Of a stretch of DNA of 64,000 nt, positions 1 through 64,000 are shown piece by piece. A model generated the notes under the pieces. The model had not been told where the DNA came from, did no database searches, and was given only the letters and a program-made list of their open reading frames with translations. Source of the DNA: Sternotherus odoratus. Taxonomy: Eukaryota > Chordata > Testudines > Kinosternidae. The DNA lies in the NCBI GenBank assembly GCA_032164245.1, contig JAVMKO010000017.1:18576756-18640755 (forward strand), read 5' to 3'. Positions within the stretch are counted from its first letter, which is position 1. Each line of letters starts with the position of its first letter. Both the position numbers and the translations under genes were made by a program.

Positions 1-621
1 ATCAACAGGGTGCCCTCTGCATACCAGAATGAAATGAAATCAGTTGCATGGAACCAGCATCAGCTTGCACATCTCCAGCAAATGTGTGGTGATGCCGCTG
101 GACCTACTGGACTGGTGGGGAAGCACCCTCAGAGAGAGATTGCAGGGCAAGGTTTTCCTGGTAAAACTTCAAACTACCCTCAAGAACTGTGCATGGGCCA
201 GTCTTTCAACTTAAAGCCCCCGATTGAGAAGCCTACACCTTCCCCCCCTGTGAATGGATTGCAGGGACCCTTGCCATATACTAATGGGCACTATTTCCAG
301 CCCATGTGGAATAACATTCTGCCCACACCGAACAGTGACAGCTCTGGGTCACAGGACCTTGCCATGCCTTTTCATGGAGGACAGCCGGCAGGGGCACCAC
401 TAGATTGTGCAGCAGGAGCTCATTACAGAGCCGGCGCTGGTTCATCCAGCCAGAATAGTGTGATGCAGACCATGGATTACCTAAGTGGGGACTTCCAGCA
501 GGCTTGCTTCAGAGATCAGAGTATGGCTGTGCTGGGAAAAGTCCATCGGCCTCCCATGAACCGAGCACCTGAACCAACTGATAGTCGAAATCTTCATATT
601 CAGCACCCGGGGTATAGATAG
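1..621 (+). CDS. FAM222B: FAM222B, C-terminal part of the last coding exon (5' truncated by window edge)
   Basis: The frame is open from the first base and ends at TAG (619-621), giving about 206 residues of the C-terminus. The composition is Pro/Ser/Gln/Asn rich with no globular domain, transmembrane segment or catalytic motif. The terminal residues HIQHPGYR and the stretch NRAPEPTDSRNLHIQHPGYR are what I recognise as the conserved tail of FAM222B. No biochemical function is established for the family. The neighbour TRAF4 on the opposite strand agrees with human 17q11.2, where FAM222B and TRAF4 converge at their 3' ends. A GTG at position 10 is only an internal Val codon; the true start lies upstream of the window. 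Confidence 0.9.
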   Translation: MNRVPSAYQNEMKSVAWNQHQLAHLQQMCGDAAGPTGLVGKHPQREIAGQGFPGKTSNYPQELCMGQSFNLKPPIEKPTPSPPVNGLQGPLPYTNGHYFQPMWNNILPTPNSDSSGSQDLAMPFHGGQPAGAPLDCAAGAHYRAGAGSSSQNSVMQTMDYLSGDFQQACFRDQSMAVLGKVHRPPMNRAPEPTDSRNLHIQHPGYR

Positions 622-3600
622 GCTTCAGTCACTTTCACAGACAAGATTAGAGGTTTAGTCTTAATTTTAATTAATAAGCAAAGTATTTTTAATTTGCAAA
701 CTTGTGTGATCATTATAATCATTGAAACAAGACGTAATGTATATTTAAAAGCTTTACAGCCACATTTTCTCCTGTTAGCATCAAATATAGAACATGCCTT
801 TTGTTTTAAATAACTTGATTACACTACTGCACCCCACAGCTATTTCTTCACCACAGAATCCTCTTTGCTCAGCTTTTGCCTTCTGCTTGGTGACTGCTTG
901 CTGGACTGTGAAGTTGCTGCAGGGTTCACAGTTGCATCTGGTAGCCAGCTCTTTTAAAGAGCTAGGTAGCGCACAGATGCTTACTTTTCCATCTCAATTT
1001 CCTCTGTAGATTAAGAGCAACAGAATTTGTCAGGAAGTGGGGCTTATTTTTCAACTCTAAAGCCTGTTTCATAAAATGCATTAAACATTGACCATTTGCA
1101 CTGTCTAGAGGCTTATTTAATTGGAAAGGAAGCCTACTTTTGAAAGGATTTCACTAGGGTTATATATTTAGGCATTAATGTAAGAAGCAGCTTTTTGCTA
1201 GCTCTTGCTAGCTGCAGTTCTGCATTTACCATTTTGACTTTGGTCTGTCTTCCAGAGTCAAAAGCCCCTCACAGATCTGCTGGGCGCTTTGTTGAGGACA
1301 GGGTATGGAAGTGGCAGTTTTAGGATGTAGGGTACATAGCTGCAGTAGTAGCTGCCTCCTTCCCTCTTCGCTTCCACTTCACCATTTTAAAGCTAACTAT
1401 GTCTGAACCCCTCGCTGCTAGGAGTCTGGATTTCCTGATACAAAGTGCTGTATTGAGGTTTTATTCCGGGAATCTAGACCCATTGACGACCCCACAAGGG
1501 TTCAGTTGCTCTTTAGTAGACAGAATTAATTTCAGGGTAGATAAGCGTATTTCGAAGTCTGTCCCCGCTGTAAAGGTAAGGGCACATAGTAACTGGCGTT
1601 CTCACATTCCGACAGCATCAATGAAATGAAAGGTATTTGCTATGAACGAAGCTCTAGCCATGAGACATGGTGGGACTTACAGCCCTGTATTCTTGTAGTT
1701 TAAAGCACCACCATAGATATGATAGAACAGTTCTCATATCTGGGAATTGCCATTTAAGCTATTTTTCAAAGTACTCTTACCAGATTCTCTGTGCCTAACG
1801 ACTTCTCTTCCCTCCCCACGTCACTTAAAGCAGCTAAATGAGTTGGTGACCGATAGAACACTAACTACTGGATAACCTCAGTGTGTCATTCTTTTCAGCA
1901 TATTGAAACATCCCTTCTTTTAAAGCTAAATTTATTGTAAGTAGGAGGTTTCTCATCTCTATAAATGAGACTAATACTTGAACATAATGATCACAGTCGA
2001 GTTTGGAATTTTTTAAAAAAGTAAATGCATTGATTCTTTATATGTACACTGGCTAAAAATATTGCTCTACACTGTAACTTTTAAGTGTAATATTTCTGTA
2101 TGAATGTCGCCTGGTAGCGTGGGTTTGAGTAGCATTGTGTATGAGTGAACCCACTGGCCTCTGCCATTCACTGGCCTCCCTCACAGCCCTTTGAAAAACA
2201 AAGCCTTAAGTATTTGCTCCTTGAACTTTCCTTAATGAGCATGATTTAAAATCTTAAGACATCATACAAAATTAAAAAAAAAAAAAAAAAAAACCCACAC
2301 ACGACAAACTTACAAGTTTTGAAGTGATGTCATAGTTGGCTAGAGATTCTTAAAGAGTTTCGTAAATGGAAAAAATTAGAAAACATTTATTTGTATCTTT
2401 TAATTTAGACGTGTAGTTCTGGGCTGTAACAAATATTTAGGTTTCAAAGCTTAGAGTACATTTTCTGATTCCCTGCGTAAGATAGTACACTTACCCCATG
2501 TCATTATTTAAATTCTTTTAAGTGTACTATAAACCGTTCTTTAGTGATTACTCTTTAGCAAAGTTAAGCAGTCTGACTAAAGACGGATTAAATTATGTGT
2601 TGGCTTGTGTTGCCTTATATTTAAAAGGAAAAATTGCCTGATTGTGTTATGCCAAATGATAGCAACATGAAGTCCTAATTTATTGTTTTACAATCGTATT
2701 CCTGCAGTCTTTGTGAAAACTGGTAAATATACATCTATGAAAGAACTAAAACCGTAAGGCTTTTCATGCAATATTTTTCTGAATACATTATCTGATTGAG
2801 TCTGAAGCTGCTTCCCTACCATTTTCCCTGTCGCCTTTCCCCCTCTTCCAAATTGATCTAGGGCTGTGCTATGACTTTAACATTTCCCACTGAGTTAGTT
2901 ATTGTAAAGTGTTCTGATACCTGAAATACCTACTTTTTATTCCGTTCATTAGCCTGCTGCAAATACAAACCCTAGACTGTGATTCATCTTCTGCCCTCCC
3001 CCCAGAACAGAGAGGTAGTGAAACCCCATGTTTTGGCTCTTGACAAAATGGTTTAAATGTCTGAAGTTATGCTAATGTTACAGTAAGCCATTGGACATAG
3101 TCTGAGAGTCTTGTCATGAGTCGTTCTGCACTAATAACGGCAAATAGAATCGTCACCTCTGAGACTTTGCCCTGATGCAGCAGGACTGTGAAGCAAAAAT
3201 ATTCAAGACCCACCCAGGTAGGACATTCCATTAGCTTGTTCAAAAAATTAGAACAATTTTGCTATTAAAACCTACTCAGATATTTCACCTTGTTCTGAGT
3301 CCAATTTTTATTGAAAATAACTACATTCTGCGTCAGTGTATGACTAACAGCTTTTTCTGATACTTGAGAGATTTTTACCCATTTTTAATCAATGGTTTTG
3401 TTCACTTACATGCTTAGTTTATAGACACAAGCTGTAAAAGAAACATTTACTCCAACATGAACCCAGCAATAAGGGTCCAGTAAAGGGCCCCACTGGACAT
3501 GCACTATTGCTCAAATGATGACAAAGGACAGGGTGTTTGGTACTTAGTATCATTTGGTAGAATCTTCTGCAGAGTGGTGCTCTGTGTATTTAGGAGGAGT

Positions 3601-6600
3601 CATGCTTTTGATTCCTAGAAACCCTTTGAAGTATTCATTGTTTGATATTTTTCCTTCCTCCAATTCCTGCTATAATTGTACTAATACAAAGATGAGTAAC
3701 TGGTTCTAATTAAAATATAGCATTCTGGTCCTATTCCATGCAATATTGAATGCTGTGAGTTTGCCTAGCTAGTGAAACACGGTTTTGCATGTGTTTAATT
3801 TGTACAGCACTTTTGTAAACTCTCCAGGCTTTTGACATAGATGGGTGTCTTCCATTGGAATTTACACTACTGTTCCCATTAGCGCACTCCCAGCTTTCCA
3901 CTTCTTCGCTGAAAGGTCAAGCTCTTACGACCTCTGATGCAAATCTCTTGCTTCCCCATTTTCATGTCCATATATGGGCAAAATCAATCTTGGACATTTA
4001 TGGAATAATTCTTTCCTTTCGGGGGGGGGGGGAGTAAGGAGCTAAATATTTCATGTTTTTCTCAGTGAACTCTGGACTATTTTATGCTATGCTGTCACCA
4101 GCACCATAGTCTATCCCCTCCTAATGCACCACACTGGATCAGCAGAATATTACTATCTGCTTTCTAATGACTGACTTCTGCCCGCTGGAGGTTGTTAGAG
4201 CAGAGAAGGGATAAGTGTGAAAGTGGTGAAAAGGCTTCCAATGGGAAACTTCCATCTGTGTTGTATCTTTTCTGTTGAACAGAGGCTTTGAAGCTGTTAA
4301 TTCATCAGCCCAATTTGTTACAGCCCAAAGTTAAAATTTTATGATGACACCTGTGAATTTTCTTAAAGAACCTTTTCTGAAGCTTATGATGATGTCTCCA
4401 CAGAACTCGGCCGTTCCCATAGAAACCAAACAGAAATGTTTTCTGGGGTTTGCTGTGGAGAGAATCGGGAATTGCTGCTGTATTTCATTAAAACACATAA
4501 TGATTATATCGCTGCTTCTCATGTGCTACGGGTATAACGAGAATCTTTCCTTTTCTATTTTTTTCCTTTTGGTCTTCAGGAAAAATAAAAAGTAAAGCCA
4601 AAAAGTCCTGTTCCCTCTGCCCCTTCTGCTGTTTTTATGCAGTGCGAATGAATGAGGCTTGCTTGGCCTATGGGATTCAACTGAAGTAGCCAATGGCTGA
4701 AGGATGGACATTTGCTGTAATAGTCTAACTTCTGTTCCCAGGAGAAATTGGAGAAGGGCTGCAACTGGGATTTCAAATACTTTAGGAGCATCCTAGACGT
4801 CGTTCTGCAGTAAAAGCACGAAGAAATTCTGTGAGACTGTTATGTCGTGCAGAAAACGGCAGGCCAAAAAAGGGTGAAATCCCTGAAGGAGTCTGTGTTT
4901 GGGCTGGGTTTTCTCCATTCCTGGTCCTTCTGTCGTAAGAGCTGGGGGCTGGGGGGGGGGGTCCCTTTTAATCTGATGTCATGAAAAATTGTTCTTGCCT
5001 TGAAAACTTCAAAGTTACTGTCCCTTTCCTCCCGTCTCCTCTCCGCTGCATTTTTCAGGTAGAGTGGAGATGAACTCTCCCCAGATGCCAGTGTGAGTGC
5101 TTTGCTAGCTGGAAGGCTTTGAATGAAGCAGAAACAAGGTTCATGGGCACGTTGAACAGCTCTTCAAAGTAACTCTCCTTTGAGAGTGTTCAGTGAGAAA
5201 CGTCCATTAACCCATTGGTTTGTGGTCTGCTCCAGTTCTTGGGAGCAGCTCCAGTTCTAAGCATACATTTCTCTGGCTCATCTTAGAAGTTGAATCCCCT
5301 TATGAATCTAGCATAAAGGAATATTTAAAAGAAACCACCTTACGCCATTGGAGACGTCCAAGGGGTTCGGTAGATCAGGTCTCCACAAACCTCAAAGTAA
5401 ACAGATTATTGGTTCTACAACACTCAGATTGGAAAATGGGCAAAGTGGCTATGGCAAGGCAGGCTAATCTACCAGCTCCTCCATCCCAAATAAACTGACT
5501 CGCCAGTTAGTGAAACGTACTGGCATTTATCTCCTCCTCCGGTAGAGAATAGAAGGTTCAGGGTGGGATTTTTAAACTACTCTAAAAGGGGACTTTAACA
5601 CATCTTATTAAAATAAGGCAGAGCGAAGAAAAATCTTTGAGGAGGACAAAACGTGTGCTAGCTGGAAGGTGTGCTTCATGGCTCACCTCTGGTGTGTCTT
5701 TCAGAAGTTATTAGATTACATGCCCTTTCCATGTAAGGCCAAACTAAATCTAAGGTGGCATGTGTCTGTTTGGAAAGGTATAACTATGGAGACTCCCTTT
5801 ATTCCTGTCCAGAATTTGCAGCAAATAACTTGACATAGCCACAAAATGTTTTTCATTTACTAGTGTAATTCTTAAACCTGGATTTTAAAAGGGAGTTTAG
5901 ATCAAGGTTGCAGGATTCTCTCATATAACTGAAGCTTCTAGCCAGGGGCACCGTTTCCAGGTTATAATGAATAGACATCTAACGTATATGATGAAACTAG
6001 AGCATAGGCAAAGTCCATCTCCCTGAGCAGGGAAAGGGACTGGATTGGTTCAATTGGAATTAAGCTGAAATGCTGCTTCTCTGCTGGATGCTTGCTTTCA
6101 TCAGTGAGGGTGCATGTGTGGGTTGTGTTTGTGTTGTGTTCTCTTCTCCACTATAAATTCCCTTGGTGCTGTTGTATGTTGGGAAAGTGTTTGAGTTCTT
6201 GATGCAAGGTAGCGCTTGTCAGTTTAGCTCATGGCCTGAACTGAAAAGCATTGGCAGATTTTCTTCCTCTTGGTGTGTGTGGGAGGGTTAAACGTGAGTG
6301 AGTGCTGGTGAAGCAGCCCCACCAAAGTCCTACCAGATTACAGACTATAGCATTGGTTTCAGTTGTAGTCTAATATACATAACACTAGACTTCACTACTG
6401 ATGACCTGTAAATATCCCACTTGCTAAAGATTGATATATTGCTGCAGAATTTCCATATCTGGGTTTTAGCTCCTTGGCAGGAGACGGATGATAAACCCCC
6501 TTCACTTTTCACGGGTTTTCGGAGCCTTGAGAGCAGCAGTAGCAAGGCAGAATGAGAGTCTTGTCCCTAGTGGCTGTTGTAAGCTGTGTGTTATCGTGAT

Positions 6601-7330
6601 CCACTGGGTTTCTTCTTGGCCACAATAGCCAAAGGGGATCTCCTTTTGGAAACTGGGCATCTCCATTGCTCCACGTCTGTTAAAACTCCTGTATCCTTCT
6701 CAGATTTATTCTTATTTTCTAGTCAGTCCTAGACAGCTGTCTCTATTTTCTCTTCAGTGCCTTGACACCTTAGTTTGGCATGGGAAGATGGCTCACTGCC
6801 ATTTCTAGACAGGTGATCAGACTCCTAATGTCGGAGAGATCTAGCCGTGCCAAATGTCACCAGTTATAAATTTGAATTGATCTCTGGCCCTTTGCCCATA
6901 ATGAGCTGCTGTCCTCCCTGAAAATGGACACACGGATTCTTCACTGATTATACAGCAGTAAAACTGCTCAGATGACCTGGATAGGACAGACTAGATTGTG
7001 AGCAATTTGAGGCAGGGTCTGTTTGCATTGCTTCAGCGTTGTGGGGCCCTCGTCCAAATAATGAATGCCCTTTTCGGTGGGAAATTGCTGTGTTACTTGA
7101 GGAACCCAGAGTAGAGCTACACTAGCAATAACTGTTTGAATTGTGACTATTACTGGCCCATTGGCAAGTTGTAATAAGGTTATTATTGGATTTTATCTAA
7201 AATGAGCTAATTTCAAGGCAATTGGGTACAAGAAATTAATTCACTTGGAGCTTCTGATATCCTGAGGACAGACTAAAACTAAAGCGGTCAAGTCACACTA
7301 AGGTATAATTAGTCCCACAATAAAACTTTC
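622..7330 (+). other. FAM222B: Probable long 3' UTR of FAM222B and adjoining AT-rich sequence
   Basis: There is no credible coding sequence here. The stretch is much more AT-rich than the rest of the window and lacks recognisable transposons, as expected of a long 3' UTR. Possible poly(A) hexamers on the + strand are ATTAAA at 1080-1085, an ATTAAA followed by an A-run near 2270-2293, AATAAA at 4584-4589, AATAAA at 5489-5494 and AATAAA at 7319-7324. I cannot tell which is used. A Pumilio-like TGTAAATA occurs near 6411. The end coordinate is set at the last hexamer and is a guess. Confidence 0.45.
2275..2293 (+). repeat. Poly(A) tract
   Basis: A run of about 19 A residues directly follows ATTAAA within the putative FAM222B 3' UTR. 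It could be a genomic A-run causing internal oligo-dT priming or the scar of an old insertion. Confidence 0.7.
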
Positions 7331-8259
7331 TCCTTCTCTGGACCCTGTCCAAACCTCATATTTCTGAAAACAGAAGATCAGAAAGCTTTCCAGTTTTTAA
7401 AAGAGAAATTAAAAGCAAGTCTCAAATCCATTTATCCAGGTGAAACAGTAACATCTCGGACATTTTGGCTGAGGGACATTGATTTAATCCATGGGAGTTT
7501 TGGCACTAGGGAGTCTAGTTGTATGCCACCATGGATGACCATTCTAATTAAATCTCCAAATGATGCCAGCCTTAAGAAACAGCCTTCATCCTTAAACAAG
7601 CTGGCAAGCATCATATGGTTCTTTGAAAACTGCACTGTACCTTGATACCAAAGGCTTAGTAGAATTCAAAAAAGGGTTAGCTATTTATTTAGAAAATGAG
7701 AACCTCTAGAGTTACATTGGGATTATAACATGCCTCCGGGCATAGAACTACCACTGGCTGTTGTGGGTAAAGACGACATACCCCCAATCAATTAGTTTTC
7801 CATAATTCTCCATTATGTGGCTTCTTGCAGCTTCTTCTGAAGCATTTGGTACTGGCCTCTTGTCAGACTGGTGGGGCTGTCTCTTAGATACAAGGTAAAT
7901 CTATACCGCACTTCTATTTTCAATTTGCTGGAAGCTTTTATTTAAAACATGGCACTTTTAGAGCCTTCATTTAGTGCTAGACAAGCTGAGAATATTTTCC
8001 CAAATGAATCCTAAGAGATGGTCTCTCTCAATTCCTCCTCGAAGTTGGCTGTGCTATCTTTGCAGTGGTTTTGCAACCTGGTTTAAAAAAAACTATTTTG
8101 CAAACATGTTAAGGTTAAGAGGTGCTTAAAGATTAATTTGACATTTAAATTTATGCATTTCATGAGAAGTGCAAGATTTCCCTAATTGCAAAGTAACTAA
8201 GTAAACTGAGATGTCTTGGAGTGCTAAGTTAATCAGAAGTTAGCAATTTCAGTGGTTAT

Positions 8260-8331
<72 letters not shown>

Positions 8332-9107
8332 TTGGGAACTATAAAGCAGGGGGTCATGAGGTTATTACATGGGTGGGGGGGTCATGAGTCCTCCATCCCA
8401 AACCCCACTTTACCTCCAGCATTTTTAATGGTGTTAAATATTTAATTTCTTGGGGGCACTCAGAGGCTTGCTATGTGAAAGGGGTTGCCAGTACAAAACT
8501 TTGCCATACAGTGGTTCTCAATCTTCACTTTTAAGATTGAAGAGGAAGGAAGTGCAGAGGAGCAGTGAAAGCAGAGGTCATGTAATACAAATGCTTTGGT
8601 AGTGGAAGGAGCATTTCATACTCTGAATCATTTCCCCCTGGGTCTTCCCATGGGTCCAATAAGGTTGTTTTTTTTCGTCTGCTGCCCAGGAGCCCTGTGA
8701 TCTGGCTTTGATTTCTGAATTAATATTGCAGCGAAGCAGATGGTGCCCTGGCTAGGGGGTGTAGCACACCCGTTCTCACGTCCCATGCTTTCACATCATT
8801 GGATGTAAAACCTACTGTAGGACAGGCTCACCCCCTGCCTGGCTTAGGGACTTAGAACAGCAGCTCCCAGCCAGGGAAGGTGAGACAGAGAGCAGTGCAG
8901 CCTCCCCAAATTCTGCTCCCTTTTCCCCCACCGTGAGAAACATTCCAGCCCTTTTGCCCTAGCTCTGCGGCTCATTCCCTCCCTGCTGTTCCTCTGTCCC
9001 AAAGCTGGAGTTGCAGCATCCTTCACTACTCTCTGACAAGACCAACAGCAGAAGTTGGACCCAGTTCTGTCCTCATGTTTTCTTTTTCTGCCACCTGCTG
9101 GCCTGAG
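7331..9107. other. Intergenic, no gene recognised
   Basis: Only short chance frames are present. The stretch holds one dinucleotide microsatellite (8264-8328). GC content rises toward its right end, where the AT-rich FAM222B tail gives way to the GC-rich remainder of the window. Confidence 0.6.
8264..8328. repeat. Compound (TG)n(AG)n microsatellite
   Basis: About 22 TG units run directly into about 11 AG units. A short frame reading Cys-Val then Arg-Glu across it is an artefact of the repeat. Confidence 0.95.
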
Positions 9108-9118
9108 TCTTTCATAAC

Positions 9119-9301
9119 TAGTAACAGAGTCCTGGGGCGCCTTAAAGACTTAACTCAAGTATTGAAGCAGAAGCGCTTGTGGGCTAATACCCACTTCGTT
9201 GACGAAAGCTTCTGCTTCAATACTTGAGTTAGTCTTTAAGGTGCCCCAGGACTCTGTTACTTCTGCTATTCCAGACTAACACGGCTACCTCTCGGATTGA
9301 T
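9119..9301. mobile_element. Foldback (inverted-dimer) SINE-like retroposon with 11-bp target duplication
   Basis: Two arms, 9121-9178 and 9205-9260, are near-perfect reverse complements (about 56-58 bp with three or so differences) around a 26-nt spacer. The insertion is bracketed by the direct repeat TCTTTCATAAC at 9108-9118 and 9302-9312, a typical LINE-type target-site duplication. The right part contains GACTAACACGGCTAC, which I recognise from abundant short interspersed elements of turtles and crocodilians. The assignment to a SINE family is from memory; the inverted arms and flanking duplication are directly visible. Confidence 0.75.
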
Positions 9302-10050
9302 TCTTTCATAACACTGGCTTTCTCCAGGAATGCTGCTGCTGTCCAAGGTGTTATGGGAACAACTTTGCAGTCACATTTCTTTCCCCGCTTCCCCCTGGGG
9401 GTTGTGGGCCTTGTCACCTGAAGCCCTCCTTCCCTCTTTTGTCTGTGTAGCTTATTAGGTACTTATCACCGTTATTTTCAGACACTCCCCACCCAGGGCC
9501 TACCCTGGAGTATGCTTCTGCCAAGGAGGTTGCTAGAAACCTGAGTACTTTTCTCCTTCTCCCTTGCCTTAGCTTGAACTGCTGCTGTCCAAATAAGTTG
9601 TTGTCGTGTCCCCCCCCCCCAAAAAAAAGTATTATTTCCTGCTGAAGGGGTTGATGTCTAGTCGTTGGCAGGAGGGGAGGGCTATCAGCATGGGCTGCTT
9701 GATGCCCACCTGGTGTACCCTCGGCGGTGTCTAAGTGTTGGACTCCCTGAGCAAGAGCCCCTCTTAGTAAAAGACCACTTGCCTAGCAGCAAGGTCCCCC
9801 TAGTCCTTCAGCTCCCTGAGAGCTCACAGTTGCTGGAGTGGGGAAGATGCTTTTGAGAGTCAGAGGTGGACCCGGTAGCCATCCCTCTGTTTTGAAGCTG
9901 ATGTACTGAAATGGGGGTAGGTCAGGTTCTCTTTTACCTGCCTCTGAAAAGTGCTGTGGGCTCTTTACCCCTTTTCTGGGGAGGTGGGATGCTGCCCTGG
10001 GGTGAATTGGGTGGGATGGCGTCTGGCTTTGGTTCATAACCGTGGGGCTG

Positions 10051-10205
10051 GTTTAGGTTGGATATTCGGAAGCAGGGGGATGGGTTCCCTGGGGCCGTGG
10101 TGGAATCTCCTTCCTTAGAGGTTTTCAAGGCCCGGTTGGACAAAGCCCTGGCTGGGATGAGTGAGTGGGGGTTGGTCCTGCTATGAGCAGAGGGTTGGAC
10201 TAGAC
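10051..10205 (+). mobile_element. CR1 LINE 3'-end fragment, left part
   Basis: The text around GTGGTGGAATCTCCTTCC, followed by the stretches for TTAGAGG, AAGGCCCGG, CAAAGCCCTGGCTGGGATGA and GGGTTGGACTAGA, is the familiar 3' untranslated end of sauropsid CR1 elements. The element is interrupted at 10205 by the hAT-type insertion and resumes at 10904. Terminal ATTCTATG-type repeats are not seen, so the extreme 3' end is lost or diverged. Confidence 0.85.
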
Positions 10206-10895
10206 CAGGGGTCTCAAACTCAAATGACCATGAGGGCTGCATGAGGACTAGTGCACTGGCCCGAGGGCCGCACCACTGACACACACACACACACACACCC
10301 TGCCCTCGCTGCCCTGGCTCCACCCCCACTCCACCCCTTCCAAGAGGACTAGTGCACTGGCCCCCGCACCACTGACACACACCCTGCCCTCGCTGCCCCG
10401 GCTCCGCCCCCTCTCCACCCCTTCCAAGAGGACTAGTGCACTGGCCCCCGCACCACTGACACACCCCCTGCCCTCGCCGCCCCGGCTCCACCCCCACTCC
10501 ACCCCTTCCAAGAGGACTAGTGCACTGGCCCCCGCACCACTGACACACACCCTGCCCTCGCTGCCCCGGCTCCGCCCCCTCTCCACCCCTTCCAGGAGGT
10601 CCCACCCCTGCCCCACCTCCTCCTCTGAGCACGCAGCTCCCCATTCCCTCCTGGAAAGCGCTAGGCACCACCAACAGCTGTTTGGCAAACAAAGCAAGAG
10701 CAATCTAGGAAGTCCAGAGCTAGAAACACACACGGCCCAGCCAGGCAGCAGAGAAGCCTCCACTTCTGGCCCCTCCGTCCTGCAAACTGCTATGGGGGGA
10801 CCGGGGGGGAGGAGGGGCGCCAGGAAGCTTGGCGGGCCGCAGGGAAGGGCTTTGCGGGCCGCATGTGGCCCCCGACTGCATGTTTGAGACCCCTG
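10206..10895. mobile_element. Non-autonomous hAT-type DNA transposon inserted in CR1
   Basis: The element begins CAGGGGTCTCAAAC and ends with its exact reverse complement (14-bp terminal inverted repeats). It is flanked by the 8-bp direct repeat GACTAGAC at 10198-10205 and 10896-10903. An 8-bp duplication with CAGGGG-type ends is diagnostic of hAT elements. It has no transposase frame; the large frames across it come from its internal tandem repeat. Removing the 690-bp element plus one copy of the duplication rejoins the CR1 sequence on either side. Confidence 0.9.
10243..10600. repeat. 84-bp tandem repeat inside the hAT-type element
   Basis: The phrase GAGGACTAGTGCACTGGCCC recurs at about 10243, 10344, 10428 and 10512, and a partial copy begins near 10593. 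Spacings are 101, 84 and 84 bp; the first copy is longer because of a CA expansion near 10278-10298. The two long overlapping minus-strand frames here are period artefacts (84 is divisible by 3). Confidence 0.9.
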
Positions 10896-10903
10896 GACTA
10901 GAC

Positions 10904-10925
10904 CCTGCCGCGTCCCTTCAACCCC
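10904..10925 (+). mobile_element. CR1 LINE 3'-end fragment, right part
   Basis: After the second GACTAGAC copy the sequence continues with the CCTGCCG...GTCCCTTCAACCC text expected to follow GGACTAGA in a CR1 3' end. This confirms that the hAT-type element landed inside a pre-existing CR1 copy. The right boundary is approximate. Confidence 0.7.
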
Positions 10926-11153
10926 AAGCCTCCAGCACTCTAATGTGGTGGGAGGACCCCTTGGACCGATCAACTCCCTGCCCCCCACAGCTGCTCCCCG
11001 GCCGGGTCCTGGGCTAGTCCAGTCCCTGGACCACCCCCGGGGGAAGTTCACGCTGGGGCCCGAGCCCTGGTCCCGGCGCTGATGCGGTTGTACCTCCCCG
11101 GCGGTCCCCTCGCCCCGCGGGGGAAGCAGGCTGCCTGGCCAGCGGGGCAGGGC

Positions 11154-11159
11154 GTTTAT
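11154..11159 (-). terminator. AATAAA poly(A) hexamer overlapping the carbonic anhydrase stop codon
   Basis: On the minus strand the last codons read GCG CAA TAA ACG, so the stop codon TAA sits inside AATAAA. If used, the 3' UTR would be only some 15-30 nt. Downstream sequence is C/G-rich without an obvious GU-rich element, so use is uncertain. Confidence 0.45.
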
Positions 11160-11980
11160 TGCGCAGGCGGCGGGGCGAAGTTGGCCCGCAGGTCCCGGCC
11201 GTGCAGCGGCTGGCAGGGCCGCCAGTTGTCCTGCAGCGGGCGGGGGGTCTCGCCGGCCGCGCTGCTCAGCAGGCCCCGCAGGGCCCCCAGCTGCTCGGCG
11301 GACACGGCCAGGGGCTCCCGCAGCACCAGCCAGGTGACGCTCTCCAGCAGCGGCGGGGTGGTCAGCGAGCCCGGGTAGGTCCAGAAGTCGCCGCCGGCGG
11401 GCAGCAGGTCCCGCGGCCGCAAGGCGGGGCAGGGCGCCCGGGTGCCGCGGGTGCGCACGGAGCCCAGCGCCCCCAGCAGCGGCTGCAGGGCCGGGCAGGG
11501 CGCGCCCAGGCGGAGCAGCACGGCCACCACGGCCAGCCCGTCGGGGCGGCGCAGCGCCCGGCGCAGCCCCCCGCAGCCCGCCCGCCAGTGCACCACGTGC
11601 AGCTCGCCCGGGAAGCGGCGCCCCTCCAGCGTGTGCTCCGAGCCCCGCTCCGGCCCCGAGCCCCAGTGCAGGTGGAGCTGGGCCAGGCGGTAGGGCCCGG
11701 CCAGGGGCCCCCCGGCCAGCGCCGCCTCCCCGCCGAACTGCACCTGCAGCGTGTGCCCGGGGTTGGCCACGCTCTCGGCCGCCGCCGCCTCGTAGCTGAA
11801 CCGCAGCGGCCGCAGCGCGGGGTCGTAGCGCGTGTCCCGGGCGCGGAGGTCCACGGGGGACTGGCGCCGCCCCCGGGCCGCGGGGAACCGCTCAGCCCAC
11901 CGCGCCGGGCCGTCCTCGGGGCCGTAGCCCCAGGCGGGGGACGCGGCGGCCCCGCTCCCGCAGCAGCCCCAGCAGCTCAT
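11156..11980 (-). CDS. Intronless cytosolic-type alpha-carbonic anhydrase, complete
   Basis: A single 274-codon frame encodes a whole alpha-carbonic anhydrase (zinc enzyme for reversible CO2 hydration). Aligned by eye to CA2, it keeps the zinc ligands H103, H105 and H128 (CA2 H94, H96, H119), the gatekeeper pair E115 and T207 (E106, T199), and the proton-shuttle H76 (H64). The signatures QLHLHWGS, GELHVVHW and YPGSLTTPPLLESVTW are intact. The residue at CA2 N62 is proline, which is unusual. There is no signal peptide or C-terminal anchor, so it should be cytosolic. The first 15 residues form an extra segment with Cys 3, 6 and 7. The start is the first ATG after an in-frame TGA (12026-12028); the -3 base is C, a weak context. 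Family members normally have about six introns, whereas here the reading frame is uninterrupted. The very high GC matches the surroundings. No frameshift or internal stop suggests a pseudogene. Which paralogue it derives from is unclear; DNWRP near the end resembles CA2/CA3. Confidence 0.88.
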   Translation of the reverse strand: MSCWGCCGSGAAASPAWGYGPEDGPARWAERFPAARGRRQSPVDLRARDTRYDPALRPLRFSYEAAAAESVANPGHTLQVQFGGEAALAGGPLAGPYRLAQLHLHWGSGPERGSEHTLEGRRFPGELHVVHWRAGCGGLRRALRRPDGLAVVAVLLRLGAPCPALQPLLGALGSVRTRGTRAPCPALRPRDLLPAGGDFWTYPGSLTTPPLLESVTWLVLREPLAVSAEQLGALRGLLSSAAGETPRPLQDNWRPCQPLHGRDLRANFAPPPAQ

Positions 11981-12400
11981 GGGGAGCCGCCCGCCGGGCC
12001 TCTGCGCCGGGGCGCGACTGTCCGCTCACAGGCGGGGCGGGGGGCGCTGACGCGCAGCGGTCCCGCCGCGTCCCGCGCCCACGGGGCGGCGCTGCGGATC
12101 CGCGCCTGGGGCCCCCGGGGTGGGCGCTGGGCGGGCCCCAAGGCGGCGGCTCCCGGCCCGGTGCGCCTTGGCGGGGTGATCTGCCCAAGAGAGGACTCGC
12201 CTGGGAAATCCGGCCGAGGGTCTCCCAGAGGGGCCTGCGGACCCCCAGCCTGGGGGGGACCAGTGGACCTTGGTGTCCTCCCTGCGGGCGTCAGGCGGTG
12301 GGCGGACCCGTCTGAGCTCAGCTCAGGTCTGGGGTCACCTGGGAGAAGGTCAAGTGGCAGGATGGGATAGTTTAGGGTTGGGGGACCTTTGGGATCCGGC
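11981..12400 (-). promoter_or_regulatory. CpG-rich presumptive promoter region of the carbonic anhydrase gene
   Basis: CpG density stays very high upstream of the ATG and falls off beyond about 12.4 kb. GC-box-like GGGGCGGGG occurs near 12030. There is no TATA box close by. This suggests a CpG-island promoter; the transcription start cannot be placed. Confidence 0.4.
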
Positions 12401-15400
12401 CGTGGCGCGTGGGAGGAGGCCCGGGGTTCACCTCACAGGGTGGGTGTTATTCTTGCCTCCCACGTGCGGGTTCAAGCGCCCAAGCGAACCCGGCCCCCTG
12501 TTTTCGGCCCCTGGATTCTGATGTCGTGTGCGGCCTTTTCCTCTAGCTTTCCTGGCGGGCTCGGGAAGAGCTGCGGGACTGTCCCCGTTTGTGGGGGTCA
12601 AGAGGGACGCAGCGGTCCCAAGGGAGGTCACCGCTCAGCCCAGCCCGGCTCCGCTTGGCTGCTGGTGCTGCCACTACTCAACAACCAAATTCACTGGGAT
12701 CAGCCCAGACGGCTTCCCCCTCGGAGCAGAGCTGGCGTGCGCGGGAGAGCGAGGGGCTGGGGAGGGTGAGACACGCCAGGGCTTCTGCCCGTCGCTGACC
12801 CGGAGCTGAGCCCTCCCGCTGCTGCTGGGCTGTGAGCCACTGACGTCAGGTGTCTGTGTGCCACGCTGAAGCCGCTGTGTCTCATGGGAACCCCCAGGGC
12901 ACATCCGGGTACGTTCAGCTCCAAGCCCCCTGGTCCCTGGCGGGTTTTGTGACGTGATCCCAGACTCTGCCTGTCACCTCCTTACAGCGGGGTTGGCAGG
13001 GGCGGTGGGCAAGTGACCAGCGCGGTGTCCCGACCATGGCGCCCCTGCACATTCAGGGCCTGCTGCCTTTCTCATTCCCTGCCCCCCGGCTCAGCAGCAG
13101 CAACTGAATCTCCTCCCCAGCACCGCCCAGCCACGAGCTGGCAGGGAGCTAGAAGCAAGGTCAGGATGTTCGCCACGCAGCCCTGTGCTCACCAGCCATT
13201 TCAGAGCTGCCTTCCCAGGGGCTTTGCAGGTCCTGAGAGCTGTCCCCGGGCCGCCCCAGAACCATTTCCTGCCGCCTCCCCCTCATTTCCGCCCTCTGTT
13301 TATTTTCACTGCTGCGCTCCTCGTCTCCCCTGTCTGTGCACGGCCGGGCCCTGCCTTGGAGCTCTCGCCCCTCCTCCCTCAGCAGGCCCCAGCTCCAAAC
13401 CGGACCCCTGCGCCCCCTCATTCAGTTACACAGCTCCCAGCTCTTCCCACCCAGCTGAGAGCGGCTCTGCAGGGACCCCAGCCCGAGACGCTGACTCCAG
13501 CATGGCTCAGGACCCTAAAAGGGCGCGAGTCCTGCTTGTGGGTGGAGTCCATGATCACACCTGAGGCCTCCAGCCTGCACCCGAGTCAGACCGCGCTGCC
13601 CGCTGCTGGGAGAGCCACTGCGGCCGTGGAACCGCTCTAGTAGGGGCGCCGGGCAGGCCAGCACGGGACCTTTACTGGTGCCTCTGTGCAGAGTCTCACT
13701 GAGCTGTCTCCCCCCCCCCCCCCAGGCCCCTTTCTGGAGCCAGGCCGGGGTCCTAATGCAATTAGTGCTCATTAAAGCCAAGATTTACAATTGACCCTAA
13801 TCACTCTACCTGCCTCCATATGGCTGTTCCCGTCTCCTGTCACTCGCCTGTTGCCTCCCTCGGAGCTGCGCCCTCAGTGTGTCCGGGCGAAGAGGGGACA
13901 GATGCTACTGGGCGCGCCCTGCCCCGGGCTCACGGGCGGGGCCTGGCCAGGGGGAGCAGTGAGGGCCTCTTGCCTGCCCGTGCCTGTTGGCATGGAAATC
14001 CCTCCAGCCTGCTCCGCAGCCTCAGCCCCAGCCGGCTCGGGACCCAGGAGCAGGGCTCAGGACGCTGGCGCACGTTGTCTGGGGGAGGCCGGGGGCCTGG
14101 CCATCAGAACTAACCCATCGCTCCCGTGGTGTCCCAGCCAGGCCCTCCTGGTGCCCCCTCGGCGGGGTCAGGAGGAGCCCCCCACAGCTGCCCATGCGTA
14201 GTGCACCCCCTGCCCTGCCTTTCCTGGTGGCTGCATTCCGCCGAGGTGAGCTGCCAGCAGAGGTGTTTGTCCCCTCAGAGGTTTATTGCAGCTCTGTGCT
14301 GGAGCTGGCATCCCGTGGCAGTGATGGGGGGATGGGTATTGGCGCTGTTAAAGTCTGAGCCCCGTGCCCGTCTGCCCGCTCCCAGCTCTGTCTCCAGGAG
14401 TCATTTACTGTTCAGTGCGCAGAGGCTCGGATTCCCCTCGGAGCGATGAGCGTTTCTCCCAGGGGCCGTAAGGGGAGCTCTCTCCATTGGGGGCGGGAGC
14501 CATGGGAGCTGGGCGCACGCCAGGGCCCGGGCTGTGGAAATTCACCCGCTAGTCTGTGGTCTGGCTCAATGGTGTCGTGTCCCCATTATCCCAGCTCCCA
14601 GACTCCCTTCCTAGCCGGGCTGCGACACTGGCAGGAGCCTGCCCGGAGGTAGCAGAGCCCACCCCTGCCAGCTGGTCACACCTTCATCCACTGGCAGCAT
14701 TTAGGGCACAGCCGGGAACACCCTCCCTGGGCACTTCCAGCCCTGGGCGCTGATGGTTGCTGCTTGCAGCCGGCATGGGGAGCAGGACCCGTGTCCTGCT
14801 GACTCTCCAGGCTGGACTGACTCTCAGAGAGCCAGGCACTGCGGCCAGGTACCCACACGGGCCCAGAGTCAGGCTGACCCCACAGGGACCCCTGCTGAGT
14901 GTATCACAGCAGAGATCCAGCCGATGAGAGGCCCTGGCACGACCACCAGAGGGAAAGTGGTGCCAGCAAGGGGGAGGAGGAACACGAACACCGGCCTGCC
15001 CTCAGGAACCAGCTGGCCTTGCCGGGCCTGTGACACACACTTCCAGCCCAGCCAGCCCTCTCCCGCTCTGCCCTGCCCCCACAAGGAGAGCCCAGGGTGA
15101 GGAGACAGGCAGCCCTCTCCCCAGCTGCTGGCCCAGATGGGAGTGCTGTGTGCCAGGGATAATCACCTTAAACTGGGGCAGCACTAATGCAAGTGTGGGA
15201 TTAGCAGGCTGGCAAGGTGACACCCCCCACCGAGCCCTGCCCATCCTGCCTAGTGCTGCCTCCATTTGCCACCAGCCCCCCTTCCCCCCATTGCAGTCCG
15301 GTCCTGTGACTGGGGGGGGGGGGGGGGGGTGAGGCAGCAGTAGGGGCAGAGAATTCCTTCCAGCCAGCAGCATTTACCACATCCACCCAGCCGCTGCGGG

Positions 15401-15861
15401 CTAACGTCCCCCCTTAAACCAAACGGGTGCAACTCGGGGGGTCTGGATTCAGGGGCTCAGCCGCTAACACACGCAGACGCAGGTGGGTGATGGGGGGTTG
15501 GGCAGCCTCTCCCTCCCCATGTGCACCTGTGGGGTGGGGGACTGAGCGGGACCCAGGGCACTTGGGTTTTATTGTAAGGCCCTTCCCCAGAGCTCGGGGC
15601 CCTGGGACTGGGGGGACTCTGCCTGCCAGGGACTGACCCCCACTGGCCTCATTTGCTGGGTCCTGCCCCCAGCCAGGGCTCTGGCTCCCGCTGCTCATTC
15701 CCCCCACAGCAGCACAAGCAGTAAGTGGTGCCCATTTGCACGCGTGTCAGGCCCAGCCCCGGCCCCTTTCCTGCTTCACTAATTCCAGGAATTGTGCCCT
15801 ATGGCTCCGGCGCTGCCCTGTGTCTTTCTCCGCCTCACCCCCGTCTGCTTTGAATTATCGC

Positions 15862-15910
15862 CTGTCATATGCAAATGGAACTTTAATGACATCCAGGCTA
15901 ATTAGGAGCT
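15862..15910. promoter_or_regulatory. Candidate enhancer core with octamer and homeodomain sites
   Basis: An AT-rich island in GC-rich surroundings holds the POU octamer ATGCAAAT at 15869-15876, TTTAATGAC and the homeodomain core TAATTAG at 15899-15905. Regulatory function is inferred from composition and motif clustering only. Confidence 0.3.
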
Positions 15911-18084
15911 GGCAGCCCAGCCCTGTGCAGTCACCCTGCTAGGGCTGGAGCTGCTAACGAGGGGAGGTTTGCACGCAGGTGTCTCAGCCGTTCGCCACAG
16001 CAGCTGGCAGCTCTTCGGGGGGGGGGGGGGGGTTTCCGTCTCCGAGGGCGGCTCTCTCAGCGGCTGGGCCGCCCGGTTCCCCTCCAGCGGCTGCTCTGCC
16101 AGGCCCTGTGCCAGGGGCGAGTCTGCAGCTCCTTCACCAGGAGATCCCAGGGGGGCAGCGAGCCGTGATCCCTGCTCTGCGCCTGGGGAGCCCGTTAGCG
16201 CTGCTGCCCAGCCAGTCTCCTGAACCTGGGGAGATTCACCCCCCAGACAGGGCATTTCTATAGCATCCACCCCCCACCAGCAGAAAACCCCTGGCCCACC
16301 AAACGGGCCCGGCCCAGCAGCCTGGGTCCGTACCGAGCCCAGCAGTGCAGTGGGACTCGGGGCGCTGTGGGGCCTGCAGTGGGGTGAACTCAGCCCAGCA
16401 GGACGGGCTGGTTCGCGCCCCCCTCGGCTCGGCAGGGTCACGGGCGAGACAGGGCTGGAGGCAGGGAGTTGCCACTGGCTGCCAAGGCCCCTGTCTCTGC
16501 CCAGGCTGGGCAGTGCTGGCGTCTGGCTGGCTCGGGCCTTGGCACTGCCTGTCCAACATCCCCTCGGCTGGGCCAGGCGCGGGTCCAACCACCTGCCCAT
16601 GGAGCCCCGGGGGGGGGGGGGGGAACTGGTGGAGGTGACGCCCTTGAACTGGTGTTGAGTTGCTGGGGGCAGCCTGTGCCTGGATGGGAGCAGCCCCCTC
16701 CCCCAGCGCAGGAACAAAGCCGGGGGGGGGGGGGGGTCGTCTATGGAGCAAGCTGCCGCCTGACAGGCAGCGATGATTGAATTACCCTCCTCCATCTGCG
16801 CCCCATCTGCTCGGCGGCTGTGGGGCAGGGATTAGCGCTCCAGCACCGCCCGTCTGACCCGGGGGTCTCTCCCCCCCCCCGCCACAGCCCCTGCCTCCCC
16901 CCCACCCCATTAGCAAAGCAGCCTGGCACTTAACTTGACAGGGCCGCCAGCAGCCCTGGGCTGGGTTGAGCGGGGAGAAGGGGCAGCTGGCTCAGCGCCC
17001 TATGGCCCGGGGGGCTCCCCCCACCATCTTTGCCCGGCAGTGGGCACAGCTCTGACGAAGCAGTGGGTCTCCCACACGGGGGTGACAGAGAGCCGGGGGG
17101 GGGGGGGGGGGGACGCTTTTGAACTGGGTCCCTCCAGCTCAGCCAGGGCGCTGGGGTCAGTGCCAGGCCTGCAGGAGCAGCTCACTGCCTGAGTTGTGCG
17201 TTTACAAACCCCCCCCCCCCCCCTTGGTTTAGTATGGCAGGCGCAGGAAGGGCTCTGGCTCTGATTTTAGCTTTGCCCATCACAGCGATGCAGCCACCTC
17301 TGAGTTAGACCATGGCAGCTGTTTGCCCTGCTGCCTAGGGGAAAGGGCCCTGTACCCCAGCAGAGAGCAAGGGGAGGGGCTGTTTCAGCAGCATGGACAT
17401 GGCAGATGTGTGGGTCTCTGTGCCAGACTCGTCCATACCCCTCCGGGATCTCAGGGAAAGGGACGGAGAGGGTCTTGTCTGAACATAGCGTGGGACGAAC
17501 GAAGTACACACGGGGTAGAGCCCTGTACCCGACCAGAGGGCTGAATCCCTCGTTGGAACCGAACGAGTGGGGTTCCATTGCACTGGGCAGGGTAAACAAG
17601 TCCTTGTCTGGATGAAATGTGTCTGCACTGACTTCGCTAGGAGCACGGAGCCTATTGTACAACTTGGCAAACCTCTGGAGGGGCTGATGTACCTCAGCGC
17701 AGCCCCAGCTGGGACTCTCTGCACCAGACTGGCCGATCCGCTTGGGGCGACCACAGCTCCGGGTTCCGGCTCTTTGCCGGCACAACTGCTCCGAGTGGAG
17801 GTGGCGGGGGCAGGTTTGTGTTACTAGCCCAACACCCTGGGAGGGGAAGAAATCCCTTTTCTTTTGCACAAAGCTGGGGGGGGGGGGGGAAGCGCAGTTT
17901 TCACAGCCAAACGTCCCAAAGCCAGCCCCCCCCCCCGCCCCCCAGGGCAGCCCAGGGGCGTAGGTGGTGGGTTCCCAAGCCTCTAAGTCACGCTGATGGC
18001 CCCGCTCGCTGCTCCCCTCCTCAGCCCCGGCTGCTGGCGTGTGCTTCACCTCCCCCCTACATTGCCCCAGCAGACAGAGGGGTG

Positions 18085-18130
18085 ATGGCATTTGCATACA
18101 GCAATTAACTGCAGCTGCTTTGCATGCCAA
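18085..18130. promoter_or_regulatory. Second candidate octamer/homeodomain cluster, near the TRAF4 3' end
   Basis: ATTTGCAT (octamer, reverse orientation) lies at 18090-18097, followed by CAATTAAC, an E-box CAGCTG and TTTGCATGC. The grammar resembles the cluster 2.2 kb away at 15862-15910. Inferred only. Confidence 0.3.
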
Positions 18131-18192
18131 GCCCCGCCCATGGCCCAACCCCTGAGGCGCGAGGAAGGAAAGTATGATAAATACAAGACGAG

Positions 18193-18198
18193 TTTATT
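18193..18198 (-). terminator. TRAF4: TRAF4 poly(A) signal AATAAA
   Basis: Read on the minus strand the context is TTTTCAATAAACTCGTCTTG followed by TATTTATCATACTTTCC, a canonical hexamer with a U/GU-rich downstream element. It lies about 970 nt past the TRAF4 stop codon, and I see no better hexamer between. Confidence 0.75.
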
Positions 18199-19168
18199 GA
18201 AAACGTGTGAAGGCAGCAGGGCCGGGGCAGCGCCGCAGCCAGGACAATAAATAACAGACCCCCCCCCCCCCCCCCGAGCGACCCGACATGGAAGACTCCC
18301 CGGCGACAAGACACGTGCCCCCCCCCCCCCCCCGGGAGACGTGGGGGCTCACAGAACATGGCTCTGGGTGGAGGGGCCCCCTGCCCTCCGGGGTCCCTGA
18401 GGCAGCAGGAAGGAGACGGGGCCCTGGCAGCTGCATACCCAGCGCCGGGGGACCTGCCGGTTCCTTGCTGCTGGGGCATCGGGCTCTGGCTGTGCCTCCC
18501 TGTGGGGCTTCCAGAGCACCGAGGGGCTGGTCGCTACACAGGGACCCCTGACGGGGGCTCCCTGCTTAGGGCTTCATTGCAAAGGCCTCATGGGAGGGGA
18601 GGGGGTCCCTACCCCGCTACATGGCTCCTGTGTTGTCCAGGCCCCGCTGGGGCTGGGGGTGGGGGGTGCCCTAGCTGAGCTGCAGGGCACAGGCCTCGCC
18701 CCCTCAGGCACGGTTTGTTCTCGCTCCTCGGGAGGGAAGGGAATGTCAGGCCAGCTGATTGACTTGGGTCATAGGAGCAGTGGAGATCAGCGGACTCTGG
18801 ACAGCGCTCCCCGCCGCGGGCACCGCTCCAGGGCTTGCAGGCAGTGGAAGGGGCTGGGGGTCCCCCCCCCGCCCAGCTGCAACGCTGCCCCAAAGCAGCC
18901 GTGCTTCACCCTGGGGGCAGCCGCCATCAGCCTGCCTGGCCCCCCAGCTGGAGAGCCAGTGGGGCCTCTCCCTGCCCCCCACAGCGCTGCGTCTCAGCTG
19001 GTGGGGCCCAGGGCTGCACTGGCTCCAGTACAGGCCAAGCCAGCGGCAGGAAACAGTCCCTGCTCAGTGCCCCACACGCCCCCATTGTCCTCAGGCTGCT
19101 GTAGACCGAGCAAGGCCCCGAGGTAGCTGAGCCGCAGGGGCCCTGGGCAGGGTCTCCAGGCCGCGCGC
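18199..19168 (-). other. TRAF4: TRAF4 3' UTR
   Basis: This is the interval between the TRAF4 stop codon and the AATAAA at 18193-18198. In the mRNA sense it contains two runs of about 15 G (18261-18275 and 18319-18333 as C on the + strand), which could form RNA G-quadruplexes. Frames on the + strand here are not supported as genes. Confidence 0.65.
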
Positions 19169-22100
19169 TCAGGGCAGGATCCGCGGCGGGATCTCCACCG
19201 AGGCCTTGATGAAGACGGTGTTGTCTCGCACGTAGTTGCGCTTCTTGATGTCCTCATGGGCGATGAACTTGGGGTACCCGAAGCCCAGGGTGCTCTCGTC
19301 CAGGGAGCTGCGGGAGGCCCCCGGCTTCTGGAAGTTCTTCCAGTTGGGGTCGGGGAGGAAGGTCTCGGTGATGTGCTGGGGCTTGGCCAGCGAGGGGTCG
19401 CTCTGGTCCAGCAGGGAGAAGGTGACGCGGTAGGAGAAGGGCCACTCCAGGAGGTTGTCGTAGTGGCCTGGCAGCACCCGGATGTAGACGGAGAGGTGGC
19501 TGCCCTCCCCGCTGCCGTTGCCGTTGAGGAAGGCGGAGACCTGCAGCTTGTAGCCGTAGCGGTGGGTGTAGAAGGGCGGGCTGAAGAACTCGTAGTTGCT
19601 GCGCACTTTGGACTCCTGCAGCTTGCGGGCGTAGTCCGCGATCCGCCAAATCAGGACCCCGGCGCTGCTGACCGTCAGCTCCTCCACGCCCTGCCGCAGC
19701 TCCTGGATCTCCTGCCGCTGCCGGCTCGCCAGCGAGCACACCAGGCCCAGGTGCACCTTGGTGCTCTCCTCCAGGTGCCGGCTCATGGCCAGCTTGGGGC
19801 ACTGCGCGGAGGAAGGAGCGAGCCATCAACGGAGCACAGCACGGCCAGGGAGGGGCCGGGGGACAGCGAGACCCACGGAGAGGGAGCCGAAGGGGGCAGC
19901 ACTTACCCGATGTTTGCAGCCAGCGTCTTTGAAGGGGCACAACACCAGGGCCGTGCTGCAGTTCTCCTTCAGGTGCCCGGCCAGGTCCTCCCTGGCGATG
20001 CTGGGGGTCCCGCACTGGTTGGGGCAGGGCACGGGGTAGCGGGGACACTGGTACTGGTGGTTCTAGGGCAGAGGGGGGGGCGCCGTTAGCAGGAGTAACA
20101 GTCCCAGAGCCCGGCTGGGACCCGACCTGGGCACGCCCCATGCAGCCCCCGCCGAGCCCCAGGGAGCGGCACCCTCCTCTGCCCCCCGGCCCCCCTCACC
20201 TGGATGGTGTCGAAGACGAACTGCTTGGTGCAGTAGGGGCAGGGCTGGGTGCGCTTGGGGCAGTCGGCCAGCGCGTGCTGGGACAGCAGCCGGCGCATCA
20301 TGCGGGCCCCACACTTGTTCTCGCAGTACACGCTCTCCTGGGGGCACACGCCCTGGTGATTCTGGGGGGACGAGAGCGGGATGAGCTGGTGCCAGGGGGC
20401 ATCACCCGCGGGGCCATCTGGGCACCGGCCCAACCCTCGTGCCAGCCCCCCACAAGGGTCCCCAGTGCCCACAGCACCCCTGTCCCTGCGAGGGTCCCTG
20501 GCTCCCCGCCCCACGCTGTCCTCAGCCCCGCCCCCGCACCTCGTAGGCCTCGCCGGTGAAGTCGCTGGCGCAGAACTCGCACTTGACGCGGCGCTTGGGG
20601 CAGTCGTGCTGCAGGTGCTCGGGCAGGTGGCGCCGGCTCAGCTTGAGGCTGCAGCGGTTGGGACAGGGGATGACGTTGAAGCCGCACGTGCCGAGATGGG
20701 GCTGGCGGGACAGGAAGGTGAGCGGGGGAGGGGGGTCCGGTATCACAGCCCAGCCCCAACCCTCCCCTCGCGCCCCCCCCTGCAGCCGCGGCCCAGGCCC
20801 CCTCACCTGCAGGTGCTTGATGTGCCCGCTCCAGCGGCAGCCCTCTTCGCTGTGGATGCAGCGGATGGTGAGACTCAGCACCTGCGCCTCCAGCTCGGGG
20901 TCCGGGTAGATCTGGGGAACGGGACATTTGGAGCCCCTGGGTCAGAACAGGACCAGGCCCGTCCCGGGGGCCCCAGCCACCCCCAGAGCAGGCACCGGGC
21001 ATGGGCAGGGGGAGGCCTGGGGCCCAAGGCAGGCAGGGGGGACTCGGCCCCTGCCCCTCACCGGGGTGTCCGTCTCCCCGACCAGGCTCCAACTCAGCCA
21101 GGGCAGGGTCCTGCCTCTGAGCCTCCCCCATCCCAGCCGCTCCACACCCGAGCGTCCCGCGTCCCAATCCCCCTGCCCGAGAGGTGCCCGCCTGAGCCAC
21201 GAGGGAGAGGCTGGACCAACCTGCCCGGGTGCATTAGCCCCTCTCCTCCTGCCCAGGGACAGAAGGGGCTGCGGGTCGGGAGTGAGGGGCACCCCAGAGC
21301 TGGGGAAGGAAGTTTTGCCCCATTAGCATTTCTCACGGGCGGGTGGGGGCGGGGCCCGACGCCCAGGGGTCCTTGCTGGGCCCAGGAGCTGTGGCTGGAC
21401 GTCCTCAGGCCCCCAAGTCCACGGTGCCCCCCCCCCCCGGTGGGGTCGAGCGGTTTCCTGTTGGCAGGCGGGGCTCTAGCAGCCGTTCTCGGGAGAGGTG
21501 CCAGTTTCCCAGCCCAGCTGCACGAAGGGCTCTCACGCCGCCGAGCGACGTTGGCACCACAGTCTGTGCCAGGCCTGCTGGGGGGTGTGGGGAGGGGGGG
21601 TCCCCCATGGGCCCAATTGGGGCAGCCCAGCTCCTTGGGCTGGGGCCAGGTTGCAGGCTGTGGGAAGGGGGCGAGTCGGCTCCCCGCCCGCTGGCTGACG
21701 TCCCTGCAGACGGCTCGCCCCGGCTCGGGGGCCTCTGTCCCTGCGCAGCAAATGGGGGGAGGCAGGAGACAAGTGGGGAAATGCTGCACCGGAACCAAGC
21801 TCCCTGTGGGGGCACCAGGCCCCCCCGGGGCAGGGCGGGACTCTCACCTTGGCGTAGTCCAGGGGCAGCTGATCCTCCGGGCACTTGAAGACGCCTTCGC
21901 TGCAAGGGAAACACGCCAAGGTCAAAGGTGGGGGAAGTGGGAATTTCTGACAAGTCCTCGGTGTGCCTCAGTTTCCTCTACACGTGGCACTTCCCTGTCC
22001 TCAGAGCAAACCGCAGGGCAAGACACAGGTGTGTGCGTCACCTCCCTGACTGAGCGCTCCCCCCCCCCCGGCCAGGGGAGCCCAAACCCAGTGAACCGAA

Positions 22101-25100
22101 TGCCCCGTTCTCTGCTCAGCCTCTGGGGCGCACGGCCCCTCTACTCTTCCCCCAAGAGCAGCTGTGTCTGCTGGCTGCTCGATGCCACTAGCACCCCGGG
22201 GAGGGCAGCAGCAGCTCGAACGCCCGGCACAGCAGCCTGGTCAGTGACCCCAGCAGGGCGGCAGGTTGTTAATTTTTGGTGACCCAGAACAGATCCAAGT
22301 CCTCCCCCCCCACCCCCGCCTAAGGCTCTGGGTGGGAGTTTGGGTGCAGGGGGAGGTGAGGGGTGCAGGCTCTGGGCTGGGGCAGGAGGGTGCAGCGCTT
22401 ACTTCGGGCAGCTCCCAAAAGTGACCCCCACCCCCCACTGGCAGCAGCTCCTAGGCGGGGGACCCGGGGGGGTCTCCACCCACAGGTACCACCCCCGCAG
22501 CTCCCATTGACCACAGCTCTCGGCCAATGGGAGCTGCAGAGTCGGGGCAAGGCCAGCGGGTGAACACACACACAGGCCAAAGGGCCGTTCACTTCTGGGA
22601 GTGGCATGGAGCGAAGCTGAGCAGGAAGCAGCCGGGGGCCCTGGGCTCTTTTCAATCACCCGGGGGCAGTAGGTGGGGCCGGGAGACGCCCCAGGGGAGA
22701 GACCTGGCCCTGAACATTGGTGGAACCAGGCCCTGAACATTTCTGGCACCTGGGCACCATGGGCCCTCACAACTGGCATGCCCCAGGGGGAGAGCAGAGC
22801 AGACCCTCCCAACCCCAGAGCCCGGACAACAGGCCCAGCCCCCAGGCTGATGTGGAGCCCCATTGTCTGGCCCCACAGCTCCGCAGCCAGGTGCTAAAGG
22901 TCTCCGCAGCTCCATTAGAGGTGAGAAATCTGCCACCCCACAGCGGAGCCAGGGGGCCTCCCCCCTCTGGCAGCTGCTCGCCAGATGTTTGGGGCGGGGA
23001 ATGTGCCCAGGGGCTCCTGGTTTCCAGGAAACTGCCAGCGCTGGGTCCCATGCAGCTCCCCCAGCCTGACCCTGTGGAGGCCTGATGGGGGAGGGGGAGC
23101 CCCGGACTGAGAGGGGCCTGGGCACCAGGGGAGGGGGGGAACATGCTCTCCAGCTTCCCACAGCCCCCAGGAGCCGGCACTCAGCTGGGAGCAGGGGAGG
23201 GTCAAGCAGAGGCCACAGGACCCTTGTGGGTCCCCTGCCGGCCCGTGGGAGCAGCCCAGATGCCCCCGCATGGGGCAGGGGGTGGCATTTGCCAGAGGGG
23301 CATCCAGCAAACAGGAGGTGCGGAGCCGGTTAGTGCCCCCTCCCCCCGGCTCAGCCCTCACCTGGCAGGGCCCAGCCACCTGCACCAGGGCTCCCCGGCC
23401 TGTCCCCCCCCTCCCCCCCCCGGCCTGGGACACTGCACCGGGCCCCTCTCCGCAGGCGGCCTGAGGGGGCTGGCTCTGCCTGGGCTCAGTGGTGCCTCCC
23501 CCAGAGGGTGCTGAGCCTGCAGCCAGCACCGTGGCCAGTGCAGGGGGCCAGGCACTCGGACTTTCCCAGCCCATCCCTCCGGCTCCTCGGGGGGCGGAAA
23601 CGTGCCCTGCCCCCGAACCTGCCCCCGCCGGCTCAGCTCCAGATGTTCCCCCGACCCCCAGCAGCAGCTGCAGCAGCGGAGTCAGCTCCAGCCCAGCCCT
23701 GGTCCCACGGGAAAGGCCTTGCCCAGCGCTGACAGGCCAGTGCCGGGGGGCCTCACGCAACCCGTGTGCAAGGGGCCTGAGCCCCCCAAGCTAGTCTCCC
23801 CCGGCCAGGGCTATGGGGAGCCAGGGGTGCATGCCAGGCCTCGGACACCCCGGATCCAGCGAACCCCGAGACCAGGCCGGGTCCGAGCACATGGCTGCCC
23901 ATTAGGTGGCCCAGGCCCCCCAGGGATCCAGCGTACCCCGAGACCAGGCCCCGTAGGGCAGAGCCAGCGCCAGGCAGGGAGTGTCAGAGACAAAGGTCAG
24001 TTCCCCAGTGGGCGTGACGCCCGCGGGCAGCACCTCCCTGTGAGTCACTGGGGCAGGGTGGGAGGTACGGGCTCCCCCGACACCAGCTAGACTGGCACAT
24101 GGAGCCCCCGGCACCCCCTGTGGGTCCCAGCTCCAGGGCCAGGCTGGTGGGCGTCCCTTCTCTCGCCCCCCCGCCCGGGCCCAGCTCAGCCAGCTGCTCC
24201 TTCCCTCTCCCAGGGCCTCCCCCCAGCTGCTGGGTTAGTTACGTGAACCCCTGATGGAAATAACCAGACTCGGGAGCGTGACACCAGATCCCCTGCCGCC
24301 CGCTGCTTTGAGCCCCAGGAGAGCCTGAGGGAGGCCGGAGCAGGGGGGCTCCCACCTGGCCCCTGCACAGATGACGGGGTTTAGCGAGGCCCAGGAGCCG
24401 TGATTTCTGACCCGACATGCCCCTACCCCACCCCCCACCTACCAGATGCTGCTTCCTTCCCCTGACACCAGATCCCTGCTTGGGCGAGGGCTGCGGAGCT
24501 CAGTCCAACTGGCTCCCGGATTCCCTGAGGGACAAACAGGGATGGGAAGGGGCCAGGCTCCTGGGATTCCCCGCATGCCACTGGGCCTTGGCCAGCCCTG
24601 GCAGGCAGCAGGCCCCAGGGAGGGAGTTGAAGGGGCGGCGTAGCCAGTCCTGGGGTCCCCCATGCCTGGCAGTGGGGAGGGCCCGCACTGGGCAATGCTC
24701 TGCTCTGCCAGCCTGCATGCGGCCAGCCCCCCGGCTCAGATCCCCGCCCTGTCTCAGGCACTGAACGGGGAGCTGTGACTGGAAGACAGCAGGGCCCCGA
24801 GCCCCACGGCACTGGTGGAGGGGCAGGGGCCCCAGCCCAGCCGAGATTTGATGGCAGCACCGGCTAAGGGCTTGACGCAGAATTGGCCGCGCAGAGAAAC
24901 GCCCAACAGCGAAATCTGCTCCCAAGCAAGGCCTGGGGAACCGCGGCCCAGACAGGCTGAGGAGACACGGGCCAGCCAGCCGGCGCTTCTTCCCCCTGGA
25001 GCCACCAACACGGCAGCTCCTGCCCCCGGATCTCACCACTAGCCACACTTGCCAGGTTCTTGGAGACCCCCAAGATGAGGAGATTGAGCTGGGGGGGCCT

Positions 25101-28100
25101 CGCCTCCCCCTGCTCAGGGACCCTCCTCCAGCCCCGCTGCACAACGCCCGGCTCCCTGGTCTGCCCAGGACGAGGTCTAGCAGCTGGCAGAGCGCGACCC
25201 GCCTGCCGTCAGGGACCCTGGCGCCGCTCTCCAGCCATGACGGGGTTACACCCCCCGCAGCCCTAAATCGCTCGCCAGAATTAAGAAGCCGCCGGACGAG
25301 AAGAGCCGGTGAGCACGTGTTTCACGCGTTCCCAGCAGCGGGCCCCGGGGCTGCTCGGGCCGGGCAAAACCCCAGCCCACACCGCAGGCAGCCGGTTCCC
25401 AGCCCCCCAGCTCTGCTGAACTGTACGCACAGCAACCAGCCCGGCCACGCCCGGACCACCCGGCCTCTGCACCTTCCTGGGGCAACAGCTCCCCTGCTTC
25501 CCAGGGTGCCTCCCGCAGCTGGACAGGGAACCGCCTGCCCTTCCCCCACAGCCCCTAGTCTCTGTCCGCAGGGTGCTGCAGGCTCACGTGGAGGCCCTGG
25601 GCACTGGCCAGCCAGGGCCCCCTTCCCGACTCCCAGGGGCGGGTCACACGGGTCCAGCCTGGCATCCAACCCGCCCCCTTATCCGGCGTCCAGGCCGGGT
25701 TATTTCTACAGGACAGAGCCCTGCCCCCGCTGCCTGCTCTAGAACAAGGGCTCAGCCCCTCTGCACATGGCTGCTAGGCTGGGGTCCCCCCGCGGATGCA
25801 CCAAGAGGGAAACCACCAGGGTTCACCAAGAGGGCTGGGTGGTTCTTGCTGGCTGAGCCCACTTCCCTGCAGGGCCCCAAACCAACCCGGTTTGTTTGGG
25901 CGGCCGCCGTTCCTGCGGGGACGGTTGCTGGGCGAGGGGAAGAAAGGCCCAGCCCGAGCAGCAGGGAGCAGCCTCCACACACCTGCCTGTGCAGCCAGGA
26001 GCCAGGTGTGCCGTGGAAGCAGGACAGACCCGGGGAAGGGTGCAGACAGCAGCAGGCTCCTCAGGGCTGCCCCGACAGCAGCTCGCACAGCTGGGCATGG
26101 CTCACCCGGCGCCAGCCTCAGCACGTTCCCAGCCAGCCGCGCGCTGCCCTGGATCCCACGCCCAGAAGAGGCGACTAAGCCGAGGATTATGGTACAAGGC
26201 GAACGAGGCTCCTTGGAAAGGCTGGAGCCAGCTGCGGCCGGGGGGAGCCCAGCCCAGCCCAGCCGCGCCAGCAGCCCCAGTGGAGTCTGGGCACAGGCTC
26301 CAGGTGACCCGGCGGGACCCCAGCGGCGTATTACGCTCCTACGCTGAGTGCCATGCGGAGACAGACTGGAACAGGCTGCCGGTCCCTCACGGTGGGGAGG
26401 GGGGAACGGACATAATCCCCAACCAAGTCTGCTCTCCGCAGCACGGCTGGCTGGGCAGGGAATGTGCTGAGGCAGCACTTTGGGAGTGAGGGCCTTGCCT
26501 TTGACCGTCCTTGAACTCGGCTGCCCAAGGGGGGAGGAGGGACACAGCTCCCTCACCCGGACCCTGCCAGGCTCCAGGCGCCAGCAGCAAGCTCAGGCCC
26601 CCTGCCCAACAGTCAGTTACCAGAGACTGACCCGAGCTCATGCCCCGGGGGCAGAACAGCAGGGTCAGCACCTTCTGAGGGTCTGAGGCAGCAGGATGTG
26701 CGAGAGCCAGGGCAGAACCCAGGAGTCCTAGTTCCCACCCCTCCTCCCCCGCTCTGACCCACTAGACTCCACTTCCGAGAGAACCCAGGAGTCCTGGCTC
26801 CCAGCCCCCTGCTCTAATCCAGCAGACGTCCCCACTCCCTGTCCCGGACATTAGAAATCTGAACAGGAGCCAAGGGCTGGACGCAGACCCCAGGCAGCAT
26901 CAGGGCAGGGGTCCCAGGGAGAGAAGTCTCTTCCAGCTGCCCCCAGCCACCTCCCCAATGCCCCCCCCCAGCACCATAGGATGGAGGGAGCCTCCCTTGA
27001 GGAACCCCCCGTTTTGCACAAAGTAGGTTCCTCTGGCCTTCATGTGGCACTCGCCTGGCTCCTCCCAAGAACCCGGGGACTGCCCAGCTCTGCTCAGTGG
27101 AGGGGCGCCCTGCCGGAGGGTCACCCCCAGAGGGCGGGGCCCTTCCCTGACTTGGTGGGGTGGGGGCCATTGAATGGGGTCAGACAACAGCCCCCGTTTA
27201 CAGCTCGCTCCACGCCTGGACCGATCAATCTGGATTCCTGGCGACAGCCCGGCAAGACTGGGCATGTCCGGCCCCCACAGCCCCAGGGGGGCAGAGCCAT
27301 GGGGACTGGGAGACGGGCTCTGAGCCTGGAGCCCATCCCCCAGCGAGCTGGCACCCTGCCAGGACACTCCACACCAGCCCCTTTGGGGAGGGGCCAATAG
27401 CCCCACGCGGAGCCCAGCCTTACTGCCGAGAGCTGCTGAGAGCAGGGCCAGGGCTGGTCGTGCCCCGGTGGCACCGCGGACAGACACGGGTAGCTCGCCG
27501 GTCCGGCTGGGCTGGAGAAGCCTGTAGGTCTCGGGAGGGAAGGTGCCTGGCTGGGAGCAGGGGAAAAGCCCCAGGGACTGTGACAAGAGGCCCCCTCTGG
27601 GGCAGCGCCCCCAGCCGCTCACGATGCCAGTGGACACCTCAACACGGGCGATGGGCAGGGCTCAGCCAGAGCCTCCTCCGCCGGGCCGGGGCCAGCGCTC
27701 ATGGCAGCCCCAGTAGTGCGGAGCCAGGAAACATCAACGTCCTTCCCCGTCCCCCCTCACTTGCTGTGCCTATGGGAAGCCCCCCGAGTTCCCTCCACGC
27801 AGCGCTGCAGCCCCTCCGAGGCTGGGCTGGCTTTGGCGCCGGAGCCGAGGTTGGCTGCGCAGGGTCCTTCCTTCTGGCGCTGCACCGGGTGCGAGGCGAC
27901 GCTGGCCCGGCCGTTCGGAGGGTTCTGGGCACGCAGCCCCCCAACAGGGAGCGACGGGGTGTCCCGCTGCAGAACGTGAATGAATCCGTCTCCCTGCGCA
28001 TGGATAGGCTGAGCTGCCTGTCACTCTGCCTGGCCTCATTCAGGTAAAGAGCCACTGAGAGGCCTGGTGGGTGGTGCTGGAAGCAGCTGGCTCTGGGCAG

Positions 28101-29953
28101 GTTGGTGGGCGCCCTGGCAGGGCTGTGGACAGCTGGCAAGCCTGAGCCGCTGCGTGCCCGGCGGGGGGACCAGGGACAGCACACGCCAGGCGCTGGCAGC
28201 AATCGGGCAAGTCTAGTTTCACGAACCGCAGGCAGGGGATCCCCCTGCCCAGCCATGGGGTGTGGCCAGGGCCCGGGCCCCAGAGCTCCAGTCTCTGAGC
28301 AGGGACGGGGCGAATCCTGCCTGGGGGATGGAGTCCCACAGCCAGGAGAGAGGCAGGGCTGGGAGACAGGCCAGGTGCTCCCAGGTTTCAGCCCGGTTCC
28401 GATCAGCGCTGCCATTGCGGAGCACCAGGCTGGGGAGTCCGGCAAGGGCAGAACTAAACCCCATTGGACACACACGTTTCCCAGCACAACAGGCGCAGGG
28501 ATCCCCAAGGCCCCAGGAACAGGATCATACAAGCAACGTGCAAAACGGCCAAGGCCACTGCACGGGCTGGTGACCCCGCACTGCCCCCCTCGGCCTTCAC
28601 CCCCCCCCCCCAGCCCTGCCCACACCGGCAGCTGCTCTGTTGTGACCCGTGTCACTGTCCTGTCCGGAGCGCAGGGCGCTGGACACGCACCCAGCCCGGT
28701 TCTCAGCGGGGTCCGGGGCGTGGGTGGAGGGTCTCGCCCTGGCCAAGGGTTTCCCTCGCTGTCCTGCCCTCCCCCATGACAGGGAACCGGCAAGTCTCCA
28801 CGCAAACGGGGGAGGGCCCAGGGTGGCGGGGAGCTGCCGCGGAGCTGGGCACGTAGCCAGCCTGTTTGCAGGGTCCCTCCCACTGCCAGGCCATGAGGGC
28901 CGGGGTGGGCCGGGGAGCGGAGGGACGTTCAAACAAAGGGGGCTGGAAGGGGGCGAGCAGAACCGACAGGACGGCGCCACCTCCCAAGGCAGAGCCGGGA
29001 ACGCATCAGCGCGTGAGCTGCCAGGACTGGGGGGTTAACCCCCCACCCCCACCCCGAGCCGGGCAGCCCCCGCTGGGGGGAGCAGAGTCCGGAGCTCCTG
29101 GCCCCAGTCACCGTGCAGAGCGAGCCTGGCTTCTCGCCCCGCCGGGGGGGGGGGGGGGGGGGAGAGACAACGGGGCCACCCCCCCTGCGGCGCCCCACGG
29201 CAGGCTCGAGGGCTTGGGGGAGCCCCGGCAAACGACGCGGTTAAATGCGGGTCCCGCCTGCGGCCCGGCCAGCTGGGAGCCCCGGGGCAGGTCCCACCCC
29301 GGTCCCCGCCTGCCGGAGCCGGGCAGCCCCGGGGCAGGCGGAAGAGCCACGTGGCCGGGGTCGGGCCAGGCCGGGTTGTCCCGGTGCGAAGCCCGCGGGA
29401 GTGATGCGATCCCGGGTCCCGGGTCTAGTCTCACAAACGGGCCCCGGATCCCCGCCCCCCGGGGGGTTCGCTCCGCTCCACGCCGGGGGAACGTCCCGCC
29501 ACGAACCCAGCCCGGGGGGCGGAGCCGCCTCCGCACCTGCCGGGGCACGTCACGAAAGCAGCGAGTTTCGGCCCCACCTACCCCCAGCGCGGGCACCCCG
29601 GGGCGCGGCGGGGGGCGCGGCCGGCGGCAGAACAAACCGTCCGGGCCCGACTCCCCACGGCCCGGGCGCGGAAATGCCGGGGGGGGCGCGGAAATGCCGG
29701 GGGGGGGGGCTTTGCCCCGGGGCCCCGCCAGCCCCAGACCGGCGACCCCCCCACACCCGGGTCCCGGCGCTACGTGGAGCGACCCCCGGGTCCCCCCCCC
29801 GGCCGCGCACCTGAGGAACTCCTGGAGGCAGGTGTCGCAGAAGCGGTGGCCGCAGGTGGAGACCTGCACGGGCTCCCGCATGGCCTTGCCGCACAGCGGG
29901 CACAGCAGCCGCCGCTTCGGCTTCTCCAGGAACGTGTAGTCGAAGCCGGGCAT
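19169..29953 (-). CDS. TRAF4: TRAF4, TNF receptor-associated factor 4, complete in seven coding exons
   Basis: The product is a RING/TRAF-zinc-finger/MATH adaptor acting at tight junctions, in TGF-beta/BMP and TNF-family signalling and in morphogenesis (family knowledge). Coding exons: 29811-29953, 21848-21899, 20807-20911, 20540-20701, 20200-20361, 19907-20062, 19169-19801. All junctions are GT-AG and in phase, and together give 470 residues, the human length. The start MPGFDYTFLEKPKRRLLCPL is conserved. The RING runs from C18/C21 through C34, H36, C39, C42 to C54 and D57. The next four exons encode TRAF-type zinc fingers, three of them in blocks of 52-54 residues. The last exon (residues 261-470) holds a short coiled coil and the MATH domain, including YGYKLQVSAFLNGNGSGEG. 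Intron 1 is about 7.9 kb; the others are short. Most other frames over this locus are antisense shadows. Confidence 0.97.
22310..22640. repeat. GC-rich interspersed repeat fragment of turtle type
   Basis: The succession of 'gggtgcagg/ggctctgggctggggcagg', then 'cttacttcgggcagctccc', then 'gcagctcccattg...ccaatgggagctgc' matches a repeat I recognise as frequent in turtle genomes. The last two phrases form an inverted pair around CCACAGCTCTCGG. No terminal repeats were located, so the boundaries are approximate. Confidence 0.45.
26720..26830. repeat. Interspersed/tandem fragment with 'AACCCAGGAGTCCT' units
   Basis: AACCCAGGAGTCCTAGTTCCC and AACCCAGGAGTCCTGGCTCCC recur about 65 bp apart, each followed by a 'cccgctctgaccc/cccctgctctaatcc' phrase. 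This is a short two-unit tandem of a motif common in turtle assemblies (recognition from memory). Confidence 0.5.
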
Positions 29954-30200
29954 GGTGGGGCCGGGCCGGGGCCGCTCGCTCGCCCGCCCGCCCGGGCACC
30001 GACTGGGGCCGCGCCGCTCAGCTGCTCCAGCTCCAGCGGGCGGCTCCGCCCAGGGCGGGGAGGCGGCTCCGCGCGGTCCTAGCGCCCGGTCGCTGCAGCG
30101 GAGCGAGCGAGCAGCGGCTCGGGGCCCGTCCCCGGGGTGACGCCGCGACGCCTGGCGGCAGCAGACCCCGCGCTGCGCCCCCGCCGCCCCGCTCAACGCT
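28900..30200 (-). promoter_or_regulatory. TRAF4: TRAF4 CpG-island promoter
   Basis: CpG density is very high over exon 1, the first part of intron 1 and about 250 bp upstream of the ATG at 29951-29953. GC-box-like sequence occurs near 30,040-30,065 and no TATA box is evident. The interval includes a run of about 17 G (29146-29162). The exact transcription start is not determinable here. Confidence 0.6.
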
Positions 30201-33200
30201 TCTTCCCCCGGGCTAGGGGCACGGCTGGGGCACTGGATTGTCCCAGCCCGTGTGGCTGGCGGGAGGTCGGGAGTCCCCCGAGCCAGGCCAGAGCTCCCGG
30301 CTCCCCCCTTGTGCCCTGCAACCTGCGGAGGAAGCAGCGCCGAGGGCAGGGAAGCCGGCTCTGGTCCAGTCTTTGCTCTGCCACATGCTCACTGGGGGTC
30401 CCTGGTTGAGTCACTGACACCTTGTGCCTCAGTGTCCCTCCCGCAGCGGTTTCCTTACCTGTGCCCGGAGGAGTCGTTAACTCTGCTCTGCCAGGTGCTG
30501 CGGGGCCAGCCCGTCTCCCACCGGCTAGTTGGGGGGGGTGGCCACGCTCCCAGGCCAGGCCCAGGAGCCACCGGCTCAGCACCCAGGTGGTGGGGGAGGG
30601 GCGATTACTTCCCTCCCTGGTTTTGCCCTGACTGGCCCTTTTCTTTCTCAGAACTGAATCACGCCCAGTACCAGGCTAACCACACTCCTGTCTCCGCTCC
30701 CCCCTCAGCACTGCCACCCACCCCTGCTCTGCCGCCCAGGGCTACAGCGGGGGAGGAGGGCGCCACCTCGCGTGCACAAAGTCATTACATCTGGCAGGTC
30801 TGGAGTAAGATGCGGCTACCCACAGCCGTTCTCAAACTGTGGGTGGGAACCCCATTTTAACGGGGTCGCCAGGGCTGCCTTAGACTTGCTGGGGCCCAGA
30901 GCCCTGAGCGGCAGGACTAGGTTCCCGCCTGGGGTGGACGTTCAGGACCTAAGAGCACAAAGATCTGCAGTGACCAGCCCAACGGCTAATTTCAAACTCT
31001 TTTGTGGGCTCCTGAGACCTAGACAGCCACCCCTGCCCCAGGGCCTTTGCCCCAGGCTGATGAGGGCAAAGAAAAATCCTCTTCCCTGATTTTCAGAGCA
31101 AAGAACTTCCCATTTCTCTCCCTCTCTCTCCCCGCAACCCCTCAAGCCTCACCCCCTTCCCCTCAGCTGGGAGAGGATGGGCAGCACCCGTGGGGGGCCC
31201 AGCTCGGACTGCGTGGCCAGTATGCCCAGCGCCTCCCCTTGCTCTCAAAGCGTTTGGAGGGAGGATAAAAGACACAAGGAGCAGAGCCAGACTCAAGCTA
31301 CCAGCCTCCACCTGCTGCTCGCAGAAACCAAAGCAGCATGTAGGAAGATTTGTCCCTTTCCCCAGCAGCTGGGAGAACAGGTCCAATCCCTGTTGGGTGC
31401 TCACCGGCTGACAGGGTGAGGAGCGGGTGTCTGGAGTCTAACCAGCCCATGCTCTAGTCCTTGTCCCATGGAGGGTAGCGGTTGCTATGGAGCACCGGAG
31501 GGATTCCTGGGGGAAATGCTATGTGAGTAAATCCCCACGGTGACACTCCCTGCTCACCTTCTTCTCCCCAAAAAGTCTTGTTCAAATGAAGATAATCCCC
31601 CAGGAGCCCACCTGCATTTTCTAGAATCAAGGCAGGCACAAAACTTGTGGGGTGCAGGCTGAAGCCCCCCATACTCAGCCTGGAGGGGGGATATCCCAGG
31701 AAATCTGTGCTAACAGCTTCATCTGCCTCCTGCATGGTCTTGCCCTACCTGCTGTCAAGCGACTGGATATATGACCAATGGGTAATGAATGGGGTCTCAG
31801 CCAGCGCATGACAGGAGCGTGCTGGGATTCCTCTCCAGCAGACTGGGCACCAACCCGACTTGAAGGGCCGGCCCTGGACAGCTCTGGTCTCCAGCACACA
31901 CTAAGAGGGCAGGCAGGAAAGGTTAACAAACAGGCTTTGTGACAGCAGGGAGCTGGGGGCAGAGTCCGCTAAACTTTAACCAACAGGAATTTGCTCCCTC
32001 ACTTTCCCAGAGCTCCTGGAAATGCTACGTGAGAGATTAACCCTGGGTGGCCTTCTGATGCTCTGACAACACTGGGCACATCTGGAGCGTGTTGACTGGC
32101 CTCCCACCTGGCCCATGCCATGTGGGTAGCTATTCTTCCCATTCCACTTTCTCTCTTGGGGCAGGGAGCCTGGTCCCAGGGGAGCTCTGCAGTCCCTTTC
32201 TGGGTCTGCCAGAGCGCCTGTCCCTGCCATGGGGATCACAAACAGGAAAGATCACCCCATTTCAGAGCCTGATCGGTATCAAATATTGTGTATCTATGGC
32301 CCCTTCGGAGCCAAATGCCTCTAGGCACATAGGGAGTAACTAGAGATCCCTTTTAAGCACGGCAGTCATCCTACACCCAGTGCCCCCAACAGCCCATCAC
32401 AACCCAACTGCAAACACACACACTTGCTCTAACTTTCAGCTGAGAATGGAACAAAGCGGCCTGGAACTTCACCAGCTCCCTAGAGATTTTCTACTTCTTG
32501 AGTCCCTCCCCTCCCTCTTCCTGGTGTCCCCATCCCTTCACACAGGGAGAGCCGATTATGGCTGCTGCTGCACCCTGGGAGATGGTAAGGGGAGCTACAG
32601 AAACTACATTGCCCTGAGTTTTGTGCCCCTTCCTCTGCCTCTGAATCCCTACGGCAAGTGCTGGGCCTTCAGCTTTCCTTCAGGAACGTGAACACTGCTC
32701 AAGAGCCACCTGGACTGGGGAGAACAGGAGGGAAATGGAGAGCCCCGGCAGCCATCCCTTTCCAGCATCGTCTCCTGACCACGTCCTTTATTCCGGCCAT
32801 CCTCCGCGCACCAGGCTAGCTGAGGGACACTGCCGCTCTGGCAGGACAGGGCCCATCTCTTCCTCTCTGCGCTCCAGGCCCGTGACTTGGGAAGAGAGCT
32901 GAGCGTCAGGAGAGCACATGAAAGGGGTACGTGCACCGCAGGGCCTGTGGATCCGGGGGCATTGGCCCTCAGCTGGGAGATGGACCCTACCCCAGCTTCT
33001 CCCCACACAGCAAACAAGCAGCTGATGGGAGCGTGTGCGGGGAAACAGCCCAGAGGTGAGGAATGGAATGGCCCAGGCAGGGAGGACGTGCCTCAGCCTG
33101 TATCTCCAGAGCTCTATTGTTGTTCTGGGGCCTCTTTGGTTCTTTTCCCCAGCTGGGTCACAGTCCAGGATTAAATTATTCAAATGGCCCTGCTGAACTC

Positions 33201-36200
33201 CAGGCCTTCCAAGAAGATTAACTCCACTGCTCAGCAAACCCCAGCAGTGCTGTGAATTCCTGCTGGCTCTGGCCTTAGTCTGGGGCTGCCACACCCCAAA
33301 CTCCACCACCCCCAAGGTGTGACATGAGGAACAATCAACAGGGCTAGGGTGACCACACGTCCCACTTTGGACGGGACAGTCCCATGTTTAAGCCCTGTCC
33401 CAGCTGTCCTGACATTTTGGACAAAGTGGCCTTTTGTTCAGTTTGCTCTTGCTGCCTGATGGTGAGCTGGCCAGAGCAAACTGGACAAATGCTCAGTTTT
33501 ACCAACAAGTGGGGTGTGACCCCTAGCGGGGTGGGAGAGCAGCAATGCCAGCCCCACGCTGGAGGGAGGGCTCTAGAGAGCAGTTGGGCTGAGTCAGCCG
33601 CAGGTGGGCGGGCAGCAGGGAGGGCTCAGGCCCAGGCTGTCCCCAAGCAGGGAGGGGAGAGGGGGCCTCGGGCCGGTCCCGGGCAGTGTCCCATTTGCCC
33701 TTGGGAAAAATATGGCCACCCTACAAGGGAGGATACTGGGGCCTTCCCCTCTGGGAGAACGTTGTCAATGAGCTGGCGCCTCCCTTTATTACAGTCCGGA
33801 ATGCTGCCATCCCCGTGGGCTCTGCTGAGAAATGGCCATTCAGCAGGCCATAAACCAGCATCTCTCCCGCAATAAAAGCCCCAGAAGAGGAGCTGGTGCC
33901 AGCGGGTTTCACCGCGGCAGGTACTGCGCCTGGGGAGGGATTGTTTCGCTCCAAGGGGCCGTAGGAGACAAGGCGGCTGGCGTAGGACTTTCCAAGGGAC
34001 AGGCTTAAGGTGGATTTCTACCCAACTCAATGATACTTGATTGGCAGGAGGCTGTACAAGTGCTGCCAAAGTGCAGGACGGAAGCAGACTTGGTTCATCA
34101 GGGAGCTGCTCTGCCCCGGTTACGGAGTCACAAGCCCCATGTCCAGTGTCCAATACGGCCAGTTCTGATGGCTGGCAAGTCTCTCCCGAGGCAGGAATAG
34201 CATCTCCCTGCGGGAAGGCTCCGTTTTCCCTCAGCACCGGGTCGGACAGCAGATGGGCCAGGCTCTCCCGGGGGAACCTCTCGCCTGCGCTTCACCCTGG
34301 ACTCAGAGGAGACTTGGGAGCTGACCACTCACAGCTCCAGGCTCAGCTCCTCTCCCTGGGCGCTGCAGACCAGAGCCGGGCAGCAGAGGCACTGGAAGGA
34401 GGATGCGATTCCTGCAGGAGCTGGGGCTACTCTACACCAGAGGGCTTTGCTGAAACCATTCCCCCAGGAAGGCTGCGGTGGTTCTCTTAGCCCCTTGGTT
34501 AAGGGTTGCCCTGACTCACACTCCTGGACCCGGCTGGGGGCAGAAAACAGCTCCACCTAACCAAGGGCTCCTGGCAGCCGCACAGCAACCTACAGCGGGG
34601 AGAGGAAGGGCAGCCCATGCAAAGCCAAGGGCCCGGAGACAGGCTCACCCGGCCCAGCCAGGGACACAGGACCGCTGTCGTCACTCAGCACCAGTGAGCC
34701 CTGGATTCAAACTCCCTGCTGAGCAATTTGTGGGCAAGAGCGATCCAATGAGCATGTGCAGTGATCTGACCAACTGCCCCGTAGCGAGACTAGAGGGGAC
34801 GGCACAAGGCAAATGCCAAGAAAACAGACACCTTTGAACAACAAACAGGACTTTCGGGCGGTAACAGAACAGTGATTCATTCGTCCCCCTGTGCAGAAGA
34901 CAGCCCCAGGGAAAGGAGTCTCACTCTCCACAGGCAAGAGACGCCCGTCCCGTCAGGTCACTGCACAGCTCCCAGTGCTCAGGGGACCCTGCTCCTCAGC
35001 CTCTCTTGAGCCCCAACACCCAGCGGGGCCAGGAGCCGCGATCCAGGAAATCATCCTTCATCCTGCAGACGGAGCAGCCAGACACCACTAGAGCCTGTCA
35101 GCCACTGCCAAGTTTTGTCTCAAATCAAACAAAGATCCACAATAAAATAACTAAGCCAGTGAGCCTACCAGCAAGCGAACGCCTGGCCTTTATACACAAC
35201 TGACCTGCAAGTGCGTCACAGGAGATGCGAAAAGGAGGCCGCTAAGATAGATCAGAGACAAAAGCCCTTCAGCAAATGGCCCAGAGTCTGGTATCAGTAA
35301 AAAAGAGAACAAACCTGGTTCCATTGAAAGCTAACTCCAGTCTCTGGCAGGAGGAGCCCCGGGGGAGGGCCTCCTCCTTCCTCACGGTCAGATCGGGCTA
35401 GACCTGCTATTCACAGCTGCTTGTGGTGACACTGGTGATTTTCAGTAGCAGAGCTCTAGGCTGTTGGCCAGCAAACTGGACACTAGCCGGCTTTAGGAGA
35501 CCTGAGAACAAACCTTAGCCAGGGCATCCAGAACTAAGGGCTGAAGGACCCAAGTCAAGCTGTGATCGGAGAGTTAAACAGCCCAGGGCCAAACCGCCCA
35601 CACGCAAGATCACGGTTCTCACTGGTTCTGGCAGCTGGCGAAGGGCCAAGTGGGTCACGGCCCCAGAACTTTGGTAGCTTGAAAACGCAATGAACTCGGT
35701 CAACAACTGGGCCAAACATTCTTCAGGAATAAACAGACTTTAGGTAAAAGAGCTTTGCACTTAGTCACCCAGCCGAACGCCTGGGGCTGTAACAACAGAC
35801 GTTCCGGTGCAAACGCTGACAGCTCCCTCCCACACCATGCTGCCAGCCCACGCTTTGTAACCAGAGTCAGCTTTCACCGAAGTGTGAAAATAAACCCAGG
35901 CCCTTCCTGCTGCTGGCAATCACATATGCAATCCCCAGTGAAAGCGCTTGAGTGGGGCCCGCGAATGCAGGACAGGGCGGGATCACTCTTCACCCTTGAT
36001 GGAGAGATGTGGCCTGCCCCAGAGGCCAGGGGAGGTTTCAGGTTCCAGCAGGCAGTGGCCCCTGTTGCTCTGAGTGGCTTGACATCTCTGTATTAACGAT
36101 AAGGGCATCGGTTCTGTGCATTCCACGCTCTAGGTGTTCTCAGGCTCCTGGCAAGCGCCAATGCAACCCATGGGGTTGCCCCTGCACCACAGAGCCCCGT

Positions 36201-37275
36201 CCTCCAGGCCTGAGTAATGCAGAGGCAGGCAGGAGAGGGTACATGTGCCATGCAGGTCAGGAGAGCAGCAGGAAGCTGGCTATGTCCATAGGGTGGCAGG
36301 GCAGTTTGCACCCTCACTGCGGGCCGGACTCATCCCCTGCAGCTGAAACACAAAGGGCAGAAACCGGGGATAAACACAGGCAGTGTCCCACAGAGCACTC
36401 CACCAGCAGCAGCCTGTGGCTACCAAGCCAATGATGAGGCTGACAGGCTTTGTGGTTCAGTAGCCCAACTTTCTGGTTGCCCGGGGAAGCCATTGTGAGG
36501 CCCTCATTAGTACACACAGCAGAGGGCGTGGGACTGGCATCGGAACAGCCATGTGCACTGCTGCTAAAGGAGTAACAGAGAGGCCCTTTGTCTTCATGTT
36601 GATTCTAAAGGGTCTTCTGGGGGGTAAAGAAACAGTGACTCCTTGAAGTCTGTGCCCCCGTCTCCCCACGCTGGGTTAGCCCCGAAGGGGAAGAGAGACT
36701 CTCTCCAAAGGAGCCGCTGGACAGGCTCCCACTTCTCATTGTTAATTCATCAGTGGTCCCTTCCTGGCTGGGGTTTGCACTGCGGAGCTCTGACTAGAGT
36801 TAGCAGCAGGTTGCAGTACAGAGCTCACAACAGGTACTGGCCCAGGGAGCAGATGCCAACTGCTGGAAAGAATTGCACTGGATGGTGACAAGTTGGGGCA
36901 GTAAGGGACAGAGCTGCTCGGTAGCGATGGGCCTTTCGTACGGCTCGTGTCAGGGGACATGGGCTCTCCCACAAGCAGACGGTTCCGACAGGTTCTCTCT
37001 TCGAAACCAACAGCTGGTGAAAGCCCAAAGTTGGAACCAAGCCATTCCGCAGGCTTTCCACGCTATCTGCACGCTGGTACCACGGGGCAGGGCAGGGCAG
37101 GGCGGGGGGGTGTTTGCAGGCAACATTTTGGGGGCTCGATTCACAATCCCAAATGTTAAACGTTTGGGTTCAACAGTAAATCAGTGAAAGCCCCCAAAGT
37201 GCTGAGATGGGACCGGGGGAGGTGGGGGCAGATAAGGCCCTAGGCTGGATCGATAGATACAAGAATGTTTCCTGT
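30201..37275. other. Intergenic between TRAF4 and NEK8
   Basis: No gene is recognised. GC declines from the TRAF4 island into ordinary intergenic sequence. A small DNA transposon lies at 33345-33723. The block 33,770-33,910 contains TTTATTACAGTCC and CGCAATAAAAGCC in relatively AT-rich sequence and could be conserved noncoding DNA, but nothing more can be said. Confidence 0.5.
33345..33723. mobile_element. Small non-autonomous DNA transposon with TA ends
   Basis: The element reads TAGGGTGACCA at its left end, and its right end TGGCCACCCTA is the reverse complement with one mismatch. The ends can be parsed as TA|GGGTGACCA...TGGCCACCC|TA, a TA target duplication as in Tc1/mariner elements. It has no transposase frame. 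The family is not identified. Confidence 0.55.
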
Positions 37276-37277
37276 AG

Positions 37278-37283
37278 TTTAAT
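37278..37283 (-). terminator. NEK8: Candidate NEK8 poly(A) signal ATTAAA
   Basis: On the minus strand the context is CTCGATTAAACTACAGG followed by the U/GU-rich ATTCTTGTATCTATC. It is a reasonable signal downstream of both candidate NEK8 terminal exons. Confidence 0.4.
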
Positions 37284-38525
37284 CGAGGTGCCCAGTGGAG
37301 CGCGAGGGGCGTAAAAGGCACCGTCCCTGGGAAGGAGCTCCTCCCTGCTGGGGACAATTAGCCAGCTAGCCGGGGACAGGGAAAAGCCATAGTCCACACT
37401 GCAGAGGGACGAGCAGACCCACCGATGAGCTGACCCAGGAAGGGCAGGTCCGCCTGCGGGCTCGTTTGCCCCACGTAATGATGCTGCCGTCAGACAGAGG
37501 GAAGAGAAGCCACAGACTGTTGCTATTTTTATCAAACCACAGAGAAGAACCAGGAGCCAAACGATGCCTCAAATCTCAGTTTCTATTTAGGCCACTTCAA
37601 TTGCTCTGGAAGCGGCCGGTTTGGGAAATGCTTTGGCTCCGTAAACACGGCCACCAGCATGGCAGCTCCCTGCAGACGTCCCTGCCCAGCCGGAGGTGGA
37701 GGGCAATAGGAAGCCAAGGGGCTGCTCTTTGCTGTGCTGGGTTGGCTCAGGATCACTACAGTGGCTAAGGGGTGTAGCTCACAAGGAGAGATGGATTCTG
37801 GGCTTTGCCTAGGGCTGTTCTGATTTCAGCAGAACACAAAGTCACCATGGATGCCAGAAACCAGGCAGCTGGTAACCAACAGGGGCTCTTGGTGCTCCAG
37901 CCGGGGGGGAGCGGCTTTGCACCGCTCAGGAGCACACGCGCTCTCCCTCCTTCCACTATCTGATGCAGGGAGCAGTGTTAAGTGACTCCAGAGGGTGCCG
38001 CAAGCAATGCTCCCAGCTCAGGGACAGGTCTCCATCCTGGGACCAATCCCCAGAGCGCGGACAGTGTGAACACTTGGGACAGGACGTCAGCAGGGACCCC
38101 TTGCTCTGCGGGGCAGGGTTCACTGGAGAGGAGCAAATCCAGACTGCAAACGTGTTGGATTCCTTGGATATTAGCTTTCGGCCGGAGGAGGAGCAGTGCT
38201 ACAGCCCACGTAGAAAGGACCTGGACTGCAGCAGACACGGCAGCACCGCGCCTTCCCCAAAGGAAATCCCTGAGTGGGGCATAGACCAGGGGCAAGTCAA
38301 AGTGATGCCAAGGCGGGCAGGAGCGCCCCAAGGCACGGCACGCGCAATAGAGCATTAGTGTCCCCACATCCCACAGTGTAAGTAGCAAGGAGAGCTGCAG
38401 AGATCGGAGGGGGCTGAGAGCCGGCGAAGCACACTCTGCCCCGCAGTGCTGCCGGGCAGGACCCCTCTGGGGCACCAGCCAGGGCTTCAGTTTAGAACAG
38501 CTGTGGGGAAGAACCCCGTACTCAC

Positions 38526-41500
38526 GTTTTACTGCCAGCAGCGTGTTCCCATGGCAGCAGGCGACAGAGGTCACCAGGTAGGGGTGGGTCTCCTCCAGCT
38601 GCACAGGCCTGGGAGTCCTGGTCTCCTCGTCCTTCCTTCCCAAGCGCCCGCGGGCTCCTTTCCCCCAGGTGTACACCTCTCCCTCTGGAAAGGAGACATT
38701 TCTCCGGTCTCAAGTTACAGAGCAGAGCGCCCTGCCGACCAGAACAAGCGTGCCCCCCACGCTCCTCTCAGAGCGGCCACACCAAGCACGGTCTGGCTGA
38801 ACTCACCAGCTGTACCGACTCCTTGGCTACCAGCGCAAGAAAGCCAGGAACTGCTGCAGCTCAGGACACCAGGGTTCAGTCTCACCTGCTCCAATGGCCA
38901 CAGTGAAGGCGTCGCCACAAGCCACCATGGTGACCTTAACGGCTTGGAGTCCCACCACCAGGTAGGGCACACGGCTGGTACGGCAGGTGCTGGTGCCAAG
39001 CTGCCCGTGTTGGTTGCTGCCAAAGGTGTAACACTGGCCAGACGCTGTCAATGGGGGAGACAGAAATGAGAACTCAGCGACACTCGCCTGGTCGGAAGGC
39101 AGCAAGACGGCACCGTAACAGGGCAGGATTCCAGCGTGCTGCCCTCCCAGTCTGGAAACCAAACCGCAGTGTCCCCCCAACATCACCCCTCCCAGCGCAA
39201 GGGCCACCTCCTCACCTGTGACTGCAGCCGAATGGGCTGTTCCGATATCGGCACACACCACCCGCTCTCGAGGTAGGGGCCCTGACTGGACACACGTGAA
39301 TGCGGGAGCCTCTTCCACCTGATCCCCCAGGGACGGCTCCTTCTCCTCCGCAATCTTATCCAGGCCCAGCTTGTTAAACCTGCATGAGGAGAGCAGTCCC
39401 GGGCTGAGCAGACATCACCTGTCTAGACGGACCTTCCTCAGGGGGCCTTGGGAAGTGCCCCGTTCCTGTGATATAGGGGCACGTTCTTGCTCTACACCAG
39501 AGCTGTCTGCAGCTCCAGAGAGATCCCCAGGACAGAGCTCCCTGCGCCACTGGAGACGGGACGCTGGGCCCTGGGCTGATCTGCTCTGAAGAAGGCCGGG
39601 ATACATCCCCCTTTTCTTACCTGTTGCTCCCACAAGCAAGAATCTGGTTCTTCACCGTCAGGACCATGGAGGAGTCGATACCACAAAGGACTTTCTGAGC
39701 CTCATGTTCAGGCGGAAGAGCCACCTGCTGGGGAGAATTATGGGAGTCCAGAGTCCCCAGCCCAAGCCGACCTGGGCAAAAGAAATCGTTTAACGAGACT
39801 TTGTGTGTCAAAATACAACCCACAGGCATTTCCCAGAGTAACGATATCTAGAGAGGCGACTGCAGGGACCTAGATGCGGGCCCCTCCCACAGGGGGCACT
39901 GTGTGCAAAGGGGGCAGGCACCCTGGCGGTGGGGCACGGGCGGCCGCTCCAGCCCCACTCAGTCTCACCCAGGAAGGGCACATGAGGAGATCAGTAGGGA
40001 CTGGGGAAGTAAAAGGGGGGGAAAGACCCTGATCATGCTAAGCAGTGGCAGCTAAAATCCCCTCACCATTGTCCCCTCTGCCCCAGGCAAACACGTCCCG
40101 CTCATTGGAAACGGCCAGCACATGAGAGGCGCCACATGCCACCTGTATGATCTCGTAGCCCAGCAGAGCCTCCACGATCTTCGGCTGGTAGAGAAAGGAA
40201 CAGCATTAGTCAGCTCTGCCCTTCCCCCGCCAGCTCATTGACTGACCCCTTGCTACAGATCTGCCTAGCAGATGGGCGCGGCAGAGCAGAGCTCCATGGA
40301 TTCCTAGTTACTACCTCAGGTTTTACACGCACTGAACAATAGTTACATTTCTGTGGTGCCTTTTGTCCCAAGGGATCTTAAAGGTGCTTTACAAACTATG
40401 TATGTACAGCACAAAGGGAAATGCAGCCACCTCTGGGGTAAACGACAACCAACTAGCACAACAGTTTGGGGAGAAGAAACATTATGCCAGAGGCAGCAGG
40501 ACAAATCTCTCCCCTTGTGACGAAAGCCCACGCAGAGCAGGTAAAACTTGATTATAATGTCTCACCAGAAAGATCCACACCAGGCACTGCACGGAAACTA
40601 CCAGCTAATCTCCCATTCCCCATTTACCTCCTCACCTGGGATAGTCAGATCGGACACGTCCCTCCCATGGGCCTTGTCCTCCTCAACCTTCTCAGGAAAA
40701 AGCCTCATTTGCTTGCCAATCTCTGCTCCGCCACAGCGGCCAAGGGGAGGGGTGCAGCAGAAGCCAGAGGGTAACACCCAAGGAAGCAGTGCAAGGGAGC
40801 ACGGATACAAACAGGCCCAAACCCTCATCCCTGGCTGGATTTCACGAGATGGCCACCAGCCAGCCCGGGTGGGCTGGGAGAGGGGAGCGGGAGAGGAGCG
40901 GTTCAGCTCCAGCACTTTGTACCAGTCAGGGGCGCGTGGCTCTCCTTTGAACACTGGTTCTTTTGAAAACCAAGTTCCCAGTGAACCGCAGCAGCTGCAG
41001 GGCCGAGACTGGAACAGCCAGGTGTGTGATTGGAGGCAGCGGCAGAGTCTGGGCCCCAGCCAACAGCAACCACCAGGCAGCTCTCGACTTCCCGCGGCAT
41101 GCTGCAAGCCCACATTCAAAGACATCTTTGTGCACACGGGAGCGAGAAGCAGGATGAAAAGCAGCAGAACGGAGCTGGGGGAGGGAAGGGAAAAGATCCG
41201 GTTCCAGAGTCCATCAGCGTCATTTGGATGCAAAGAGCAGACCTGCTGCAAGTCCACTCAGGGCCAGGGAGAAGCTGAGGCACACGACACAGGCACTATT
41301 TATCGGTGTCCCCAGTCCCGCACACTACAAACCTGGGTCACATCCGTGAAGTTTCCATGCCCCAGACAACCGTTACTGCCACTGCCAAATGTCATGATTA
41401 TCCCCCTGTCTGGAAAAGCAAAACAAAGGCAGGTTACAGCCCCTCACAGCACACTGGGGACTGGCTAGGACACAGAGCACAGCATCCAAGCGGTACCAGC

Positions 41501-44500
41501 GTCCCTCAGGAGCCCTCGCTGGCTGGCAGACCCTGCAAATCCCACACTGATGCCTTGGGCTAGCTGCTCCAGAGGGTTAGTCCTTTTAGATGGAGGGCAG
41601 GATTCTTGAGAAGCAGCCATAAATGGGCTGGGACCAGTCACCTGACAAGAACTAACCCAAACAGGGGATGCTGAGCAGAGCACAGAGATAACATTATTCC
41701 AGCTGTGTACGCAGGAGATTCCAATTGACAGGCTGGAGAGGTGTTACACACACAGAGCCCATGGCCGGAGCTAGGACAAACACACACATCTGAAGTTTGC
41801 CAGTTGCAAATCTGTCACTTATTCCCCTGATCCCCAGCAGACCTGCAAACACTCCCGGTCCCCTGGGGCCATCAGAAGACCCACACTGAGCAAACAGTGC
41901 ACATTCCACGCTGCTGTCCCACAGCCAGGCACCGCAGACCAGCAGCAGCTCCCAAGATGCCTTACTGGAGATTTCTGACCCTGCTCTCCAGTGCTGCTGA
42001 GCACTCCGGGCCTGGCCCTGCACAGGCCTCACTGAGATTGGTTTCTCATTCCGGGTTCTCTGCCATGTGGACTTTGGAATTAGCCCTGCTAGGCAGCTGC
42101 ACCACCCCAAGAGGGCTGCTTTGGGAACCCCCCATCCCTGCAGGGAGGCAGCACGGCTCCGTCCATACCTGTCAGGCAGGTTGTGAAGAGGTCACCACAG
42201 GACACATGTTTGATGGTCACTCCGGATTGGCCTTCCAGGAAGCGGGACACAAACTGAGGCTGGAGCTGCTCTGTGGCCCCGGGGAGGGAAGGGCCGCCAG
42301 CGGCACCCATTGGGGAAGCCTAGCAGGGAGACACCAAAGAGTTTTGAGATGCACTTCGCTTGCAGCTGGGCTTGGGTGGAAAGAACAAGTCTGGGGCACT
42401 GAGCTCCCCCCCCCCCACCTCCTGCCACCTCACTGCTCACTGGGGGCTGTGGGGCTGGAAGCTGGCTGTACTCCTCCTCGGAGACCGCCCGCCCAAGCCC
42501 CGTTGCTGACACTGGCTTATTGCCCTTGGCTGCTGCTTGCTTGCCATGGCTCACCTCCCACATGAGGAGCCTCCCGGATTTCGTGACGCCAGCCTTCTGG
42601 GTTCTCCCTGCAGAAACCTGCACCACTTCTGTGTTGAGCATGGGCAGGCGGAGGGGGGTGGTGATTCCGCTGCCCCAGGTGTAGATGGAAGACAGGGGAG
42701 GTGGGATTCCAGGCCTGGCTGAACCAACTCGAACACCTAGGAGTCCAACCAAAATATATCAGCCCAGATTGCCCCCCGCCCAGCCCTCCCTGGCAAGAAA
42801 GTGGCACTAGCCATACTCTCCAGATGCCCACCGCAGTGGAGGACAACACCCAGCCAGCCAGAGGGGCTAAATCCACTGGCGAGGACCGGGCCTGGATCCT
42901 CTGGCTGAGGCTCCCCGTGGCTGCAGGGAAGGCCGCTCACAGCAGCTCTCCAGGGTGATGCCAGCAGGAGGGGGAACTAGCAGAGGGTAGATGGGCTGTT
43001 ACAGCTCTAGCTAGTCATCACCCAGGGACCCTCAGTTCCCAGGACTCCCGGCGGTACCTGCCTGGGTGCACTGCAGGCTCCGGAGGACAAGGGCAGGAAA
43101 GCCTTGGAAGGGGCTGATCTAGAATCAGCGCTGGCCAGCCCCTGAGCCCCACCGGCCTGGGGCGGGAGCACAGGTTCTCCGAGGAAGGGGACTGAGTTTC
43201 ACTTGGCAGAGGATGCCACTGAGGGTCATGAAGCTCTGTGAATACACTGTGCCCGGCCTTACCCCTGGCTCTGGCGCTGGTCACTCTCCCTCCCGCTCTG
43301 CTGTGGGTCGCTGGGGGCACTGTAGCTAACGGCTTCTCAGGCCTGTCAAAGCGAAACGGACAGTCTGCGTGTTCACTCAGCCCGCCTGGCAGCCCCAGCG
43401 CTGGGCTCGGAGAGGAGAGGGAAGTGCTGAGGACGGGCTGGTGCAGGCAGTCAGAGCAGGAGACGGTTCCATGCCCTGGGGGAGGTCATGCCGGCCCCAG
43501 GGTAAGGGGGACACCGAGGGCAGGGGCGTGTACACATTTGTATTTGCTGACCACAGCTGTACACGTCTTCTCAAGACTAGAGATCCCAAAGCACCACGCC
43601 CAGCAGGGAGGACAAAGAGCGCGTGAGCAAGTGCAACCCCTGTCAGTAAGATCCTGAGACCAGAGGTCAACCCGTCCTCCAGCGACAGCCCCTCGGCAAT
43701 GCACCAGTGCTGGGCATGAGCCCGTGTCCTGTTCGCCTGGATGCACGTACCCTACCTGGTCAGTGTCCCTTCCCCGCGCCAGCCAAGTCAAGAACTCACC
43801 CTCTGTGGCAGCCTCTCCCCCCTCATTCCCACCCAGAGGGATGACCGCAGCAGCCCCACTTGCCTTCTCATTTTGACACTGCCCACATCAGTGTAAAGGT
43901 TCAGGAGAGGCCTGATGCAGATGGTCTGGGCCATGATCTCGTTCAGCTGGGGCCGTTTGGAAGGGTCCAGGTTGAGCAGGCTGAGGATGAGCTGGCGCAG
44001 GTCTGGGCTGTATTGGTCCGAGATGGGAGCGAACGTCCCACTCATGATCTTTAGCACCAAGGCAGGCAGGTTCTGGAGAGTATGGAGGGAACATAGACAC
44101 ACATGGTAAGCGGAACCCTGGCTGCCAGATGGGCACAGGGCAGGAAACGTCACCCCAGGCCCCAATCTTACTGCAGCTTCAAAGGCTCTCTTGAGACTGG
44201 CCAGTTCGTACAGCACACAGCCCAGCGCCCAGATATCGCTCTTCTGGTTGTAAGGTTTCCCTTCGCACAGCTCTGGGGAGATGTAGCACGGAGTCCCCAC
44301 AACCTAAGAGAAAGAGGCACAGATCCATGGTGGCACTCGGAGTCCAGAACCATGGCAAGGAGAGGTAAAGATCAACACCTATTACAAAGATGACTTGACT
44401 ACAGCACAAAGGAGCCAGGGCTCTGGGCGAACTGGGAGGGGCGTTAGTTTCCCTGCTATTGATTACTGGCCGATGATCTTCCCACGATAAAATCGCTAGA

Positions 44501-47500
44501 GGATTTACCGTTTCTGACACTACTGGAGCATGGCTCCCTCTCCCATTCAGCACTTAGCTCCAATTTGGTCGTCTAGCCAACTGAGGGGCTCAGATCGCTT
44601 AGTGATGCCAACCCGAACAGGTGAGATGGGGAAAGATACTGAGTGATCAGGCAGAGAAAAGATTCAAAACGAACAGACAGGACATCCAGCCAACCAGCAC
44701 TGGAAAAGTCAGCCCCCAGGCACATGTCAGATCAGCCTGGTCTCAGAAGAGGGTCTCTGGTGCTAACTCTCACAGAGCAGAACTTTCTACCATCTCCGGC
44801 TGGTGAGGAGACTCCATCCCAGCCTGTGGACTGTGACTTCACCCTCTGGAAGAGTGGGACATCTTACCCAAGGGCAAAGCTGGTCTGTGCAGGAGGAAGA
44901 ACTTCCACAGCGCCAGTACCGGACAATGGAACAAACCTCCCCAGGAACTACAGATCATCCCACCCCCCCCACCCCCCCATCCCCTTCCACTGCACGGGCC
45001 AGGTACCTGAGTCCAACCAGCCTCCTCCAGCACAAACACACAACTGCAGGGATAGTTTTAAATAAAAATCAACAGACAATAACAAAACCCGATGAAAATG
45101 AACCAATCCACACCACACACAATACTCAGCTGGGGAAGAGGAGGAGAGCAAGAACAAACTACACGGGACAGTTGTTTGGATGCACTATTGGAAGGCATTC
45201 AGATCATGAGAGAGATAGGAACTGACAGAATAATTTTCAAGGCTGCAGCAAGACAGGCTATCAAGGGAGATTTTAGGGCACGTCCACACTGCACAAGAAG
45301 ATCTGGTCTTACCTTGGGTTAAAACAACAGCAAAGACGCACCCACATAGCTGTTAACTCAGGTTAAAGCCTATAGGGCAGCCTGGGGTTGAACTCCAGCT
45401 GCTAGCCTGGGTTAAAAGTCAAGTTACTGTGTCTTCCCCGCTACCCTAACATCAGGGAACTAACCTGAGTTAAATGCCCACAGAGTGGAAAGTTTGGCAT
45501 TATACTGATTGTTTACTGACATGTCAAACAGTTGCTGATGCAACCTAATCTCAGGCCCACTCTCCCCACACGGAGGCACAGAGAAGAGCGAAGGTGATGG
45601 GAAGACCTTCCCCTGGACCTCGGAAATGTGGGAACTTGCAGCAGATACGCACCGTGTAGGCTTTGCTCTTGCTGCTCAAGATTTTGGAGATGCCAAAGTC
45701 TCCGATCTTGACGATCATGCGGTGCTTGTCCAACAGAATGTTCTGAGTCTTTAAGTCCCGGTGCAGGATCTGTTTGGTGTGAACATGATGAAGGGCCAGT
45801 AGGATCTGCACAAAGAAGTGCAGGATGGTGTCTTCATCCAACAGGGAGTTACAACGTTTATGAATGAACTCTGCCAAGGTGCCACCTGGGATAGATTGCA
45901 AAGAGCAGAAAGGTCATCGGCACAGGAAGTTTATCAGGGCTGGCAAACTCTGAACCAAAGGTCATGGAATGGAGTCACAATATCTTCACTACACAATTGC
46001 TGCTGAAGTCATACAATGCAAAAATGGAACATACCACGCAGTCTCTGAATGTTAAGAGAACAATAGCTGCACAGCACAGGGGATGCAGAACCAGCAGTGG
46101 CGGGGTTAATGTTAGCACCTCACTGTCAATGGCAGTGCTGCATCCAGGGCTCAGCAGGAAAAAGAAATGCTAAAAGCACACACATCAGAGCACTGCCGGG
46201 AGCAAATGTCTCTGGGAGAACAAGATAAGCCTGTTCTGCACAGGGACTTCCCCCTTGTTAAAGGACCCCCATGCTGTTTAAAGGGGCCCTGTCATGTAAC
46301 ACAGGCCCAAAATTCAGGTTTTGTATGAAGCAGTTTTACAAACCCTCTAGTTTTAAAATGGCAAGAGAAATCTTGTATTTGTTTGAATTGATACTTCTCC
46401 AGGCAGCTCTGCCACTCCAACACTGAAGCCCCAATGGGAAGCGGACGACACACAGAAGGGAAACTGAGAGAACCCCCAAGTGAAGAGCAGAAGGGAACAC
46501 ATAGGTCAGTGAGGAAAAAGCTATTTTTCAAATCCTTTCTTTTGGGATAAGTGCTGCCCATGCTAATCATGCAAATGTATTTTAAAAGGTTTCAAAACAG
46601 AGGATTTTCAGCATGGCCAGGTCCCTTTCAACAACAAGCTTCTGTTATCCTGGGAACCACCAAATCATTTCCACAACAGCCTGACAGGGAATATGCTTTA
46701 AGACAAAGAGAGGGGAGGTGACGAAGGACAGGAGTGAGCACCTCTTTAGCGGGAACCAGCCTTGCCAAACAAAAGTCAGGCCTGTCTCAAATACCAGGGA
46801 CATTGCTGGATTCTCCTCACCTTCCCAGAGTAGGCAGCCCCCTGCTTTTAGGGATGCCTTGAAAACCAAGGGACTCCGTTGCTGATATAAGTCCCTAAAG
46901 AGGCTCATTCACCCAGATCCAGCTACACTGGGGAATCCAAGAAGCTCTGTCCCCAGTCCATGCCCTTCCTAACCAGTGTCCCACCTGGTGCATACTCCAT
47001 AGCAATCATAAGAGCCTTGTCTTCCAGGAAGTTCTCGTAATATTCAATGATGTTGGGGTGATTCAGCAGCTTCAGCACCTGGCACTCATTCTGGGCTGCC
47101 AGACGCTCATCCTTCGTCATCTGCTCCACCGGGATCTGTTTAATGATCACTAGCTTCTGGTCAGCCCTGCGCAGACACAGGTGCACTATTCTGTAATGTC
47201 ACAAAGCAAGGACAGTCTGCATTAGAGGGGAGACCAGCCACTCAAGAGATGGGATGGGAGGTAACTGAACAAGGAAAGGGGTGACCAGGCTTAGATCCAG
47301 AATGAGCGATGTGCCGTGGAAAACAGCACCAGATGTTTGCCAAATGTATGTGTCCAAACCCAAGAGACACAAGCAACACAGGAGCCATTTCAAGGGGCCT
47401 GTTCCCCACTTCCACTCCTCCCCCAGACTATAAGAGGAAATAAGTGCACTGTTCAGAGCACACGACTCCGGGGCTCCTTCCCCAACCCTGACACTGTCCT

Positions 47501-48403
47501 CCTGTGTGCGCCTAGGCAAGTCACATCTTGCCTCAGTTTCCTCTGCAGTAAAATGGGAATAGGGGGTCCCCAGCTCTCCAGAGGCAGTGACACTGAGTTA
47601 GCTAGGCAGAGTATTCTGAAGGTGCTCACTGAAAGCCCTGCTCCAGTTAAGCATCCCCAGATGCTCAGTTCTTGAAGTCTGGCAAGAAACGCAGCCCCCC
47701 CCCCCCGGCCTAGAAGACCCTGGTCTGTGATCTGCCCCCACTCCGTCCCCCCCGCTCTGTGATCTGCCCCCCACTCCATCCCCCCGCTCTGTGATCTGCC
47801 CCCCCACTCTGTGATCTGCCCCCCACTCCGTCCCCCCCCACTCTGTGATCTGCCCCCCACTCCGTCCCCCCCCCACTCTGTGATCTGCCCCCCACTCCGT
47901 CCCCCCCCACTCTGTGATCTGCCCCCCACTCCGTCCCCCCCCCACTCTGTGATCTGCCCCCCACTCCGTCCCCCCCCACTCTGTGATCTGCCCCCCACTC
48001 CGTCCCCCCCCACTCTGTGATCTGCCCCCCACTCCGTCCCCCCCCCACTCTGTGATCTGCCCCCCACTCCGTCCCCCCCCCACTCTGTGATCTGCCCCCC
48101 ACTCCGTCCCCCCCCACTCTGTGATCTGCCCCCCACTCCGTCCCCCCCGCTCCGTTATCTGCCCCCCGGCCCATCCCCCGTGCTCTGCTATCCGCCCCAG
48201 GGGCTCCCTCCTGTCCCCCGCATCCTGCAGCACCACGGACCGCGTCTCAGCCCGGGGTGTCCCGCCCCCACATGCCACGTGGCAGCGCTGCCGCCCCCGG
48301 GCTCGCGGGAGGGGCAATGCCGGGGGGGGGGAGGCGGGTCCCCGGGGGGGTCTCACCCGAAAGCTCCTCGCCCCACCACCCGAATCCGCTCGTATTTCTC
48401 CAT
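38526..48403 (-). CDS. NEK8: NEK8, NIMA-related kinase 8 (nephrocystin-9), 14 coding exons; terminal exon unresolved
   Basis: The product is a ciliary (inversin-compartment) Ser/Thr kinase linked to nephronophthisis and left-right patterning (family knowledge). Exons: 48357-48403, 46985-47190, 45653-45885, 44172-44303, 43864-44072, 43263-43342, 42555-42736, 42169-42319, 41333-41409, 40067-40184, 39621-39771, 39216-39379, 38886-39044, 38526-38684. They join in frame to 689 residues against about 692 for the whole human protein. The kinase domain has GRGAFG (11-16), K33, HRDLKTQN (D128), DFG near 147 and the T-loop [15 protein letters not shown]1-type repeats fill about residues 310-689, with motifs such as [26 protein letters not shown] and [10 protein letters not shown]. 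Intron 5 uses a GC donor (AAG|GCAAGT), required for the frame. The last exon ends in phase 1 at AAAC|GTGAGT, so a short tail exon is still missing; candidates start at 38036 and 37959. The start [16 protein letters not shown] is conserved. Confidence 0.95.
45240..45490. repeat. Interspersed repeat fragment in NEK8 intron 3
   Basis: The text AGGGCACGTCCACACTGCAC followed by repeated GGGTTAAAA/AGGTTAAA phrases resembles a repeat widespread in turtle genomes that opens with 'agggc.cgtc.acact'. Class and boundaries are not resolved. Confidence 0.4.
47720..48165. repeat. 34-35-bp minisatellite in NEK8 intron 1
   Basis: The phrase CTCTGTGATCTGCCCCCC followed by ACTCCGTCCCCCCC recurs about 13 times. 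The central copies start at about 47841, 47876, 47910, 47945, 47979 and 48013. On the NEK8 sense strand it is a G-rich array with G-runs of 5-9. It begins about 190 nt inside intron 1. The frames through it are repeat artefacts. Confidence 0.95.
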
Positions 48404-48560
48404 CACCCCGCAGCCCCGGCCCGGCTCCCCTCGTCTCCATGGAGACACTTCCGGGCTCCACTACGGCGGCCGCGGAGGAACATTCCGGCGCGTTCTCCGC
48501 ACTGCAGCCCCCTCGCCCAGGCAGGGTCGCTGCAGGGGGCAGCAGCAGAGCCATGGACGC
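48404..48560 (-). promoter_or_regulatory. NEK8: NEK8 promoter region with palindromic X-box-like site and ETS site
   Basis: Immediately upstream of the NEK8 ATG, the perfect 14-bp palindrome GTCTCCATGGAGAC (48433-48446) abuts ACTTCCGG (48447-48454), an ETS/GABP-type site. A TEAD-like ACATTCC lies near 48481. RFX factors bind palindromic X-boxes of the form GTTGCCATGGCAAC in ciliary-gene promoters, so this is a plausible though imperfect X-box. The stretch is CpG-rich and has no TATA box. Confidence 0.5.
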
Positions 48561-48619
48561 TCTCAATAGGGGGGCAGAGGGGCCTGGGGCACCACGAGGG
48601 TACATAATGGCCCCAGGGA

Positions 48620-49080
48620 GGGGCCCCGTGCCCCCCAACTTCCAGGGAGGTGGGCCCCGTGTCCCCCAGCGCCCAGGGAGGGGGCCCCCGTGTCCCCCAG
48701 CGCCCAGGGAGGGCCCCCCGTATCCCCCAGTGCCCAGGGAGGTGGGCCCCCGTGTCCCCCAGCGCCCAGGGAGGGGGCCCCCGTGTCCCCCAGCACCCAG
48801 GGAGGTGGGTCCCGTGTCCCCCAGCGCCCAGGGAGGTGGGTCCCGTGTCCCCCAGCGCCCAGGGAGGTGGGTCCCGTGTCCCCCAGCGCCCAGGGAGGTG
48901 GGTCCCGTGTCCCCCAGCGCCCAGGGAGGTGGGTCCCGTATCCCCCAGCACCCAGAGAGGGCCCCCCGTGTCCCCCAGCGCCCAGGGAGGGACCCCCGTG
49001 TCCCCCAGCGCCCAGGGAGGGACCCCCGTGTCCCCCAGCGCCCAGGGAGGGGGCCCTGTGTCCCCCAGTGCTCGTGGCGG
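48620..49080. repeat. 31-bp minisatellite just upstream of NEK8
   Basis: About 14 imperfect copies of a unit read as CCCAGGGAGGTGGGTCCCGT plus GTCCCCCAGCG. Copies between about 48800 and 48945 are almost identical; the flanking ones vary by small indels and substitutions. Long frames on both strands are repeat artefacts. Confidence 0.95.
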
Positions 49081-49917
49081 GGTGATGCCCCCTACAGAGG
49101 TGCTGCCACCCATCAGTTCCACGCTCACAAGCCAGGCCCCCAAAACTCATGCGCTTGGCTTTACAATCACAAAACCGCTCACCCTCCGCAGTGCTGGGCT
49201 TCTGCCCTTGGCCCGCTTGGGTCTGGGCCCTCCAGTCCTGGCCAGTGGGCATTGCCAGCTCTGGGGACTGGCTGGCGAGTCTTGCAGTGTTAGGAGCCCC
49301 AGCCCCTGGAGTCAGGGGATTAGTGAGAATCTTGCCCAGAGGGGTTTCTTGTTTTTTCCAGTCAGTTTCCAGCAGTCCTGTTGCAGGAGTGTGAGCAGGG
49401 CCCTGAGCCTGACCCAGAAACCTCAGCAAACACAAGGTGAACACATACAGCCCCACACTCAACATGGTTCAAATCTCAGGCGTTTTAAGCCATTCTCCTG
49501 AGTTACTGGGCCTGACTCCTGGTTTGGCAGTGCCCAGGCCCCCTGGGGGTTATGAGGACTTCAGTAATTTAACATGCTGCAGAGGGCAGGTGAGCCGAGT
49601 GAGTGGTGCAATCCCTCAGCCAGCAAAGCTGCCACCTGCCCCAGGCCCAGCCCTTCTCCAGAGGGTGACTGACTCATCTGAGACCTAAAACAACCTCGGC
49701 CCCACCCTACCCAATCCTGAGCCTGTCTGACACTGCAACTCTCTGACAAACCGCCGGACCAGGAAGCTGGGGTTACAGCTCTCTGCGAGGTGCTGCCCTG
49801 GCACGCGGAGCCCAGCTCACAGCACTTGCTCTGCCATCGGGGCGGGACGGTATGCAACCCAATCCAAGCTGCCATGCAGATGGGACCCGATGCCCCAGAG
49901 GTCCTGATGTGGGCCGC

Positions 49918-49947
49918 AGGCCGTAGTTTGCCCACCCCTGTCCTAGA
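49918..49947 (-). mobile_element. Terminal fragment of a hAT-type element
   Basis: Read on the minus strand the text is CAGGGGTGGGCAAACTACGG, which I recognise as the terminus of a hAT-type family common in sauropsids. No partner terminus was found nearby, so it is a truncated copy. Confidence 0.45.
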
Positions 49948-50239
49948 GAGAAGAGGCTGTGGGCTGCCAGAAGCACTTACAGATTAAGGCCCTGTCTCCA
50001 TCAACCCAGAAAGGTCTCTGTGCTCTGTCAGTGACACCCTGCCTGTGAGTGTTCAGGGCACAGTGGGGCAGCCAGAGCTCCTGCTCCCCACCTGCCAGCC
50101 CCGGTGGGAGAGCTCTGGGATGGAGCCGTCCTGCCAGTGCCCGAGGAGGCTCCTGGATCTGTCATTTCCGTGAATTCCTGTCTGCTCTCCCACCAGGGCA
50201 GGGCTGCTCAGCCCAAGGTGACAGCTCCAATTCCTTGGC

Positions 50240-50420
50240 CATCAACCCACTCGCCCGCCCCACCTTCCTCACTAATGAAACGGCTCTTTATTGGGCTCAG
50301 TGCCCCTCTGAATGCAGCCGGGGCTGTGAATTACCAGGTCCCTTTCATCTCAGTTAATTGCCATGTGCCTCTGGGGCAATTAGCTGCTGTCAGGGAAGGA
50401 GTGGCTGATGGCTGGGGGAG
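50240..50420. promoter_or_regulatory. Candidate conserved noncoding element
   Basis: The block contains ACTAATGAAA, GGCTCTTTATTGG, GAATTACC, CAGTTAATTGCC and GGCAATTAGCTG: four ATTA/TAAT homeodomain cores in about 130 bp inside GC-rich DNA. No coding frame fits. Regulatory function is inferred from composition. Confidence 0.3.
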
Positions 50421-50879
50421 GGGGTCTTTGTTCAACAGACAAAGGCAGCCAGCCTGCCGCCTTGTCCCGGCAGTGTGGGCTCTACCTGGGTCTCCTCAGA
50501 GACAGAGAATCCTGCCCAGACAGGGCCAGGCCTAGTGGGCACTCAAGGGATGGGGCCGTGGCCGGCTTGGCCCAGTAGGTAGCTGAATCCAGAACCTGCA
50601 CTGAAGCAGCAGTCACCTCTTATAGGGCAGCTGCTCATCATGGCTGGGCCTGCAGGGGAGGTGCTGGCCTGTCCCAGAGCTGGTCTCCTGGCTAGTTTGA
50701 GGCGTTGGGACCCTGGGCTCCTGGGTACTAGTCCTGACCCCTGTAGGAACTTGCTGTGTGGCCTTGGGCCGGTCCCTTTGCCTCCCTATGCCCAAGTGAG
50801 CCCAGCTGTAAGAGAGGGAAACCTGTGTGGCCACGGAGAGGCTGCCCGGGGTGGGTGTTTGCTGGAGGAAGGGCACAGC

Positions 50880-51020
50880 AGCAATGGAGCGGAGGAGCAG
50901 TAAATATTCAGCTTGTAAGAGTGCCCCGAGGCCCCTGGCGGGATCAGGAGGGTGCCAGGCTGGATTATTATTCATGGGCGCCGCTGCTATTATTTTATTG
51001 CTTCTATAAGTACTGAGATT
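50880..51020. promoter_or_regulatory. Candidate conserved noncoding element
   Basis: AGTAAATATTCAGC (forkhead-like TAAATA core), GGATTATTATTCATGGGCGCC and CTATTATTTTATTGC lie within 140 bp bordered by GC-rich DNA. There is no coding potential and no recognised repeat. Inferred from composition only. Confidence 0.28.
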
Positions 51021-52810
51021 CCTGGCAGACGCGAGCTACTCCACTTCCCTTCCTGAGCCGGCAGCCGGGCAGGGCTGGGAGGTTAATCAGAACGGATGGG
51101 TTGTCGGGCCTGCTCCTGAGAGTGGCACCAACAGGACCAGACTCAAGCCCCTCAGTCCACATCATTCGGCAGGTCCAGGAGGCCGCCCGCTGCGACAGGC
51201 AGCACAGGACAGCTCTGGCAGGCCGCTGGGGCCCCACGGCCTGTGAACAGCCCTTTGTCTGTGGATTCCATGGTGTTGAAGCACTTCACCTCCAGCTCTG
51301 AGGGTCAGACTGTTACCTGGCTCTTCCCTTCCACGCCACCATGCATGGACATGCCCAGCCGGCTGCTGGCAAGCGCGGCCCAGGGAGATTCCCCTCCCAC
51401 TGAGGCAGAGTCATGGGGCAGACAGACTGTGCATTACACTCCCCTGGGGATATCAGTCAGCTGGTGGGAGCTCTGCCATGCAGACACCGGCCCATCCCAG
51501 TGGGTTGTGGTAATTCGTCAGGAACGGTTCCTGCCTGGATCTCCAAGCCCCACGTGGGGGGCACAGCCTTGGTCCCAAGTGCTGGAGAGTCCACGCCAGC
51601 GCCTGTGAGCATCAGCAGGAGTGGGAGAAGGCAGCTCTCTTCCCCACACAACACAAGAGAGGACATCTGGAGTCAAAAACCCTCAGCAGGTGAGTGTGTG
51701 TGTGTGTGGGGGGGGGGTCTGCTCCTGAGAGGCCACAGAGAGATAATGGATTAGCCCAGCCCGCCCCATCCACCACACAGAATGGTTACTCCAGCTGGGA
51801 AGCCACGTCTCCCTAACCTTTCCCACCCAGAGAATCGGCCACTTGGATCCCAGGGGATCCCTCCCCAGCCCCACACTCACTCCAGAGGCAGAAGGGAGTT
51901 AATCGGTAACTGGCTGCAGAGCCCTTGAGCCTTTGCAAACAGAGAGAGCAAACAGACGGGCCTGCCCGGCACCAGCAGCAGCTCAGGGGAACGGGCAAAT
52001 GTGGAGGGCCCTGGGCAGAGATTCAAAGCAGAGTATGAGTGCCAGGCTGATCGCAGGGCAGGAGCTGCAGCAGGGGAGGGAGACAGGGCAGTGTTACACC
52101 CCAAAGGAGCTGGCTGTGGGGCTGGGCTGGTTCTGAGCCATGTGGGTTTGAGATAAACCTTGTGCCACCCACCCTCAGCCGCAGGGGTCTGCACTCGGCC
52201 TGCCAGGACCATGCTGTTCGCCTCCCCCTACCTGGCTGCATCAGGCTCACACCAGCTGGCCCTAGCAGCAAGGCTGGGGGGCGGTAGCTGCCAGAGGATG
52301 CCCCTCTCTAGGACACTGGGGGGGCAGCTTGGGGCATTGTCTGTGTTGATACACCAGCTGCTCAAGCCGGTCCCTGCCCCAGGCGGCTCAGCCTCTTTGC
52401 TGTCGCAGAGGGAGGTGGCTCCAGCTGCTTTCCCAGGAGCTGGCTTCTCTTTTCATTGCATTCCTGGGATACCTCCGGACAATGGCAGACAGCAGCATTG
52501 CCCTGCAGGGCCAGAGGAGCCTGAAGCTGGCCAACACCCAGCTAGGGCGTGGGGCAGCTGCACACAAAGGAGAGGAATTCACACCAGAGAGGTTGGGGCT
52601 GGGCCAGTCACCCTATTCTTAGCAGAGCAAATGGAAACACCATGGCATGGGCTGGATCCCAGGGGCTCGGGGGCCAATCCATCAGCATGCATTGACTGGC
52701 ACCCTGTAAATCCCATCCAGAGACCCAGGCAAACTGTCCAGCCGGTTGTCAGCTGGGTGAGGGCTGCACATCCTTGTGGTACAAAACAGTGACTCACACA
52801 CACCCCTCCC

Positions 52811-52813
<3 letters not shown>

Positions 52814-52856
<43 letters not shown>
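52814..52856. repeat. (CT)n microsatellite
   Basis: About 21 uninterrupted CT units. Confidence 0.95.
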
Positions 52857-52858
<2 letters not shown>

Positions 52859-52884
52859 GGTTAACAACAAAGGGGGAGTGGGGC

Positions 52885-53265
52885 CATAGATTCCTGGATT
52901 CCAGGGCCAGAGGGACCATTGTGATCATAGTCTGACCCCTGGGATAGCAGGGGCCAGAGACCTGCCCCAAGGAGATTCCTAGGGCAGAGCTGTTAGAAAT
53001 AAACCAGCCAGTCTTGATTTAAAAATGGCCAGGGCTGGAGAATCCCCCGTGCCCCTGGGTAAGTTGTTGCCGTGGTCAATTTCTCTCATGGTTAAAACCT
53101 GACACCTGATTTCCAGTCCCAATGTATGTGGTGTCAGTTTCCAGCCATTGGATCCTGCTCGATGGGTCTCTGCTCGGCCTAACAGCCCAGTATCAAATAT
53201 TTGTTCCCCATGTGGGCACTTCTAGGCCCTCTTTGAACCCCCCTTAACATACAGCAGTAGTGGCT
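52885..53265 (-). mobile_element. CR1-type LINE 3'-region remnant
   Basis: The + strand text GGGCCAGAGGGACCATTGTG, ATCATAGTCTGACC, TTGATTTAAAAATGGCCAGG and ATCAAATATTTGTTCCCCATG corresponds in reverse orientation to a CR1-related 3' region that I recognise from turtle genomes. It is diverged and has no open frame. Confidence 0.6.
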
Positions 53266-54369
53266 CTGTCCTAGGCATGGTCCCGCTAGCCCCATTGGCC
53301 CTTAGGTAGGGCAGCCTCCCTGGGCATGTGTGGGCAGAGGGCCCAGAGGGCCCCGCTCGGGGTGTGAGCTGATTCCCGCCGGAGTCTCACCGCGTGGGCA
53401 GCAATGCACAGCTGGCCAGGTGCGTTACAGACGTTTTCTACCTGTCCCTGAAGCACAGGGCTTGGGCTCTTGCCAGAGGCAGGACTCACCCCATGCTCTG
53501 ATCCTGGGGCCAAAGCTCCTGCAATCTGCTCCCCCCCATAGTCTGCACCCGCGGATGAGTCCGGCCTGCTGCTGTCCTGCAAGGGAAGGGTTAAGACACC
53601 CATCACCTCCCTGTGGCACTGCACTGCGGGGCCATGCTGATATCGGGCGAGGAGGGCGCTTTGGACACCTCCCCCCTTCATCGTAGGTCCCTGGGGACAA
53701 GCTGTGCCAGTGACGGGGTGAGGCCAGGAGCAGGGTGGGAATGGATGGGCTAGGCCATGCCCGGCAGGGGGAAATGGTCTGCAGGGGCACAGGGAGAGGG
53801 GAACTGTGGGTGGATTCCCTCCTCCCCACACACCCACACTAAGGGCTGAGCTCCACAGGACAGAGACAGGGCCAGAGCCTGTGAGACCAGGCCCCAGCTA
53901 ACTGATCCCCACCTGGGAACCTCTATAAACGGAGACAGAGACCAGGTCACCACTTCACGCCATGAGCCACCGCCGCCATCTAGTGGCAAACAGGAGGCGC
54001 GTCCCAAGCCCCAGACACAGCAGGGCGGGGTCTGAGGTCAGTGCCCTTCTGAGCCCCAGAGGGGTGTGGAGCATGATTCCCCCCCAGGCCGGCCTGGAAC
54101 CAGAGACTGGCAGTGTGACTGCTCCTGCCCAGCTCCCCTGTGCCTCACAGCGACACCACCCAACACCCACCTTTCTTAAAATCGGAAACAACGGATTCCC
54201 CAGCCCGAAGTCTCACGTTGTGCCCAGGACAGCCCCTCGCAGGGGGGACCGTGTCACTGTCCATCTGCAGCACCAAAAAGCCTGAGAAATCCTACTAAAG
54301 TCGGAGATAAAGCTGCTCTTTCCCGTCATCCCTGTGAGCACCTCAACCCCCTAGGCCTGGCCTTGCACC
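53266..54369. other. Intergenic, nothing recognised
   Basis: GC-rich single-copy-looking sequence without gene features. Frames of up to 183 codons have no recognisable domain. Confidence 0.5.
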
Positions 54370-55985
54370 TCCCCTCAATCATCTAGGCACATAGGAATTG
54401 CCAGACTGCATCAGACCCAGGGGCCATCTAGACCAGTATCCTGTCTCTGACCGTGGCCAGCACCAGATGCTCAGAGGAAGGTGCAAGAACTCACCAGCAG
54501 GCAGCAGTGGGGTAATCTGTCACCTACGTGAGATTTCATCCTGGGCTCTGATAGTTAGAGATTGGGTTGAACCTGCACCACAGAGTTTAATATCCTCCCT
54601 AAACAGATGGTGGCATTAACCACTGTAACTCTGGAGAGCCTTATTATCCATATACATGTCCAGTCCCACGTCGAATCTTGCTACATTCCTGGCCTCTCTG
54701 ACATCCTGCGGCAATGAGTTCCACAGTCTAATGTTTTGCGAAAAAATATTTCCCTATATCAGTTTTGAATTGACTACCTTTTAATTGTATTTAATGTCCC
54801 CTTTGATCTTGTGTTATGGGAGAGGAAGAGATACTCACCATCTACCTTCTCTAGACTATTTATTATCATAGAGGTCTGTAACATCCCCCCTCTTATTTTT
54901 CTCCTTTCTAAGGTACTAATCACAATCTTTTAAATCTCTTTTCATAGGAAAGCTTTTCCAGCCCTTGATCATTCTCATTGCCCTTCTGGGAACCCCCTCC
55001 AGTTCTCCAATAACCATTTTATGATGGAGTGACCTAGACTACACACAGTATCCAGATGAGGCCACATAACTGATTTATATAAATAAATATAAATGAATCT
55101 ATCTCATTCCGTATACATCCAAACAGCCTGTTTGCTTCTCTGACTACAGCTGCACATTGAGCAGATGTCTCCATTGCACTGTTCACAATCATACTCTAGA
55201 ACCCTGTATGCTACATTTGTGCACATTTCCCCCTCCAACATACATTACTTTGCTTTTGTAGACATTGAATTTCAGTTGTCACCATGTTGCCTACTCCCCT
55301 AGCTTGGCCTCTCTGAGCCGAACAAATGTAAATAACTTTGTGCTAACTGCAGACTTGGCTGCTCCACTGCTCACAGCCCTATCCAAATAATTAAATCAAT
55401 ATATGAAACAGCACAGGACCTAGGACAGAACCTTTGGGCCCTGCTGTTAGCCTTTCACCATCATGAAAATGGGCCAATTACATCTCTTTGCTTTCTGTCT
55501 CAGCCAGTTTCTTATGCATGACAATACTTTGCCGTGACTATCTGGCTTCTTCAGTAGTCTCTTGTGCAGAATCTTGACAAAGATCTGCTGGAATCTAAAT
55601 CAATGAAGTCAATCAGTTCCGTTAGCCATTCAGGTGCTGACTGGTAGAGTTCTACAGATCCCTGGAACACAGTTTTCCTTCGACTACACCCATCACACAG
55701 CTTTCAGGTGTATTGTTATTCCTTCGTTCATTATTGTTTCAACCACAGGTACAGTTGACTGCTCTGTAATTTCCAAAATAGCCTCCAGAGATTTTGGGGG
55801 TAGGAGGGACGTACATTTGCTACCTACCTTCCAGTCCCTTGGCACAGTGACTGTTGTCCATGAACTCCTCCTGAACTTTTGGCTGGACCAGCTGCCTTCC
55901 TGCTTTTTAAATGATCAGTTTGTTTCACCGCCTCTTCTTCTGACACCTCCGTTTGGGAGAGAGCCTTACCCTTAGTGCCAGAAAG
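54370..55985 (-). mobile_element. Long degenerate CR1-superfamily LINE remnant
   Basis: On the minus strand, around 55,020-55,080, a decayed form of the CR1 reverse-transcriptase C-terminal motif (family form LxRPHLEYCVQ) is visible; here it reads with substitutions and a one-base shift. Downstream (toward 54,370) come the familiar phrases about 'gagaggccaggaatg', 'tgtggaactcattgcc' and the TTTTCATAGG-type text of this family's 3' portion. Many stops and indels show it is inactive. Confidence 0.65.
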
Positions 55986-56870
55986 AACAGATCCAAGTAG
56001 GAATCTCTCCCAAAATCCCTGTGGGGAAGACTGATGGGAAAAAAAGTTAGTTTTCCCCCAATGTCCTCATCTTCCCTAACTGCGCCCTTTCAGCCTTGGT
56101 GAGCTAGCAGACTTGCTTGGTTCCTGCTTCTGCAAGACTTAAAAAACATCTCTTGTTCTTTTTCTACTTCTTTAGTTATTTGCTCTTCAAAATCCACGTT
56201 GGCCCTTCTAATTCCCCCTTCCATATCTACGGCTTGCTGTAGTTCAGGCTCCTGCCTGTTGGCTTCACTGGGGCCAGATTTTCAACAGTCTGTGTTTGGC
56301 TCACACAGCCCCTGGATCCTGACCATGCAGCTGGATGGGCTTACTCCTGGCCCCCTTGCTGGTCAGCTGTACACAGGCCTTCTGAGGTGTGTTATTCCTC
56401 GCGCGGACACACCTTGGGAATGCTGCTGAGGGGAATGGGAAGGGCAACATGGCAGAGAAAAGGTTTCTGAGGTCCCCATGGGGGTGATTCTGGAGCAGCA
56501 ATGCTGGCCTGGAAGGGCCCACGGATGGTGCAGGCACAGGATGAGGCTTCTCCCCAGCTCTGTGGGTTCGGGACTGGGCTTTCCCCCTGCACAGAACTGG
56601 AGTTGTTCTTTGTACCGCTCCGGCCTGGCGCTGGACCGTGACAGAGTCAGAGGAGCGGTGGGCTGGAGACGGGGGGACACGCGCGCCTGGGAGTGGAACT
56701 CCGGGCAGGGAGCCACCAGCTCCCAAGAGTCAGTGGGCCTCTGCCGCCCAAGGCCCATCAGCTGAAGAAACCCTGCAGGCAGGTTCCTGGTCTCTGCCCG
56801 AGGTCCTCAGCCCAGCCACCCGGGGCCAGCTTGGACACCTCTGAGCTGGCCCGGCCCCACTCCCAGGGAT
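55986..56870. other. Intergenic, no gene recognised
   Basis: The sequence moves from AT-rich to GC-rich toward TLCD1. Overlapping short frames on both strands look like chance. Confidence 0.45.
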
Positions 56871-56879
56871 AACCCCGCC

Positions 56880-57330
56880 CCCATGCCAAGCCCCGCCCCC
56901 ATGCCAGCCCCAACGTCCGATGAGCTGGCAGAGCCCCTCCCCCATGCCAGCCCCGACGTCCTATGAGCTGACAGAGCCCCTCCCCCATGCCAAGCCCCGC
57001 CCCCATGCCGGCCCTGATGTCCTATGACCTGACAGAGCCCCTCCCCCATGCCGAGCCCCGCCCCCATGCCAGCCCCAACGTCCTATGAGCTGGCCAAGCC
57101 CCGCCCCCATGCCAGCCCTGATGTCCTATGAACTGGCAGAGCCCCGCCCCCGTGCCAAGCCCCGCCCCCGTGCCAGCCCTGATGTCCTATGACCTGACAG
57201 AGCCCCTCCCCCATGCCGAGCCCCGCCCCCATGCCAGCCCCAACGTCCTATGAGCTGGCCAAGCCCCGCCCCCATGCCAGCCCTGATGTCCTATGAACTG
57301 GCAGAGCCCCGCCTCCGTGCCAAGCTCCGC
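56880..57330. repeat. 165-bp higher-order tandem repeat upstream of TLCD1
   Basis: The anchor GTCC(T/G)ATGA occurs at 56915, 56958, 57019, 57080, 57123, 57184, 57245 and 57288. The spacings are 43, 61, 61, 43, 61, 61 and 43 bp, so the array is a higher-order repeat of 165 bp (43+61+61), about 2.3 copies, rather than a simple minisatellite. Units carry GAGCCCCGCCCCC/AAGCCCCGCCCCC, i.e. GC boxes on either strand. It ends about 150-200 bp from the TLCD1 ATG. Confidence 0.9.
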
Positions 57331-57339
57331 CTCCGTGCC

Positions 57340-58100
57340 GGCCCCGCCCCGCGGCTAGGGGGCGAGCGAGCGGGGGGCCGGCGGGGGGCGGGGCGGAGCC
57401 CCCGGGCGCACGTGGGCCGGGCCGGGGCGGGGCGGAGCGGGCGCTGGGAGCCGGGCCGGGCGGAGCGGGCCCCGGGAGCCGGCATGGGGCCCTGGCTGCG
57501 CGCGGCCGGGCTGGTGCTGGGCTCCACGCTGCTCTTCAAGGCGCTGCAGCGGGGGCTGCGCCCCCTGCCCCTGCCCGCCCACGTGCGCCGCGACCCGACC
57601 CGCGCCTGGCGCTGGCGGAACCTGCTCGTCTCCTTCGTGCACTCGGTGGTGACGGGGCTCTGGGCCGTGCTGTGGTGAGTGAGCGCGACCCCGGGGGTGG
57701 GGGGGTGTCCCCTTCCCCCTCCCCCCACGGAGCCCCGGGGGTGGGGGGTGCCCCCTCTCGTTCCTTCCCCGCCCCCCCCCCCCGATTGGCTAAGACTGGC
57801 CTCCCCCCGCGGCGGGCTCTGCTCCTCATTAGAGGTGTTTGCAGCGCCCAGGCAGGGCCCCGGGGAGCCCGCAGCCCCTGCACCCGCCCGCCGGGGAGCC
57901 TCCTTGGGCCCGGCTGTGCGGCACCGGGCCTGGGGCTGTGCCCCCCCGCTGCCCCCGCCTGGCACGTCGGATCCCTGCTCCTGGGCTCTGCCTTGCCGGG
58001 GGCCCGTCCCGGCTGCCCGCAGAGAACCGCTCTGCTGCTCGGCCCGCTGAGCGCCCCGCCCTGTCCCCGAGGAGAGCAGCGAGGTGCCGGACCGAGGAGG
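57340..58100 (+). promoter_or_regulatory. TLCD1: TLCD1 CpG-island promoter
   Basis: CpG-dense sequence covers about 140 bp upstream of the ATG, exon 1 and the start of intron 1. GGGGCGGGGCGGAGC at about 57387-57401 and again near 57424 gives GC boxes. No TATA box is seen. Confidence 0.55.
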
Positions 58101-60859
58101 GGCTGGGCTGCAGGGCCTGGCCCCCGGGGTGCACCCAGGGGAAGGGGCGCTCTGTTGCTAAGGAGACCGCCCCGTGTGGCACTGGGTGTATCGCCTAGCA
58201 GGGGAGGAAGGGCTGATCCTGTGCCAAGTCCCACAGCCTCCTCCCAGGGACTCCAGGCGCTGCCAGGCCCGGCTGGGAGCCTTGGCTGAGCCACCCGCAA
58301 AGGAGAAAGGATCAAGGCCCAGCTGACTCTTACTGGAGCCTCCCGGGGGCCTGTTCCAAAGCGGGCAATTCCTGATCCCAGCCTCGGCCCCTTCCTGGGC
58401 TCTGGGAAGCTCAGGGGCCTGGGCGGAGCGGAGCAGAGCGAGGGACCAGCTGGCGTTACTGCTGCTCACCCAGAGGAACTCAGGGAGAGGAACTGCCCGT
58501 GCCCCTCCCCACAGCATGGCAGAGACGCACACCCTGACCCTTGGGAGGTGAGGAGGGCTGCTGTGATCAGACTATGAACACCCCCCTCCCCCTTCTCTTC
58601 CCCCCTCTCCAGCGTGTGGCAGGTTCCTGAGATGCTGATAGACATAGAAAACACCTCGTCCACGTCGGGATACCTGCTTCTCTGCTTCTCGGCAGGTAGG
58701 GGGTTCTGGCCCTTCCTCCCCTGGAATATCCAGTCCAACTCCATGCAGGACTGATTCAGCAGCGTCCCCTCCGGGGCTCTGTGCAGTCCCCCTGGAGCAT
58801 CCTCAGTGCTGGGTCTTCTCCTGTGTCCCGGGGAGAATATTTTACAGCCCTGTACCTCTCACTGAAGTTCCCTAAGCACCGTAGCGAGGAGAGAGGCGTC
58901 TCCCCCAGCCCCAGACCTGCCATGGCCAGGAGACAGGCGCCCCTCCCCTCACTGCTCAAAAACCTTCCATGGTGTCCAGCCCTCAGCTCACCTGTGCTTT
59001 AATTCCAGCCTGTTCCTGTAACACACCCGCAGTGCTGCTCCTCCTCTTTCAGATCCAGGAGCTGTCTAGCCTGTTCCTCCTCAGTGACTGGTTACTGATT
59101 TCAATCCGTGGCTTGGCTCAGCAGCCGCAGTTCTTCCAGTTCCCTGCTTGCTTCACTTGCTCTTTGCTGAGCTGCCTTCAGCTTTTCAGTGCCTCTGCGG
59201 TGTGGGGCGCTTGCCTCCCTGCTCCATGACTACAATTGCACGGGTCTTTTTGCTGTCGTACCGTGGGGCACAGTCATGGAGCCGTTCCAGACGGAGCCAC
59301 TCCTGCTCCCAGCGTCCTGTCCCAGACCACTTTCCCCATGTGCCCAGCCTTACCGGCTGTCTCACTCTTGTTCCCTGTGCATACTTCAACCCCCTGTGGG
59401 TGCTCCCAGAATCCCTTCCCACCCTGCTTGCTCTGTGTGAGGGCAAACTTCTGGTGATCAGCCATGCAGCTGGAGAGGTGTGAGCCTGCCTTACTGAGTG
59501 CATCAGTCAGGACACCGGCTGTCTCTCCCTGGCAGGGGGAGGGGCCCCCATCTCGCTAGCCTTGGCACTGGGTGACAGCCGAAAGCTCTCCGTGGAGGCT
59601 GTTCTAGATGCCCAGGGTGTGGTTGTAACACTAGGACTGACAGTGTTCTCCGCCTCCCTTCCACAGGCTACTTCATCCACGACTCCCTCGACATCATTGT
59701 GAGCCGCCAGTCCCGAGCGTCCTGGGAGTACCTGGTTCATCATGCAATGGCAAGTACAGGCCCCTGCCGTGAGCCCAGCTGGCGCATACAGCTGTGAGCC
59801 AGACCAGCTGAGTTAACTCTGCTCTTTCCAGATACACCCCCAGCTGAGTGGAACTGACCAGTGATCCCGTGGAGGTGGGAAGCAGGACGGGTGCCCCACA
59901 GGAGGCTGGGGCTGTCTGATCTGTGTTGGCCTTGCTGCCTGTTAGCTGAGCAGATTGGGGCTCAGGGGCATGGTCCTACGCATGCTTTGCAAGGCCAGAT
60001 TTGGAGCAGCTCCCTGCCCGAGTCTCACCCGCAGCTTTCCTTGCCTGGCATATGTGCTCCGCAGGGTTGGCACACAGAAGCTGGAACCTGCCAAAGGGGG
60101 CAGTCAGCCAGGACCCGGGTGATTCCCTGAGGAGTAAACCGAGAGGTGGGGAAAAGAGCCCAAGGGACCTACCCACCTCCCATGCACAGAAAGATTGGTT
60201 AGTCCATCCGTGCTGGGACACCGGCTGGGTTAGACTAACCTTGCGAAGGGGGGCGGCCATGCAACTGGCTGGACCAGTCTGCTCAGTCCTGAGAGATGGC
60301 TCCCTCCTGCCCAGGGCCCTGCAGGCTGAGCTGGAGGGGCTCCTCCCCTCCTGGGCTGCCCTCTAATCTCCTTCCTCTGGCACTCAGCTCCACCCCTGGG
60401 CTTGGCAGGAGGTGGAGGGCGAGTCAGCTGGCCTCACTCCCCTGTCTGGGTCCTCCCTGCCAGGCGATCTCGGCCTTCTTCTCCGGGATCTTCCTGGGCC
60501 GCTTTGTGGCGGCGGGGATGCTGTCGCTCTTCGTGGAGGTGAGCAACATCTTCCTGACCATCCGCATGCTGCTGAAACTGAGCAACATGCCAGCTCCCGC
60601 CCTCTACAGGGTCAACAAGTACGTCAACCTGGTGATGTATTTCCTCTTCCGCCTGGTGCCCCAGACCTACCTGACCTGGTACTTTGTGCGCTACGTGGAG
60701 GTGCGGGGGCAGGGAGCTTTCCTGATCGTCAACCTCTTCCTGCTAGATGCCATGATCCTGACCTACTTCTCCCGCCTGCTGCGCTCCGACTTCTTCCCCG
60801 ACTCCTGCAGGCGGCGCCCCGGGAAGGATGGGGGCGGGGAGAAGTTCTTAGTGGACTGA
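57484..60859 (+). CDS. TLCD1: TLCD1, TLC domain-containing protein 1, complete in four coding exons
   Basis: The product is a multipass plasma-membrane protein of the TRAM-LAG1-CLN8 family, reported to limit incorporation of long-chain polyunsaturated fatty acids into phospholipids and so control membrane fluidity (family knowledge). Exons: 57484-57674, 58613-58695, 59667-59749, 60464-60859. They join in frame to 250 residues (human 247). Residues 1-23 are hydrophobic. The TLC domain spans about 40-235 with hallmark stretches WRWRNLLVSFVHSVV, CFSAGYFIHDSLDI, WEYLVHHAM, FVEVSNIFLTIR and RVNKYVNLVMYFLFRL. The C-terminal tail is basic/glycine-rich and cytosolic-like. Intron 3 has a GC donor: ATG|GCAAGT joined to CCAG|GCGATC restores HHAMAISAFFSG, whereas the adjacent GTACAG would shift the frame. 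ATG at 57484 sits in GCCGGCATGG. Confidence 0.96.
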
Positions 60860-61165
60860 GTGAAGGGGCAACACCCGTGGGGTTCTGCAGACACCCCCCC
60901 ACCCCACAGTGGAGGGCTCTGCACCACATGTGCCTTACAGCTGAGCTCCACCGCAGAGCCCCTTGCTGGTCACTTAATGAAGCCTGTGCCTTGTCGCGCG
61001 ATGGCCTGTGCTCCCATCCCCCCGTGCTGCTCCCAGGGTCAGGGCGATGCGAAGGGGGCAGGGGTCACCCAGCAGGGGGGGAAGGATGGAGCTGGTTGGG
61101 AAAGAGGGTGGATCTTCCATGTTGTGAGGGGATGTTACATGCATTAAAAACGTCTGTTTCCAAGC
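60860..61165 (+). other. TLCD1: TLCD1 3' UTR
   Basis: The interval runs from the stop codon to just past ATTAAA at 61143-61148, which is followed by a GU-containing CGTCTGTTTCC. That would give a compact 3' UTR of about 300 nt. Confidence 0.6.
61143..61148 (+). terminator. TLCD1: TLCD1 poly(A) signal ATTAAA
   Basis: The context is ATGCATTAAAAACGTCTGTT, a common variant hexamer about 285 nt after the stop with a GU-rich element directly downstream. Confidence 0.6.
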
Positions 61166-64000
61166 CTCTGCAGCGCATCTGGGCCGTCCTTTCCCAGGCC
61201 GAGCCTGCCCTGGGCTGGGGAAGGAAGCAGCTTCTTACAGACGCTGATGGGGAGGAGCCTTCAGAGCAGTGAAAATAGTGCAGTGGCAGGTGCTACCCAG
61301 CCCCAGTACATAGACAGGGTTTCAGCTGGGATTGTACTCAGGGCCACTAGCCCATCCCACTGCCTGGGCAGCCACTGCTACTTGTAACATGCAGCTGGAT
61401 CTGTGGCGACAGCATCTGCAGCTCAGTGTCACCGCCCCTGGGGCTGCCCATGGGGCAGGAGGGAGGGAGCTGGCCAGGGGCTGGTGGGATGGAGGAGACA
61501 AGTATCCACTTGTAGGCAGAGGGAAAGGAGCGGAGCGAGGGGTCGAGGGAGGGAAATGGTGCCTGGTGGTGAATTTGGCTGGCAAGGACAGTCAGACTTC
61601 TGGGCAGAGCAGGAGGGGCTGGGGGCTTGAGAAGGGACAGCGGGGGCTGGGGGTCTATCAGTGACCCAGAGGGAGGGGGCTGAGCTACGGGGAAAGTCAG
61701 CAGGATTCCTGGGGTGGGGGTGGTTAGAAGGGTGGGCAGAGCATTTGCCAGTAAGGCTGCTGAGAAAGGGGGGAGACGGACTCTCAGGGGCACTGTGAAG
61801 CATAGTCTTTAATATCACCCAGCTGCTGCTTTGGCCAGAGCTGGTGCTGGGGCAATCTAGGACCAGGCCAGACAGGGAGGAATGAAGGACTCTGCTGAAG
61901 GGAGGACACGGCTGGGCCGTCACTGGAGTTCTCTTCAAAGCCTTCATTCCTGGTTGGTATGAAGCAGGGGAGAACCCAGCCCAGCCCAGCAACCCGAGCG
62001 GCCCTGCCCCACGCCGCAGAGCTGAGAAATGGGCTTGGCAGCACCAGTCACGTTCGTACAACCCCACCCAAAGCGATGAGGCAGATGCCGTAGGCTGGGC
62101 TCCAGTGACCCCTTAGTGTTCTTGGGTCAGGGGTGGGGTGTGTGCAGCTGCCCCCTTTCCAATGGTCCAATCCAGGAGTGGTGAGCCTGGGACCTGCCTT
62201 TACCCAGAGGCCTCATGCACAGTTGGTACATTCCCTCCTCTTACCTGCATCCATCCAGGACGGGCGCATGCTGCTGGGTCGTTGCTTTGCAGCTGGCTCA
62301 CTGCTGGAGGCAGAAGGGAGCTGTGTGTGGAGTCGGGTGTCACGCTGGTGGGCAGGGGGGACCTGGGCTGCTGGGGTCTGTCCAACACCCCTGCTAACTG
62401 ACTGAAGGGCCTTGGCCATCGCTCTGGGAGTTCCTGGGCAGCAGTTGGGAGGCAAATTGGTGCTGGCACCTGCAGAACGAGCCTGTGCGCTTGACTCCCA
62501 GAGTAAATCTTTGGCCTGGAGCCCGGCTGGGAGGGTGGCTCGTTGTGTTGCCGGGCAAACAGGATCTGGGGGGGGGGGGGGGGGTGCCAAGGGCAGCCCC
62601 AAGGCGAGCAGCCCTGCTGGAAATGAAGCTTGGATTCTCCCACCAGCTCCCTGGGCCTTTAGCGAGAGGGTCTCCATTATCCACCATGAGCCCTGCACTC
62701 CAGGCCAAGATTATCCAAGGGGGTCAGCAATCAAGCTGGCTGCTCTGCCACAGCACCGGCCTATTGGCTGAATGAGAGGCACTGTGCTATGGAGGATTAG
62801 AAAATGCACCTGCCTCTCTTGTCCCAAATGCATGGCAGTTCCTACGCTGCTGTCAGAAAAGGCCTGGCCCCGTCTCCGTACCTGCTTCTTCGAGGGCCTC
62901 CTTGGGTTACAGAAGCTTTGCTCAAATGAAGGCCCCTGTCTGATGCCCTGTTTCAAGCTGCTCCTGCGTGTTCCTGGAAGACAGAAGATGCTGCAACTCA
63001 GCTGCCATGGCTTGTGGAGAAGGGGAAGATGGAGGAGTCCAGCCTGGCTCTCCTGTTCCGCTCTTCTCCCCACGGCACCACCCCTCACGCTCCTCCCTGC
63101 ACTGGCCAGCAGCCGAAAGCGCAGATCAGAAGTCAAGAGCAGGAAGCCTCTCCGGCACAGGCCCCTCTGCCAATTGGACCAGGTATAATGAATGACAGGT
63201 CAGATCTAACCTCACCCCTGTAGTGGGCAGTGCAGTGCATGCTGGGAGTTTGTGCTTCATGAAGCCATGGGCACGGCAGCAGGGTTCGCAGACTCCATAG
63301 CCAAGAGATGTCTCCCCACCAATCCCTGCCCCGGGAACCTGAGCCAGTGTTTGCTCCGTGCCTCCTGGTTCTGCACTCAGCTGGGCTAATGCCATGCAGG
63401 ACACAGCAGCAGCCTTGCCCAGCCCCAGGCAGCAGCGTTCGTGAACCTCTTCCATTGGTCTGAAGATAGAAGAACTCAGTCGTAGTGGGACTGCCTGCCC
63501 GACGCGAGCAGAAGGGCCGGGAGCTCTCGTCCCATCCCATCAGCGCTCAGCCCTAAAGGAAAATAGAGAGAGTCGCATGCCTCCTTTAAACCAGAGTGTA
63601 TTCACACCAGCTCTCCTGGGGGAGAATGAGACTTGGGGGGCACAGCTGACTCTAGCCACTTAGCCAGGCCACCCTTGGAGAGCAGACCTGGTGCTCCAGG
63701 GGGCCAGCTCTGGGAACTCACAGTACAGGTGAGCTGGCAAAGCTAGCCCCGGGGCTCCCTATGCATTGGGCTGGATTCTCAAAGCACCCACAGCCTTGGG
63801 AGGCTGTCAGGACCAGGAGAAAATCTACAGTGGAGAAGCTTGAGATCCAAGCTCTTCTTCCCAATGCCCAGCTAACCCTCCTCTGTCTTAGCTGCCAGTC
63901 AGACACCCATGGATTGTGGCACCTGCCTCCCTCATCTCCCTGTACCCACCAGAGTCATGGGAGAGCCACCAGAGCTCTATGTTCACTCCTCACCCCAAAA
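61166..64000. other. Intergenic beyond TLCD1, no gene recognised
   Basis: By human synteny RPL23A and then RAB34 would be expected next, but no ribosomal protein L23a or Rab GTPase sequence is recognisable on either strand. It includes a run of about 16 G near 62569-62584. A minus-strand ATTAAA lies near 61811-61816 but has no credible coding sequence upstream of it. Confidence 0.5.

What the first reader, a model, noticed from the sequence alone, without database searches (positions are those of the whole stretch)
11156..11980. Complete intronless alpha-carbonic anhydrase gene between FAM222B and TRAF4
A single exon encodes a whole cytosolic-type carbonic anhydrase with zinc ligands, gatekeeper residues and proton-shuttle histidine intact (H103, H105, H128, E115, T207, H76), and an in-frame stop 48 nt upstream of its ATG. 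Cytosolic family genes normally have about six introns, so an uninterrupted frame implies retroposition or wholesale intron loss. Sauropsid genomes are dominated by CR1 LINEs, which do not mobilise poly(A) mRNAs efficiently, so functional retrogenes are uncommon there. I know of no carbonic anhydrase at this syntenic position in mammals. An intact frame in such GC-rich DNA suggests selection.
Basis: partly seen in the sequence, partly recalled or inferred. Interest (0 to 1): 0.82.

Follow-up and report, generated by a model that had tools for sequence, protein, structure and literature searches.

The report
Turtle-wide intronless carbonic anhydrase retrogene
This turtle genome carries an extra, intron-free carbonic anhydrase gene between FAM222B and TRAF4 that looks like an old copy made through RNA, has kept its catalytic residues in the turtles compared, and has lost nearly all of its lysines.

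Summary
In detail: window 11156-11980, MINUS strand, encodes an uninterrupted 274-residue alpha-carbonic anhydrase (PF00194, 247.5 bits) between FAM222B and TRAF4. The introns of the same genome's CA2 gene are missing, and no other CA match lies on this contig, so retroposition is the best reading; no poly(A) tail or target-site duplication remains.
It is not private to this species: orthologues occur in Caretta, Gopherus and side-necked Pelusios (86, 84, 72% identity), so it predates living turtles (about 157 Mya, PMC3473239). The next proteins listed are at most 52% identical. Zinc ligands, gatekeepers and shuttle histidine are kept in all four, and changes among turtles avoid family-conserved columns (p = 1.6e-4). 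I infer a working cytosolic-type enzyme.
The open frame itself is weak evidence: such GC-rich DNA stays stop-free over this length 13% of the time. Rarity of retrocopies is consistent with a four-family control.
The parent is unresolved: CA2-type favoured, turtle CA3 rejected, long branch.
New points: no lysine or isoleucine (pI 9.8), GC3 98.9%, a CpG island, a poly(A) signal overlapping the stop codon, and an MSCWGCC start shared by three turtles. Expression, dN/dS and orthologue introns were not testable.

The parts
11156..11980 (-). intronless alpha-carbonic anhydrase CDS, 274 codons plus TAA
11672..11674 (-). codon of zinc ligand H103 (CA2 H94)
11666..11668 (-). codon of zinc ligand H105 (CA2 H96)
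11597..11599 (-). codon of zinc ligand H128 (CA2 H119)
   Evidence: position computed by hand from the reading frame
11753..11755 (-). codon of proton-shuttle H76 (CA2 H64)
   Evidence: position computed by hand from the reading frame
11960..11980 (-). N-terminal MSCWGCC, identical in Caretta and Gopherus, not in the Pelusios model; predicted disordered
12026..12028 (-). in-frame TGA 48 nt upstream of the ATG
11155..11160 (-). AATAAA overlapping the stop codon, candidate poly(A) signal
   Evidence: chance of AATAAA/ATTAAA in 60 nt of local composition 0.00045 (computed after seeing it)
11001..12500 (.). CpG island covering gene and upstream region (CpG o/e 0.74-0.88), candidate promoter
12035..12134 (-). 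GC boxes (GGGCGG on +) at 12035, 12084 and 12129; further ones at 11987 and 12300; expected often in such DNA, no chance control made
1..618 (+). 3' end of FAM222B coding sequence (flank)
19169..30388 (-). TRAF4 (flank): MATH exon 19169-19825 to the frame holding the RING exon 29108-30388
   Evidence: name TRAF4 from domains and neighbours

Best explanation
A spliced mRNA of a cytosolic carbonic anhydrase, most likely CA2-type, was reverse-transcribed and inserted between FAM222B and TRAF4 before living turtles diverged. It lies in or acquired a CpG-island promoter and a very short 3' end, and has been kept as a single-exon gene. Its product is an active zinc alpha-carbonic anhydrase (CO2 + H2O to bicarbonate + H+) without an evident signal peptide, so cytosolic or membrane-tethered. 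Shown: no introns in this species, location, turtle orthologues, intact catalytic residues, predicted fold, avoidance of conserved columns. Inferred: retroposition as the mechanism, single exon in the other turtles, promoter use, enzymatic activity.
For: CA2 intron sites of the same genome are uninterrupted here; of 28 CA matches in the genome this is the only full-length one and the only one on C17. Orthologues: Caretta P0002, Gopherus P0003, Pelusios P0004, cluster representatives for 26 sequences; scores fall from 547 bits to 455 (a 446-aa protein named CA3 of Tupaia) and then about 350. All four keep H64, Q92, H94, H96, E106, E117, H119, V121, V143, L198, T199, T200, V207 and W209 (CA2 numbering). 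Columns variable among the four turtles: 13 of 83 family-conserved against 67 of 173 others, Fisher p 1.6e-4. Model pLDDT 89.8; TM-score up to 0.97 (by target) to human CA II. CpG island. A one-residue deletion after 125 is shared with CA2/CA3, not with CA1/CA13/CA7.
Against: No poly(A) tract or target-site duplication, though neither should survive this long. No transcript and no DNA from another turtle seen. The parent is not settled by phylogeny. The constraint test is not significant for the three cryptodires alone (p 0.055) or Caretta-Gopherus (p 0.26). The window copy changes faster (17 unique changes against 5 in Caretta and 4 in Gopherus) and has N62P and an altered C-terminus, so relaxed constraint in this species is possible.
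Confidence: 0.8

Rival explanations
1. An old intron-bearing carbonic anhydrase lineage, older than the amniote CA1/2/3/13 set, that survived only in turtles and lost all its introns in place.
For: Placement is basal or near fish/CA7 in some trees; it carries states such as Q67, F114, P115 and S206 that tetrapod CA2 lacks; stem branch 0.67-0.86.
Against: Long branch and odd composition can produce basal placement; amniote CA2 plus this clade is only 1.2 log units worse than the best tree (p-AU 0.449); W245 and the one-residue deletion are shared with CA2/CA3; in-place loss of every intron is unlikely.
Confidence: 0.13
2. A processed copy that is now a decaying pseudogene in this species and open only because the DNA is very GC-rich.
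For: Chance openness 12.8%; faster change in the window copy and N62P, altered C-terminus.
Against: Catalytic residues kept; window-unique changes avoid conserved columns, 2 of 72 against 15 of 121, p 0.033; CpG island retained.
Confidence: 0.05
3. A real protein that has left catalysis (CA-related protein or structural role).
For: Changed pocket residues: N62P (window only), N67Q, I91A, F131L; pI 9.8.
Against: The recalled mark of catalytically dead CA-related proteins, loss of a zinc histidine, is absent; zinc ligands, T199, E106 and H64 are intact in four turtles.
Confidence: 0.02

Closest known systems
Cytosolic carbonic anhydrase 2 (CA2), same genome and other sauropsids
   Same: Fold, zinc site, proton shuttle; deletion after residue 125; W245, and C248 as in sauropsid CA2
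   Different: 51% identity to own CA2; no introns, other chromosome, 3-residue deletion near residues 72-76, Cys-rich N-terminal extension, no lysine, pI 9.8 against 5.9 for Mauremys CA2
CA7 (own genome, C14; one partial sequence)
   Same: 7 of 58 CA7-only states, among them P87, F114, A125 and T172
   Different: CA7 has the extra residue after 125, F245 and introns; not shown as parent, not excluded by the trees
CA3 (turtle)
   Same: T65, L93 and in two of four E173
   Different: Turtle CA3 has R64 and E200; turtle CA3 as sister rejected, p-AU 4.75e-5
Lineage-shared retrocopies of turtles reported by the Vertebrate Genomes Project (PMC13320880, passages read)
   Same: Processed copies shared between turtle species
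   Different: No gene list was readable here, so whether this locus is in their set is unknown

Membership tests
alpha-carbonic anhydrase (Pfam PF00194) | profile match over the whole domain | tested here: met
   247.5 bits, cut-off 27, profile 2-254 of 254
alpha-carbonic anhydrase (Pfam PF00194) | three zinc histidines, T199/E106 gate, fold | tested here: met
alpha-carbonic anhydrase (Pfam PF00194) | CO2 hydratase activity | not testable with these tools
   needs the protein
cytosolic CA group (CA1/2/3/7/13) | closest relatives outside the turtle set are cytosolic CAs | tested here: met
   named rows among the best 120 are CA1, CA2, CA3, CA13 or plain carbonic anhydrase (one row is named CA-related protein); all 60 PDB rows listed are CA2. 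The trees held no secreted or membrane CA
cytosolic CA group (CA1/2/3/7/13) | no signal peptide or membrane anchor | not tested
   judged by eye only; no predictor at hand
CA2 orthologue group | clusters inside CA2 with support | tested here: inconclusive
   inside the amniote CA2 fork (98/98), outside; p-AU 0.354 for all CA2 and 0.449 for amniote CA2
retrogene | lacks the parent's introns | tested here: met
   against own CA2 and for this species only
retrogene | lies away from the parent | tested here: met
   C17, while all other CA matches are on C2, C14, C7, C12 and C5
retrogene | poly(A) tract and target-site duplication | tested here: inconclusive
   none found; expected to be erased in a copy older than living turtles
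retrogene | identified parent gene | tested here: inconclusive
functional gene | frame and key residues kept across species | tested here: met
   four turtles; three are cluster representatives seen as proteins only
functional gene | transcribed; dN/dS under 1 | not testable with these tools
   no RNA-seq, no other turtle DNA reachable

The most novel reading that the evidence does not exclude
Turtles possess their own carbonic anhydrase, made by retroposition in the stem turtle lineage or from an even older CA lineage since lost elsewhere. It is nearly lysine-free (so hard to ubiquitinate or glycate), basic in cryptodires, and tethered to membranes through a palmitoylated MSCWGCC start, placing CA activity beside acid-base transporters, possibly linked to turtle tolerance of acidosis and anoxia.
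Probability: 0.12. Interest if true: 0.68.

Novelty: new member of a known kind. Interest (0 to 1): 0.42.

Why it matters
If confirmed it is an ancient functional retrogene in a lineage with few retrocopies, kept in both turtle suborders, and a turtle-specific member of an enzyme family central to CO2 and acid handling. Turtles withstand extreme acidosis (recalled), so a private CA is directly testable. It would also be a naturally lysine-free member of a protein family widely used in folding and drug work (recalled), apparently driven by GC pressure. NCBI already names the Gopherus protein 'carbonic anhydrase-like', so a gene model is public.

Tried and rejected
Tried: literature searches for an intronless, retroposed or turtle-specific CA (open-access library only, listings with titles and abstract openings seen) showed no report of this gene. 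A palmitoylated CA was searched too (listing of 4) with nothing of use. PMC12989854 has no mention of carbonic anhydrase in its main text (term search).

Rejected: a second retrocopy at C7:106656523. Its homology to CA2 stops at the canonical intron-3 site, so it is an ordinary exon. Turtle CA3 as parent (p-AU 4.75e-5), CA13 (0.032) and teleost CA (0.022) are rejected or disfavoured. Recoding to escape composition bias did not settle the parent: SR4 placed the clade with fish, Dayhoff-6 at the base. Counts of group-only states found in any of the four copies were indecisive: sauropsid CA2 1 of 5, amniote CA2 2 of 4, tetrapod CA2 2 of 5, CA2+CA3 2 of 3, CA3 3 of 11, CA13 1 of 7, CA1+CA13 0 of 3, CA7 7 of 58, fish 2 of 7, teleosts 5 of 7, fish+CA7 2 of 4, tetrapod CA1/2/3/13 0 of 1. 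The CA7 row is one partial sequence, and the human CA2 row is an engineered variant. Open frame as proof of selection: rejected.

Retrocopy control: four families, PF01655, PF02800, PF01157 and PF00160 (2, 3, 1 and 30 matches). No clear full-length intronless copy. One PF00160 match (C1:207605941-207606315) spans 132 of 159 positions with four stops and lies 2.6 kb from another exon match on the same strand; I could not tell a decayed copy from short introns. The search recovered the parent genes only in part and may miss decayed copies.

Full report
What is there. Window 11156-11980 on the minus strand encodes a 274-residue carbonic anhydrase in one frame. The window is G000:C17:18576756-18640755 of a 1.76-Gb genome. 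Of 28 matches to the protein in that genome one is full-length, this one; the other 27 are partial and lie on C2, C14, C7, C12 and C5. A FAM222-family frame ends at window 618 (+) and TRAF4 lies at 19.2-30 kb (-). The species is a cryptodiran turtle by inference: the copy groups with Caretta and Gopherus against Pelusios (98/95 and 99/97), and its CA2 is 96.4% identical to Mauremys CA2 over 249 residues.

Intronless. The same genome's CA2 gene on C2 is split: donor and acceptor borders were read for introns 2-6, and an acceptor-like border for intron 1, whose exon 1 I did not read. All corresponding positions are continuous in the window frame. CA7-like and CA5A-like genes on C14 match exon by exon as well. 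Together with the separate chromosomal place this makes retroposition much the likeliest origin. I found no poly(A) run (by eye) and no target-site duplication: of 17 direct-repeat families of 10 nt or more around the gene the only one with copies on both sides of it is a 71% pair. At this age none is expected.

Orthologues. The protein search gave three turtle clusters: Caretta (10 members), Gopherus (15) and Pelusios (1). Only the three representatives were read. No other row of the best 120 exceeds 52% identity to the window protein. A profile search with all four gave the same three and then a drop from 547 bits to 455 (a 446-residue protein named CA3 of Tupaia) and about 350 (best 120 of 5363 listed, 7979 candidates scored). 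No crocodile, bird or lizard orthologue was listed. That is absence from a listing, not proof of absence. Pelusios is a pleurodire, so the gene predates the split of living turtles, dated 157 Mya (range 207-104), with turtles leaving archosaurs at 255 Mya (PMC3473239, passages read). The Pelusios model has a different first eight residues or so, which could be a gene-model error or a real difference; I could not see its exons.

Function. Zinc ligands, T199, E106, H64, Q92, E117, V121, V143, L198, T200, V207 and W209 are intact in all four. Differences from sauropsid CA2 in the pocket are N67Q, I91A (V91 in chicken) and F131L in all four, and N62P in the window only. The model has pLDDT 89.8 and matches human CA II, and CA III, at 0.9-1.4 A rmsd in the 50 rows shown. 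The AlphaFold alignment held 32 carbonic anhydrases, so this is a consistency check, not independent proof.

Selection. As a stand-in, columns at least 90% conserved in 38 other CAs vary among the four turtles in 13 of 83 cases against 67 of 173 elsewhere (p 1.6e-4). The three cryptodires alone give 9 of 83 against 37 of 173 (p 0.055), Caretta-Gopherus 5 of 83 against 19 of 173 (p 0.26), and changes unique to the window 2 of 72 against 15 of 121 (p 0.033). Gapped columns were left out. The window copy has 17 unique changes against 5 (Caretta) and 4 (Gopherus); 11 of the 17 are to G, A, R or P, as GC pressure would give.

Composition. GC at codon positions is 0.799, 0.628 and 0.989 against 0.74 and 0.67 in the flanks. 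TRAF4's MATH frame has GC3 0.976 and FAM222B's end 0.481, so the gene sits just inside a GC-rich block. The window protein has 0 Lys and 0 Ile; Caretta and Gopherus have 0 Lys, Pelusios 1, against 11 in Mauremys CA2. pI is 9.8 (window), 8.6 (Caretta), 8.6 (Gopherus) and 5.9 (Pelusios), against 5.9 for Mauremys CA2; the basic shift is thus not shared by Pelusios.

Expression signals. A CpG island (o/e 0.74-0.88) covers 11.0-12.5 kb, like the one at TRAF4's first coding exon (29.0-30.5 kb, 0.71-0.85). The stop codon TAA lies inside AATAAA. In 60 nt of local composition such a signal has probability 0.00045, a calculation made after noticing it. The other three turtles end ...FR where this one ends ...FAPPPAQ, so this species reads on to the TAA within the signal. 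The ATG is the only Met codon of the frame; its context (CCCATGA) is weak by the recalled Kozak rule.

Parent. With 43 rows and no CA1/CA3 the clade fell inside the amniote CA2 fork (98/98) on a stem of 0.86. With 48 rows it joined the single CA7 row at 80/42. AU tests of the clade with a named group: turtle CA3 4.75e-5, teleosts 0.022, CA13 0.032, fish 0.107, CA1 0.111, all CA3 0.175, turtle CA2 0.186, all CA2 0.354, sauropsid CA2 0.413, CA2+CA3 0.442, amniote CA2 0.449, all tetrapod CA1/2/3/13 0.449. One search's smaller set gave turtle CA2 p 0.08. All four copies fail the composition check. The shared deletion after residue 125 (also seen in the three teleosts, not in the three other fishes) and W245 speak for a CA2/CA3-type parent; S206 and F114-P115 do not. 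I put CA2-type at about 0.6.

Rarity. PMC3136929 (passages) lists 78 retrocopies in chicken, 404 in lizard and 4738 in human and ties numbers to LINE1. My control saw no clear intronless copy in four families, with one doubtful match. PMC13320880 (passages) reports that about 50% of turtle retrocopies are species-specific, so the rest are shared. A conserved turtle retrogene is uncommon but not unheard of.

N-terminus. MSCWGCC is identical in three cryptodires while the next dozen residues vary in length. Residues 1-15 are predicted disordered. Cys at 3, 6 and 7 resembles N-terminal palmitoylation sites (recalled). Seven identical residues among sequences 84-90% alike is not significant by itself, so this is an idea only.

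Verdict. A real, old, probably working turtle CA retrogene: a new member of a known kind, with unusual composition.

Noticed in passing
11156-11980: Lysine- and isoleucine-free protein; orthologues have 0, 0 and 1 Lys; pI 9.8 in the window against 5.9 for Mauremys CA2.
   Followed up: partly
11156-11176: C-terminus reads APPPAQ where three other turtles end in a single Arg; apparent stop loss, new stop within AATAAA.
   Followed up: partly
10206-10895: Element with inverted CAGGGGTCTCAAAC ends and an 8-bp duplication GACTAGAC; 40 scored copies of 840 candidates, the others 97-98% identical; hAT-like by recall.
   Followed up: partly
10069-10204: High-copy repeat, 87-90% identity in the copies scored, recalled as the 3' end of CR1, into which the element above inserted; its end faces the 3' end of the CA gene.
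   Followed up: partly
10000: Sharp GC step: 2-kb windows of 0.37-0.48 before 10 kb and 0.62-0.73 from there to 32 kb.
   Followed up: no
47453-49500: Repetitive translated frames suggest GC-rich minisatellites.
   Followed up: no
38827-44303: RCC1 repeat and protein kinase exons on the minus strand, probably NEK8, the neighbour of TRAF4 in mammals by recall.
   Followed up: no
L027:874-972: A CA exon on C7 of an unassigned CA gene, near what looks like the same high-copy element as at 10206-10895.
   Followed up: partly
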